DNA of 64,000 nucleotides from NCBI GenBank assembly GCA_001466705.2, contig LATX02000025.1, positions 1 through 64,000 on the forward strand. The letters run 5' to 3'. A model generated the notes under the pieces. It was given only the letters and a program-made list of their open reading frames with translations, was not told the origin of the DNA and searched no databases. Source of the stretch: Moniliophthora roreri. Taxonomy: Eukaryota; Basidiomycota; Agaricomycetes; Agaricales; Marasmiaceae. Positions 1 through 64,000 of the stretch are shown piece after piece (position 1 is the first letter of the stretch; each line of letters starts with the position of its first letter). The translations under genes and the position numbers were made by a program.

Positions 1-468
1 TCTCTACCTTCTCAATAACACCACCTATAGAGAAAGGATCATCGAAGCCACACGAGAAACTCCCTTCATCGACCACCTCATCGGCGATTATCAATTCATC
101 CAGCGACAATATCAACACTTCGACAGGTTGATGACCGCTGCCAATCTCCAGCTCAACAGGCTCGCTGTTGACATCACTGCAACGGGATTCGTCATCCCGG
201 GACAACTGACGGTACCGATGATTTGCGCCCCAGAAATCTTTCCCCCTCATCCCTTCTCCCCATCAGATTACGCCCCCACCTCCAGGGGAGAGACATCTCC
301 CACAGGCGGACTGGAATATCCTCCTCGATCTCCCACAGAGGCCCTCGAGGACTATGAGCTCGTCGAGAGCTCCCGAGCCACATCCACCCCCATCCAGATC
401 TACTGTTTCAATACAGACGGGTTCGATTGACCAGAACCATCTCCGAGTCCCGAGCCCCGAGCTTCCCC
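1..468 (+). mobile_element. Gypsy ORF3 fragment, left contig copy
   Basis: Aligns collinearly with 8886-9352 of element G1, the post-pol ORF3, with roughly one difference per 15-20 bases by eye, so it is a separate copy. The reading frame covering the NLQLNRLAVD stretch is open up to a TGA at 428-430, the same TGA that interrupts ORF3 in G1. The fragment enters from outside the window and ends at the N at 469. It has no LTR or pol in view. It is a non-autonomous remnant or a contig end of a larger element lying to the left. Confidence 0.75.
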
Positions 469-469
469 N
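469..469. other. Single-N contig junction
   Basis: One N separates two partly overlapping but diverged copies of the same retrotransposon ORF3 region. The sequence to the right restarts about 440 bp upstream in element coordinates, so the two sides are overlapping contig ends from different copies or haplotypes and not a real tandem array. Confidence 0.85.
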
Positions 470-1062
470 TAGAGAAAGGATCATCAAAGCCGCACGAGAA
501 ACTCCCTTCATCGACCACCTCATCGGAGACTATCAATTCGTCCAGCAACAATATCAACACTTCGACAGATTGATGACCGCCGCAAATCTCCAGCTCAACA
601 GGCTCGCTGTTGACATCGCTGCGACGGGATTCGTCATCCTGGGACAATTGACGGTACCGATGATTTGCGCCCCAGAAATCTTTTCCCCTCATCCCTTCTC
701 CCAATCAGATTACACCCCCGCCTCCAGGGGAGAGACATCTCCCACAGGCGGACTGGAATATCCTCCTCAATCTCCCACAGAGGCCCTTGAGGACTATGAG
801 CTCGTCGAGAGTTCCCGAGCCGCATCCGCCCCCATCCAGATCTACCGTTTTAATACAGACAGATTCGATTGACCAGAACCATCTCCGAGTCCCGAGCCCC
901 GAGCTTCCCCAATCCCCTCCACCTCAACCAGAGCGTCAGCACCCCCAGAACCCGTCTCCCGGAACATTAAACTCCGAGTCCAATTCAGCCCCGAGACCGA
1001 ACAGATCCCCATTACCAGAGCCGAGCTCGACAGAACCCCTACCCCACCCCCTTGTATTCCTT
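470..1062 (+). mobile_element. Gypsy ORF3 fragment, right contig copy
   Basis: Essentially identical by eye to G1 positions 8913-9505 (start of ORF3 through its proline-rich middle). Homology stops abruptly near 1062 after CTTGTATTCCTT. It then runs into the decayed gene copy at 1063-2160, so the fragment is truncated here. It carries the same internal TGA (869-871) as G1. Near-identity with G1, 8 kb away, points to recent copying or to assembly of G1 reads into this contig end. Confidence 0.75.
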
Positions 1063-2160
1063 GGTGGACCGGTAGCCCCTTGCTTCAGACTTGAAGGAAC
1101 GTTAGAGCCCTAACGAGGACATGAGTAGGCGATCTATGGAAAAGGTTCGAAAACACACCAATGATCTCGATAATCCCAAAGTCAGACATCCAGGATCTTC
1201 ATCAAACCCGGCCAGCCAGATCAAATGACCATGTTTTCTGTGTCAGCAAAAGCCTTGGCTCGAGAATAAAGGGCACTTGATGCGTTCACAGCTCTCCACA
1301 ATCCAAGAGCTCACAATCGACGGATCATCTGAAGAAGCAGGCTGCTAGTACACGAGGTGGGAACATGGTGGTCAGGAGGATGTCATCGGTCACCGCTTCT
1401 AAAATCATCAAAGGCCTTGCAGTCGGCCGGTATCATGGTTGGTAACAGAGCAGGACGGTAGCAGAGTAAGACAGTTGTGAAGGTGTGGTCGACGGCAGAT
1501 AAATGTAAATGTTCCAGAGCAAAGGTTCCGTCTTCGAAGCGAATACTTGGTATCCTGAGCAGGGAGATGATAATTAGCATCAAGGACTTTGTGAGGTTTT
1601 ATAAGGACACGTACATGTTTCACCTCAAGTTGCCATTTGCTCAATTCTCTGGTATCTTCTGCAATGCGCCAAGCCGTTGAGTTCGGGATCCGTAGATGGC
1701 GGTCGGGAGGATGGTGAGCTGACACGTGCCACCCAAATCGTTTCCGTGCGACCGACACCGACATTGGATGTGACGGGTACCTAGGGTAAGGATAAGTCAG
1801 TTTATACTCGAAAAGGGAAGAAAACATACAGAATGTCAGAATTGGGACATAAAAGGTCCGTGTTTGAAGGGTTGCATAAAGCCTGGAGAGCACTGACACA
1901 GGTATGCCTTTTGAACGTGGTTCTAATGGAGAGAATGTTAGCCTAGCCGGAAAGGCTCGAGGGAAGGCTCGAGGACTCAAGAGCAGGCGTATTTGCTGGT
2001 ACCGTTCCAAAACAAGATCGAAACCAAAAACTGAGAGCCCAACCACCAAGGGTCAGAACAAAGCAAAATCAGAGGCTCAAGTTGTCCTGGCCATCCTGTC
2101 TCCAGACAAACGAGTTCTATAGTTGCTACAACCAACACTGTGACTACCTGCTGGTGCATT
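1063..2160 (-). pseudogene. Decayed multi-exon gene, copy 0 of a three-copy family
   Basis: Function not recognised. Homologous at DNA level to 17527-18960 and to 33290-35200, always read on the minus strand. Shared marks are an intron beginning GTGTGTTTTCGAAC and ending before GGCTCTAAC near 1100-1150, a second intron ending in CTCAG before an exon encoding IPSIRFEDGTFALEHLH (1383-1555), and an exon encoding the conserved ILPTAIYGSRTQ block near 1670-1710. Stops and frame changes break the product. The left end is cut by the ORF3 fragment. The family looks like a small membrane protein, judged from the best preserved copy. Confidence 0.5.
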
Positions 2161-3538
2161 AAGCTCCGCTTGAGCGCCAGCTCTTTCGGTCTTCTCTAAT
2201 ACTGACAGTGCACCACAGGATCATAAGGATGCTGTAGGAGTTGTCAGATAACACAGACTATGTATTACCACAATGCACGACACAAGAGCCTTGGAATACG
2301 ATACGATAACGTGCTAGCCCTAGAATGGAACCAATATCCATGAACAATATCCATGAACCGACGAAAGAGTAACATTAAATCAAAACAGTTAGCACAGAAC
2401 TATATGGGAGCCTGGGTGACAACGCACCACCCTGGTAGATAACGAGTTGGAACAGTCGAAACGAGGCTTCGGACCTAGTATCTTGAGTCCAAATGAAGCA
2501 CAAACCCACGACGAACCAGACAGATATGCAGCTTGCAGCGTTATCGACATTGTCGCAACTGGAGTGATATGCATGGCAGAGCGTCAGGAAAGCACAAATA
2601 ACTTGATGACCTTCCGTGTGATCGCCTCGAGCAGTACCTAGAGAGGTTGAGTCAGTATGGGAGCAACTAAAAGTTCAGAACAACCCGACATACCTTCAAT
2701 AGAGAAGCGTGGGTGATAACCGTGCAAACTGAACATCCGGAATAGGAACCCAATAGATTGGTAGTGCAGCAGCCAATCCCAGCACGAGAAGCAATGAGGT
2801 GGGACATGCAGGCAGAGCGATAGTAGAAAAGGGCTCGATGGGCATTCAAGAACCCATTCTTCCTTTTCTCACTGCTACCACCACCATCTACGATACCCTA
2901 AAACACATTTCCCGTCCACTCCTCCAGTGATATCGCTTCCAACGATCATGGGCAGCAATTTATCGTGATCGAAGCACGTCTGGTGTTGAGAGCGACTGTG
3001 ACGAGGCTGACAACGATGCAGAAAGTGTCGAGATATATCCCAGAGACGACTTTGATTATCTTGCATCCCATTTCCTCGTCGCCAACGTACTCCATAATGA
3101 GCTCGTAATGACCCTGCTATCCGCGGACAGGAATCCAAACCGACTCGTACAGACCACCGAATGGCTCAATTCGAATGCGCCGACTGCACCAGTTGCAACG
3201 AGACTGTATCCAACACTGTATGAACATGTTCCCCAGTACCTAAATGCCCTCGTCGCTGTCCTACACATCGTCGACGATACCAACTGGATCCCCTTATTTG
3301 GCAGGTCCTCAAGGTCCTTCGGCCAGCGCTCAACTGATCCAGCCAATTCATCCACCAGCGCCAATCCAAGGGTGCGTGCCATTGCCAACCCAAACTAGGT
3401 CAGGGAGAGAAGCTCTGCTGCATCCAGTGCTGCAGTACAGTAACGGTACTAATACTAGAGCTCCGCATGCGAAACGGGATTTGTCGGGGCCTTTTGAGGG
3501 ATTAGGGAGAAGGAATGGGATTGCAATGAAAAGCAACA
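2161..3538. other. Mostly non-coding, one possible exon
   Basis: No recognisable gene. One plus-strand frame is open from 2931 to a TAG at 3396-3398 (about 155 codons). It has an acidic start (ESDCDEADNDAESVE) followed by a plausible globular stretch (DDFDYLASHFLVANVLHNEL), but there is no ATG before 3108 and no family I recognise. It could be an exon of a gene whose other exons are lost. No RNA gene or repeat was seen in the remainder. Confidence 0.3.
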
Positions 3539-3543
3539 GCTAT
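3539..3543. repeat. Target-site duplication, left (GCTAT)
   Basis: GCTAT immediately precedes the 5' LTR and is repeated exactly after the 3' LTR at 10535-10539. A 5-bp duplication is typical of Ty3/gypsy integration and shows that G1 inserted as a unit. Confidence 0.9.
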
Positions 3544-3754
3544 TGTTACAATCAAGGGAAGTCCGAGGACTTATTGGACGTTTATTGTACTTGTATTCTG
3601 CATCTCGTGAACATGCTTAGTCGTACATTTCTTTTTACTTACAAATCCTTCTCTCAGTTTCTCTCTACTTCTGTTACTTACAAAGATTCACTGTGCTTAC
3701 TCATAGTAGCTATTTTTAGTTCTGAGTACTTAGTCATAGTTAGAGTCCATTCTC

Positions 3755-3762
3755 TATAAATA
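3755..3762 (+). promoter_or_regulatory. TATA box of the G1 LTR promoter
   Basis: TATAAATA. The conserved CAGCTTGACCT block begins 33 nt downstream, where transcription would be expected to start. The G2 LTR has TATTTAAG at 60840 with the same 33-nt spacing to its block, which supports a functional promoter. Confidence 0.7.
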
Positions 3763-3787
3763 CACTTAACCGGTTGACAAGCTTCTC

Positions 3788-3798
3788 CAGCTTGACCT
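3788..3798 (+). promoter_or_regulatory. Putative transcript 5' end / self-priming donor
   Basis: CAGCTTGACCT is the exact reverse complement of 3939-3949, which lies 2 nt inside the 5' LTR end. In Tf1 and sushi elements the first about 11 nt of the mRNA fold back onto the primer-binding site and prime reverse transcription instead of a tRNA. Position relative to TATA and match length both fit that model. That it is used is inference. Confidence 0.65.
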
Positions 3799-3936
3799 GG
3801 TTAAACCTTATCATAACCTTGTCCGATCATTTTAACTCTATCTTAAGTCAATTCATCAAATCTAATTGACTTCAAGAATCAAGTCCTTCAAGCTCAAACT
3901 TGAACTTAGTGTTGACAGCGAAGGACTCGCGTAACA

Positions 3937-3949
3937 TTAGGTCAAGCTG
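3937..3949 (+). promoter_or_regulatory. Primer-binding site (self-priming type)
   Basis: TTAGGTCAAGCTG directly follows the 5' LTR. It does not start TGG as tRNA-primed sites usually do. Its reverse complement matches 11 of 13 nt in the G1 LTR (3788-3798) and 12 of 13 at the same LTR position in G2 (60873-60884). Confidence 0.65.
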
Positions 3950-3979
3950 CTCCTGCCAACCTTTCTAGGTTAAGGCACC

Positions 3980-5393
3980 CAACGAAGACACCACGTCTAG
4001 ACATCGGCGAACCACGGCCGAAGACCCAGAACTAGCTGAACGAGAACAACAGAGGAGAGCCTTTCTTCTTGTTACTCCAGAAACCGAGCTCACATTCGAG
4101 CAAAGAATCCAAAGAATAGAATTACTTGCCCAGGAAGAGGCAAGAGAACAGATCCAACAACGGACAACCAGAACACCCAGAACCAGAACCAGAACCAGAC
4201 AAACCCTCGACTTCGCGACGGGTTTCGAACTGTCAGATCAGACAAGGAGAACATCGACCCCAAACTCTTCCCATCAGTCGTGAGCGCCTTCTCAGGAACG
4301 GACGAACTCCCCGACTACAGAACCGGAAATTCAGACCCGCTCTTCCAAAACCCCGAACCAGCCGTCGTTTACGAACAGGCCATCAGAAACCGACAGACCG
4401 GAAACCCTGATCTTAACCACATCACCTTCCTCCTCTCCTCCATCAGACCCCATGACTACACAGCAGACCTCCGCGTCACTTCAGGATTTAATTTCCGCCT
4501 TAAGGACGTTAACGAATGGAGAGAAAAAGAAAGAGAACAAAGTAGCGGTACCCAATCATTACGATGGAAGCCCAGCCAAGGCTAGTACCTTCCTTATGGA
4601 AGTAGACCTATACCTCATGGCTAATGAAACCCTTTACCCTAACAACAAAGACAAAATATTATTCACCCTGTCGTATATGAAGGAGGGACAAGCCGCGAAT
4701 TGGATGAAAGCAAAGACGGAGGAATTCAAAAAAGAACTTCGGGAGAAACAAGCGGAGTCATCTGATACCAAACCAGAAGATCAAATTCACGTAACAACAT
4801 GGGAAGAATTTTTGACAGATTTCAAAAAGGCGTTCCGACCCCTAGACATTGGAACCGACGCCAGATTGAAGATGAAACTTCTTAAACAAAACAAGAAACA
4901 TGTGGATGAATATATCACGGAATTCCGTCTCCTTGCTGCGGATGCCGAATATGATCATAGAGCCCTTATCGATCATTTCCTCGCCGGACTTCATCCTGCT
5001 CTTCTCAAATCATGTTTAATGCAACCCGACCAACCAGATACTATCGACGAATGGTACGACAGAGCCAGGAAGTACAACAACGCCTGGCTTACCATGATGG
5101 CCATCACAGGAGAAGAAAAGTCGAAGAAGCCGATTAGATCCGAAACAAAGGTAAACTGGATCTCTGACGAGGAAGCACAAGAATATCGTCGGAAGGGGCT
5201 ATGCTACAAATGCAGCAAACCAGGTCACATTGCAAAGAACTGTCAGGAGAAACTGAGGAATGAACAGAAGAAAGAAAACCCGAAGAAGTCTACCCCAGAA
5301 GATGCATATCATAAAATTCACGCCATCTACTGAGATTTCTCTGAAGAAGAACAAACCCAGATCTTAGACCTTATGGAAGGAGGGGGTTTTTAG
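3980..5393 (+). pseudogene. gag: G1 gag (frame-broken)
   Basis: Structural nucleocapsid precursor. The N-terminal part reads in one frame from about 3990 (acidic, glutamine-rich, PETELTFEQRIQRIELL), shifts frame near 4230-4450 (KENIDPKLFPSVVSAFSG in another frame), and returns at 4452. The frame from 4452 holds the capsid-like block (VPNHYDGSPAKASTFLMEV) and one CCHC knuckle CYKCSKPGHIAKNC at 5202-5243. A TGA at 5331-5333 precedes the likely authentic stop TAG at 5391-5393. The final TAG abuts the -1 slippery heptamer. The frameshifts and the TGA make this copy non-functional for Gag unless they are sequencing errors. Confidence 0.85.
5384..5390 (+). promoter_or_regulatory. Putative -1 ribosomal frameshift heptamer
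   Basis: G_GGT_TTT in the gag frame, immediately followed by the gag stop TAG. It fits X_XXY_YYZ, and pol is open in the -1 frame from here (5387 onward). G2 has the same heptamer at 54359-54365, immediately followed by its gag stop TGA. Any downstream pseudoknot was not assessed. Confidence 0.7.
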
Positions 5394-8300
5394 TGCGGCG
5401 GTTGAGCTCGACGTCTCCCCTGCCAATTCGTATCTCTAGTGTAACTGTATCGGCCACGATGGAACAAAATTCTATGCGTATTCCGCTGGCTCTCTATACT
5501 GGAGAACAAATCGTTGAAAAACTAGCGCTCCTAGATTCTGGAGCAGAAGGGAACTTCATCAGCCGAGTAACGGCCTGAAAGTTATGTCTTCCCTTGACTA
5601 AATTAGAAAAAAGGATAAAAGTTCTCAATGTAGATGGGACTTTGAATACTTCGGCATATGTGACTCACACTGCCCGAACAACCTTCTTCATCGGAGATAA
5701 AAAGATGACAGAAGACCTCATGGTATCTGGATTAGGAGGTGAACAACTCATCCTCGGAATGCCATGGTTACGACATTATAACCCTCAGATCAATTGGAGA
5801 AACGGAGAAATCAAATTTCCACCAAGAAGGAAACTCAACATCAGACGCTTCAGAGGAATACTAGACCATACTCCAACAGAAATCCTCATATGAGCAAAAA
5901 CCTCCGTTTCCCAAACACTGGAACACAATCAAAAAACCGAAGAAAAGAAGCCTGTGGAAGAATTAATCCTGGACTTCCTCATTGATTATAAACGACAATT
6001 CGAAAAACATGCGTTGGAAAGATTCCCGGAATCCAGACCCTACGACCATGCCATTGATCTTAAACCTGGAGTAGAAACTTTAAATTGCAAGGTCTACCCC
6101 TTATCTCCAATAGAACAACAACTCCAAAACGAATTCTTGACCGACAACCTCCAAAAACGCTACATCCGGCCTTCGAAATCCCCGATGGCTTCGCCTTTCT
6201 TCTTTGTATCAAAAAAGGAAAAAGGAGCCTTTAGACCGTGTCAGGATTATCGAGAATTGAACAAGGCAACAATCAAAAACGCATACCCGTTACCCTTGGT
6301 CTCGGACCTTATTGACAAACTAAAAGGATCACAATACTTTACCAAACTGGATCTACGAAACAGTTACAACAATATCAGAATCAAAGATGGAGACCAATGG
6401 AAAGCCGCTTTCAAAACAAACAAAGGACTTTTTGAACCAATGGTGATGTTCTTTGGACTATCCAACTCCCCAGCTATGTTCCAGTCGTTTATGGATGACA
6501 TCTTCGCTGATTATATCGAAGAAGGTTGGGTAGTAATCTATATGGACGACATCTTAATATTTTCTTCAGACTTGGAAACCCACAAAAAACAAACGATCAA
6601 AATATTGGAATGACTTCGACTTCACGACTTATTTCTAAAGCCGGAGAAATGTAGATTCAACGTCACGGAAATCGACTTCTTAGGAATGATCATCAGGCCA
6701 GGGTATATCGGAATGGACCCGGTAAAACTAGCAGGAATCCGAGACTGGAAACCACCCACAACGGTCAGAGGAGTCCGGTCATTCTTAGGATTCGGAAACT
6801 TCTATTGGAAATTCATCGGATGGTTTTCGGAACTTGCCAGACCACTAAATGAACTAACAAAAAAGGACAAGAAGTTCGAATGGACTAAAGAATGTCAAGT
6901 GGCGTTCAATGCCCTGAAGTGGAAGTTTCTCTCCGAACCAGTATTGATAATGCCTGATACAGAGAAACCCTTCTTGATAGAATGTGATGCTTCGAAATGG
7001 GCAACAGGAGTGGTTCTCAGACAACAAGGAATGGATGGAGAATGGCACCCATGCGGCTATATTTCACATTCTCTCACACCAACGGAAAGGAATTACGAAA
7101 TATATGATCGAGAACTATTCAGTATCGTCCGAGCTCTGGAATCCTGGCGACATTACCTTATGGGCGGAAAACACCCGATCACTATTTTATCCGATCACAA
7201 AAACCTCATGTTTTTCAAAACGGCACAGAAGTTGAACCGAAGACAAGCCAGATGGAGTCTATTCCTATCCCAATTCGACCTTCAACTAATTCATACCCCC
7301 GGAACCAAGATGACTCAATCAGACGCTCTTTCTAGAAGACCAGATCATATCGACAACAACGAAAATGATAACGACAATGTAGAAAACTTGAAAGGAGAAA
7401 CCTTATACGACGATGCAATGAGGACGATTCTCAAGGAAGGACCACCACCGATCAAATCGGCATTGGAAGACTGGACAACACGAGACGGACTTCTCTTTTA
7501 CAAAAACAGATGTTACGTTCCGAACAAAGGGAACCTACGACGTGAAATTGTAAAGACAATACACGAGGCAAAGGGGATAGGACACCCGGGACAATTCAAC
7601 ACTCTAGAACAAGTCTCTCGAGAATATTGGTGGCCAGGAATGGCTAAATTCGTCAAAATGTTTGTCGATGGATGCGCAAGATGCCAAGAAAGCAAATCGA
7701 TCACTCATCCAACCAAAGCTCCATTGTTACCCATTGAAGGGGAAAAAGATGTGTTACCCTTCTCCAAAATCACGATGGATTTGATCACAGACCTACCAGA
7801 ATCAGGAGGTTACGATACCATTTTAGTCGTGGTGGACCACTCCTCTACTAAGGGGGTAATTTTCACACCATGTAACAAAACCATCGATGCAGAACAAACA
7901 GCGACACTACTTCTCAACAACGTATACAAAAGATTCGGACTACCCAATAAGATTATCTCCGATAGAGATCCCCGATTCGCCGCAAAAGTCTTTCAAGAAC
8001 TAGGAAAACAGTTAGGAGTAAAACACATAATGAGTACCGCATTCCATCCACAGACAGACGGAGAATCTGAAAGGGTCAATCAGGAATTGGAAGTCTTCCT
8101 TCGACTATTCTGTTCCAGACAACAAGACAAATGGACAGAACTCCTCCCCTTCGCCGAATTCGCACACAATAACAGAACACACTCCACAATGAAGAAATCC
8201 CCATTCTATCTAATGATGGGATACAATCTGAGGCCCCTTCCAACAGCCTTTACGAAAACAACGATTCCATCAGTAGAAACGAGGCTTTCGGAGTTAAAGA

Positions 8301-9016
8301 AACTCCGAGAAGAAACTTATTCCCTTATGGAGTTAGCAAGAAGAAGAATGGAAGGTTCAGCTAAACGGTCATTCACCCCGTTTACAGTGGGACAAAAGGT
8401 GTGGTTAGAAGGAAAGAACCTCAACTTCGGATATCCATTGAAGAAGTTGGCACCAAAAAGGGAAGGACCCTTCAAAATCGAGTCAGTACTAGGACTGGTG
8501 ACGTACAAGTTGACTCTCCCAGAACAATGGAAAGTTCACCCTGTCTTCCATGCATTACTCCTAACCCCATACAAACGAAACGAGGTCCACGGAAGAAACT
8601 TCCTAAAACCACCGCCTGATTTAGTAGAAGGACAAGAGGAGCACGAGATAGAGGCGATCGTCAGACATACCCCGAAAAGGAAACCTCAAAGGTTTCTAGT
8701 GTCCTGGAAGGGATATCCCTCAGCGGAGAATGAATGGCTGTGGGAAGAAGACTTCGAACATGCCAAAGAGACATTAGCAGACTATAAAAAGGCCAACAAG
8801 CTTAGGAAAATCCTCACCAAAGCACTCACATCGAAATGTCTCAATCATTCACCTACGATAACCTCCGCCCCACCGCAGCCCAGCTTCTCTACCTTCTCAA
8901 TAACACCACCTATAGAGAAAGGATCATCAAAGCCGCACGAGAAACTCCCTTCATCGACCACCTCATCGGAGACTATCAATTCGTCCAGCAACAATATCAA
9001 CACTTCGACAGATTGA
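5387..9016 (+). pseudogene. pol: G1 pol: PR-RT-RNaseH-IN-chromodomain, three TGA stops
   Basis: A single frame (-1 to gag) of about 1,210 codons, broken only by TGA at 5576, 5891 and 6611. Aspartic protease LLDSGAEGNFIS (about 5530-5565). RT with YMDDILIF near 6540 and [12 protein letters not shown]. RNase H with [23 protein letters not shown] and SDHKNL. Integrase zinc domain (H..GHPG then CARC), core with MDLITDLP and SDRDPRF plus the catalytic glutamate in DGESERVNQE. GPY/F-like KREGPFKI, then a chromodomain (FLVSWKGYPSAENEWLWEEDF, about 8690-8760). Aligned with G2, the 5576 and 6611 stops fall on arginine codons, fitting CGA to TGA. The serine-rich tail overlaps ORF3 by 181 nt. Confidence 0.92.
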
Positions 9017-9969
9017 TGACCGCCGCAAATCTCCAGCTCAACAGGCTCGCTGTTGACATCGCTGCGACGGGATTCGTCATCCTGGGACAATTGACGGTAC
9101 CGATGATTTGCGCCCCAGAAATCTTTTCCCCTCATCCCTTCTCCCAATCAGATTACACCCCCGCCTCCAGGGGAGAGACATCTCCCACAGGCGGACTGGA
9201 ATATCCTCCTCAATCTCCCACAGAGGCCCTTGAGGACTATGAGCTCGTCGAGAGTTCCCGAGCCGCATCCGCCCCCATCCAGATCTACCGTTTTAATACA
9301 GACAGATTCGATTGACCAGAACCATCTCCGAGTCCCGAGCCCCGAGCTTCCCCAATCCCCTCCACCTCAACCAGAGCGTCAGCACCCCCAGAACCCGTCT
9401 CCCGGAACATTAAACTCCGAGTCCAATTCAGCCCCGAGACCGAACAGATCCCCATTACCAGAGCCGAGCTCGACAGAACCCCTACCCCACCCCCTTGTAT
9501 TCCTTTCACAATCCCAGCCAACAACGACCCCGAGAACACCTGGACCACCAGGGATTGGAACGCCCCAACTCCACCCCCAGTCGACCCCTGGGACACCTCC
9601 TCTTGGACTCTCCATCCCACCACCCCCAAACGACCCGTCCCCCAAAAACAACGCCGACGTCGCAACAACCGAACCAAGAAGTCCACCATCCTCCTCAGCA
9701 CCCAGTCCGATATCCATACCCGAATTCATCAATGCGATCAATGTGGTAAGCGGGGTCACCATACACAGGACTGTCGAAACTACCAGTGTTCGGTCTGCGA
9801 CACATACCAACCTCACCATCTCTCTGAACATTGCCCACGACTACGAAGAAGCGAACGAATTTTTATCGCAAGGTCTGTTCGGAGTCATCCAGCTGTTGAT
9901 GGCTTTGAGGAGGACTACGCTGATTCGACCACCCTCTCCAACCTTACCGACGAGCCCCACTTCTACTGA
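8836..9969 (+). CDS. G1 ORF3: post-pol protein with tandem CCHC zinc knuckles
   Basis: An extra gene between pol and the 3' LTR, in a different frame from pol. It starts MSQSFTYDNLRPTAAQLL. An alpha-helical, probably globular N-terminal domain (about residues 1-110) is followed by a proline/serine-rich middle, a basic stretch (KQRRRRNNRTKK), then two zinc knuckles: CDQCGKRGHHTQDC (9733-9774, CX2CX4HX4C) and CSVCDTYQPHHLSEHC (9787-9834, CX2CX6HX4C), then CPRLRRSERI. One in-frame TGA at 9313 interrupts it and is shared by the fragments at 1-1062. G2 carries a homologous ORF3. Its role is unknown; a nucleic-acid-binding accessory or nucleocapsid-like function is inferred from the knuckles. Confidence 0.7.
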
Positions 9970-10141
9970 AGACGAAGAAGAAGAAGCACCCCCTGTCTAT
10001 ACCATCGTCCGCATCACCGACAACCGGGAACCAATTACCCTCACCACCGACGATGGAGAAGAGCGGACGTTCGTACCGGTGAGATATGTTAATGGGGCCA
10101 CCGTATTCGAAGCTGGAACTTCGAACCAAAACAGGAGCTAG
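9230..10141 (+). CDS. Overlapping frame to the 3' LTR, proline-rich, uncertain
   Basis: A 303-codon ORF in another frame that overlaps most of ORF3 and ends with TAG exactly one base before the 3' LTR. The part overlapping ORF3 is low-complexity P/S/T and may be open by composition alone. The part beyond ORF3's stop (9970-10141) is different: acidic EDEEEEAPP followed by VYTIVRITDNREPITL and ERTFVPVRYVNG, which looks like real protein. Either ORF3 continues into it by a frameshift near 9960, or it is a fourth ORF. In G2 too, the region before the 3' LTR is open in a frame other than that of the knuckles. Confidence 0.4.
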   Translation: MRTMSSSRVPEPHPPPSRSTVLIQTDSIDQNHLRVPSPELPQSPPPQPERQHPQNPSPGTLNSESNSAPRPNRSPLPEPSSTEPLPHPLVFLSQSQPTTTPRTPGPPGIGTPQLHPQSTPGTPPLGLSIPPPPNDPSPKNNADVATTEPRSPPSSSAPSPISIPEFINAINVVSGVTIHRTVETTSVRSATHTNLTISLNIAHDYEEANEFLSQGLFGVIQLLMALRRTTLIRPPSPTLPTSPTSTEDEEEEAPPVYTIVRITDNREPITLTTDDGEERTFVPVRYVNGATVFEAGTSNQNRS

Positions 10142-10534
10142 TGTTACAATCAAGGGAAGTCCGAGGACTTATTGGACGTTTATTATACTTGTATTCTGCA
10201 TCTCGTGAACACGCTTAGTCATACATTTCTTTTTACTTACAAATCCTTCTCTCAGTTTCTCTCTACTTCTGTTACTTACAAAGATTCACTGTGCTTACTC
10301 ATAGTAGCTATTTTTAGTTCTGAGTACTTAGTCATAGTTAGAGTCCATTCTCTATAAATACACTTAACTGGTTGACAAGCTTCTCCAGCTTGACCTGGTT
10401 AAACCTTATCATAACCTTGTCTGATCATTTTAACTCTATCTTAAGTCAATTCATCAAATCTAATTGACTTCAAGAATCAAGTCCTTCAAGCTCAAACTTG
10501 AACTTAGTGTTGACAGCGAAGGACTCGCGTAACA
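10142..10534 (+). repeat. G1 3' LTR
   Basis: 393 bp, TGTTAC to GTAACA. It differs from the 5' LTR at five sites, all transitions. Four place TG or CA in one LTR against CG in the other, the signature of methyl-CpG or RIP-like decay after insertion. Confidence 0.95.
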
Positions 10535-10539
10535 GCTAT
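10535..10539. repeat. Target-site duplication, right (GCTAT)
   Basis: Exact repeat of 3539-3543, directly after the 3' LTR. Confidence 0.9.
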
Positions 10540-11939
10540 GAATCCGGCTCTGTTGGAGCTAGCGAAACAGCCTACGTTACCGGTGCATCCGTTGCTCCCG
10601 TGGCGTATTACGGTACGCCAGTCAGATGCGAAAGGTGTAATGATAGCAGATGTATTGCGAGTGATGTATTTGGCAACTAGTATGGGGCTGGAAGGAGTAA
10701 GAGGTACGAGGTTGCAGTACCTGTGAGGGAACAGGATATTGGTTGGCCTGCGAAAGAGTGGTTTGGGAGGTGACGTTTGGGAGATGGTCGTAGTTTGAGA
10801 ATGCTGGCTGCTGGAGACACAACGTGAGTACTATATACCACTGCAATCTTTGCACATACACGCACATCGATATTCTTGCGAAATGGGCCATTTCTTTCTT
10901 GCATCATCCGTTCGATGTTTTTGGAGGTGAGGTCAGGTACGGTACGAAACCAATATGCGACGCAATCCTCTGAGTAACACTGGACACACCTCGTAAACAA
11001 CTTGGTAGCATCACAAGCGAGAAGAACGGCTCACTGCGAAATCCAACAGCTCTTCGATCCAAGGAAACCGGAACAATCGACAAGAGCTTCGGCACCGGAA
11101 TTCGACTTAGCGAATCGTAATGAGAATCAGTGAGACTCGAGAAAGAAGAGATGATGACTGCACGTACTTGGATGTACCCAGCGACCAACTAGCCTGCTCC
11201 AAATTTATTATGAAGTTCACATCGAGAACCGTTACCCATTATTTCTTCAGCGTGTCGATAAACAGACTGCGTGGTGTGATGGGAAGCATTTACGATAGGG
11301 CGTTGGAAAGTTGGGCTAACGAACGAAGCATCGTCAGCGTCGAGACCAAACGATAGCATGAAGCACTCACCACGATTCCTCCCTTTAATACAGCCCATAC
11401 ACCTCATTTGTAGTTGAAGACCCAAAATCTAATGAATTTTTTGCATGAACAGTCCAGATCCAACGACGAGAATTGCAAACTTGAAAAGCGACTGGAATTT
11501 TGCAGACAATTTAGCTCCATAGCTTCATCTCGAGCTGTTCAGGTACCTTGAGATTGGAGCTTCCTTGTTTGATGAGGTCGACGGAGGATCGTGAAAAAAG
11601 GAATCTGAGCCCGCGTCATGGTTGCGAGACAAGCGCGGTTTCGGATTTTCTGTTCATTTCTCCGATGACTCCAAGGTCGGGAATTGGCCAAAGCCCTTTC
11701 TTAAGATCATGAATGGATTACAAGCTCTGGTGAGTTCTCCACTGTTAATTTCAAAGAGCTGATTAGTAGCTCAGGGCCTAGTATGAACGACACGGATGAA
11801 GCCCCGTCGTCTCGTTTTCTGAAACACTGATCATGTCAAGACGTTGAATCCATTCCACCTCACGTTGCCGGTATTCTACTGTGCCTTGGTCAAGTTGTAC
11901 GACATCGGAGCCTAGCAGCAATTCCCCGTGATAAACTAC
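10540..11939. other. No supported gene
   Basis: Only short, mutually overlapping frames on both strands and no recognisable domain. The last about 250 bp show weak similarity of layout to the 26770-26960 / 29300-29600 flank downstream of genes B and C (for example TTAGTAGCTC against TTTGTAGCTC). This suggests that block 1 homology begins near or before 11700. Confidence 0.4.
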
Positions 11940-12414
11940 TTCTCCGAGAATTGTAGCACAAACGTTCGTTCCGTTTGCCAGTGAACAGCAGATTAGTCGG
12001 CCTATCACGGTCGTCTTCAACGTGGGTCCCTTATCCTAAGAACGTCGTAACTGATGTTAACCTTCAACGACAGCAGTTGATCGACGATGGGCCTTATCTT
12101 CTTCATGGTTCGCCGCTCCGGCACATCGCTCCAAAATCTCAATGCACGTCTCATCTGGTAACTTGGCTCCACAACTAGCGTTGGAAGACGTACGCACCTC
12201 CTTTCAGTACTAGTGCTGTTTGAATGTCAGCTGACTCACTTTTAGCTCTCATGGATCGCAAGCCACAACGCCCACTCTCCCAACCTCCATAAATCTCCCG
12301 TTCATCCGACTCTTCACTAGAAGACATGTCGAGAATGGAAGCCTTTGTTCGAGCTAGTTTTCATTCCCAGAAACACCCGGTCGACCACGTTCCCGAAAAA
12401 ATCCTTGACCAAAT

Positions 12415-12918
12415 GTGCAATGTCAAAGGAGAAGAACGTTCCAAAATCCCCAGATCCCCCTCACATCTACGAAGACCATTGCCAGACATTGTATCTTCCG
12501 ATTCTGGCCTCGTCATCCAGAAGGAACCATATATCGTGCTGCACCCGGATGGAAATGCAAGCAAACACCTAATGCTACGCATCTATGGGGCGCTACACTA
12601 TACGTGAAAATGGTATGCATAGCACACGGTAGCTATCTCCCTTACTAGTGGAAGACGACCGGGAATAGGATGGCTGTATGGTGCCAAATGGTCGGAGAGT
12701 TGTATACCGCAAAGTACGAGTTGGAATGGGCCGGCAACGAGGCTGACCCGAAGAGAATTGAAGCTGTGGATATCGTTGAAGTACACGAGAATCAGGTTGA
12801 CTGTAGGCTTCCGGGTACGAGGTATGGTCAGGCGGTCACTGCCATGGCCAAGGAAAAAGGACTGCAGGACGAGGACGCCGATGTAGGCAACAATCAGCTT
12901 ATCATATTCTTTGGCTAA
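12415..12918 (+). pseudogene. Hypothetical gene, frame-broken
   Basis: Not recognised as a named family. The C-terminal part reads YTAKYELEWAGNEADP then EAVDIVEVHENQVDCRLPG and RYGQAVTAMAKEKGL (12705-12870), clearly protein-like. Upstream, an intron of 36 nt (12613-12648, GTATGC..CTAG) would join NATHLWGATLYVKM to the next exon. The bridging piece IGWLYGAKWSES (about 12665-12700) is in a different frame, so at least one indel is present. It lies directly upstream of the kinase-like gene on the same strand. Confidence 0.4.
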
Positions 12919-13360
12919 CCATGATGTTATGCAGAATCAACGAAAGCATTTTCATTCCTCAAGCTATCCGCCGCCGTTTCCAGCACCTCCATTCAACTTT
13001 CCGGTGCTCAAACTCGAAACCATGATACCTCTTCATCTTCTACCCCAAAAACTCACAGTACACGATCCTTACAATGTCCTACATGCCGAAAGAGACCCTG
13101 CGGCGTCAGACAAAGGAACCGAAAAACCCAAGAAAACCGTCAGTAGCCAAAGGATTAATCCTTGGCCTTTTGATTGCCCGGATCCTTTGAAACCACCACA
13201 CGAAACTCACACATACGAACTGCAACTGACCCAGAAATCACTTGACGAAGTCAATCATACTCGAGAAGAGCTTCTGGCTTCGCGCTCCAGCGAACCAGAA
13301 AGCCTCTGCTACATTTACCCCTCCAAAGAAGATGGCAAGGTCCTACCAACATACCGCTGA
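12911..13360 (+). CDS. Possible N-terminal exon of the kinase-like gene
   Basis: A 149-codon frame rich in proline with a coherent end (SEPESLCYIYPSKEDGKVLPTY) leading up to the kinase-like ORF. Between 13340 and 13430 the best protein-like frame changes twice (YHDSIETA in a third frame), so either short introns or indels lie here. It probably belongs to the gene that follows. Confidence 0.35.
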   Translation: MANHDVMQNQRKHFHSSSYPPPFPAPPFNFPVLKLETMIPLHLLPQKLTVHDPYNVLHAERDPAASDKGTEKPKKTVSSQRINPWPFDCPDPLKPPHETHTYELQLTQKSLDEVNHTREELLASRSSEPESLCYIYPSKEDGKVLPTYR

Positions 13361-13368
13361 TACGTATC

Positions 13369-15129
13369 ATGATTCCATCGAGACCGCCTAAACCTGTTCA
13401 AACAGAAGAGGCGCATCTCTTTCTCTCCAAGTATAGCAGGAAAGGAGAGGGAAATCACTCGTTTGTGTACGAAGCCGAATGGGAGATACCTCGCGAGTTG
13501 TTCGTCGAAGCAAAAGCGAAGCAAGTTTGGGTTGAACAGAAGAACGTAGAGTCGAATATGAAGCAGGCTTCGCGTACCGAATCGGCTAGGGTAGTTGATG
13601 ATCCCGATCCTGGAGACGACGTGGTGCTTCCAGAGATGGACGATGAGCAGCCACGAGTCTACCTTGCAGAATTGGAAGCCCAATTGGATCTAGCGGTGAC
13701 TGCGGCGTCAACTGCACCTGCTTCCTCTCCGCCAACACCTGCTCCAGCTGCACCGGACTACCTCGACCCCGAGCCTGCTCGAATCGCAAGCTGCGGTCTT
13801 CCTCTGCAGACATGCAAGACGTGGCAGAACGCGACTACGACTACTCATCCAGCCATATTACCGAATTGTGGCACTGTATGGGTCGAAGCGCTCCGGATAT
13901 CCGGTGCTCCAACTACAACCTTCCACGCTTGTTCACTCGATGAGGTATCAAAGGAGAACCGCCGGAAAGCCCAGGAAGCGAGGGACAGAGGCGAAAAGAA
14001 GGAATGGGTGTACAGCGAGGATGTTACCGAGTCAATGAAACAGAAGTTTGAAGGAGACCGAATCATGGTTCTTGGTCCTGGCGAAGAGTTACGGAAGAAG
14101 GAAGAAGAGGAACTCGAACGTCGTCGGAGCTCGGCTATGGACGTTGATGGTGGTACCAAAACCCAAACCAACACCGTAGAAATCGGCGGTACCTTTGAAG
14201 CACCAGTAAACCCTGCAGTGCCAGATCGTTATCGTGTTACAATTTACTACGCCGGTATAGTGCGCACTATACACGTCTCTTCCATACCCTGGGTACTTCC
14301 TGGAGATCCAGCATGCCCAGTTCATGGCCGTCAGCACCTATTCACACCTTCCCTTGACCCTCACAAACCCAATATCCCTGCCCCCTCGATAGACAACCTA
14401 CACGCTTTATTTGGGGAGCAACGTCTACCACCAACAATGAAAGTTGGGATAACAGCGAAAATCAGTATTCCTGGTGATGGGCATCTTGCGAGGGAGGCGA
14501 CGAACTATGAAAGGTTTCCGAGGAGCTTCGCAGAGCATTGGAGTGGGTATAACTTGTGTTACCCATTGCATGATCCAACACCGTGTGGAGCAATTACTCC
14601 GGCGTTTTATGGGTTTTACAAAAAGGGTTGTCGGTCGGAAGAAGGCTAGAGAGCATGATGGGGAAGTGTTTGTTGAAGGAGCTATGAACGATGAGGACAG
14701 CGGCAGTGAAGAGAAGGAGATGTACTTTAGCCCGCTGCTGCTTCTGGAAGACTGCGGTGACCCTATCGACCCGGAGAAGCTGAATCTCGATGATAGGTGC
14801 GTACTTTCTCGATTGACCATATCGATCGTCTTACTGATACTCGTTTCAGACATGAATGTGCCGCTCTGCTCTTCCGCTTTCATCATCACGGCTGGACACA
14901 TGGTTCCTTCTTCCCTCGTAACATCCTGATGCGGCGAGGAGACCATGCAGATTATCCTATGGAGAGGAGCGAGAAGGACAAACGGTTTAGGCTGATTGAT
15001 TTTGGTCGGTCGCGATACCTAGAGGATTTGGCTGCGGATGACGAGAAGGGTAGAAATGAATGGGATAAGACGAGGTTTGAAGAGAAGAGTACGGTTTGGC
15101 ACACGATGACTTTGCCGAATTTCACGTAG
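13369..15129 (+). pseudogene. Protein kinase-like gene (pseudokinase), one frameshift
   Basis: Basidiomycete-type divergent protein kinase. A glycine-loop-like GEGNHSFVYEAEW (about 13446-13485) is followed by a long low-complexity insert, an N-lobe lysine/glutamate pair (ITAKISIPGDGHLAREATNYERF, 14452-14517), the hinge block LLLLEDCGDPIDPEKL (14740-14785), then across an intron at 14797-14849 (GTGCGT..TTCAG) the catalytic loop HGSFFPRNIL and LIDFGRS (14990-15010). The catalytic aspartate of HRD/HGD is serine here, so catalysis is unlikely, while DFG is intact. A one-base frame change is needed near 14610, in a T- and A-rich run. The last exon is repeated at 16073-16350 by the assembly. Confidence 0.65.
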
Positions 15130-16071
15130 GACTTGTACTTGCCGCGTCCTTTATACTGCTTTCGCCGTGTTTTCTTGTCGCTTTCCGGCCGTCTTGTAGC
15201 TCATGATACAACTTTTTCCCTTGTAGCACATAGTTTTTCATGTATTACCGTGTACTTAGCACTCCCATGCTGGAATCCGCTGCACTAGCTATTCGATCAA
15301 TCTGACTTCCTGACGAATATGTATTCGAGGAGATATCGGAGCAGCTACGCCCTTAGTATCATCGAACACGAAGCGGTTGAATAGGCTCCGAGCGTCAGAA
15401 TTTGGAACACGCAGTTCTCGCAGATGGAGTACGCTACATGCCACCACTGTAATGCGTGATACACCTAAATTCTGCTGTAACGTCTATGTCCGACCTACCG
15501 CACTTCCTTGATGTTCCAGTATACCTAGATGAAACGACAACGTGTAAGTACATGCAACATGGGATGGGAGCCGAGTCTAAGCTCACCTTGCCACGACTCG
15601 GGCGAAACGGATTGGGGTTGTGGGAGCTCCGGTTTGCATAGTAAGACGCTGATAGAGAAAGAGAGATACGACTCCTTCGAGGAATGTCAGTTGCCACGGT
15701 ATCCCGGCTGAAGCCGGAAGCCGGAAGTCGAGTGTTTTTCTCGAGGTTGCCGTACCATGAGTATTGTTGGGACTGCGGACATCGGTTGTGATGATGTTCT
15801 GGTTGATACCGCAAGTTCGTCCGAGTTTGAACCATACCGAGCGTTATCGACACAAAAGGTTTGGGGATCTTGTGGCAAAAGAGGGTGCGGGTTAACAGTA
15901 TTGCTTGCTGGAAGGCTGTCGGACCATGCGAGTGGAAGCGGAAGCGGTTCGGTCTTGCGCTGAACAGAACGTTTGAGGTGCAGTGGTCTATATCGGCCCA
16001 AGAACTTGTACCACGGAAAGAGGATTCAAAGTACTCGAATAGGGACTAGGTGTACATGAGCGCCTCGAAAA
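15130..16071. other. Non-coding; shared with block 2
   Basis: 3' flank of the kinase gene. From about 15340 it aligns to 32310-33060. Frames on both strands are short and their conservation between blocks is not frame-specific, so I call no gene. Confidence 0.5.
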
Positions 16072-16072
16072 N
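16072..16072. other. Single-N junction with unmerged 1,220-bp overlap
   Basis: 14852-16071 and 16073-17292 are the same sequence. The first copy stops at GCCTCGAAAA and the second continues past it, as expected for two contigs whose overlapping ends were placed side by side. The repeated kinase exon and flanks are therefore counted twice. Confidence 0.92.
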
Positions 16073-17292
16073 ATGAATGTGCCGCTCTGCTCTTCCGCTT
16101 TCATCATCACGGCTGGACACATGGTTCCTTCTTCCCTCGTAACATCCTGATGCGGCGAGGAGACCATGCAGATTATCCTATGGAGAGGAGCGAGAAGGAC
16201 AAACGGTTTAGGCTGATTGATTTTGGTCGGTCGCGATACCTAGAGGATTTGGCTGCGGATGACGAGAAGGGTAGAAATGAATGGGATAAGACGAGGTTTG
16301 AAGAGAAGAGTACGGTTTGGCACACGATGACTTTGCCGAATTTCACGTAGGACTTGTACTTGCCGCGTCCTTTATACTGCTTTCGCCGTGTTTTCTTGTC
16401 GCTTTCCGGCCGTCTTGTAGCTCATGATACAACTTTTTCCCTTGTAGCACATAGTTTTTCATGTATTACCGTGTACTTAGCACTCCCATGCTGGAATCCG
16501 CTGCACTAGCTATTCGATCAATCTGACTTCCTGACGAATATGTATTCGAGGAGATATCGGAGCAGCTACGCCCTTAGTATCATCGAACACGAAGCGGTTG
16601 AATAGGCTCCGAGCGTCAGAATTTGGAACACGCAGTTCTCGCAGATGGAGTACGCTACATGCCACCACTGTAATGCGTGATACACCTAAATTCTGCTGTA
16701 ACGTCTATGTCCGACCTACCGCACTTCCTTGATGTTCCAGTATACCTAGATGAAACGACAACGTGTAAGTACATGCAACATGGGATGGGAGCCGAGTCTA
16801 AGCTCACCTTGCCACGACTCGGGCGAAACGGATTGGGGTTGTGGGAGCTCCGGTTTGCATAGTAAGACGCTGATAGAGAAAGAGAGATACGACTCCTTCG
16901 AGGAATGTCAGTTGCCACGGTATCCCGGCTGAAGCCGGAAGCCGGAAGTCGAGTGTTTTTCTCGAGGTTGCCGTACCATGAGTATTGTTGGGACTGCGGA
17001 CATCGGTTGTGATGATGTTCTGGTTGATACCGCAAGTTCGTCCGAGTTTGAACCATACCGAGCGTTATCGACACAAAAGGTTTGGGGATCTTGTGGCAAA
17101 AGAGGGTGCGGGTTAACAGTATTGCTTGCTGGAAGGCTGTCGGACCATGCGAGTGGAAGCGGAAGCGGTTCGGTCTTGCGCTGAACAGAACGTTTGAGGT
17201 GCAGTGGTCTATATCGGCCCAAGAACTTGTACCACGGAAAGAGGATTCAAAGTACTCGAATAGGGACTAGGTGTACATGAGCGCCTCGAAAA
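16073..17292. repeat. Assembly duplicate of 14852-16071
   Basis: Identical by eye along its whole length, including the final kinase exon (16073-16350). Treat as artefact. Confidence 0.9.
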
Positions 17293-17526
17293 GAAGAGAA
17301 AACTGAGAAACATATCGGAATGACAGACAGATCCGGAACCCGTTTCGCTCGTTCCGACGAACATCAACTTGCTATGTCCGGTTGTGCTGCGAATGGAAAA
17401 AACACGTTGGCTCGGGTGAAGAAGAAGGTTGGAAAGAGATATACTGTGCCTCATGGAATCTCTCCATGGGCGAACCCATGCGAGTGACAAGTCCAAAGTC
17501 CAACCCCCCGTTCTGGCTTTTGAGGA

Positions 17527-18714
17527 TTACATATTATAGGTCACTGAGATTTTCATGGGCGGAGCTACATTGTTCGGTAATTGGAACTCCGGATGGCTGG
17601 GATTCACGCTCGTCTTCAAGGCCAAGGAGGCTGGAAAACATCCGTTAGCATTGGAAAGAAGGGGAATACGAAGGCTACCTTCACCCGTCAGGTAGCATTC
17701 TCGTATTGCACTCCCGAAGCCTTTTCGCGTTGAGCGCAGAATCCAGCATTGAAGGGTGAAGGACATCTTGAGAGATATCGTAACGTCGCTATCGAAGGAG
17801 TAATCTCAGCCTTGAGAGTAATCGATAGATTACCCCAGTGAAAACTCACCCTGACACCTGTTTGCACGTTCCATCTCCTCTGTGTGATCCAAATTTCCTG
17901 CTTCGTCGAGATTCGGGTTGTTCTTCCTGCCTTGGGACTTGACGGGAGTGTTAGAGCCCTTAACGAAGACATGAGTAGGTGAATGACGGAAAAAAGTTCG
18001 AAAACGCACCGATAACATGCAGAGTCCGCCAAGGTCTTCATCAGAACTGTCGACGAGCTGCGAGGTTTTTGGATCGAGGATAAAAGATGGTTGCCACGTT
18101 TACAGCTTGCCGTGATCGAGAAGAGTATCGATCGGGGATTCATCCGAGGATGTAGGCTGCAATTACACGGGGCGAGAACGTGGTGGTCAGGATGACAGGC
18201 TATGATTTTGAGGACCACCAGACGATATGCCGCCAGTATCATAACGGAAAACAGAATACGACGGTCTCTGTCGATGCCGAAAGATAAGGAGGTGCGGTTG
18301 ATGCTGGACAATGTGAATGTTCACGAGCGCAAGGTCCATTTTCGAGGCGAAAACTTGGTATCCTGAGCGACGAGACAGATCAACGCTATAATCTTTGCGA
18401 GGGTTGTGCGGACACGTACGCGTTCATCCCGAGTTGACATCTGCTCGACTCTCAAGTTCCTTCTTCAATGGGCCAGAACGTTGACTTCGGAATCCGCAGA
18501 TGGCGATTGGGAGGATGTCGATAACCACACATGAAGATTCGGAACCAACACGTGTAACTTTCCATACGATCGCGACTTGTGTGGCGATACCAGCAATCCA
18601 GGTGACGATTACCTAGGGTAGAGATACGTCAGTTCATCTTCGTAAAGGGCATGCGGATGATCGCAAACGTACAGGATGCCAGAAATTGGGATCCAAGGAT
18701 TTGCTCTTTTCCAT
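17527..18714 (-). pseudogene. Multi-exon membrane-protein-like gene, best-preserved copy
   Basis: Not recognised. On the minus strand a candidate first exon (18714-18673) encodes MEKSKSLDPNFWHP. It is followed by an intron (18672-18613, GTACGT..CCTAG) and an exon with a transmembrane-like stretch (VIVTWIAGIATQVAIVWKV) and ILPIAICGFRSQ. An alternative frame upstream (LPISILPKLYTTLQ) aligns with the other copies, so the start is uncertain. Later exons give DPKTSQLVDSSDEDLGG, then, across the intron GTGCGTTTTCGAAC..TTAAG, GSNTPVKSQGRK and NPNLDEAGNLDH, ending PNNVAPPMKISVTYNM and TAA at 17529. In-frame TAA and TGA codons near 18090 and 18440 suggest decay. Copies lie at 1063-2160 and 33290-35200. 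Confidence 0.4.
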
Positions 18715-20022
18715 GTTTGAAGGGTCGTGTAAAGCTTGGGGAGAATTGATATGGGAAGGACCCTACTGAAGAGAGAATATCATCTTGATCGGGAAGGTAT
18801 TGAGTGAACGCTTGAAGGTAGACGTATGTGCTGGTACTGTTCCGAACCAAGGGTGAAACCAAAAAACCTGTGCACCTGTACTGATTATGATTAGTTTGGT
18901 GTTGGATAAAGTAATGTAGAAGGGGCAAGTGACCTTTAACGAGAAGGCGAACGGCAAGCCTCTTCAATGTAGCCTCGGCGAGTCTATGAAATGGAAATGT
19001 CAGAGTTTAAAGGGGCAGGGAGACGAAGGCGTACCTCGACTATCTTAGAATTTCCGCCAAAGCTTTCATGCTGCATCTTGGAAGTCGTCTTCTGTCCTGA
19101 ATATGGCCGGGGAGGTCCCGGGTGGTGAATGAAGAGCGTTGAGATGGGGGAATACAGAAGAGCGCATCTGACCGGAAAAAGAGTGTTCGCTATCGAAGGG
19201 ATAGTAATTTTAGCGTCGAGACTTACATATAAAAATCCGCTTTCAAGTCCTAGCTTCCTTGCATGATCTCAATCTCTCCCGATGTCGATCCCCCTATGTG
19301 AAGCTGAAGATTTGTGCCACGGAAAAGAAGGTGAACATGGTGCTTTTACTTGTTCTGTGTATAACGCGAGGAGGTGGGTAATGGAGAGAAAATATGGAAA
19401 CGACCTTGACGCGGGGGAAGAATAAATGTTGGTTTCAATGGCAAATAAGACCGGTCGACTTGTTGCATTGTTTGATGAGATGGATATGGACGATTCATTT
19501 GGCTTGATTGAGTTGATGGTGGTTGTAAAGAGGCCGAGAGGGAGCTGCCGCGTCGATCCGGAAACGGAGAAAGAAGAGATCCGAGTCGGTGGGTATCAAG
19601 GGCAGAGACGTTGCATTTGGGCTGTTGAGATATGGGATCGACATGCGACCGTGGACATAGTCCCTCAGTACGAGAGGCTCGCTGCTAACAGGAGCTGCAG
19701 TGCTCTCTAGTGAGACAACGTTTGCTATCGTGTCAAGTGTAAGCCATGTCATTTGTTCCTATTACAGTGAAATTGACAACAATTAGCCCAAGTACTGTAA
19801 CATTAATCAATCAAGCAGACTTATCACTATTCGCGACAAGTAGAATCGAAGCTGTCAATCTTGACAACACCACGATGAAATCGGAATCTCGGTTCTCAAA
19901 TAGTACACGACATACACGAGGGTCCTTCTCTATCCCAAAGCCTCATCGCATTAGCAAGGTATTTCTACTCCCCCAGTCCTTGCAATTCAACGTCGTTGCT
20001 CATTCCTTCACAGATCTAAACC
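18715..20022. other. Upstream part of the decayed family, then the gene A promoter region
   Basis: 18715-19350 aligns with 34200-34700 and again with 35200-35600, so it holds a unit that is tandemly repeated in block 2. 19426-19710 aligns with 35725-36055. Homology ends near 19715. The remaining 300 bp lead to the ATG of gene A and contain no clear TATA box. Confidence 0.45.
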
Positions 20023-23000
20023 ATGTCCGATAAATCCGTCAGCTTTGGCAATACGCTGTCTAGCGGCATCCAGGATGTCGCTGCCCTCCTTCCCCTTCTT
20101 GGCACAGAGCAAGTCGAGCGACACATTGGCTCCTCTCTCGAGAAGGGCTACTTGTACTCTGCTGCAGCTACACTATCATTATTCGGAAGCCTAGGAGCCG
20201 TTAAAGTGGCGTTCGCAACGTGGATGGCAACTATCACCTACCCATTCTATGGAGGCCGTTGGCTTGATGACGCTGGCTTCTCCACCCCGGGCTCGGTATC
20301 GTCAATGGTCACGATAGACAAGGAAACCGGCCGGTATGGTGCAGAGCTCAGGGTGCAAAAGCTTCTTGAGGACCAGCACATTGATGATCCGAACTTGGTG
20401 AAGGGGTTTGAGCTCATAGAGCAGAAGGGGATGACGGAGGCGCCGCAGGGGTCAGCGGAGGACCAAGGAGGGTTAGTGGGGAGTCAGCAGGGGTCAATGA
20501 GGAGTCAGCGGGAGTCAGTGGAGAGTCAACAGGAATCTGAAGGAGCATCCCACAGACAAACCACACAGGAAGATGTTGATATCGAAGCTCAGCCTCAGGC
20601 AATGAATGGTCCTAACAGTGGAACAACTCCCCAGTGCACTGTTTGGAAGGGTGTCATGGGTGTCTTTAGTCGGGTATCTGGTTCCGTGAAACACTATCTG
20701 ATGGTGAGTCGCCTGTCTAGGCAGTCTTTTTTTTTTTGATGGCTGATGAGCTCATATTCTAGGAACACTCGTGGAACCACATGCTCATCCTATCATCTCT
20801 GCTGAGTGCAGTACTCAGTATCACCCCCTACCTTTACCTCATGAAGGGTCATTGGGATCGTCCCGTGTCATGGCTTTTCCCCTTGCTCCGCTCATTCGGC
20901 TCTTTCCTCTGTGTTGTATGTACACAGCTAGTACTACAGCGCCGAATACATTCCATTGCCAATATCACCCTCATATGGTTGAAGGCTCAGAGGAATGATC
21001 ACTTCAAAGATGAGGTTCATGTTGGCACTCATGGAACTCAAAGTACTGTGCTAGAGAACCGCATTCGCAAATATTTTGATCTTCCCAGGAAGTCAATTCT
21101 CCACCACCTCCAACAACAATTTATCTCTAACATGGGGAAGCAGCAAAATACAGCCACTTCAGAGCATGAAGAGCTAGAGGCCCTCCTAGCTCTAGACTGG
21201 CATCTGGTCCTTTACCATTTCATCATGGTCATTGGCATGGTGATGCTTGTTGCAGGATATGTTGGCTGCTTCAGTCTTGTTGGCCAGACTGGCAATGTGA
21301 AGGCACCATATGTGTGGTTTGGATTGGAAACTGCACTTTCTCTGCTCCGGATTGCCCTGTGGGGACTGAATCCAAGTTGGGATGAGGGTACAGGGTTGAC
21401 AATGTCACTTCAACTGCACCCACTGACCTATTCTGGTCCTAGCAAAGATTCAGAAACCTTCTTTCCCCTTATCACATCACCATATAACTGCTATGATTTA
21501 GGAGTATCATCTGGCTATACATCTTTCCCACAAACATTCATTGTTCACAATGAATCAGACTTCCTCAATATGGCCACTGCATGGGTTGGACCTCTACAAC
21601 GACTGGACTCCAACTCTATCACATTGTTCTACAGTATCTTGGCTCATAATAAGATCAAGCAACTGTATACAACTGTTCAGTTTGCTGATTCCCGCCCTCC
21701 ACTCACCTTTTCTGCTGATGCCAGTGGTGATTTTGAGGTGTTCTCAACCACCTTGAAAACATATCCTCCTACTGGAGCACTTCTGGCTACTATTGGCAGC
21801 CAAATCTTCAAAAAGTATGATTCATTCATTGGTAGTCAGCCATATCTCCAAGTGGTTGATCATTCACAACTACTCAGTGCACATCTATTTGGAGGACAGC
21901 AGCATCCCACTCTTGCAGTCAGATGGAATCTCCTTGGTCTTTCTGATTCTGTTCCTGATCCCAGACATGTTCATGGAGATTCACACAGACCTATAAATAT
22001 TCTTCTGAGCACATATGACAAGAAGTACATGGATCTGACTCAGTCATGGAGATTAAAGTCAGAATACTGTCAAGCCAGAGGACCCATGCTTGCACAGCTG
22101 GCTGCTAGAGATGATCTATACAGAGGAGAAATTATTGATCTCCATGCCACCTCCTTCTATGGTGAGGTATTATTCCTTGTGGAGAGCTTTGTGCTGGAAT
22201 TGCACTTGTGGCACCAGGAGACAGATATAGGGGATCCAACTGTATTGCAACAGATCCTCCCAGAATGCATTCAAGCAATGCAGTCACGTATTGCCACAGA
22301 GAAGGAACAGGCAATTGCCAGATCCAAAGGATACAAGTGGACATATACTAGAGATGAAGGAAGACTGAGTGAGAGATGGGATAATGTGTTGCAGGCACTG
22401 TTACACCTCAGAGAATCTGAGGATCTCCACACAACAGCAAATGCACTCCTTGAACATATTTCCTCTTCATCACCAGGCACACCAATTGAGTCTGTGACAG
22501 ACAATTTGGACAAACTTGTCTCTAATACTAGCCTTGATTACTGGATCCAGAAAATTGCCAACTTTCAAATTGAAGACACATATTCCATCACACCAACTTC
22601 ACAGCAAAAGCTCAAAATGATGCTTAATGCTATGTTCTTCCACCTTCAGAGCATTCTGTCTCATGGCTTCTCACAAGCACATTCAGGCAGGGGCCTATGG
22701 GGGTCATTTATAGAAATCCCTGACTCTGCCTCATGGGGCCCATATGTCCAATCATTCACACTAGAGGCCTTACACAAAAACACACAGTGTGTACGACAAC
22801 TTGAAGAACACGGAAATAGATACAGAGTCGTCAAGGTCAGAGAGGGAAAGAAGATAGAAGATACAGAGGATGCAGAAGAAGTGCATGGGGAAGAAAATAA
22901 CAGAGCAAGGGCAAATACTCTGAGAGACTATCTCCCTCTTATTGCTGCATCAAAGCAACTTACCACACTTATAAGGTCCTTTGACCTCACAGATGATAAT

Positions 23001-23024
23001 AGATCTGTGGTAACAAACTTCTAA
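20023..23024 (+). CDS. Gene A: large multi-pass membrane protein, prematurely stopped
   Basis: Two exons, 20023-20703 and 20763-23024, with a 59-bp phase-0 intron (GTGAGT..TTCTAG), give 980 residues. Exon 1 begins MSDKSVSFGNTLSSGIQDVA and has a hydrophobic stretch (LYSAAATLSLFGSLGAVKVA) and a Q/S/E-rich imperfect repeat (about residues 140-175). Exon 2 encodes about four membrane segments (LSAVLSITPYLYLM; LFPLLRSFGSFLCVV; FIMVIGMVMLVAGYVGCF; ETALSLLRIALWG) and then about 600 probably soluble residues. I know of no function. Family members B, C and D lie in the same window, and D shares the intron position and phase. The stop TAA at 23022-23024 is created by a 31-nt complemented segment. B continues about 220 codons further, so A is truncated. 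Confidence 0.85.
22793..22832 (+). other. 40-nt segment that is the un-reversed complement of its paralogues
   Basis: Position by position this segment is the complement of 25688-25727 in gene B at 38 of 40 bases, in the same 5'-3' order. A begins ACGACAACTTGAAG where B has TGCTGTTCAACTTC. Flanks on both sides align normally with B. Length is preserved, so the frame continues, but the protein becomes unrelated (RQLEEHGNRY against AVQLLVPSSM). Confidence 0.9.
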
Positions 23025-23052
23025 TGGTCGTTAAGGTTGGAACACACGGAAC
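23022..23052 (+). other. 31-nt un-reversed complement creating the stop of gene A
   Basis: Exactly 31 of 31 bases are the complement of gene B 25917-25947 in the same order: A starts TAATGGTCGTTAAGG, B starts ATTACCAGCAATTCC. The bases immediately outside (C on the left, C on the right) are identical, not complementary, so the edges are sharp. The first three bases form TAA in frame and end the gene A product. Confidence 0.95.
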
Positions 23053-23474
23053 CTGGAATGGAGTGCCATGAACCAGAAGAGGATTGTGAACAGCCATACT
23101 GCAAAGCCATTTTCACAAATAGGCAGTCATGGAAGGAGAGGGCACAGAACAATAAGTCTTTTGCATCTACAGTAGGATTTGAATCCTATTGGGCTGAAGA
23201 TATTCAAGCAATGGGTGATTACATCCAACTCTATGACACTGGAAGATGTCTGGTTCTATTCTATTGCCCAAGTGCAGGAGAGCTCAAGGTCACACTAAAT
23301 GTGTGCAGGGGATCCAGAACAATTTCTCTCAAGGCTACTTTGCAGTCAGATCTTGACAAGGCTTTGATACATGAAGTTCCTGTTCAACAAAACAAATGGG
23401 ATTTGGAGCAAGTTATCTTTTGCTTCAATGTTCCATATGGTGCTGGAGAAGGCAGGATACTGAAATTCAGATAG
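23025..23474 (+). pseudogene. Gene A C-terminal remnant
   Basis: The same frame reopens after the complemented segment and matches the B C-terminus (GMECHEPEEDCEQPYCKAIF, cysteine-rich, then a beta-rich GDYIQL..RCLVLFY..GELKVTLNV domain). Relative to B a 91-nt deletion (B 26345-26435) joins CTGGAGA to AGGCAGG. It shifts the frame and ends the ORF at TAG 23474. Confidence 0.75.
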
Positions 23475-23971
23475 ATGGAGAGAAGAAAGAGGTAGAGACA
23501 GATTCAGTCAGTGAAGCAAGCAAACAATCCAATGGTAACAGATAAAGCAGTAGGAGACAGTAACAGAGAATAGAGGAAACATGAGGCTGATGGTATCTAA
23601 GTAGGAGACAGAGCTTGAATGAAAGGAACAGCTGCTGTACTTTTCACATAGTGTTTTGTAGTATAGTTTGACATTATTTATGAAGTTGAACTATGCTTTG
23701 GCCCCAGGTATCTACAGTTGGACTTTACACTTCTCTATAAGTATTACTATATTCTGAAGAGATTATGTTGAGATTTACTGATTAATCTTTAACTTGTCAT
23801 GAATTTGGAACAGAAACATAGAATTCATACTCTATTAAGTGGGCCTACAAATTTAAAGTTGCTGGACAATGTCAGAGGTGGGATTATAGTGTTAAATTGC
23901 AATACTTGTAAACTTGAAATGAAATCTGCTCTGCAACATGAGTCCTTGAGCAGCACCAGATATTGTGTAAG
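23475..23971. other. Gene A 3' flank
   Basis: The first about 170 bp align with the B/C coding end and 3' flank (GAGGAAACAT..GGTATCTAAGTA), then diverge. CpG-poor and AT-rich, with no gene seen. Confidence 0.6.
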
Positions 23972-23972
23972 N
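23972..23972. other. Single-N contig junction
   Basis: The left side is gene A 3' flank. The right side starts in the middle of gene B coding sequence (equivalent to gene A 21103). The first exon and about 350 codons of B are missing from the window. Confidence 0.85.
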
Positions 23973-26576
23973 CACCACCTCCAACAACAATTTATCTCTA
24001 ACATGGGGAAGCAGCAACATACAGCCACTTTGGAGCATGAAGAGCTAGAGGCCCTCCTACCCCTCCTAGCCCTAGACTGGCATCTGGTCCTTTACCATTT
24101 CATCATGGTCATTGGCATGGTGATGCTTGTTGCAGGATATGTTGGTTGCTTCAGTCTTGTTGACCAGACTGACAATGTGAAGGCACCATATGTGTGGTTT
24201 GGATTGGAAACTGCACTTTCCCTGCTCCGGATTGCCCTGTGGGGACTGAATCCAAGTTGGGATGAGGGTACAGGGTTGACAATGACACTCAAACTGCACC
24301 CACTGACCCATTCTGATCCTAGTCAGGATCTAGAGACCTTCTTTCCTCTTGTCACATCACCACATAAGTGCTATGATTTACAGTTAGCACCTGATGGATA
24401 TGGTCACTATATATTCTCTCCACCACAAGCATTTATTGTCCACAATGAATCAGACTTCCTCAATATGGCCACTGCATGGGTTGGGCCTCTACAGCAACTG
24501 GATTCCAACTCTATCACATTGTTCTACAGTATCTTGGCTCATAATGAGATTAAGAAACTGTACACAACTGTCCAGTTTGCTGATTCCCACCCTCCACTCA
24601 CCTTTTCTGCTGATACCAATGGTGATTTTGAGGTGTTCTCAACCACCTTGGAAACATATCCTCCTACTGGAGCACTTCTAGCTACTATTGGCAGCAAAAT
24701 CCTCAAAAAGCATGTTTCATTCATTAGTAGCCAGCAATATCTTCAAGTGGTTGATCATTCACAACTACTCAGTGCACATCTATTTGGAAGACAGCAGCAT
24801 CCCACTCTTGCAGTCAGATGGAACCTCCTTGGTCTTTCTGATTCTGTTCCTGATCCCAGACATGTTCATGGAGATTCACACAGACTCATGAATATTCCTC
24901 TGAGCACATATGACAAGAAGTACATGGATCTGACTCAGTCATGGAGATTAAAGTCAGAATACTGTCAAGCCAGAGGACCCATGCTTGCACAGCTGGCTGC
25001 CAGAGATGATGTATACAGAGGAGAAATGATTAATAGCTGGGCTACCTCCTTTTATAGTGAGGTATTATTCCTTGTGGAGAGCTTTGTGCTGGAATTGCAC
25101 TTGTGGCAGCAGGAGACAGGTATAGGGGATCCAACTGTATTGCAACAGATCCTCTCAGAATGCATTCGAGCAATGCAGTCACATATTGCCATGGAGAAGG
25201 AACAGGCAATTGCCAGGTCCAAAGAATACAAGTGGACAGATACTAGGGATGAAGGAGACCTGAGTAGTAAATGGGATAAAGTGCTGCATGCACTGTTACA
25301 CCTCAGAGAATCTGAGAATCTCCACACAACAGCAAATGCACTTCTTGAACATATTTCCTCTTCATCACTAGGCACACCAATTGAGTTTGTGACAGACAAT
25401 TTGGACAAACTTGTCTCTCATACTAGCCTTGGTGTCTGGATCTATGAAATTTCCAACTTTCAAATTGAAGACACATACTCTATCACACCAACTTCACAGC
25501 AAAAGCTTGAAATAATGCTTCATGCCATGTTCTTCCACCTTCAGAGCATTCTGTCTAATGGCTTCCTACAAGCAAATTTAAATGAGGACCTGTGGGAGTC
25601 ATTCATAGAAGTCCCTGACTCTGCCTCATGGGGCCTATATGTCCGCTCATTCACACTAGAGGTTTTACACACAAACACACAGTGTGTTGCTGTTCAACTT
25701 CTTGTGCCTTCATCTATGTCTCAGCAGAAGGTCAGAGAGAGAGAGGAGATAGAAGATACAGGAGATGCAGAAGAAGTGCATGGGGAAGAAAATAAAGAAG
25801 GAAGGGCAACTACCCTGAGAGACTATCTCCCTCTTATTGCTGCATCAAAGCAACTTACCACACTCATCAGGTCCTTTGACCTCACAGATGACAATAGATC
25901 TGTGGTAACGAACTTCATTACCAGCAATTCCAACCTTGTGTGCCTTGCTGGAATGGAGTGCCATGAACCAGGAGAGGATTGTGAACAGCCACACTGCAAA
26001 GCCATTTTCACAAATAGGCAGTTATGGAAGGAGAGGGCACAGAACAACAAGTCTTTTGCATCTACAGTAGGATTTGAAGCCAGAGATTCAGGAAATGTTC
26101 AAGCAATGGGTGACTATATCAAACTGGGGGACACTGGAAGATGTCTGGTTCTATTCCATTCTCCAAGTGCAGGAGAACTCAAGGTCACACTAAATGTGCG
26201 CAGGAGATCCAGAACAATTTCCCTCAAGGCTACTTTGCAGTCAGGCCTTGACAAGCCTTTGAAACATGAAGTTTCTGTTCGACAAAACAAATGGGATTTG
26301 GAGCAAGTTATCTTTTGCTTTGATGTTCCCTATAGTGCTGGAGAGATTGCCATTCAGAGGGTTTCCACTTATCGGAGTGAGCGCTGGAAGATACATGATC
26401 TAGTTGAGGTGGAATGGAATCCAGAGAGCAGTAGTAGGCAGGATACTGAAATTCAGATAGATGGAGAGAAGAAAGAGGTACAGACAGATTCAGTCAGTGG
26501 AGCAGAGGAGCTGGACAGTGAAGCAAGCAATCTAATAGTAGCAGATAGAGCAGTTGAAGACAGTAATGGAGAATAG
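23973..26576 (+). CDS. Gene B: 5'-truncated copy of the membrane-protein family
   Basis: Open without interruption from the gap to TAG at 26574-26576 (867 codons). Relative to A it keeps the third and fourth membrane segments and the whole C-terminal part. This includes the segment that is complemented in A (CVAVQLLVPSSMSQQKV), the cysteine-rich CHEPGEDCEQPHCKAIF block, the RCLVLF..GELKVTLNV domain, and an acidic tail (AEELDSEASNL). By eye it is more than 90% identical to A, with a 9-nt tandem insertion near 24060. It is the only copy whose visible part has an intact frame. It is strongly CpG-depleted. Confidence 0.8.
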   Translation, partial: HHLQQQFISNMGKQQHTATLEHEELEALLPLLALDWHLVLYHFIMVIGMVMLVAGYVGCFSLVDQTDNVKAPYVWFGLETALSLLRIALWGLNPSWDEGTGLTMTLKLHPLTHSDPSQDLETFFPLVTSPHKCYDLQLAPDGYGHYIFSPPQAFIVHNESDFLNMATAWVGPLQQLDSNSITLFYSILAHNEIKKLYTTVQFADSHPPLTFSADTNGDFEVFSTTLETYPPTGALLATIGSKILKKHVSFISSQQYLQVVDHSQLLSAHLFGRQQHPTLAVRWNLLGLSDSVPDPRHVHGDSHRLMNIPLSTYDKKYMDLTQSWRLKSEYCQARGPMLAQLAARDDVYRGEMINSWATSFYSEVLFLVESFVLELHLWQQETGIGDPTVLQQILSECIRAMQSHIAMEKEQAIARSKEYKWTDTRDEGDLSSKWDKVLHALLHLRESENLHTTANALLEHISSSSLGTPIEFVTDNLDKLVSHTSLGVWIYEISNFQIEDTYSITPTSQQKLEIMLHAMFFHLQSILSNGFLQANLNEDLWESFIEVPDSASWGLYVRSFTLEVLHTNTQCVAVQLLVPSSMSQQKVREREEIEDTGDAEEVHGEENKEGRATTLRDYLPLIAASKQLTTLIRSFDLTDDNRSVVTNFITSNSNLVCLAGMECHEPGEDCEQPHCKAIFTNRQLWKERAQNNKSFASTVGFEARDSGNVQAMGDYIKLGDTGRCLVLFHSPSAGELKVTLNVRRRSRTISLKATLQSGLDKPLKHEVSVRQNKWDLEQVIFCFDVPYSAGEIAIQRVSTYRSERWKIHDLVEVEWNPESSSRQDTEIQIDGEKKEVQTDSVSGAEELDSEASNLIVADRAVEDSNGE

Positions 26577-27062
26577 AGGAAACATTAGGCTGGTGGTATC
26601 TAAGTAAGAGACAGAGCTTGAATGAAAGATACTGCTGTTGTACCTTCTTGTAGCAGTTTTTTCTAGTATAGTTTGGTATTATTCATTGCTTTAAATCATG
26701 CTTTGGCTCTAGATCTTAGGTGTCATGTGAGAAGTGTGAATGCTAACTCTCTTCTTTTCTTCCATTACTAAAGGGTTCTATCAATACATGGTTGGTCAAT
26801 GCCGCATGCTGGGATTTGATATGGATGGGTATAGATACAATTTCTGGTGAGTATTCCATTATCAGTTTACGTTCATACTCAAAGAGTTGTGATTAATTTG
26901 TAGCTCTCACTGCCTGAACTAGGTCTACATAGATGAAATCTTGGCATCTTGCCTATTCAAAAACAAAACATGGTTTTACAATGATGCTAGACTATTTGAA
27001 GTAGTCAAAGGTCTCCCAGTCAAGCCACACCACATTGGATCCCATAAGCAATTCCTGTCACA
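26577..27062. other. Gene B 3' flank, identical to gene C flank
   Basis: Identical by eye to 29113-29598. The identical tract begins inside the coding region at 26407 and runs to the N (656 bp). No gene is seen beyond the stop. Confidence 0.8.
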
Positions 27063-27063
27063 N
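27063..27063. other. Single-N contig junction
   Basis: Joins the gene B 3' flank to the middle of gene C coding sequence. The 414 bp to the right (27064-27477) are identical to gene B 24451-24864, and the 656 bp to the left are identical to the gene C end. Confidence 0.85.
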
Positions 27064-29112
27064 CAGACTTCCTCAATATGGCCACTGCATGGGTTGGGCC
27101 TCTACAGCAACTGGATTCCAACTCTATCACATTGTTCTACAGTATCTTGGCTCATAATGAGATTAAGAAACTGTACACAACTGTCCAGTTTGCTGATTCC
27201 CACCCTCCACTCACCTTTTCTGCTGATACCAATGGTGATTTTGAGGTGTTCTCAACCACCTTGGAAACATATCCTCCTACTGGAGCACTTCTAGCTACTA
27301 TTGGCAGCAAAATCCTCAAAAAGCATGTTTCATTCATTAGTAGCCAGCAATATCTTCAAGTGGTTGATCATTCACAACTACTCAGTGCACATCTATTTGG
27401 AAGACAGCAGCATCCCACTCTTGCAGTCAGATGGAACCTCCTTGGTCTTTCTGATTCTGTTCCTGATCCCAGACATGCTCATGGAGTTTCACACAGACTC
27501 ATGAATGTTCCTCTGAGCACATATGACAAGAAGTACATGGATCTGGCTCAGTTATGGGGATTAAAGTCAGAATACTGTCAAGCCAGAGGACTCATGCTTG
27601 CACAGCTGGCTGCTAGAGATAATGTGTACAGGGAGGAAGCTATTGATCACTTTGCGGTCTCCTTCTATAGTGAGGCATTATTCCTTATGGAGAGCTTTGT
27701 GCTGGAATTGCACTTGTGGCACCAGGAGACAGATATAGGGAATCCAACTGTATTGCAACAGATACTCCCAGAATGCATTCAAGCAATGCAGTCACGTATT
27801 GCCACAGAGGGATCAAGTGTTGCAGATACTGTTACACCTCAGAGAATCTGAGGATTTCCACCCAACAGCAAATGCACTCCTTGAACATATTTCCTCTTTA
27901 TCACCAGGCACACAAATTAGGTCTGTGATAGACAAATTGAACAGGCTTGTCCCTTATACTATCCTTGGTGACTTGATCCAAAAGATTGCCAACTTTCAAA
28001 CTGAAGACACATACTCCATTACACCAACTTCACAGCAAAAGCTCAGGATAATGCTTTATGCCATGTTCTTCCACCTTCAGAGCATTCTGTCTGATGGCTT
28101 CTCACAAGCACATTCAGATGGGAAGTTGTGGTGGTTATTTAGAAAAATCCCTGACTCTGCCTCATGGGGCCTATATATCCACTCATTCACACCAGAGGTT
28201 TTACACACAAACACACAATGTGTTGCTGTTCAACTTCTTGTGCCTTCATCTATGTCTCAGCAGAAGGTCAGCAGGCAAGAGGAGATGGGAGATACAGAAG
28301 ATGCAGAAGAAGTGCATAGGGAAGAAAATAAAGAAGGAAGGGCAAATACTCTGGAAGACTATCTCCCTCTTATTGCTGCATCAAAGCAACTTACTACACT
28401 CATCAGTTTATTTGACCTCACAGATGGCAATAGATCTGTGGTAACAAAGTTTATTACCAGCAATTCCAACCTTGTGTGCCTTGCTGGAATGGAGTGTGAT
28501 AACCCAGAAGAGGATTGTGAACAGCCACACTGCAAAGCTATTTTCACAAACAGGCAGTCATGGAAGGAGAGGGCACAGAATAACAAGTTCTTTGCATCTA
28601 CAGTAGGATTTGAATCCTATTTGCCTAGAGATGTTCAAGCAATGGGTGACTACATCCAATTGCTTGGTACTGGAAGATGTCTGGTTCTATTCCATTGCTC
28701 AAGTGCAGGAGAGCTCAAGGTCACACTAAATGTGCGCAGGAGATCCACAACAATTTTCCTCAGAGCTACTTTACAGTCAAACCTTGACAAGGCTTTGATA
28801 CATAAAGTTCCTGTTCGACAAAACAAATGGGATTTGGAGCAAGTTATCTTTTGCTTCAATGTTCCATATGGTGCTGGAGAGATTGCCATTCAGGAGGTCA
28901 CTACTTTGTGGTCTGGGCACTGGAAGATACATGATCTAGTCAAGGTGGAATGGAATCCAGAGAGCAGTAGTAGGCAGGATACTGAAATTCAGATAGATGG
29001 AGAGAAGAAAGAGGTACAGACAGATTCAGTCAGTGGAGCAGAGGAGCTGGACAGTGAAGCAAGCAATCTAATAGTAGCAGATAGAGCAGTTGAAGACAGT
29101 AATGGAGAATAG
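27064..29112 (+). pseudogene. Gene C: 5'-truncated, frameshifted copy of the membrane-protein family
   Basis: Matches gene A/B from the FLNMATAWVGPL block to the acidic C-terminus. Around 27808 a 77-nt deletion (equivalent to gene A 22302-22378, between CACAGAG and GGATNA) shifts the frame, so it reads as 27078-27851 and then in another frame to TAG 29110-29112. The C-terminal cysteine-rich and beta-rich domains are present. The central part differs from B by several percent while both ends next to the gap are identical to B. Confidence 0.8.
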
Positions 29113-29596
29113 AGGAAACATTAGGCTGGTGGTATCTAAGTAAGAGACAGAGCTTGAATGAAAGATACTGCTGTTGTACCTTCTTGTAGCAGTTTTTTCT
29201 AGTATAGTTTGGTATTATTCATTGCTTTAAATCATGCTTTGGCTCTAGATCTTAGGTGTCATGTGAGAAGTGTGAATGCTAACTCTCTTCTTTTCTTCCA
29301 TTACTAAAGGGTTCTATCAATACATGGTTGGTCAATGCCGCATGCTGGGATTTGATATGGATGGGTATAGATACAATTTCTGGTGAGTATTCCATTATCA
29401 GTTTACGTTCATACTCAAAGAGTTGTGATTAATTTGTAGCTCTCACTGCCTGAACTAGGTCTACATAGATGAAATCTTGGCATCTTGCCTATTCAAAAAC
29501 AAAACATGGTTTTACAATGATGCTAGACTATTTGAAGTAGTCAAAGGTCTCCCAGTCAAGCCACACCACATTGGATCCCATAAGCAATTCCTGTCA
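29113..29596. other. Gene C 3' flank
   Basis: Same sequence as 26577-27061. It then passes into block 2 homology at CATACACTACTTCTCC (29597). Confidence 0.6.
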
Positions 29597-29623
29597 CATA
29601 CACTACTTCTCCAAGGATTATAA

Positions 29624-30307
29624 CATCAGCAAAAACTGGAAAGTGCTATAATCTAGCTCCAAGGGGATTATAACCTGGTTGTGGCCTGGTTTGTGGGGGT
29701 TATGACTGGTTTTAAGGGTCATAATATCCTGCAGGTTGATTATAAACCCTGGGGAACCCATTATAACACTCAAGAGGGTAGCAAAAAAAAAACATTTTAA
29801 TACATGATGTTGATTTTTTTTTTAAAGGCTGTCAAGAGGAACCAACTGACCATCACCTGCCATATATGGAAGGTAAGTGATGTCATCTTACCAAATTTGG
29901 CTGACCCTCACTGCTTTTTCATTCCTTGCCACCTCCTCTGTCACTCTCTATGATATTTCAGCTGCATAAATAATTTCAAAGGTCAAAATCATATACAATG
30001 ACAACTAGCAGGGAACTGACAGTGGCCACAGAGGTGCTGTTGTGGTAACTGAAGAAGTTTGAAATTGGGAATTTTTAATAGATGGATGCCCACAACAGAA
30101 TCCTGTTATTTCTGCCAAGGAAAAGCCTGAGAGAAGCAAGTAGTGAGTAATTTGACTACATTTGAGCCCCTAAGGATGCCCAAAACCTAGAAAAAATATG
30201 ACCCAAAAAATTTTTAAGGACCTCAGGACTGAACCAACTGACCATCATCGTGTTTGGGATCCACAGCCTGCTGCCCCCTTGATAGCACTACATGGTTTTT
30301 GCTGATG
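29624..30307. mobile_element. Candidate non-autonomous DNA transposon, about 684 bp
   Basis: Absent from the matching site in block 1, where CTACTTCTCCGAGAATTGTAG runs on directly to CAGTGAACAGC. It begins CATCAGCAAAAAC and ends with the reverse complement GTTTTTGCTGATG (13 bp exact), and similarity continues inward (AGTGCTAT on both sides). No coding capacity. The left 160 bp carry six ATTATAA-like motifs. If its ends are CAG..CTG the element resembles hAT, but no clean 8-bp duplication is visible, so the superfamily is open. A second copy at 30859-31542 is the assembly duplicate. Confidence 0.5.
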
Positions 30308-30457
30308 AACATGGTTGTATCATCTACCAGTAAACAGCGGCTTCATCGGCCCATGATAGCCATCTTCATCATGCATTCCTCAACCTTAGAACATCACAAG
30401 TAACCAACACTGACTGTTTGCCTTTCATTGACAGCAATTGCTCGACAATGAGCCTTA

Positions 30458-30733
30458 CTAGGGTATTTCGATTGATTCGGATGGTCACGTGTCACTGGGG
30501 TCAAAATTTCCAAATATTTTCGGATGGTCACAAGTCACGGAGGGTCCATCCGAATAGGCTCGGACTGTGACCACCAAAAAAACTTCCAAATTTGGCAGTT
30601 TTGGGGTTGATTTTGGGCGCTAAAATCCGAAAATCTTCGGCGGTCACGGACCGCCAGGCCTCCATCCGAATTGTTGAATCCGGATGGACAAGTCACAGGT
30701 CACGGGCCATCCGAATCAATCGAAATACCCCAG
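30458..30733. mobile_element. MITE with 27-bp inverted repeats and TA target duplication
   Basis: 276 bp, from CTAGGGTATTTCGATTGA to its inverted counterpart at the right end. The outermost three bases read CTA against CTG, giving one mismatch in the 27-bp ends. It is flanked by TA on both sides. Block 1 at about 12090 has the empty site (CCTTATCTTC) with a single TA, proving insertion with a TA duplication as in Tc1/mariner. The interior is largely self-complementary (repeated GGATGG / CCATCC and GTCAC) with no ORF. It keeps CpGs although its surroundings are CpG-poor, so it is probably young. The assembly duplicate lies at 31693-31968. Confidence 0.85.
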
Positions 30734-30830
30734 TATCTTCATGAAGACGCTCGGGTTCGCCGCTCCGACACATCACTCCAAAATCTCAATGCACGTCTCA
30801 TCTAGCAACGTGGCTCCATAACTAGCATAC

Positions 30831-30831
30831 N
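30831..30831. other. Single-N junction with unmerged 1,234-bp overlap
   Basis: 29597-30830 equals 30832-32065. The first copy stops at ACTAGCATAC and the second continues. Confidence 0.92.
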
Positions 30832-32065
30832 CATACACTACTTCTCCAAGGATTATAACATCAGCAAAAACTGGAAAGTGCTATAATCTAGCTCCAAGGG
30901 GATTATAACCTGGTTGTGGCCTGGTTTGTGGGGGTTATGACTGGTTTTAAGGGTCATAATATCCTGCAGGTTGATTATAAACCCTGGGGAACCCATTATA
31001 ACACTCAAGAGGGTAGCAAAAAAAAAACATTTTAATACATGATGTTGATTTTTTTTTTAAAGGCTGTCAAGAGGAACCAACTGACCATCACCTGCCATAT
31101 ATGGAAGGTAAGTGATGTCATCTTACCAAATTTGGCTGACCCTCACTGCTTTTTCATTCCTTGCCACCTCCTCTGTCACTCTCTATGATATTTCAGCTGC
31201 ATAAATAATTTCAAAGGTCAAAATCATATACAATGACAACTAGCAGGGAACTGACAGTGGCCACAGAGGTGCTGTTGTGGTAACTGAAGAAGTTTGAAAT
31301 TGGGAATTTTTAATAGATGGATGCCCACAACAGAATCCTGTTATTTCTGCCAAGGAAAAGCCTGAGAGAAGCAAGTAGTGAGTAATTTGACTACATTTGA
31401 GCCCCTAAGGATGCCCAAAACCTAGAAAAAATATGACCCAAAAAATTTTTAAGGACCTCAGGACTGAACCAACTGACCATCATCGTGTTTGGGATCCACA
31501 GCCTGCTGCCCCCTTGATAGCACTACATGGTTTTTGCTGATGAACATGGTTGTATCATCTACCAGTAAACAGCGGCTTCATCGGCCCATGATAGCCATCT
31601 TCATCATGCATTCCTCAACCTTAGAACATCACAAGTAACCAACACTGACTGTTTGCCTTTCATTGACAGCAATTGCTCGACAATGAGCCTTACTAGGGTA
31701 TTTCGATTGATTCGGATGGTCACGTGTCACTGGGGTCAAAATTTCCAAATATTTTCGGATGGTCACAAGTCACGGAGGGTCCATCCGAATAGGCTCGGAC
31801 TGTGACCACCAAAAAAACTTCCAAATTTGGCAGTTTTGGGGTTGATTTTGGGCGCTAAAATCCGAAAATCTTCGGCGGTCACGGACCGCCAGGCCTCCAT
31901 CCGAATTGTTGAATCCGGATGGACAAGTCACAGGTCACGGGCCATCCGAATCAATCGAAATACCCCAGTATCTTCATGAAGACGCTCGGGTTCGCCGCTC
32001 CGACACATCACTCCAAAATCTCAATGCACGTCTCATCTAGCAACGTGGCTCCATAACTAGCATAC
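30832..32065. repeat. Assembly duplicate of 29597-30830
   Basis: Identical by eye, including both small transposons. Treat as artefact. Confidence 0.9.
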
Positions 32066-33289
32066 GTGAAGGATTCGAAGACGTACGCATCTCCATTCAG
32101 ACGTGCTATTTAATGTTAACCTATTCATCTTTAGCTCTCATGGATCACAAGTCACAACGCCCGCTCTTAATCAACTTCGATGAAGCTCCCGTTCATCTCT
32201 TGCCCTCTTCTCCCATCATTGATCTCAACACGTTACACAGCGGAAAGACAAAGGGTCTGGGGACACCCAAGCTTCTGTTCATGTCAGCATAAGTACCGGC
32301 GTATGTTTGAGTCCCTAGCAGCTACGCTGCATCGAACACGAAGTGGTTGAACAGACTCCGAGCGCCCGAGATTGGAACACGCAGTTCTCATAGACGGAGA
32401 TGGAAAGGGCCGAAGTGAATGTATTCGAGGGTAGTAGTACACCATTTGTCACCATTGTAATGCACAATACATCTACTTCTGCTGTAACATCGCGCTTCCT
32501 TCATGTTCCAGTATACCTAGATGAAACGACAACATGTAAGTACATGCAACGTGGGAGCCGAACCCAAGCTCACCTTGCTGCGACTCGTGGGCGAAACGGA
32601 TTGAGGTTGTGGGAGCTCCAGTTTACATAGTAAGACGCAGATAGAGAAAGAGAAATATGATGACTCCAAAGAATGTCGGTCGTCACAGTATTCCGGTTAA
32701 ACCAGGAGTCGAGTGTTCTTGTCGAGGTTGCCGTATCTTGAGCATTGTTGGGACTGCGGACGTCGGTTATGATGATGTTCTGGTTAATACCGCAAGTTCC
32801 TCCGAGTTTGAACTATACTGAGCGTTATCGACACAAAAGGCTTGCGGTGCTTGTGGCAAAAGAGGGTGCGTGTTAACAGTATTGCTTGCCGGAAGGCTGT
32901 CGGACCATGCGAGTGGAAACGAAAGCGGTTCGGTCTTGCGCTGAACAGAAGGTTTGCCAAGGTACAGTGGTCTATAACGGCCCAAGAACTTGTATCACGG
33001 AAAGAGGATTCAAAGTGCTCGAATAGGAACTAGGTGTACATGAGGGCCTCGAAAAGAAGAGAAAACTGAGAAACATACCGGAATGACAGACAGATCCGGA
33101 TCCCGTTTCGTTCGTTCTGACGAACATCAGCTTGCTATGTCCGGTTGTGTTGCGAATGAAAAGAACACGTTGGCTCGGGCGAAGAGAAAGGTTGGAAAGA
33201 GATATACTGTGCCTCATATAATCTCTTCATGGGCGAACCCACGCGGGCGACAAGTCCAAAGTCCAACCCTCCGTTCTGGCTTTTGAGGA
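32066..33289. other. Block 2 non-coding stretch
   Basis: 32066-32200 aligns with 12180-12290 and 32310-33080 with 15345-17310. The boundary near 32200-32310 is where the kinase region of block 1 is missing. No supported gene. Confidence 0.5.
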
Positions 33290-35200
33290 TTACGTGTTGC
33301 AAGTCACCGATACTTCCATGGGCGAAGCTACGTTATTCGGTGATTGGTTACTCATTATGGCTGGAATTTGCGCTTGTCTTTGAGGCCAAGGAGGCTGAAA
33401 AGTGCCCGTCAGTGTTGAAATGAAGGGGAAGATCGAGACGTACCTCGCTTACCTTCGCCCGTCAGATAAAAATTCCCGTGTCGCGCTCCCGAAGCCATTT
33501 CGCGTTGAGTGCAGAACCTAGCATTGAAGGGTGAAGGACATTGACACGAGGGTGAAGAGTATGGGATTCGCAGGGTGTCTGGACATCTTGATAGATTACC
33601 CCAGTGAAAACTCACCCTGAACCTTGTTTGCACGTTCCATCTCCTCTATGTGATCCAAATTTCCTGCTTCATCGAAATTCGGGTCGTCTTTCCTGCCTTG
33701 GGACTTGACGAGAGTGTTAGAGTCTTTGACGAGGACATGAGTCGGTGATTGATGTAAAAAAAAAAGTTCGAGAACGCACCAATAGACTTGCAGAATCCGT
33801 CAAAATCTTCATCAGAGCCGACCGCCTAGACGGGAGGAGAATAGCTACTGCGAGAATAAAAGATGCTTGTCACGTTTACAGCTCGCCGTGTCCCAGAAGA
33901 ATATCGATTGGGGATTTATCCGAGGAAACAGGCTGCAATTACACGAGGCGAGAACGTGGTCCACCAGACGTCATCTAGCCAATATCAGTGAAACAGGAAA
34001 CAGAGCAAGACGGCCTCTTGCTGGTGCCAAAGGGTACGGAGGCGGGGTTAAAGCCAGAAATGCGTTGTGAAGGCTTGGTATCCTGCACGACGATGACAGG
34101 TTAGCACCATAATTTCTGCGAGGTTTGTGCAGACACGTACGCGTTCATCCCGAGCTGACATCTGCTCAACTCCCTGGTTCCTTCCTCAATACGTCAGGAC
34201 ATTGAATTAGATCCGTGCACCTGTACCGGTTGTGGAGAGTTCGCTTTGCCTAGCGCTGAATAGAGTAGGGTAGAGCAAGCGAGTGGTCTCTGACGAGCGG
34301 GAACGAAGGTTTTGAGGCCTTTTTCCGGGGCGAACGGCGAGTCTACGAAATGGACATGTTGGAGTTTTCAGGGGCAGGAAGACGAAGGTGTACTTCAACT
34401 AATCAAGGGTTTCCGCCAACCTTTCATGCTGCACCTTCGAAGTCGTCTTGTGTTCTGGATAGGACCGGAAAGGTGCCGGGTGGTGAACGAAGAGCGTTGA
34501 TATGAGGAATAAGAAAGAGCGCGTCCGACCGGAAAAAGAGTGCTCGCTATCGAAGGAATAGTGTTAGCACTGACGTTTACCATTGCGAAAGTAAAACTCA
34601 CCCTAAAACCAGCTTGCAAGCCCTAGCTTCCTTTCAACCTCCATATTTTCAGGCCCAAAGCCAATCTCCCCCAATATCAGTTCCTTCCTTGTAAGGTTGA
34701 GCATTTGGTTGATGCCTGCTCGATTCTCCGGTAGCTTCTGCAGTGCCCCAAGTTGAGTTCGGAATCCGTAGATGGCGGTCGGGGAGGATGGCCACGCATG
34801 ATGAACTGACACATGTCGCCTGAGTCGTTTTCCGCGCGGCCGACACCAACATTGGAAGCGACGAGTACCTAGAGCAAAGGTTTGTCAATTTATCTTCAAA
34901 AAGGGAAGGTTGATAGTCGAAAGCGTACAGAATGCCAAAGTTGGGACGCGAAGGGTCCGTGTTTGAGGGGTTGCGTAAGGCATGGAGAGCACTGACATGG
35001 GTACGTCTTTTGAACGTGGTGCTAATGAAGAGAGTGTTAGCCTGGTTGGAAAAGGTCGAGAGAAGGCTCGAGGGCAGACGTACTTGCTGGTACCATTCAA
35101 AACCAAGGTCGAAACCAAAAACTGAACGTACTGAACGCTCGTCTGACTCTACCGATCGTGGAAAAGCCGTTTTGCCTAGCACTGGATATGGTACGTAAAG
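33290..35200 (-). pseudogene. Decayed multi-exon gene, block 2 copy
   Basis: Same family as 17527-18714. The 3' end reads PNNVASPMEVSVTCNT then TAA at about 33292, after a +1 indel. An upstream exon gives THVLVKDSNTLVKSQGRK with LDHIEEMERAN (33625-33740). The intron GTGCGTTCTCGAAC..CAAAG lies before it. The ILP..GFRTQLGALQKLPENR block (about 34700-34800) is followed by NLTRKELILGEIGFGPENM. A +1 indel in CTCCCCGACC (near 34785) and lost ATG and stop positions indicate a pseudogene. Confidence 0.45.
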
Positions 35201-36229
35201 TAAGCGAGTGTACTTTGACGAGCAAGAATGTCGGCTTACTTTGGGACCTCTATCTTGGGGAAATGATAAGCGTCTTCATTTGTGGTTCAGCTCCAGTAGT
35301 TCTAGGAAATGAAAACGTTAGAGCCAAAAGGAACAGGGAGAACAAAGATTGGTTGTCTTAGAGTTTCCGCCAACTATTGCACTCTTCTATTTGGGATAGA
35401 ACCGGGAAGGTGCCCGAAGGTGAATGAAGAGCATTGACATGACGAATACGGCGCAAGGGAGGGGGTATCTGACAGGGGAATCCGGGGAAGTGCTACCGAA
35501 AAGTAGCTGACATTTACCAATAAGATGAAACTCGCTGCAAGAACCCGCTTTCAAGCTCCAGCTTCCTTGCAAAGCCTCCATAAATTCAGGCCCAAAGTCA
35601 ATCTCTCCACGTCAATTCAACTTCCTCGTAAGATTGAAAGTGTGTGCCTTGAACAGTGGAGCAGATTCCCGAACCATAGTGCTTGTGTTGTGATAGAAGG
35701 GAAATGTGGGAGCAGGGGAAGAATTGTTGGTTTCGACGGCAGGTAAGAACCTGGTAAGAACTATGACCAGTCGACCGGACTTCTTGCCTTGTTTGATTGG
35801 ATATGGACAATTCATTCGACTTGATGGTGGTTGTAGAGAGGAGCTGCCGGGTCGATCCAACTACCGTAATCGGCGGTACTCGAAGCAACTGACGAAGAGT
35901 TCCGAATCAGTGGGTATCATCAAGGGTAACATTTGCCAGAAAGGACGTTGCATTTTGGCTATTGACTTGTTTTAGAGATGCGGATTCGACATGGACTGAA
36001 CACAGTCCCCCAGTACGAGAAGCTCACTGCTAATACCGTTCCACTGCATTGTTGCACAAGCAGACTGCATACCAAACCAATCAAAAGCTAAAAGGTGTAA
36101 TAAACACGTCGAGCGATAACATTAAAACAGTAATGGTGCACAATAACACGAAAGCAAGCGAAACAGCAGCCAAGTAACGAAAGCCAAATTCGAAAGCACG
36201 TAAAGTATGTACAAGCTCCAGCAGATCGA
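35201..36229. other. Tandem partial repeat of the decayed gene, then spacer
   Basis: 35260-35660 repeats the 34320-34700 unit (TTTCCGCCAACYWTT, GAACCGGGAAGGTGCCCG.., and the NLTRK/FGPE exon, here LGPEFMEALQ-like). Block homology to 19426-19710 continues to about 36055, and then 170 bp of unremarkable sequence precede the next gene's 3' end. Confidence 0.45.
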
Positions 36230-37022
36230 TTAAACCTCGTCATGAACTCTCATCGTACTCGTACAGTTCCTCGCAATAGCTGCACTAGAACATGGAACGA
36301 AAACGGTCAACTCCAAGGAAATCTTAGCAACACATGGCCAGATACTCACTTTGCCGCCTGAATCACCGAGGTGGTATGATGTTCATCCTGTGCGAGGTCG
36401 AGTTTATCCTGCATGAACGCAAAACGTCATAAACGCCGTGAACGCCAAACGTCAATCTACAAGTCAATCACGAACCTCGATTTCCGCTTCCAAGGTGGTC
36501 AACCCAAGGTAGCACTCATCTACATCCCATACCATGTTCAAGCGGAAGATAGCCCACGTGAGGAGGTTCGACCTTGGGGGTTCGGCACGATTCTTGAGTG
36601 TGTTAACTTGAGCGTGAAGCCTGACAGAGCAAGAATTGAGGATCAGGAAGAGACGGAAAACAAACGACTTACAGCTTCAACTTTCGCTTCACCTCTCTTC
36701 TGCTCTCCTTCAACACGTTCCTTCCGTTAACGATCCTCGAGTTATCCTTGATTGACTGCTCCAGGCTATCAACCATTTTTTGTAGCGTCTCAGCGGATTG
36801 AACGGGGTATCGCCAATTGAATATCCGGGGTATGAAGATGTATAGGGCAACGAGGATGAGTAGGGTGATGATGAGAGGATGGGGGAAAGAAGGCGCAGTG
36901 CTGGTGAGTACGCTTTCAAGGATGACACTCGAAGGTGACGAGAAGTCGTTTTTGACGGCTACAGACTCATTGAGAGGGGCTGACAGCATGTTCTTGAGGA
37001 CACTGGTTGAAAGAGGTGCCAT
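36230..37022 (-). CDS. Small single-pass membrane protein, four exons
   Basis: Exons on the minus strand: 37022-36673, 36620-36476, 36408-36350, 36284-36230; introns of 52, 67 and 65 bp with GT..AG ends (GTAAGT, GTTCGT, GTGAGT donors). Joined, they encode 202 residues starting MAPLSTSVLKNML and ending HDEV. One membrane segment (HPLIITLLILVALYIFI, residues about 57-74) is followed by NWRYPVQSAETLQKMVDSLEQ, a probable coiled coil. It is a paralogue of the protein at 39335-39929: the FKWRFP/FNWRYP..QS motif, an RSN/ARSNPL..W block and a phase-0 intron at the same place (EIE / EVE) are shared. Role unknown. Confidence 0.75.
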
Positions 37023-38858
37023 TGGAATGTGAAGTCTGCATGAGCAAATGCAATCGGTGAGCGAAATTGAGGATGTGGGTTGAATTAAACTCACCAGAGG
37101 TGAATTTAGTACTGAAGCACAAGCTTGAGACTTTTGAATGGGGAGTTTGGAAGAGTATTGTGCGAGGTTGGAATTTCTTGTGCTGGCGTTGGCCCAGATA
37201 GCTGTGCACCATCGAGCTCTACCTCTCGTATGACTAATCCCGACAGCGACACCGATGCCTTCCATTTCAGGCATACCGCCGCCCGCACGTCGCTGTTGAA
37301 ACGAGTTGTGCAGGCGGACCAACTGCAAGCCCATGTGCCCCCTTGTCACTTCCCAGTCCTTCTCAGACTCGCTCCAGACAACGTCGGTGGGGTCCGACAG
37401 CACGGCAAACAGTGACCAACGTCATCCAGCCCATTCCAGCACCCATTCCATCGTGATACTTTCCTGCACGCAAAAGCAATTCTGGGTGCTTGCTATTGTA
37501 CTCCAGGTTCGTTGATGAAGTATACGAGGTTTAGGCGTGAGGTTGAAGCTAAAAGGAAGGGAGATTATGGCGAAAATCACTAAGCATTCTCGTTGTTTGT
37601 TTGAGGACACCAACCGCTGTAGTCTAGCTGCAAAAAATTTGTTGAGGACGCGAAGTACCCTAAAAAAATAATAGGTTCCATACCTCAACGTTAGGTGCAA
37701 GGATATGGAGAGAATATGGTCATTGTCAAGTCGATCTGTTCAATGGCTGCAAAAATGAAGGATAAGCACACATGAAGTGCTGAGTAAATAAAAAGCTTAC
37801 TATTTCTTGCATTGGATAGCTTCGGATTGCGGGCTGAAGCAAAACACAGAGAATAGTAGAAGAGACTGCAAGATGAGTAGGTTGTGGGGGTAGGAGGCAG
37901 GCAAGACCGTGAGAAATAGGTGGTTGTAATGATGATTCACTCCGGTGACAGGCTACAAACAAGCGCCGAAATGCTTCTCCCGGAGCAATATATTCTCTCG
38001 GCTGCTTTTGTGGGGCCTGAACTTTAGCGCCCGTCAATGACTGAAGCGCTTACCTGGGCGCCTTTATTCAATAAGGATTTCCGAGTGTCCTAGAAAGCAG
38101 ATTACCATGGGAAAAGCTAATAGAAGGCTGGTCAAGATTCAGTACGAGGCAAGCAACACCAAAGTGTTGAGAAATAACATGCCGATGACAACGCCGCTAC
38201 CGTTTCCAAGGATTTTGCATTTCGCCGGATTCGAAAACCGATCGGGGATCTTACCGTGTGGCGTAATTCCACTGCCAACGTGTACGGTGTCATGGGGTCA
38301 TTTGATCCGCTGGCTGGGCGTTAAAATATCTCATCGTGAGTCACAGTAATTTTTGATCGGCTGGCCGGGCGTCAGAATCAGGGGATGCTCACTTAAGCGC
38401 TCACCAGGGATCTTAAAGAACCTTAAGTGCGTGCTTGAGCGCCTCTCTCAGCAAACACTATTGAGCGTCGGAGACAGTAAAAAAACCCAAGCAATTCTCA
38501 GTAGAAGGGTAGTAAAGAGTCCACTGGTCAAGTAAGCGATGAGAAAAAAGAGTGCTAGTTGGTAAGTTTCCTGACAAAATTCAATCCTGTACAGGTGCCA
38601 AATGCGGTAATCGGCCGGGGATTTTCTTTGTTGTGTCAACATGACTCACGTCCGGTGTGACGAGCGCTTAATTATTATTTATTGAATATGTTTGATGCGG
38701 AGAATATTGATGGCTGTCATCGTGGTTGTCGTGGTATTTGACGCTCATCACCATTCCTTTTCTCACGCCCACTCTTCCTTCTTAACTCGTTCAACCCACC
38801 ATACTTCCTACAATTCACGTTTGTATCACCCCATCTCTTCGCATATCTAATATCACCC
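37023..38858. other. Intergenic, no supported gene
   Basis: 37023-37060 probably holds the 5' leader of the minus-strand gene (a CAG acceptor-like site lies just before ACTTCACATTCC). The rest has only short shadow frames. 38040-38500 carries several GCGCTTAAG / CTGGGCG words and might be a weak repeat, but no structure could be confirmed. Confidence 0.4.
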
Positions 38859-39207
38859 ATGTCGTTGGCTCGTAACTCGTAAGTCTGCTTTCCTAGCCTC
38901 AATCTATCGGGTAATAATGCTTTCCAGTAGGTAAATCACATTCTACCACAGCAAAATAATTCTCCGGTCTCCCTCTCCTGTACTTCCGAGTCTACACGCA
39001 AACGCTCCTCACCCATCCGACGCTCAGAAACTTTCTCCGACCCCGTCTACGAACCTCACCTTCACGCATACCTTCCAGACTCTTTCCCAGTCGCTGTATC
39101 GCCCGCTATCCCCTTTGGTCTCTTTGTCCAATGTTTGGCCCTTGTTGGTGGTGTTTATCCTGATGGAACATCTCGCTTGGACAACGTCTAGGACAGCGTC
39201 TAGCTAG
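38859..39207 (+). CDS. Predicted 91-residue protein, two exons
   Basis: ATG at 38859; exon 1 38859-38878 (MSLARNS start), intron 38879-38951 (GTAAGT..CCACAG, 73 bp), exon 2 38952-39207 ending AGC TAG. The spliced product is S/T/P-rich, then has a hydrophobic segment (NVWPLLVVFILMEHLAW) near the C-terminus, so it may be tail-anchored. It lies just upstream of the 39335 gene in the same direction. No family recognised. The evidence is an open frame across a good intron, with no homologue in the window. Confidence 0.45.
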
Positions 39208-39334
39208 TGCGTGACCAACAATGGCAATGCAAACAGGTGACAATTCACACACTCGACCCTCGAGCTAGCAAAGAAACGTGTTTCGAAAAGCAAGAACCTC
39301 CCTCCGCCGAATAACCTCGAAAATCCGGTCGAAA

Positions 39335-39929
39335 ATGCCAGCCGTACCGAACTCGAATGTCGATTGCAACGCCTTCTCGACAGACGTGACAGAAGCCGCT
39401 TCAGCCAACTCCAGCTCATCTACCTCTACACCTCTCCTACTTCTTGGCTTATTCAACGTCCTTTACCTCCTCGGTCCCCCGATCTTTAAATGGCGCTTTC
39501 CTTGCCAATCAACGGACGAACTTGACGCTTTCGCATCGAAACTCGAGGATCTTATCGAGAACAACAGCTCTCTGGAGAGAGATGTTCTAGGAGATAGCAG
39601 TGAGGTGTTCAGAACTTCGCTCGAAGAGTGCGTTCTTCCTAAGTTGTCTGTTCACGAAAAGCTAATTGGGTTTCGGCCCGACAATAATAGACTCAACAAG
39701 CAGGCTAATAAGATCAGAAACTTTGCTTCCAGTGAACCGGCTCGCTCGAATCCCTTGGCCTGGGTAAAGTTTCAGTGGGCGTTATTGAACGATGTGGATT
39801 CATGCTATATTTCCCTGAAAAGGTTGAAAGGAGAAGTCGAGGTATGCCTTGCCCTCGTCTCTCTTGAGTTGGGTGGTTATGCTTATACTTCCGCAGGCCA
39901 AGATACGTGATGAGGAGAAGACTGACTAG
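39335..39929 (+). CDS. Small membrane protein, paralogue of 36230-37022
   Basis: ATG at 39335 (the frame is open further upstream but only from a GTG). Exon 1 39335-39841, intron 39842-39896 (GTATGC..CCGCAG, 55 bp, phase 0), exon 2 39897-39929 (AKIRDEEKTD, stop); 179 residues. After an S/T-rich start comes a membrane segment (TPLLLLGLFNVLYLLG), then FKWRFPCQSTDELDAFASKLEDLIE, likely coiled coil, and a conserved ARSNPLAWVKFQWALLND block. It ends earlier than its paralogue. The two genes point away from each other, about 2.3 kb apart, suggesting an inverted local duplication. Confidence 0.75.
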
Positions 39930-41023
39930 GCCTTTTCGACGCTTAATATCAGAGTTTCTTTTCCTCTATTCCGTCTCGTCTACGTACTCCCACTTTTCCT
40001 CATTACGATTGCGTTTAACAGCATTCATCATTTATAAACCTGGGACCTGTCACATCACATCACACACATATCACTATCCTCGCTATCACGCTTTCCTTTC
40101 GATGTGTTTTCGGTGCTTGTTTTTATCATCATCTACAATGGAATGGATGCAACAGATTGATTACACTTGATATTCGACTTAACGTGTGCTGAACACAACA
40201 AGTGGCCATGATGTCAAAGCTAATACATGTACTCCCGGAGTTGACGTATGCATACTTAGACAACGCCTACCGTTTGAAAATGTCTCTGCGCACTACGACG
40301 CTCTGTCCTCGCTGACCAGCCCTTCTCAGCTACACATATCCCGTGTCGTCAGATGTCATGCGCCTTTGCAAAAGTTCGTGAAGCTACTTACCAGGTCAAC
40401 ATTCACCGCTGTCATTATGAAACACCGCCATGGATTGAGTAGGGCTCGTATGTCCTCCTTTTTCAAACGTACGGCTCTCAGACTATAGCGTTGGTATACC
40501 TTACAAGTTTGTGAAAAACTCGAGACCTCCGTGCCCCATTAGAGAGCACGAAACTGGGTAAACCGTTTTATTGGTTTGCTCACCTTTCGTGCCATTCGTC
40601 GCGGTCATATTCGTTGTCGAACACGTTCACCACTCTCTATTCCCGTTGGCAGCATCTGACTTTCGAGATGTGGGGGGGTCGGGTTTCGGGAGGTACGCTA
40701 CTAGCCCTACTAGTAGTTGAGATGTCAATTGCAAAAGCCTAGGGAAAAAAGAATCAAATTATCTTGTAAAGCTATGCCAAGCCCAGCATACCAGCGAAAA
40801 AAGCGTGTTTCGGCCCGGTCTCACACCCAGCGCAATCTAGCCTCGATGTTTAATGTGCTCCGCTCTTGTGGGATCATACAAAGGCTATCAACTGTAGTGA
40901 AAAAACAATTAGAAGAGCATTACAAACAAAAAAAAAAATTAAGAAAAAGACAATGAATAAGGCCGCAAATGCTATCAAACGACTGACATACAGTCGAGAG
41001 GAGAGGCGGCACGGGTCAACCTT
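39930..41023. other. Intergenic, no supported gene
   Basis: Short frames only. An A-rich run near 40920-40950 follows the 39335 gene. Confidence 0.4.
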
Positions 41024-41287
41024 CTAGGCATAGTTGGCATGATCCACGAGAGTGTATATGAGACTGGCATCGTTTCTAGGAGTACAGTGATAGACTGTTC
41101 TAACCAGCAGTCTATAACCAACCCAATACCACAAAGTTGATCGCCCGTTGGCTGCGAGATGGGAAACTATCATTACAAGGCCATAACTTGAGGAATGAGG
41201 AGCGCACATCCAAATGTCGATAGCGTTCTGAGCCTCCATGTACTGCTGCAGGGTCTTGAAATCCTGAAGGGCTTTGATGGTCACAGG
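41024..41287 (-). CDS. Possible exon, unknown protein
   Basis: The minus-strand frame encodes a coherent stretch, TIKALQDFKTLQQYMEAQNA, then DIWMCAPHSSSYGLVMIVSH, YWVGYRLLVRTVYHC and SLIYTLVDHANYA followed by TAG at 41024-41026. It looks like the C-terminal exon of a membrane or enzyme protein, but I do not recognise it, and no convincing upstream exon was found between 41287 and 41420. Confidence 0.3.
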   Translation of the reverse strand, partial: PVTIKALQDFKTLQQYMEAQNAIDIWMCAPHSSSYGLVMIVSHLAANGRSTLWYWVGYRLLVRTVYHCTPRNDASLIYTLVDHANYA

Positions 41288-44200
41288 TGATGGGAAAAAG
41301 ACAAAAAACAGGGATCATTCGCGTCGCGGGCCCCTTTTGATCTCAGCACTGACCACGATCATGTCGACACGCTCCTTACAAAGGACAAGCAATAACTTGG
41401 GCATGTGGTATGTTTTGTGATCTTTTAACGTTCATTGCGACTGATGGATGTGTTTTTCAGGTTCTGGATCCTCGCTCTGTGCTGCTCGTTACTCAAATTT
41501 TCCAGCCAACACGTCTCTTTTTAACACTATTGAAGGATCGTCAGCGGTGTATCTACTTTCCGACAGGAACCATCCTTAGTTATGGGATTCGCAGGACCAT
41601 GGTGCGCCGATTCTTTTACCGTGGAATACGAATCTCACTGAACAACTCCTCAGTCTACGGCAAGGTCTACGGCCGCAGGTACTCGGTGGTTTTCTGGGAA
41701 TGTTGGACAGAGTGGATCAGGATATGACAATATCGCTTTACTTCCAAGGTGCGTTTGACAATCACACTGTTTCTCTCTCATCAACTCATTTGATATCATT
41801 TCAAGACTCGTCCTTCCTACCTCAATATCACAAACGTACCGAATATCGCTCCAACCAACCCATGTGACTAGCTCTCACGCAAAACATATCCACCTCCTCA
41901 CCGTATATACGCATGGAACCATGGAACACAGTATGGCATCATGACGCGGTAGGGTCCTGGTCGTCTCCTTACGCTCAGTATGACTGATAGCCATCCCAAA
42001 AGTCCATGGCTCACTGTCTGGCACCGCAAAGGCTGCCGAGATATGTTTCTGGTGGGTATACAGGCTCTTATTGCTACGTACAACCTTCAGCCCTAACTGT
42101 CGATTTCAGAATGTCGTTCCGCAGTTTGATATCATTCGCCTAAAGTTACGGCTTTCCTCCGGGTTTAGAGGTATTATGGACTTGGTACGTCGTCTCCGTT
42201 ACCTATCTAGCTGAAACCTACTCACATTTAGCTTTTTCTCTTAGCCTCCTCCATCGAGATAGGATGATGAGCTGGCAGTAGTGCCGCATGCTAGTGACAG
42301 ATGGAGGAAGGAGTTACATGACAAGGTTACAAGGTACGTTGACTACATACTTCCATATTCCTAGCAGCTGACTTGCTCGGTAGCCTAGGTACTCATTCTT
42401 GACGAAGCCTGATCGGAATTCTACACCAAGCTCCAACCATGGGCAGGGATCGCGTATGTCGCTGTTTCCATTTGTTTGGTGTCTTGTTGATAAGTCTTGT
42501 AGTTCTCGAGCTCAGGAAGCTCAGAAAATAATTCCATGTTCAGGACAACATGCTACGAAATAGACGAAATCTCAGCCTCTTCGCAGTGCGGAGGGTTAGT
42601 AGAGGGTACATTCCGCATGCTCGTCCAGATTTTACCCTATTCACACCTCTATCTCTCGACAAGCTACTCAGCCCTGAGAAGGCGTTCAATCGGACGAAGA
42701 GCTGATTTTCAGGTCGATATATGACCCAACTCGAAGCTGTATCTACTCGTACCTCTCTGGCTTCTATGCTATCGCTCTCACTGACTATGTCTGCTTTTAA
42801 GTACGCGCTCAGGCTCAAGCTAGGTTGCTCGGCATTTCGGTATCAATTCGGTCTCACATTGTCGTGTAAAGTACGAGGTGTGCGTACATAGATAATGGTT
42901 GACATACAATGCGTATAAGGTACATGCAATTACCAGTGCAGCCGTACAGGAATAGTTATCTGGAATAGACCAAAGGTTGTAAAACTTCCTGTGCCGGCGC
43001 ATGAATTCAACGGAAAGTCGGTGAGGTGCTCGTAGGTGGTTTTTGACGCATGATATAGGGAATAATAAAGTGAAGACCAACCGAAACGCCGACGACTCGG
43101 ACAGGATCCAGAACTCAAGAGTTCGTGTAACTTCCATCGAGTTGTCTAGAACTTTTCGTCTTTCCTTCTCCTTCAGTCCAAGGTGCACCACCCCATGCTG
43201 CTCAGAGACTAGTTTGGGAACGAGCAGCCTCCATGAAGAAAAGTCGCCTCTGTTGCAAGCTAGTTCGGAAGAAGCAATCTTGGTATGGCGTATTGTCTAA
43301 GATGCGGCGAGTTGGTTTGAGCAAGGCTTTTAGTGACGGGCACGAGAACTGAACTTGGCTATTCTCTCGCTCCGGCACTTGGCTAGGGGTTACTTGCGAT
43401 TTCTATCATCCTGCGGCCGAAATGCTGGGGAATCATCAATATGTTATAGACCGAGACCTCTTTTCCGGGGATAGAGCGACCGACTCACCACCATTAAAAT
43501 TGTACCTTGACCAACAGTATCGCACTGTATAGGACTTGCCAGGCTCGCTCTATTTGAGAGTCAAGCCCTATTGATCTCTCACTGATAGTGAATGAGGAAT
43601 GTTAGGAACTTCAGAATGCTTTTCCTGTACGAACGCATGAAAAGAGTGTGTTCTCATTGCGGGTGGTCTTCGCGATATTCTAAGTGTCAACGAGGTAGGG
43701 AAAACGTCGATACACACCTAGGCCTAGGGTTAAACGAATACGATTTAAACATGCTGAACACCTCAAAAAAGTAGGGCGGAATGACGCCGACTCCCGAAGC
43801 GGATGGTCCGAGTCAAGATCGGGCTCGGTGTCCCGAGAGAGTGCGTTGATGACCACGCGACTGCCTTCCGAACTTCCATCATCAATACACTACATCTTCC
43901 GGATGCGCCTTCTTCTGCTCCGAACTCTGCTCGAACTCCTCGGATCTCTTCAAAAACGAAGCTTTGGCAGTGCAAGTCGAGGTTATGTTGGTTGGGGGTA
44001 TCAATACGGGAGCCTGCGGATCGTGTATCGAGAAGTATGAAGTTCAAAGGGGCCGCAATACAAATTTTTCGATAGCTTCGTGAGTTCGTCAACATTTGAC
44101 ATGAATATCCCGCTCGCTAATACTGTAGTTCATTCACTGCTTTAGGATCATTGGAATCATACTTCAAGCTTCCAAGCGATACGACGTGATGAATACCAGC

Positions 44201-45300
44201 TCTCCAAAAATCCATTAACTACTACAGCTGGTCAGAAAAATCACAAATGTCAGCGTATCCGTTGAACCACCTGAAGTCGTGGTCGTCTGCTCCACGGACT
44301 CTGGGATAGCAGCTTCAGGAGAAGCGTCGCCTGGGCGAATGAGTAGACCACAGAGCGAATGAGCAAAAGGATGACAGAGGGACCCAAGGAGACTGCATTT
44401 TGTAGTTCGATTGGTGAGTTTCTCGTGTCTATTTCCTAACCACAATGCTCATTCCTTTAGTAGGGCTTTCGTGAAGGCCTATGCTCGAATGGTGTAGTTG
44501 TTGATAATCACAGCTCAACATATGTGAGCCAGCAGGATCCACGCCTCCTTCAGAACATCCACCCACATTACTCTGAAAAACACTCCGTTCCGACCGATAC
44601 CCTAGCATAGGAACTTGTTTTTGACAAGCATCGTTGTCGAGTAGCAACGTTATTCGACTATTATCACTACTAAGTCGGCTGACTGGCAAGAACTTATGGC
44701 ATGCGTACTATGTCCCGGGTGGCACCCCGGGAAGACACATTGGAAGCGCTCGAGTAATAGTGTTCCCTAGTCCTACTTTTGTCGATGCTGATAACACAAT
44801 TCATAATAGAGCGGCTTTCATGCAGTTTTTGGTCATGCGAACACCTTGGGTTAGCGCTGAAAGTGAATGCTGTACGCGTCTTTCTCGTCACATTAAATGC
44901 CTCTGACTGTCTTTCAGATGAATCATTTACATGATTATGGATCAACAAGGGGTTCAGGTGCTGCTTCACCGGCTCATCGAGTACAGTTACTTGACGAGGA
45001 TGGCCAATGGCAAATTAAATTGGGGAAGCTCTGCACAATGGCTGGATGTTGCTTTCAAGTATGGTCATATTGCCTATTCCCACCGCGAGCGCTGACAGCG
45101 ATCAGAATAGAAATACCTGTCAAGGATTACAAATGGGGTCGAAGATCGATTGACTGTCGTTCCCACACCCCAAACTCAAAAGTGCGAGATTACTAAAAGT
45201 GCGCCTCTGACCTAAACCAAGGCCCCATGCTATAGTGCGTCACTGAGCTATGTGCCCTTGAATATTATTTCCTGACTCGTTCCACCGCTAGATATCAACC
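41288..45300. other. 4 kb without a supported gene
   Basis: Both strands have only short frames, none with a recognisable motif. A minus-strand stretch at 42820-43191 (FRLVFTLLFPISCVKN, then ALVIACTLYALYVNH) is hydrophobic and could be a decayed membrane-protein exon. CpG content is normal here, unlike in the flanking 21-32 kb and 48-54 kb regions. Confidence 0.35.
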
Positions 45301-48300
45301 ATGGCAGAGGAACCAAGCACCTTCGGTGATACATTATCGAGCGGCATCCAAGATGTCGCAGCCCTTCTTCCTCTTCTCGGCACAGACCAGTGTGAGCGAC
45401 ACGTTGGTTCCGCTTTGGAGAAAGGCTACCTTTACGCAGCCGCAGCCTCGCTATCGTTATTTGGAAGCCTTGGGACTGTCAAAGTAGGGTTCGCGACCTT
45501 GCTAGCGACTGTCACCTATCCCTTCTATGGAGGACGCTGGCTTGGGGACGCGGGGTTTGGTACGCCTGGTTCGGTATCGTCATTAGTGACGGTCGACAAT
45601 GATACAGGCATGTATGGAGCAGAACTGAAGCTGCAGAAACTTTTGAAGGAGCAGCATATTGACGATCCAACCTTGGTGAAAGGGTTCGAATGGTCAGGGT
45701 GGAGGAAGGTGCACACTGAGCGAGGGCATGCTGGTGGCAAAATATCTGTTACAACCGAAGCTGGAGAGCGCTATGGTCCGGATTCAAACAGCAGTGAACG
45801 TTGGATTGATACTGTTCGACGCTGCTTAAATGTGTGTTCCTTTCCTATGCCTTATGCATCGTATCGAGAGAACTGACACTAGTGTTTCATCGTTCAGCCA
45901 AGAAATTTCTCCTGGAATGTCCAACTCATCTGTTCCTCGCTGGTGTGTGCAATACTTAGTATTGCTCCCTACCTTTACCTCATGCACGGTCATTGGGATC
46001 GCCCTCTGTCTTGGGTTTTTCCACTTATTCGTTCATTTGGGTCTTTCATGTGTGTTGTAGCAATACAGCTGGCGCTGCAGCTCCGAATACATTGTGTTAA
46101 CAACACTGCACTTGCTTGGCTCAAAATACAACGGAAATATCGCACCAAAGACGATGTCAATACAAATGGACAACGGACCATCCTAGAAAACCGTATCCGT
46201 AACTATGTCCATCTTCCAGAGAGATCCTTGTTCTTTCGAGAACGTGTCTCTGATGAGGAAATGCAGCCAGATTTACCCCTATCGCTGGAAGAGCGTGCCG
46301 AGCTAAGCACATTGCTGGCTCCAAACTGGTACTTGGCTTTCTACCAGCTTGTCATAGCCATTGGTATGGTCATGATTGTAGCCGGATATGTGGGCTGCTT
46401 CAGTCTCGTTGGTCAGACAGGTCTCAAGGGCGCACCGTACGTGTGGTTCGGACTGGAGGCTGCACTCTCCCTTCTCCGAATTTTCTTATGGGGCTCCAAT
46501 CCAGATTGGGACGAGGATGGTACGGGCCTGACTATGTCACTCCAGCTACGTCCACTTCACAGTTCTGGATCCAATGGTGAATCAGAGATGTTCTTTCCCC
46601 TTGTCACTTCGCCATATGAAGGGCACCATCTCGGAATAAACCCGGAATGGCGAGGGGAGCGCACAATATATCCTCCGCCTGCACTGATTGTTCAAAGTGA
46701 ATCGGACTTCCTTGGTGCAGCGACGACCTTTATTGGGCCCCTCCAGAGACTGGATTCGAACGATGTGACATTACTTTACAGTGTGTTGGCGAAGAAGGAC
46801 GAAAAATCCCTATACACAACCGTTCTCTTCACGAGTTCCCGTCCACCACTAACTTTCCCGAGTTCCGGCTCAGAAGTGTACTCTTCCACATTGGGGACAA
46901 TCCCAAACACTGGTGCACTTCAAGTCACTATTGGAGACCCCATTCTCAAAAGCAGTGATAGCTTCCTTGATAGCCAGCTGTACCATGAAGTTGTGAATCA
47001 TTCCAAGATTCTCAGCGCACGTCTGTTCAAGGGAGAGCAGCACCACAGCCTGGATGTCACTTGGAATCTTGTCAGCCTCCGTATGAAAGATGTTAGTGAA
47101 CGGAACCTGCTCACTAGCAAGCAGTTGAGCAGTTATGACAAGGCGTACAGGGATCTGCGAAAGTCGTGGTCAGCAAAATCAGAATACTCTGATGCCAGGG
47201 GAAACATACTCGAGGAATTAGGTGCAAGAGATGCAGAATACCGAGAGAAACACATCTTTTATCGTGTTGCTTCTCTCTATGGTGAGGTGTTGTTCCTCGT
47301 AGAGAGTATCATTCTAGAACTACAACTTTGGCATGAAGAGTGTCTTTTGGCAGACACGGGAGACCCTATAATTTCGCGGCAGATGCTTCCCGAATGCATG
47401 CGAGCGATGCAATCACGCATTGGGGTGGAGAAGCAACATGCGATCAAAAGATACAGTGGATACAAGTGGAAAGATAGTGCAGGTGAAGAGGTGTTACTTC
47501 ATGAATGGGATTTCATGCTACAGAAACTGCTGCAGCTCAGAGAATCTGAGCATCTCCAAGGCGAGGCAAAGAAATTGCTGAGTATTATATCTCATTTATC
47601 GCCAGTGGCAAATCTGGTTACATCAGCAATGGAATTGGCACATCAACTGAACGAGTACACCTCGCTGGCTGAATGGCTGTCTACCATTGCTGAAATACCT
47701 TCAGATGACACAGACCCTGCCATCATGAGTCCACAGCAGAAGCTTGAAATCATGTTTCACCTCATGCTACACCGTCTACAAAGGATTGCATCTGGCAGCT
47801 TCACAATAGCACGTTCACTTGATGATTCAGACTCATGGTGGTCATCCATCCATATTCCTGACTTCGCATCATGGGGCTTATACATTCATTCATTCACACC
47901 AGACATATTATGTAGGGCAACACAATGTGTTGCTGCTGAACTTATGTCCAATGCTGTTGTGCATAAGACAGCAGAAACAGAAAACATAGAAGAGGAGACA
48001 CATGGAGAGCAAGTGAAGAGAGAAGGAGATGAAAAGAGGGGGGACTCAGGCAAAAGAAGGGAGTGTTTTCTTCTGCCAGCCTCTGCTTCACAACAACTTA
48101 CCACCATCATCATCCATACCTCTGTTATCACAGATGACACAAGAGCAGCAGCCACAGAACTTGTTACTAGTAACTCAAATGTTCTGTGTCTTTCTGGCCT
48201 GGAGTGCAATCTCCCAGGAGAGTGTGACCAGCCACACTGCAATGCCATTTCTGCAAACCGTCAGACATGGAAGGAGGAGAATGGGGTTATGTGAAAGCAA

Positions 48301-48620
48301 AAGGAGACAGTATTGAATTAGCATCAGCAAGATGCCTAGTTCTGTTCTATTGTGCAAGCCCTGGAGAACTTGTGTTCACACTTCATGTGCGGCAACATGA
48401 AGGTAATCCAATGGAACTTGTGGCTGCCCTGAAATCAGACTCTGAGGAGAATTCCTCTCAAACCACACTTATCACAAGTAAAGCCAACCACTTCAGCACA
48501 GAGTGTGTGGTTTTCCATTTCAAGAATGTCTCCAAGGGATATGGAGAAGTCCATATTACAACAGTGGATCACAATATCTGGGAAATACATGGATTAGTCA
48601 ATGTAGATTGGAGCCCATGA
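45301..48620 (+). pseudogene. Gene D: fourth member of the membrane-protein family, frameshifted near its end
   Basis: Exon 1 45301-45831, intron 45832-45897 (66 bp, GTGTGT..TTCAG, phase 0, same place as in A), exon 2 from 45898. Begins MAEEPSTFGDTLSSGIQDVA. All membrane segments align with A (ILSIAPYLYLM; LIRSFGSFMCVV; VIAIGMVMIVAGYVGCF; EAALSLLRIFLWG). Exon 2 runs to a TGA at 48292-48294. A deletion of about 68 nt relative to B at TGGAAGGAG|GAGAATGG shifts the frame, and the C-terminal beta-rich domain (RCLVLFYCASPGELVFTLHV..EIHGLVNVDWSP) continues in the next frame from 48267 to 48620. It lacks the Q/S-rich repeat of A. Most of it is CpG-normal, so it may be the least decayed member. Confidence 0.8.
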
Positions 48621-50402
48621 GAGCCTTAAAGGAGAAGCAACTGAGTGATATCCATGGACCATTGGACACTAAATAATCTATAGCCATAGTTTCTGCTTCA
48701 GCTATTCACCAATGTATCTATTCTCTCTTTCTATTACTATCTTTCCTGCTGTAACAATACAAGCTCTGAGATCACAGGCACTCTGCAATTCTTCTTGGTC
48801 TATGTAGGGAAAGCATTAGTTCATCTGATAAGCATTGTGAGGAATGATGACAAACCTGCATCCAATTTTAGCTAAAATGCCTGTATAAAGAAGTTTTGTT
48901 CAGGTTGCCTTGATATCTAAGACCTACTGGCATTCTGATGTATTCTGTCCCACCTTTGCCTCCCATGCATCAGAACAAATTAGACAATATGTTAGGGACT
49001 ATCTGTTAACTAACTTGACCTTTTGTCTCTAAGAAATCTATCCACAGATATTATCTGTGACCATCCACCAGCCTCCCAAGTTTGCATGGAGTCTCCAGCA
49101 TCAACAATGACTCATTACTGGCATCAGTCCCACAACAGCTCTCATGGCTATTGTCACTGGGACAGTTATTGTCATTGGTTGGGTTGAAAAAATTTCTGGT
49201 ACATCTCAACTCTGTCAGAAAAGAATATCCAACTGATTTTAAGTATCTAGAATGCAATACTTATTCCTGGTCACATACTCTGACAACTTCATCCCAACTT
49301 CTCCTTTTCCCTTATTCAATATCTCTTGTTACCCAACCACCAGCCTGCATCCTCCTCTCTCTCTTACCTCAGGCTCTCATTGATCTCAGGTTCGAATGCT
49401 GAACAAACCAGGTATCAATAGCTTGTTTCTTTATAGCTAGAGGCAGCTATTGGGTTCTAACTCTTGCCACATCACTTCTGTTTTCAGCCCCCCACAGTGC
49501 AAAGAAATCAACTATCTAGTGAACTAAATTTCAAAATGGCTCATAGAGGAAGCATGCTGGCTCTATTTGAAGAGTGTGAAGATACTTGGTGTGTCATGCT
49601 TTAATTGTCCACTTTGAAAGTCAACTGACAGGCCTCCTTTACCATATTTATGACAGGTGGCATACCTGAAGAAAGAAGCTGAAAATTGGCCTAAATCCTA
49701 AATCTGTCATCATGACATTGACTGAGCACATCCCCACAAGGTATGTATCTCTGGCTCTAGCTTCAAGAAGTGATCTGACTCAGCACTAGTCAAAACAATC
49801 ACTTCTTGCTGTTGTAACATTGAGACAGCAGGTGTCAGCATATCCCACCTCAACTAGTTCACTCCTGTCAACACTGTTCTGGGTGATGCAGAGGCAATAG
49901 AAGATCCAGCTGCAAATGCTCGATTGCAACAGCTATGTGACCAAAGTTCAGGATATGAATGTACATGGGAGTAGGATACAACAAATACATTGCTTTTATC
50001 ATTCACTATCTCAATGTCTATATCCAGATTGCAGCTCACAGAATTGCCAATGTGTTTGGTGGACTGGCAATGCTATGAACAATATTCAAATTCTAGATTG
50101 TGAAAAAGAATGAAAACTTGCCTGAACATTGGCAATAGTGTGCCAGTATAGGGCACAGGGCACAGGGCCTGTGAGGCATCAGTAAAGGACTTGTGTGACT
50201 TCCCAGCAGCATAACTCCCTGTTAATGTCCTTCCCAGGCCCTTTCCTAATACCCAGTTCCTATGTGGCTTGCATTGACCACCTTTGTACCCTTAGGAGTG
50301 TACAAACAGACAGATGCACAGGAATGGAATGATGGGCAGAAAGAAAATAACATGCATTGGAAGTGTCCAGCATACATACTGTTGTGTCTGTAGCCATTCA
50401 CA
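48621..50402. other. CpG-poor intergenic sequence
   Basis: No gene. Contains one arm of an inverted repeat (48949-49075). Otherwise AT-rich, with very few CG dinucleotides. Confidence 0.5.
48949..49075 (-). repeat. Inverted repeat arm (partner 54042-54160)
   Basis: About 120 bp read on the minus strand (GGTCACAGATAATATCTRTG, TTTCTTNAGAGACAAAAG, CTAATTTGTTCTGATG, GGGAGGCAAAGGTG) match 54042-54160 on the plus strand at roughly 80% or better by eye. The two arms bracket 5 kb containing the Tc1 element. The right arm ends where G2 begins. Probably two copies of an old dispersed repeat. Confidence 0.6.
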
Positions 50403-51810
50403 TACAGTTGCGGCGAAAAGATTTGCAATACTATTTTGAGAATTTTATTCCCATGCACAGTTGAACTCCCCAACCATTGTCTCTCATGTGCTGCTTCACC
50501 TATGGGCTGCCCAGAGGAGCCAGGAAAAGCACAAAGAAGACCTATACTCCATGTTCCCCTACTAAACGACGCCTCATTACTTTTTTACGTGAAGAACAAT
50601 TCATGAAATACTCTGATATTGCAGATGTAGTAGGCATTGATGCCAGCACTGCTTGCAGAAGTTATCATGATATGAACATCACTAGGGATCCATACAAGCG
50701 TGCTAAGCTGGGTAGAGGATGTCCAAAGAAGGTTTCCACCCAGGAACTTTGTAAAATAGTGAGAGGGATTGATGACAGGAGTATCTGGAATGGTGCCAAT
50801 GCTGGTAGAACTGTCTGTCCTCAAGTTCCAGACCACACGGTTTGACAGACACTTGAGCAAGCTGGTCTCCATGGCCGTGTTCAACGCAAGAAGCCACATC
50901 TGACGAACAATAACCTTCATGGACAGGTGGAGTTTGGACTAAAGATGTCGGATTTGGACAAGGAGGAATGGCGTCTAGCAGTCTTCTCAGATGAGAAGAA
51001 ACTGACAGTATTCAATGGAGATGGACATCGGTACTGTCGCAGGAGAGTGGATAAGGCACTTGAGCCTTCAAAGCTGCAGAAGATGGTGCCACATGAAGAG
51101 GGGAGTATTATGGTTTGGGGCTGTCTCACACTCTATGGACCAGGGAGGTTGGTTTGGATAGAGGGAACTATGACTGGGAAGAAGTACACAGAGGTGCTTG
51201 AGGAGGGTTATCTTGGAACACTAGGTGATTATGGCATTCCCCACGACACTCCCAACCTTCTCTTCCAGCAGGACTATGACCTGAAGCATACTTCCAAAAC
51301 TGCTGCAGACTGGATTGACTGTTATGGGATCAAGTGTCTCCTCTGGGCTGCCAAATCTCCAGACATCAATATCATGGAGAATGCCTGGGCAGAGTTGGAT
51401 AGAAGAATCCAGAAACGGGTACCACTGCCAACCAACAAGGAACAATTATGGGAAGCAGCAAAAGAAGAATGGGCTGGATTGGATATGAAATACATAGACT
51501 CCCTTTACAACTCCCTCCCTGAATGTATTGACGCACTGCTGGCAGCCAACAGACATTCTACATGCTATTAGTCATGTCTGTATTTTTAGGCTTTCTTGAG
51601 ACTTTCTGGCTACATAGACCCCTCTAGATTACATATTGCATATATATATACTCCTAGAATACATTGTAGTACTTTCCTGTAGCCTAGAATAGTGTCTAAT
51701 ATCTTGTTTCTGGCCAATGTTGAACTCAGGGAAGATCGAGGGAGGGGTCGCGGCAGCTGTGTGAAAAAATTTCTGGATATGGTATTGCAAATCTTTTCAC
51801 CGCGACTGTA
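50403..51810 (+). mobile_element. Tc1-type (DD34E) DNA transposon
   Basis: The element proper is 50405-51808 (1,404 bp), bounded by inverted repeats starting CAGT and 27 bp long with two mismatches, both C/T at CpG sites. TA duplicates lie outside (50403-50404 and 51809-51810). It encodes a single transposase gene with one stop. Confidence 0.92.
50486..51571 (+). pseudogene. Tc1/mariner transposase, one in-frame TGA
   Basis: The frame starts MCCFTYGLPRGA (ATG 50486). N-terminal helix-turn-helix DNA-binding part (RRLITFLREEQFMKYSDIAD, VVGIDASTACR). Catalytic triad in VFSDEKKL, QQDYDLKHTSK and SPDINIMENAWAELD, with 34 residues between the second aspartate and the glutamate, as in Tc1. The only break is TGA at 50843-50845, where the family usually has arginine (HTV-R-QTLEQAGLHGRV), fitting a CGA to TGA mutation. 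Stop TAG at 51569-51571. Otherwise well preserved for about 360 residues. Confidence 0.9.
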
Positions 51811-54041
51811 TGTATGTACTCAGTTGGATTAGTAAAGTAATGTATTCAATTATATAGCACATATCTATGTCTTTCAATACCAATCAGAGTGAATACTTGA
51901 CCTTGCTGTATGTCAAGCCCACTGAAGTCCCAAGCACCTAGCAAGCACCTATTCTTCCTTTTGGTAGCTTATCCCCTTCTAGATTTCAACATGACCCTTC
52001 TGAGGTCAATGTACAAGTTTGATAGCCTCTAGTAATATCAAAGAATATATGTGTGCAGTATTGTGGCATCATCTTTTTGTGGATACTCATGACTGGTGTA
52101 AAAGATGAGAAACTTGAGAGGAACTCACTGCATCCACTAGATTTTGGCTTACATTGGCCACATCTCAGTCTTCTATCAGTATCAAGCTCTCAGAAATCCT
52201 TAGGAACATTTATTCAAAAGTGATGATTACAAATTTATAAGTTCCAGTTGAAGAATTGATGAGAAGGACAGAATTGGGTTAAAAGCCATGTACATTGTGA
52301 CGTGCTGTAGTGTGCAACTCTTGCCTGAAATTGGTCCCACCAACTTTCAGACTTTTCCCTGCCCCAAGAATCTCTGGAAACATTTCAAATGCATTCTAAA
52401 ACAAGTAATTGCTTTCAGTTGAGCCACAGAGTAACAGGAGCATTCATAAGTCCCCAATTTTCATAAAAGTAGTGAGTTTCTCTTAGCTGAATGACATTTT
52501 GAGGTGCCAATGTGCATCCTCCAACTAGTGATGCCTCAATGTTCCTCAAATGTTATTAGTAGTGTAATTAGAGTCCTATGAACTGCTATCTAAAGCAGGC
52601 ATACTGTGTCAAGCTGCAGAAAAGTTATTAAAGTGAGATGGAGGGTAGGCACTTGTTTGGCACTCACACTGGGTACTTTGCATTGTGAAGCCCCATATAC
52701 AATTTTGACATCCATACACTATTGAATACTACATACAGGATGACTGGCCAATTTGAGAAGGAAAGCTACTATGCATTTGAACTAGCTGTGTACATGTAAA
52801 ACTTCCTAACCTTTTATGAAAGAGATTCAGTGAGATGGAACCTGTTGTCGTAAATTGGTGTTTTTGGGGAACAAAGAGAAGATTGATTCAGTTATCTATA
52901 TATTAGAGTAGGTACAGTTTTTATAGTAGATTTTGTGTTGTATATATGAAATGAATAGAATTTGTATCATATCTGAGACTAAAGAATGAGATGAGTAAGA
53001 GAAATATAAAATGGTTGAAACAAGTCCAAGTATGTAAAATGCTATTTCACAACACCTGTCAAAGTTCTTAAATAAAAATTTGGAACCATAAGGTTGAGAA
53101 CATATCTGGAAAAACTGTTTCCATGTTATTTAATAAGGTGACAATACAGTCTGACAATAAGAGGTAGTCAGCTTTCTGTGCTGATTACAAGAAGCACCAG
53201 GAGAATGGAGGAAGGTGAAGAGCCAGAGGGAAATGAATGCTCTGATGCCTGCTTTTTAAACTTGCCTGTGACTCAACATGCCCTGTGACTCTAGTCTCAT
53301 CCTGCTGCTACTGTCAGACCTTTGGAACCTACAATGCTGCCTCAGTCTACACCTAACCCTGACCCAGTATCTCCTCATACCCCAGCTGTATATCCAACTC
53401 CTTTTCCTTCTTGCAACCCAGTACCTTCTTCCCAGGCATCTCCTGTTATTGATTCTATTGTGCTTGGCAAGGCTGGTAGTTGTTCCTGAGAGTGCAGAGC
53501 TGGGTAACAAGTGGCCTAGGCCTGATGATGTTCTTAGCTGAATGGAGGGAAACCTGGGTCTGCAAAGGTCAGCAAAACAAGCAGCTGGCAGTGAGCATTC
53601 CACATTGAGTCTGAAGCCTGCTTCAAACACAGGTAAGAAGGGTGGCATTTGGAGGCTTGATTTCAAGACTGAGATAGAAGCCCCTGTTAACAATGTTAGA
53701 GACAAAAATCAGTCATAGCAACTCACTATAATATACTGAACACACTTGTATTGATTAATTCATTCTGGTTTTTCTCATTGCTGGTTTTCCTCCATTGAAG
53801 AAAAATTGAACATAATGTGCATGAATAAAAGTACAGGTGTAAGCAACAAGTAGGCAGCAGTTGATGTTGACAGTGGTGGTTGAATGTCAAGAGCCAACTT
53901 CAGCATAAGATGGGATAGTGAATGTTGAGAGCAATATCAGTGATAAGCTGGAGGGCAAAGGTCAGTTGAGAACATGGGTGTTCTGAGAGGTCTGAGGTGC
54001 CCACAGAGCACAAGTCACTTGACTTACTAGAAATGTTGGCA
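51811..54041. other. CpG-poor, AT-rich, no clear gene
   Basis: Very few CG dinucleotides. One plus-strand frame near 53470-53720 reads ESAELGNKWPRPDDVL, a TGA, then MEGNLGLQRSAKQAAGSEHS and GIWRLDFKTEIEAPV. This looks like an old coding remnant interrupted by a stop, with proline-rich sequence before it in another frame (STPNPDPVSPHTPA). I cannot name it. Confidence 0.35.
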
Positions 54042-54160
54042 GGTGGTCACAGATAATATCTATGGATGGGTTTCTTCAGAGACAAAAGCTCAAACTAGTT
54101 AACAAATAATTCCTAATGCATCATCTAATTTGTTCTGATGGGTGGGAGGCAAAGGTGTCT
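54042..54160 (+). repeat. Inverted repeat arm (partner 48949-49075)
   Basis: See partner. G2 homology begins immediately to its right, so this repeat marks the breakpoint of the 5' truncation. Confidence 0.6.
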
Positions 54161-54173
54161 GTCTATCAAATGC

Positions 54174-54368
54174 ATTTTAATTGAACCCATTGGAGGTCAT
54201 CGCATCAGAGACTGCCCAGACAGTCTGAAGAAGGACGAGAAGAAGAAAGAAGAGCCAAAGAAGCTGACTAGGGAAGAACGATACACCAAAATCAAAGCAC
54301 TGGTAAATGACCAACCGGAAGAAGAGAAGAATTTGTTGATTGATCTTATGGAACTGGAGGGTTTTTGA
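54174..54368 (+). pseudogene. gag: G2 gag C-terminus
   Basis: Starts inside the zinc knuckle (the GGHRIRDC half remains, and the first cysteine pair is lost at the truncation). Continues lysine- and glutamate-rich to LLIDLMELEGF and the stop TGA at 54366, aligning with G1 ILDLMEGGGF and its TAG. Confidence 0.75.
54359..54365 (+). promoter_or_regulatory. Putative -1 frameshift heptamer in G2
   Basis: G_GGT_TTT in the gag frame followed directly by TGA. pol is open in the -1 frame. Same arrangement as 5384-5390 in G1. Confidence 0.7.
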
Positions 54369-57300
54369 AGCAGCGGAAGAGGATGATGTCTCTACTGCCT
54401 GTAACCATTTCACACTTTGTACTAGCTAAGATGGACCAAAATTCCATGCATATTCCTCTTCAGTACAAAGTGGGAACTGAAATCATCAAAATGCAAGCTC
54501 TATTAGACTCAGGAGCAGGGGGAAGGTTTATTAGCATGGCTCTAGCAAGGAAACTAGGGAAAAGATGGGTCCAACTCCCTGAGAAAATCAAAGTATTCAA
54601 CATAGATGGAATGCCAAACAAAACCACATGGATATCCCACATGGTGGAGCTTGAGTTCAAAATAGCAGGAAAGGAATTTAGAGAAAACTTCATGATATCA
54701 GGAATTGGAGACGAAAGTATGATATTAGGGCTCCCATGGCTTTGTTACCACAACCCCCAAATCGACTGGGAGACCGGAGAAGTGAGGTTCCCACCAAAAA
54801 GAAAATTACGGATCAGAAGGTTCATAGGCGTTCTCGATTGTGCTCCTGTGGAAGTATTGATTGGAGCAAAGACTACTGTGTCACAAGAGCTCACACATCA
54901 GCAGCAAGAAGTTAAGAAGGAAATAGATGAGTTGATCCCTTCCTATCTTCAAGGATATCGAGATTGCTTCGAAAAAGGAAAAGCGGAATGATTTCCCCTC
55001 TCTCAGTCTTATGATCACACCATCGAGCTGAAACCCGACTTCATACCTTGGAATTGCAAACTCTACCCATTAAGCCCAGCTGAACAGAAAGAGCAGGACA
55101 AATTCTTAGAGGAGAACTTGCAAAAAGGGTACATCTGGAAGTCCAAGTCTCTGATGGCCTCCCCTTTCTTCTTTGTGGCAGAAAAGGAAAAGGGGGCGCT
55201 GAGGCCCATGCAGGACTACAGAGAGCTGAATAAAGGGATAGTAAAGAACGCATACCCTCTCCCCTTAATATCAGAACTACTCAACAAATTAAAAGGAGCA
55301 AATGTTTTTATGAAGTTAGACCTCAGGAACGGATATAACAATGTACAAATAAAGGATGGAGATCAATGGAAAGCAGCCTTCAAGACAAATCAAGGACTAT
55401 TTGAACCAACTGTCATGTTCTTCGGACTCAGCAACTCACCTGCAACCTTCCAGGCTTTCATGAACAACATCCTCTCTGACTTCATTGATGAAGGATGGTG
55501 TGTCATTTACATGGACGACATCCTTCTGTTCTCGAAGGATCGAAAGGAACATCAGGAGAGAACTTAAAGACTGATGCGTCGAATCAGGAAGCATAATCTT
55601 TACTTCAAACCAGAAAAGTGTGAGTTTGACATGGAAGAAGTTGTCTTTTTAGGAATAGTGATCTGACTGGACTACGTTGCCATGGATCCTGTGAAGTTAG
55701 CAGGAATAGCAGAATGGGAACCTCCAAGGACAGTCAAAGGAGTACAAGCCTTCCTGGGATTTGGAAATTTCTATTGGAAATTTATTGGGAAATATGCACA
55801 GTTAGTGTGGCCACTCCACAATCTCACACAGAAGTCACAGAAGTTTGAATGGACTATGGTGTGCCAGATTGCATTCGACCTTCTGAAGAAGAAGTTTCTC
55901 TCAGAACCTGTGCTCCTCATGCCAGACACAGACAAACCCTTTGTGATAGAAGCAGATGCCTCTAAATGGGCAACGGGAGCAGTGCTTCGCCAACAGGGAT
56001 CAGACGGAGAATGGCACCCATGTGGATACCTGTTGAAATCGTTCTTGCCAATGGAGCAGAACTATGAAATTTACGACTGCGAACTGCTGGCTATAATGAG
56101 AGCTCTAACAGAATGGCGACACTATTTGATGGGAGGAAAATACAAGGTAGTAGTCTTATCCAACCATAAGAACCTTACATATTTCCAATTGGCCCAGAAG
56201 CTCAACCAATGATGGGCCAGGTGGAGTCTATTACTATCAGAATTTGACCTTAGTCTCATTCATATGCCCAGAACATCAATGACGCAAGCAGATGCACTCT
56301 TACGGCGAAACAATGAGAGCAGGGAGGAAGATAACGATAACGAAGACATCATCCTCTTACCAGAACGACTTTTCGTGAAAGGAATCAATCTGGAGCTGGG
56401 AACAGAGATCACAGAAAGATTGGGCCTGGACGACTTCCACAAGTCGGCCTTGGAGCAGTTATTGCACCAAGGTGTGCCACCAATTAAGTCTGCACTGTTG
56501 GATTGGGAAATCAGGGACAACCTACTCTTTTTCAAAGATAGAATCTACATACCAGACGACACAGAACTATGATGAAAAGTTATCAAAGCAGTACATGAAA
56601 CACCAGGAGTTGGACACTCTGGACAATGGAACACTCTGGAACAAGTGCAGAGAGACTTCTGGTGGCCAGGAATGGCCAAGTTCATCAAGAGCTTCGTGGA
56701 CAGTTGCATGCCATGCCAACAATCAAAAGTGAACACACACCCAACGAAAACTCCCATCCAACTCCTACAACCAACACTGAACTCCTTCCCTTTCCAGGTG
56801 TGTACAATGGATCTAATCACTGATCTCCTGGAATGCGATGGTATGGATTCTATTCTTGTTGTGGTGGACCACTCCTCTATGAAGGGGGTAATTTTTACAC
56901 CATGCACAAAGAAATCAGATGCCACAGAGATAGCAGAACTGTTAATTCAACATTTGTACAAATGATTTGGGCTCCCAGACCACATCATATCTGATTGAGA
57001 CCCCAGATTCACAGCTGAAGTCTTCCAGGAGATGGAGAAACAATTGTCGATTAAACACTCAATAAGTACGGCCTTCCACCTACAGACAGATGGAGAAACT
57101 GAACAAGTCAACCAAGAAATTGAAGTTTACCTCCACATCTTCTGCTCAAAGGAACAAACAAAGTGGAAGGAATATCTCTTGCTAGCTGAATTTGCACATA
57201 ACAATCGCACTCACTCAGTACTCAAGAACTCCCCCTTCTTCATGATGATGGGATACCATCCATGAGCGTTCCCAACAGTGTTTGAATGAACCAACATTCC

Positions 57301-57865
57301 ATCAATTGAGGAACAACTCCGGGAATTAAAGAGAATTAGAGAAGAAACCACCAGTTTACTGGAATTAGCATGACAGAAGATGTTACAGAGAAATGGGAAC
57401 TGGAAACGTACCACATAGGTCAGAAGGTGTGGCTGAAAGGGAAGAATCTAGCCATAGAATACCCGATGAAGAAGCTCGCGCCGAAACGGGAAGGACTGTT
57501 TAGAATTCTCAAAGTCCTAGGCCCTGTCACCTATCGGTTGGAGCTGCTGCATCAATGGAAAATTCATCCCATTTTTCACACAGCCCTTCTTATGCCATTT
57601 AAAGAAACCGAAGCCCACAGACCCAGTTTCACAGAACCACCCCCGGATCTAATAGAAGGGTTTGAGGAGTACGAGGTAGAAGCGATTATGGGACATAGGC
57701 CCAAGAAATGACCCCAAGAATTCCTTGTGTCATACACAGAGTACGACTCCTCTCACAATTGGTGGATCAAGACCGAAGGGATGGTCAACTGTCTGGACCT
57801 CTACAAGGACTATATAAAGAGACACAAGCTGAAGCCGAAAGACCCCATCTCCACCAATATCTAAT
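54362..57865 (+). pseudogene. pol: G2 pol: PR-RT-RNaseH-IN-chromodomain, many TGA stops
   Basis: Protease [26 protein letters not shown] and YMDDILLFS (about 55510); RNase [11 protein letters not shown]; integrase SFVDSCMPC, MDLITDLLE, DPRF and DGETEQVNQE; GPY/F-like KREGLFRI; remnant chromodomain (FLVSYTEYDSSHNWW). Stops in frame include TGA at 54989, 55664, 56210, 56963, 56996 and 57263 and TAA at 55565. Most align with arginine in G1. One frameshift near 57385 moves the final part to another frame. Ends TAA at about 57861-57863, nine bases before the ORF3 ATG. Confidence 0.88.
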
Positions 57866-57871
57866 CACCAA

Positions 57872-58872
57872 ATGTCGAATGCAACTGCCTCCTCCTCTTC
57901 CTCTTCTGCTTCTGGCAGCCAGCCATCTGGAGTCCAGAGCCCAGTTCCTACTGTGTCAGGAGAAGAACACTACAGCAAAAACATCACCTACCTGCACGGA
58001 CTCCACCTGAACCCCTATTAGCTTCTACACCTCTTTAACTCTGGACAGTATGACGACCAACTCTGAGCAGCTGGTGATCAGCACAACCAACTGGAACCTG
58101 TCATCAAAAGCCTCTTTTTTCTTATGGTCCCAACGCCACTTATTCAAAAAGATCATTGACAGCTGCAATCTCGAAATTGCCAACCAGGTGATGTATGCCT
58201 GTAATTATCGCATTGGGCTGGAAGGGCCCATCACAATCTCCGAGCTATGTCGGAGTACCCTGATCCCCTCTCCAGCCTCATCGACAGACTCAGAAGGAGG
58301 ACCGACAGGAACAGATACCTCCATCCCAACATCAACAACACTTGGAGTCTCATCACTCGACTCACCTCAGAACCCAGACCCTCGAAGAATGACTCGCCCC
58401 CAGACTCACCTCCACTCCCCATACAGCCACTGAACCCCCCATTAATGACACCCTTGTTTATCCTGACCCCACTCCCGATCCCGACATCAAACCTAAGGTC
58501 AAACCGACCGATGACACCTCCACCTGAGAACCCACACCTCCGACCACTGCCAACCCCAGAAGTCTTTAGACACCTGAAGCATCAGTTCCTCCCCAACGTC
58601 AAGATAATCCCCACAGTTGGCGGGGCAGGCCCATCCAATGAGGACAAGGATGAGGACAGGGAAAATCAAACCCCCTCAAACGACGAAGACCTACCAACGC
58701 TGAGCTTGAGGTCTCCGACTCTGTGCCTGACCCCAATGACTCTGCTCATCAACTGCATCTCTGCCCTGTGTGCAGACTAGAACGCCATCTCGCCAGGAAT
58801 TTGTGTCAGCGATGCTTCATGACTCAGCCTGGACATATGTCTTCGCACTGCCCTAACCAATGAAGGTCTCGC
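57872..58872 (+). pseudogene. G2 ORF3: homologue of the zinc-knuckle ORF3 of G1
   Basis: Begins MSNATASSSSSSASGSQ at 57872. A TAG (CAG in origin, NPY-Q-LLHLF aligned with AAQLLYLL of G1) and frame changes break it. The block FKKIIDSCNLEIANQVMYAC and GPITISEL aligns with G1 FDRLMTAANLQLNRLAVDI and GQLTVP. After a proline-rich middle come CPVCRLERH (58762) and CQRCFMTQPGHMSSHC (58804-58851, CX2CX6HX4C, the same spacing as the second G1 knuckle), then CPN and RSRRI. Conservation of position, knuckle spacing and the basic tail in two different elements argues that ORF3 is a real gene. Confidence 0.65.
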
Positions 58873-59055
58873 CGAATTGCGCGCTGAGGGTCTGGTTTGA
58901 GTCCAGACTCTTTGCTGGATGATCGCAGTTATGACGATGAACCTTATGAAAATCTCGGAGAATGCTGAAGAGTCGATTCACAATAGTGGAGGTGACACAG
59001 ATTTCCTGTTCATTGGAGCAGATCCACGGAAGGTGCAGAGGTTCAAGGACTGGTC

Positions 59056-59056
59056 N
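59056..59056. other. Single-N junction with unmerged 1,367-bp overlap
   Basis: 57689-59055 equals 59057-60423. The first copy stops at GGACTGGTC and the second continues. Confidence 0.92.
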
Positions 59057-60423
59057 TGGGACATAGGCCCAAGAAATGACCCCAAGAATTCCTTGTGTCA
59101 TACACAGAGTACGACTCCTCTCACAATTGGTGGATCAAGACCGAAGGGATGGTCAACTGTCTGGACCTCTACAAGGACTATATAAAGAGACACAAGCTGA
59201 AGCCGAAAGACCCCATCTCCACCAATATCTAATCACCAAATGTCGAATGCAACTGCCTCCTCCTCTTCCTCTTCTGCTTCTGGCAGCCAGCCATCTGGAG
59301 TCCAGAGCCCAGTTCCTACTGTGTCAGGAGAAGAACACTACAGCAAAAACATCACCTACCTGCACGGACTCCACCTGAACCCCTATTAGCTTCTACACCT
59401 CTTTAACTCTGGACAGTATGACGACCAACTCTGAGCAGCTGGTGATCAGCACAACCAACTGGAACCTGTCATCAAAAGCCTCTTTTTTCTTATGGTCCCA
59501 ACGCCACTTATTCAAAAAGATCATTGACAGCTGCAATCTCGAAATTGCCAACCAGGTGATGTATGCCTGTAATTATCGCATTGGGCTGGAAGGGCCCATC
59601 ACAATCTCCGAGCTATGTCGGAGTACCCTGATCCCCTCTCCAGCCTCATCGACAGACTCAGAAGGAGGACCGACAGGAACAGATACCTCCATCCCAACAT
59701 CAACAACACTTGGAGTCTCATCACTCGACTCACCTCAGAACCCAGACCCTCGAAGAATGACTCGCCCCCAGACTCACCTCCACTCCCCATACAGCCACTG
59801 AACCCCCCATTAATGACACCCTTGTTTATCCTGACCCCACTCCCGATCCCGACATCAAACCTAAGGTCAAACCGACCGATGACACCTCCACCTGAGAACC
59901 CACACCTCCGACCACTGCCAACCCCAGAAGTCTTTAGACACCTGAAGCATCAGTTCCTCCCCAACGTCAAGATAATCCCCACAGTTGGCGGGGCAGGCCC
60001 ATCCAATGAGGACAAGGATGAGGACAGGGAAAATCAAACCCCCTCAAACGACGAAGACCTACCAACGCTGAGCTTGAGGTCTCCGACTCTGTGCCTGACC
60101 CCAATGACTCTGCTCATCAACTGCATCTCTGCCCTGTGTGCAGACTAGAACGCCATCTCGCCAGGAATTTGTGTCAGCGATGCTTCATGACTCAGCCTGG
60201 ACATATGTCTTCGCACTGCCCTAACCAATGAAGGTCTCGCCGAATTGCGCGCTGAGGGTCTGGTTTGAGTCCAGACTCTTTGCTGGATGATCGCAGTTAT
60301 GACGATGAACCTTATGAAAATCTCGGAGAATGCTGAAGAGTCGATTCACAATAGTGGAGGTGACACAGATTTCCTGTTCATTGGAGCAGATCCACGGAAG
60401 GTGCAGAGGTTCAAGGACTGGTC
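59057..60423 (+). repeat. Assembly duplicate of 57689-59055 (G2 pol end and ORF3)
   Basis: Identical by eye. It makes ORF3 appear twice. Treat as artefact. Confidence 0.9.
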
Positions 60424-60562
60424 CTCGGTGGACACATGGATGGCTATGGGTTGGCAACCAGCAGCAGACATACCGACCACTCCGATGCTTCAGAGTGTTG
60501 ATGAAATGCCTGACACGTCTTATGACTATGACGCAGAGCTTTACGGTGATGGAGAGTCTTGA
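60287..60562 (+). CDS. G2 post-knuckle frame
   Basis: 91 codons ending just before the 3' LTR: acidic, with DTDFLFIGADPRKVQRFKDW, SVDTWMAMGWQPAADIPTTP and DTSYDYDAELYGDGES. It lies in a frame other than that of the knuckles, as does the frame that runs to the LTR in G1. Perhaps the true C-terminus of ORF3 reached through a frameshift, or a separate small ORF. Confidence 0.35.
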   Translation: MIAVMTMNLMKISENAEESIHNSGGDTDFLFIGADPRKVQRFKDWSSVDTWMAMGWQPAADIPTTPMLQSVDEMPDTSYDYDAELYGDGES

Positions 60563-60600
60563 AGTGGCAATATGGAGTTTTGCCCTTAATAGGGGGGTAA

Positions 60601-61035
60601 TGTTATGTTTTTCTTACTCCGTCTCTATGCTTCCCTTTCTGATCAGACATGTACACTTTCCCAGTCCCCTTTTCCTTATCACAATTATGCTTCTTATTCC
60701 ATCGGACTCATTACACATTCCCAGTACCCCATTTTCTTATCAGAACACTTCTCATATCCCAACTCTGTTGGTATTTATTACTATATCATCGTAATCATCG
60801 GACGTTTGTATAACGTAGATTACATGATGAGTTGTAACATATTTAAGCACTCAAGCTAGGACTCTATGTCCTCAGCTTGACCTAGTTAATACTACTTGTG
60901 TCATTGCCACAATCATGGATCTCTGAACTTCAGCAGCTGCTAAACAAACTCTAACTTGAACTTGAGAACTGCTTGCAGGGAGGCTTTGCCTTTCATAAGT
61001 AGTTGAGTTGATGTTGCTGCACAAGTAACGTAACA
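60601..61035 (+). repeat. G2 3' LTR
   Basis: 435 bp from TGTTATGTTT to ACGTAACA, preceded by a purine-rich AGGGGGGTAA (polypurine tract). It has TATTTAAG at 60840 and CAGCTTGACCTA at 60873-60884. The ends TGTTA..TAACA match those of G1. Confidence 0.8.
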
Positions 61036-61230
61036 GAGAGTTCAGGTTCAAGTTTGAGTTTGTTCAGAGGTTTCTGAGGTTCAGAGGTCCAATCATTTGT
61101 TGCTAAACACAAGGTATAATTAACCAGGTCAAGCTGAGGAGCTTTGACTAAAGTCAGTTCTACTTAAATACAGGCTTCATTGTCTTCTGTTTGTACAAAG
61201 AGAAAGACTTAGAATGTTATAGAAAAGAGA
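61036..61230 (-). repeat. Inverted partial LTR adjoining the G2 LTR
   Basis: Read on the minus strand, this holds TTTAAGTAG, then CTCAGCTTGACCTGGTTAAT and AACAAACTCAAACTTGAAC, which match the G2 LTR interior (60840-60960) in order. It is a fragment of a related LTR in opposite orientation placed head to head with the G2 LTR end. Confidence 0.6.
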
Positions 61231-61925
61231 TTTGTAATGGGGTTTTGTAAGCAATGGAACAAAAAAGAAGTTGGATAATCATAGAGAAGAATATAGAATC
61301 TGAAAGAAATATAAGTACAACAGATGCTAGAAAAGAGAACTGGGATAGTGCAAGTGTCCAGATGTTAATGAGAAGCATAGTATGGGCATCAAAAGAGAAA
61401 AAGGAAATAGTACAAGTGTCAATGAAAACTGTAACAGTATAGGCTGGTGTCTCAATGTGAATCAGAGAGGGTTTCAGGCTAGCAGTGTCTAGAAGATTTA
61501 TCCTCTTGAGAATTGTTGCAGGACATAGCTAAGAGGGCTATATTCAGATGCAAGAGGTACCTTTGTTCTCCACTTGGAAGAAGTTTGTTCTTTGGGCAGT
61601 TTCTGGTCAAACCCTATACTAGTTTTTGCTTTTGAAGTGATTAATAAAACCATATACCCAAGAAAATATTTACAAATACAAACACAAATCTCAATCTGAG
61701 AAGTTGTTTTGAAGGCATTTATCTCTGAACTACTGAGTGAGATGCTGAGAATTATTCTTAACATTGCAGTAGCAGTGAACCACACCAAACCAACTTGCAA
61801 AACAAAACTAAGAATCAAGAACTTATATACCTTTTTTCAGGGTATTTTGGCATCACAGGCCTTGTGTTTTCATAGTAGAGGCATAGATTTTTGAGCATCT
61901 TCAGTGTGGCTCTAGGTTTCAATTC
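61231..61925. other. No supported gene
   Basis: AT-rich, CpG-poor. May contain decayed downstream parts of the helicase gene on the minus strand, but no motif is recognisable. Confidence 0.4.
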
Positions 61926-62192
61926 TTATGGATAGAGAATATTCCCATGGCCTCTGCCTCTATTCTGTGCCTCAGATATCTCCAGATGTACCAGTAAGGC
62001 CACAAAAACAAATAATGACTTCTTCTGACCCATTGCAGTAATAAGTAAAAGTCTATTTCCAGCCAGAACAGCTAGGATATGCTCCAGTTGATGTTTCTGG
62101 AGGCCACTGGGCCAGTGTTTGATGCAACATTTAACAATCAGCTTGAGAGCATCTCTATTGGTGATGTCAGTCCAAATAGGATCAGAGAACAT
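61926..62192 (-). pseudogene. RecQ-like DEAD/DEAH helicase N-terminal fragment
   Basis: The minus-strand ORF MFSDPIWTDITNRDALKLIV continues with WPSGLQKHQLEHILAVLAGN, LLLITAMGQKKSLFVF and ALLVHLEI. This matches the pattern Q-motif, then Walker A, then motif Ia seen in the multi-copy RecQ-like helicases of Agaricomycetes (recalled from family knowledge, not searched). The Walker A is degenerate: AMGQKKS in place of ATGxGKS, losing the key glycine and threonine. The frame ends after 88 codons, with no motif II in view, so this is a decayed fragment. It is repeated at 63358-63624 by the assembly. Confidence 0.55.
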
Positions 62193-63130
62193 AATAGGGG
62201 TATCAATCCATTTATTTGAGAGTATATGGTATTGGCATTAGTATATTATAGTCCAGGAACAAGAGATGTGACATGGCACCTGCAAGATTTTGGCTGGGGA
62301 GCTTTGGGACAATTCTCTATGCATGGGAACTAAATCCCAGAGCCATGTGCCCAGCAAAGAAAAAAATCAGACTATGCAAGACTGAGGTTGGTGAGTTTTC
62401 TGGAAGTAGAGCAAAGATGTATAACCAAAGTTGCCATACTTAGAATGCCAACAAAACTCTTAGCTAGGTTGATTCTCTCTTACTGGGGTGTTCTACTTTG
62501 TAGTGTTCACCTCCAAAGGAGTATATATGGGTTTTAAAATGGATTTATTTCACAACACACACAAGACACAAAGAACATGGTGCACAAAGCACAAACACAA
62601 GAGCTACAGTCCCATACAAAGACTCAATAGCTGATATAGTCTGACCCTATGGAGTTCAAGACTTCCTTAAGACAACTACAGTACACAGCATACTGGAAAA
62701 GGTTCTAGACCAATTTCTACAAGGAGCTCAGCACAGGCACACCCCTTGCTAAGACTCTAAGTGTGTCACAACCTGATACCCAACACAGGCCACACTCTAA
62801 GTGCCTGAGGCTCCTTCTTGGTGTAAAGTGTCTCTGAGAAAAGTGCTACAATGCACTCAAGATGTTACTCTTGTCTCTTACAATGCAAGTTCATTATCAG
62901 ATGTCTATCTCTCTGGTGTCACTCAGGACCAATCTCCAGAGCCTGAAGTGAGGAAGCAAAACTGGAATGGCACACACAATATATACCAAACAAACTCGTC
63001 ATGTATTCACAATTGGAGGGGGCAGACTTACTTGAGTACATACACATATCTAGCTGTCCTTATATACAGCCCACAGAATATATCTACAAAAAATTAGAAA
63101 TAATGTCCAATAATTCAGAAAATAATAAAC
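62193..63130. other. No supported gene
   Basis: CpG-poor. Short frames only. Confidence 0.4.
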
Positions 63131-63131
63131 N
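63131..63131. other. Single-N junction with unmerged overlap (at least 869 bp)
   Basis: 63132-64000 equals 61700-62568. The repeat runs off the window and would be 1,431 bp if it follows the pattern of the other gaps. Confidence 0.9.
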
Positions 63132-64000
63132 GAAGTTGTTTTGAAGGCATTTATCTCTGAACTACTGAGTGAGATGCTGAGAATTATTCTTAACATTGCA
63201 GTAGCAGTGAACCACACCAAACCAACTTGCAAAACAAAACTAAGAATCAAGAACTTATATACCTTTTTTCAGGGTATTTTGGCATCACAGGCCTTGTGTT
63301 TTCATAGTAGAGGCATAGATTTTTGAGCATCTTCAGTGTGGCTCTAGGTTTCAATTCTTATGGATAGAGAATATTCCCATGGCCTCTGCCTCTATTCTGT
63401 GCCTCAGATATCTCCAGATGTACCAGTAAGGCCACAAAAACAAATAATGACTTCTTCTGACCCATTGCAGTAATAAGTAAAAGTCTATTTCCAGCCAGAA
63501 CAGCTAGGATATGCTCCAGTTGATGTTTCTGGAGGCCACTGGGCCAGTGTTTGATGCAACATTTAACAATCAGCTTGAGAGCATCTCTATTGGTGATGTC
63601 AGTCCAAATAGGATCAGAGAACATAATAGGGGTATCAATCCATTTATTTGAGAGTATATGGTATTGGCATTAGTATATTATAGTCCAGGAACAAGAGATG
63701 TGACATGGCACCTGCAAGATTTTGGCTGGGGAGCTTTGGGACAATTCTCTATGCATGGGAACTAAATCCCAGAGCCATGTGCCCAGCAAAGAAAAAAATC
63801 AGACTATGCAAGACTGAGGTTGGTGAGTTTTCTGGAAGTAGAGCAAAGATGTATAACCAAAGTTGCCATACTTAGAATGCCAACAAAACTCTTAGCTAGG
63901 TTGATTCTCTCTTACTGGGGTGTTCTACTTTGTAGTGTTCACCTCCAAAGGAGTATATATGGGTTTTAAAATGGATTTATTTCACAACACACACAAGACA
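63132..64000. repeat. Assembly duplicate of 61700-62568
   Basis: Identical by eye, including the helicase fragment (63358-63624, minus strand). Treat as artefact. Confidence 0.9.

Follow-up and report, generated by a model that had tools for sequence, protein, structure and literature searches.

Genes A, B and C and the patches in gene A

The window, the whole stretch of 64,000 nucleotides analysed here, is taken from contig C24 (66,161 bases) of an assembly that comprises 59.4 Mb in 154 contigs. Three paralogous genes lie side by side on its forward strand: gene A, whose open reading frame is cut short at 747 aa (20781-23024), gene B (23799-26576) and gene C, represented by the 3′ part of its reading frame (27799-29112). 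The piece carrying gene A is joined to that carrying gene B by a single N at 23972, and the pieces carrying genes B and C are joined in the same manner at 27063. A Pfam scan of genes A and B (E 0.01) gave no match.

The reading frame of gene A ends within a block of 31 nt (patch 1, 23022-23052, forward strand) in which the sequence is the complement, without reversal, of that present at 25917-25947 in gene B and 28453-28483 in gene C, both on the forward strand and both free of patches. Indeed, all 31 positions were complementary to gene B in the same order, and 6 bases of the left flank and 24 of the right flank agreed directly with gene B before a first mismatch occurred. The complement of patch 1 was found exactly at 25917 and 28453, and patch 1 as written occurred once within the window. 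Its length was kept and its boundaries were sharp. The frame starting at 20781 was open up to an in-frame TAA at 23022-23024, formed by the first codon of the patch, and downstream of the patch it was open again up to 23474. An earlier note, made from the letters of the window, had described patch 1 as an un-reversed complement that preserved length, created the stop codon and was no inversion, and these parts of its reading were confirmed. An inversion would give the reverse complement and is excluded by the preserved base order. The same note had held that such a block would need parallel-strand joining; this part of its reading, a DNA event, was not supported: as described below, such patches recur at six sites on four contigs, and the assembly contains contig overlaps that were left unmerged.

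Patch 2, missing from that note, is located about 230 bases upstream of patch 1 in gene A and consists of 40 nt complemented in place (22793-22832, forward strand). It was complementary to gene B at 38 of 40 positions, and to C45:1107919-1107958 and the copy at C29:34082 at all 40.

A further copy of gene A at C45:1106689-1111118 contained neither patch. Across 22046-23449 this copy was identical to the window everywhere except in patches 1 and 2, and to the left of 22046 it differed by substitutions and small indels. Separately, 92 nt of the C45 copy are absent from gene A at 23449-23450, a difference that may be real or may be another join fault. The correct reverse complement of C45:1107302-1108705 differed from window 22046-23449 at 71 of 1404 positions, corresponding to the 31 and 40 positions of the two patches. 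When the two stretches were lower-cased and C45:1107302-1108705 was reverse-complemented with a table holding capitals only, the number of mismatches fell to 0 of 1404. Any in-place complementing of those blocks would of course give the same value. This simulation, which covers patches 1 and 2 and reproduces them letter for letter, shows in addition that a common programming slip is enough to produce them, and that the window and the C45 copy are otherwise the same across 22046-23449. The TAA of gene A at patch 1 should not be taken as biology.

Recurrence of the patches and controls against chance

A scan of the assembly for further patches, proposed in the earlier note, was carried out on part of it and brought the number of in-place complement patches so far to six, on four contigs (C24, C45, C23 and C129), with lengths of 31-53 nt. 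The sequence read amounted to 258 kb of the 59.4 Mb (the window, C45:1065001-1205000 and all of C29), later 310 kb, plus 2 kb around patches 5 and 6. Patch 3 (12605-12651, forward strand; 47 nt), also missing from the earlier note, lies in a different repeated stretch from gene A and was complementary to three C45 copies at 47 of 47 positions. Patch 4 (C45:1155564-1155616; 53 nt, 53/53) was recovered by an all-against-all search of the 258 kb. About 112 kb of this set has a paralogue at 85% identity or more, and four patches were found there. Extending the search to a further 50 kb of C45 and to the final 2 kb of C24 brought no additional patch.

Two kinds of repeat found in the window were used for genome-wide queries. 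Window 62426-63130 is a copy of a repeat of about 705 nt that is very abundant: there were 2004 first-look candidates genome-wide, of which the 40 scored were mostly near 90% identity. Window 4452-10141 is a Ty3/Gypsy-type element with gag, RNase H, integrase and chromo domains, present in many copies; near window 7380, many of the scored copies have an additional stretch of about 62 nt that it lacks. Complement queries with the 705-nt repeat, using two copies, retrieved patch 5 (C23:292234-292283; 50 nt, 49/50) and patch 6 (C129:20491-20531; 41 nt), each embedded in a repeat copy and flanked on both sides by directly homologous sequence. Patch 6 was complementary to the window copy of the repeat at 37 of 41 positions, and to the C29 copy at 98% of 41. 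The second repeat copy, when used as the query, retrieved both patches again, each at 98% identity, together with a weak match at E 0.78. A complement query with a 1555-nt part of gene B gave three matches in the whole assembly, all of them gene-family patches already known (the C45 one in part). The complement of a 1032-nt Gypsy piece, a query of low power, had no match in the genome.

Other base swaps, used as controls against chance or ordinary divergence between paralogues, yielded nothing similar. Two control swaps, compared all against all in the 258 kb, gave a longest match of 17 nt, and the complement search of the same sequence gave, beyond the patches, one match of 23 nt in a simple repeat and others of 17-19 nt. 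When the 258 kb were scanned along fixed paralogue diagonals, the complement runs detected were 31, 40 and 47 nt long; the two control swaps gave no same-strand runs and, on the opposite strand, two runs of only 5 nt. A base-swapped control query of the 705-nt repeat had 0 matches in the genome. Other parts of the window gave weak complement matches of 14-19 nt, which were taken as chance; three of these pairs were inspected, and their flanks were unmatched. With complementarity at 31 of 31 positions between matching flanks, and five more patches, chance and ordinary divergence can be dismissed.

The diagonal scan of the 258 kb gave no complement runs of 5-30 nt; because the 53-nt patch was lost to its flank rule, this is no proof that such runs are absent. 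Their absence would be expected if the patches derive from overlaps that exceed a minimum length, and would not be expected from marks on low-quality bases; lower-case low-quality bases are accordingly an unlikely source of marked stretches. Low-complexity masking was rejected as a source on the grounds that the patch sequences, judged by eye, are not of low complexity. The same lack of short runs bears on a fault of consensus or polishing, in which un-complemented bases would have been taken where only reverse-strand reads mapped, as in near-identical duplicates. The patches seen do fall in duplicated sequence with poor unique mapping, yet the scans can only see patches in duplicates. Patches driven by coverage should include short ones. 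Against such a fault, too, the edges are sharp and the interiors wholly or nearly perfect (31/31, 40/40, 47/47, 53/53 and 49/50, and on C129 37/41 or 98% of 41). A consensus fault is thus very unlikely.

Single-N joins in the assembly

The first 258 kb contained 25 runs of N, every one a single N. Flush duplicated ends were present at 10 of the 25, seven of them at 100% identity: six of 893 to 1809 bp, and the duplication of 1431 bp at N 63131. The duplicated flanks were missing at six Ns and were partial, shifted or diverged at nine. The flush-duplicated joins look like overlapping contigs left unmerged, and the flush ends at 10 of 25 Ns show that the assembly joined contigs whose ends overlap.

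Four of these joins concern the window directly. At N 16072, 1220 bp are identical flush on both sides (14852-16071 and 16073-17292), and this repeat is very probably a false tandem duplication; it also doubles the open reading frames there. At N 30831 the identical flush stretches are of 1234 bp (29597-30830 and 30832-32065), at N 59056 of 1367 bp (57689-59055 and 59057-60423), and at N 63131 of the 1431 bp already mentioned (61700-63130 and C24:63132-64562). Single-N joins appear to produce false tandem duplications in the genome.

Redundancy was also seen between contigs. Window 1061-3209 is identical over 2149 bp to the final 2149 bases of C29, so that C24 and C29 overlap, possibly as neighbouring or as redundant contigs. 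A further redundant or overlapping contig stretch is window 60686-63130, for which C85:105421-107865 gives a full-length match printed at 100%. On C45 the N joins crowd into the repeated region 1097860-1172190, and the stretch 1172191-1245000 runs for over 70 kb without an N. Since single-N joins cluster in repeats, the four patches in 258 kb are not a basis for scaling to the genome.

The earlier note had named the finding of many patches only next to assembly gaps as a sign of a software error. Such a restriction was not observed: four patches lie about 0.66 to 3.4 kb away from their nearest N, and around patches 5 and 6 there is no N for about 1 kb. On the overlap-merge explanation a join made by merging would leave no N, so that a software origin is not weakened by this result.

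Origin of the patches

The patches are almost certainly an assembly artefact of some kind. A real change of the DNA would require that blocks of 31-53 nt exchange strands in place, unrotated and genome-wide, by parallel-strand joining or templated parallel synthesis. What would speak for it is the sequence itself and the recurrence of patches at six sites, within the narrow limits of 31-53 nt. To our knowledge, neither the 5′-5′ and 3′-3′ linkages that such an exchange needs nor a polymerase that copies in parallel has been described. Patches 1 and 2 are missing from the nearly identical C45 copy, and the assembly shows obvious join faults, both of which argue against a DNA event. We regard a real exchange as extremely improbable. 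Were it true as biology, in-place strand exchange would upend the present understanding of how DNA is joined. The patches are not a known kind of rearrangement, and it is very unlikely that they are a rearrangement at all.

The route that we favour, and consider likely, is that merged overlaps stood in lower case and that a later step reversed them and left them un-complemented. Short overlaps of about 30-55 nt between neighbouring contigs would have been merged, and the merged stretch would presumably have been written in lower case. The scaffold or contig would later have been reverse-complemented with a complement table holding capitals only, which is where the fault would have arisen. Lower-case stretches would thereby be reversed and left un-complemented, and would read in the finished sequence as the same-order complement, precisely delimited and of the original length. 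These three properties are what was found, and the recurrence extends beyond one gene to the six patches on four contigs. The pattern of the patches, their recurrence, their narrow length range so far and the conversion of the C45 copy into the window letter for letter were observed directly. The overlap-merge route is consistent with this narrow spread of lengths (31-53 nt), with the sharp patch ends and with the joins by single Ns. Against it, neither a sudden change of best-matching paralogue, the mark of a contig join, nor any other trace of a join beyond the patch itself was seen at the patches. Also on this side stand the lack of a nearby N at patches 5 and 6, the Ns whose flanks were not duplicated (six) or only imperfectly so (nine), and the Gypsy query without a match, albeit one of low power.

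An alternative within the class of artefacts is that a gap filler or polisher took sequence from reverse-strand reads and inserted it complemented but un-reversed, as would happen, for instance, if a string-reversal call had no effect in list context. Letter case would then be irrelevant, and the same in-place complement blocks would result. GapFiller uses 30-mers as its default (PMC3446322), near the length of the shortest patch, and patches 5 and 6 have no adjoining N. Fills should vary widely in length, however, and the six patches are of 31-53 nt, with none longer or shorter given by the scans. A fill in the wrong order would also be expected to miss its overlap with the far contig edge. 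This origin is therefore unlikely, albeit less so than a consensus fault.

Whichever software step was responsible, the artefact is a warning, since reading frames can be disrupted and spurious stop codons introduced by such patches. Ordinary alignment puts gaps over them, hiding their nature. They are easily found by aligning an assembly to itself after complementing one copy without reversing it, a procedure applicable to other public assemblies.

We know of no published report of a reverse-complement fault confined to lower-case letters, and a literature search for such faults, judged by title and abstract, found none. SSPACE-type tools write a merged overlap in lower case and place a single n at a negative gap without overlap; a literature search for statements of this behaviour turned up none. 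The reverse-complement routine of SSPACE itself upper-cases first, so that under the lower-case route the fault would belong to another step or program. In SSPACE-LongRead, contigs are merged at negative gaps if an overlap is found (PMC4076250).

Among known systems, a small DNA inversion resembles patch 1 in being a local, length-preserving block with intact flanks, but it produces the reverse complement, whereas patch 1 is a complement with its order kept. The negative-gap overlap merging of SSPACE and SSPACE-LongRead has its likeness here in the single Ns between flush duplicated ends, and a tool of this kind was presumably used for this assembly. A third correspondence is with a class of programming error, the reverse-complement fault confined to lower-case letters, which gives the window exactly from the C45 copy, with sharp ends and the same length.
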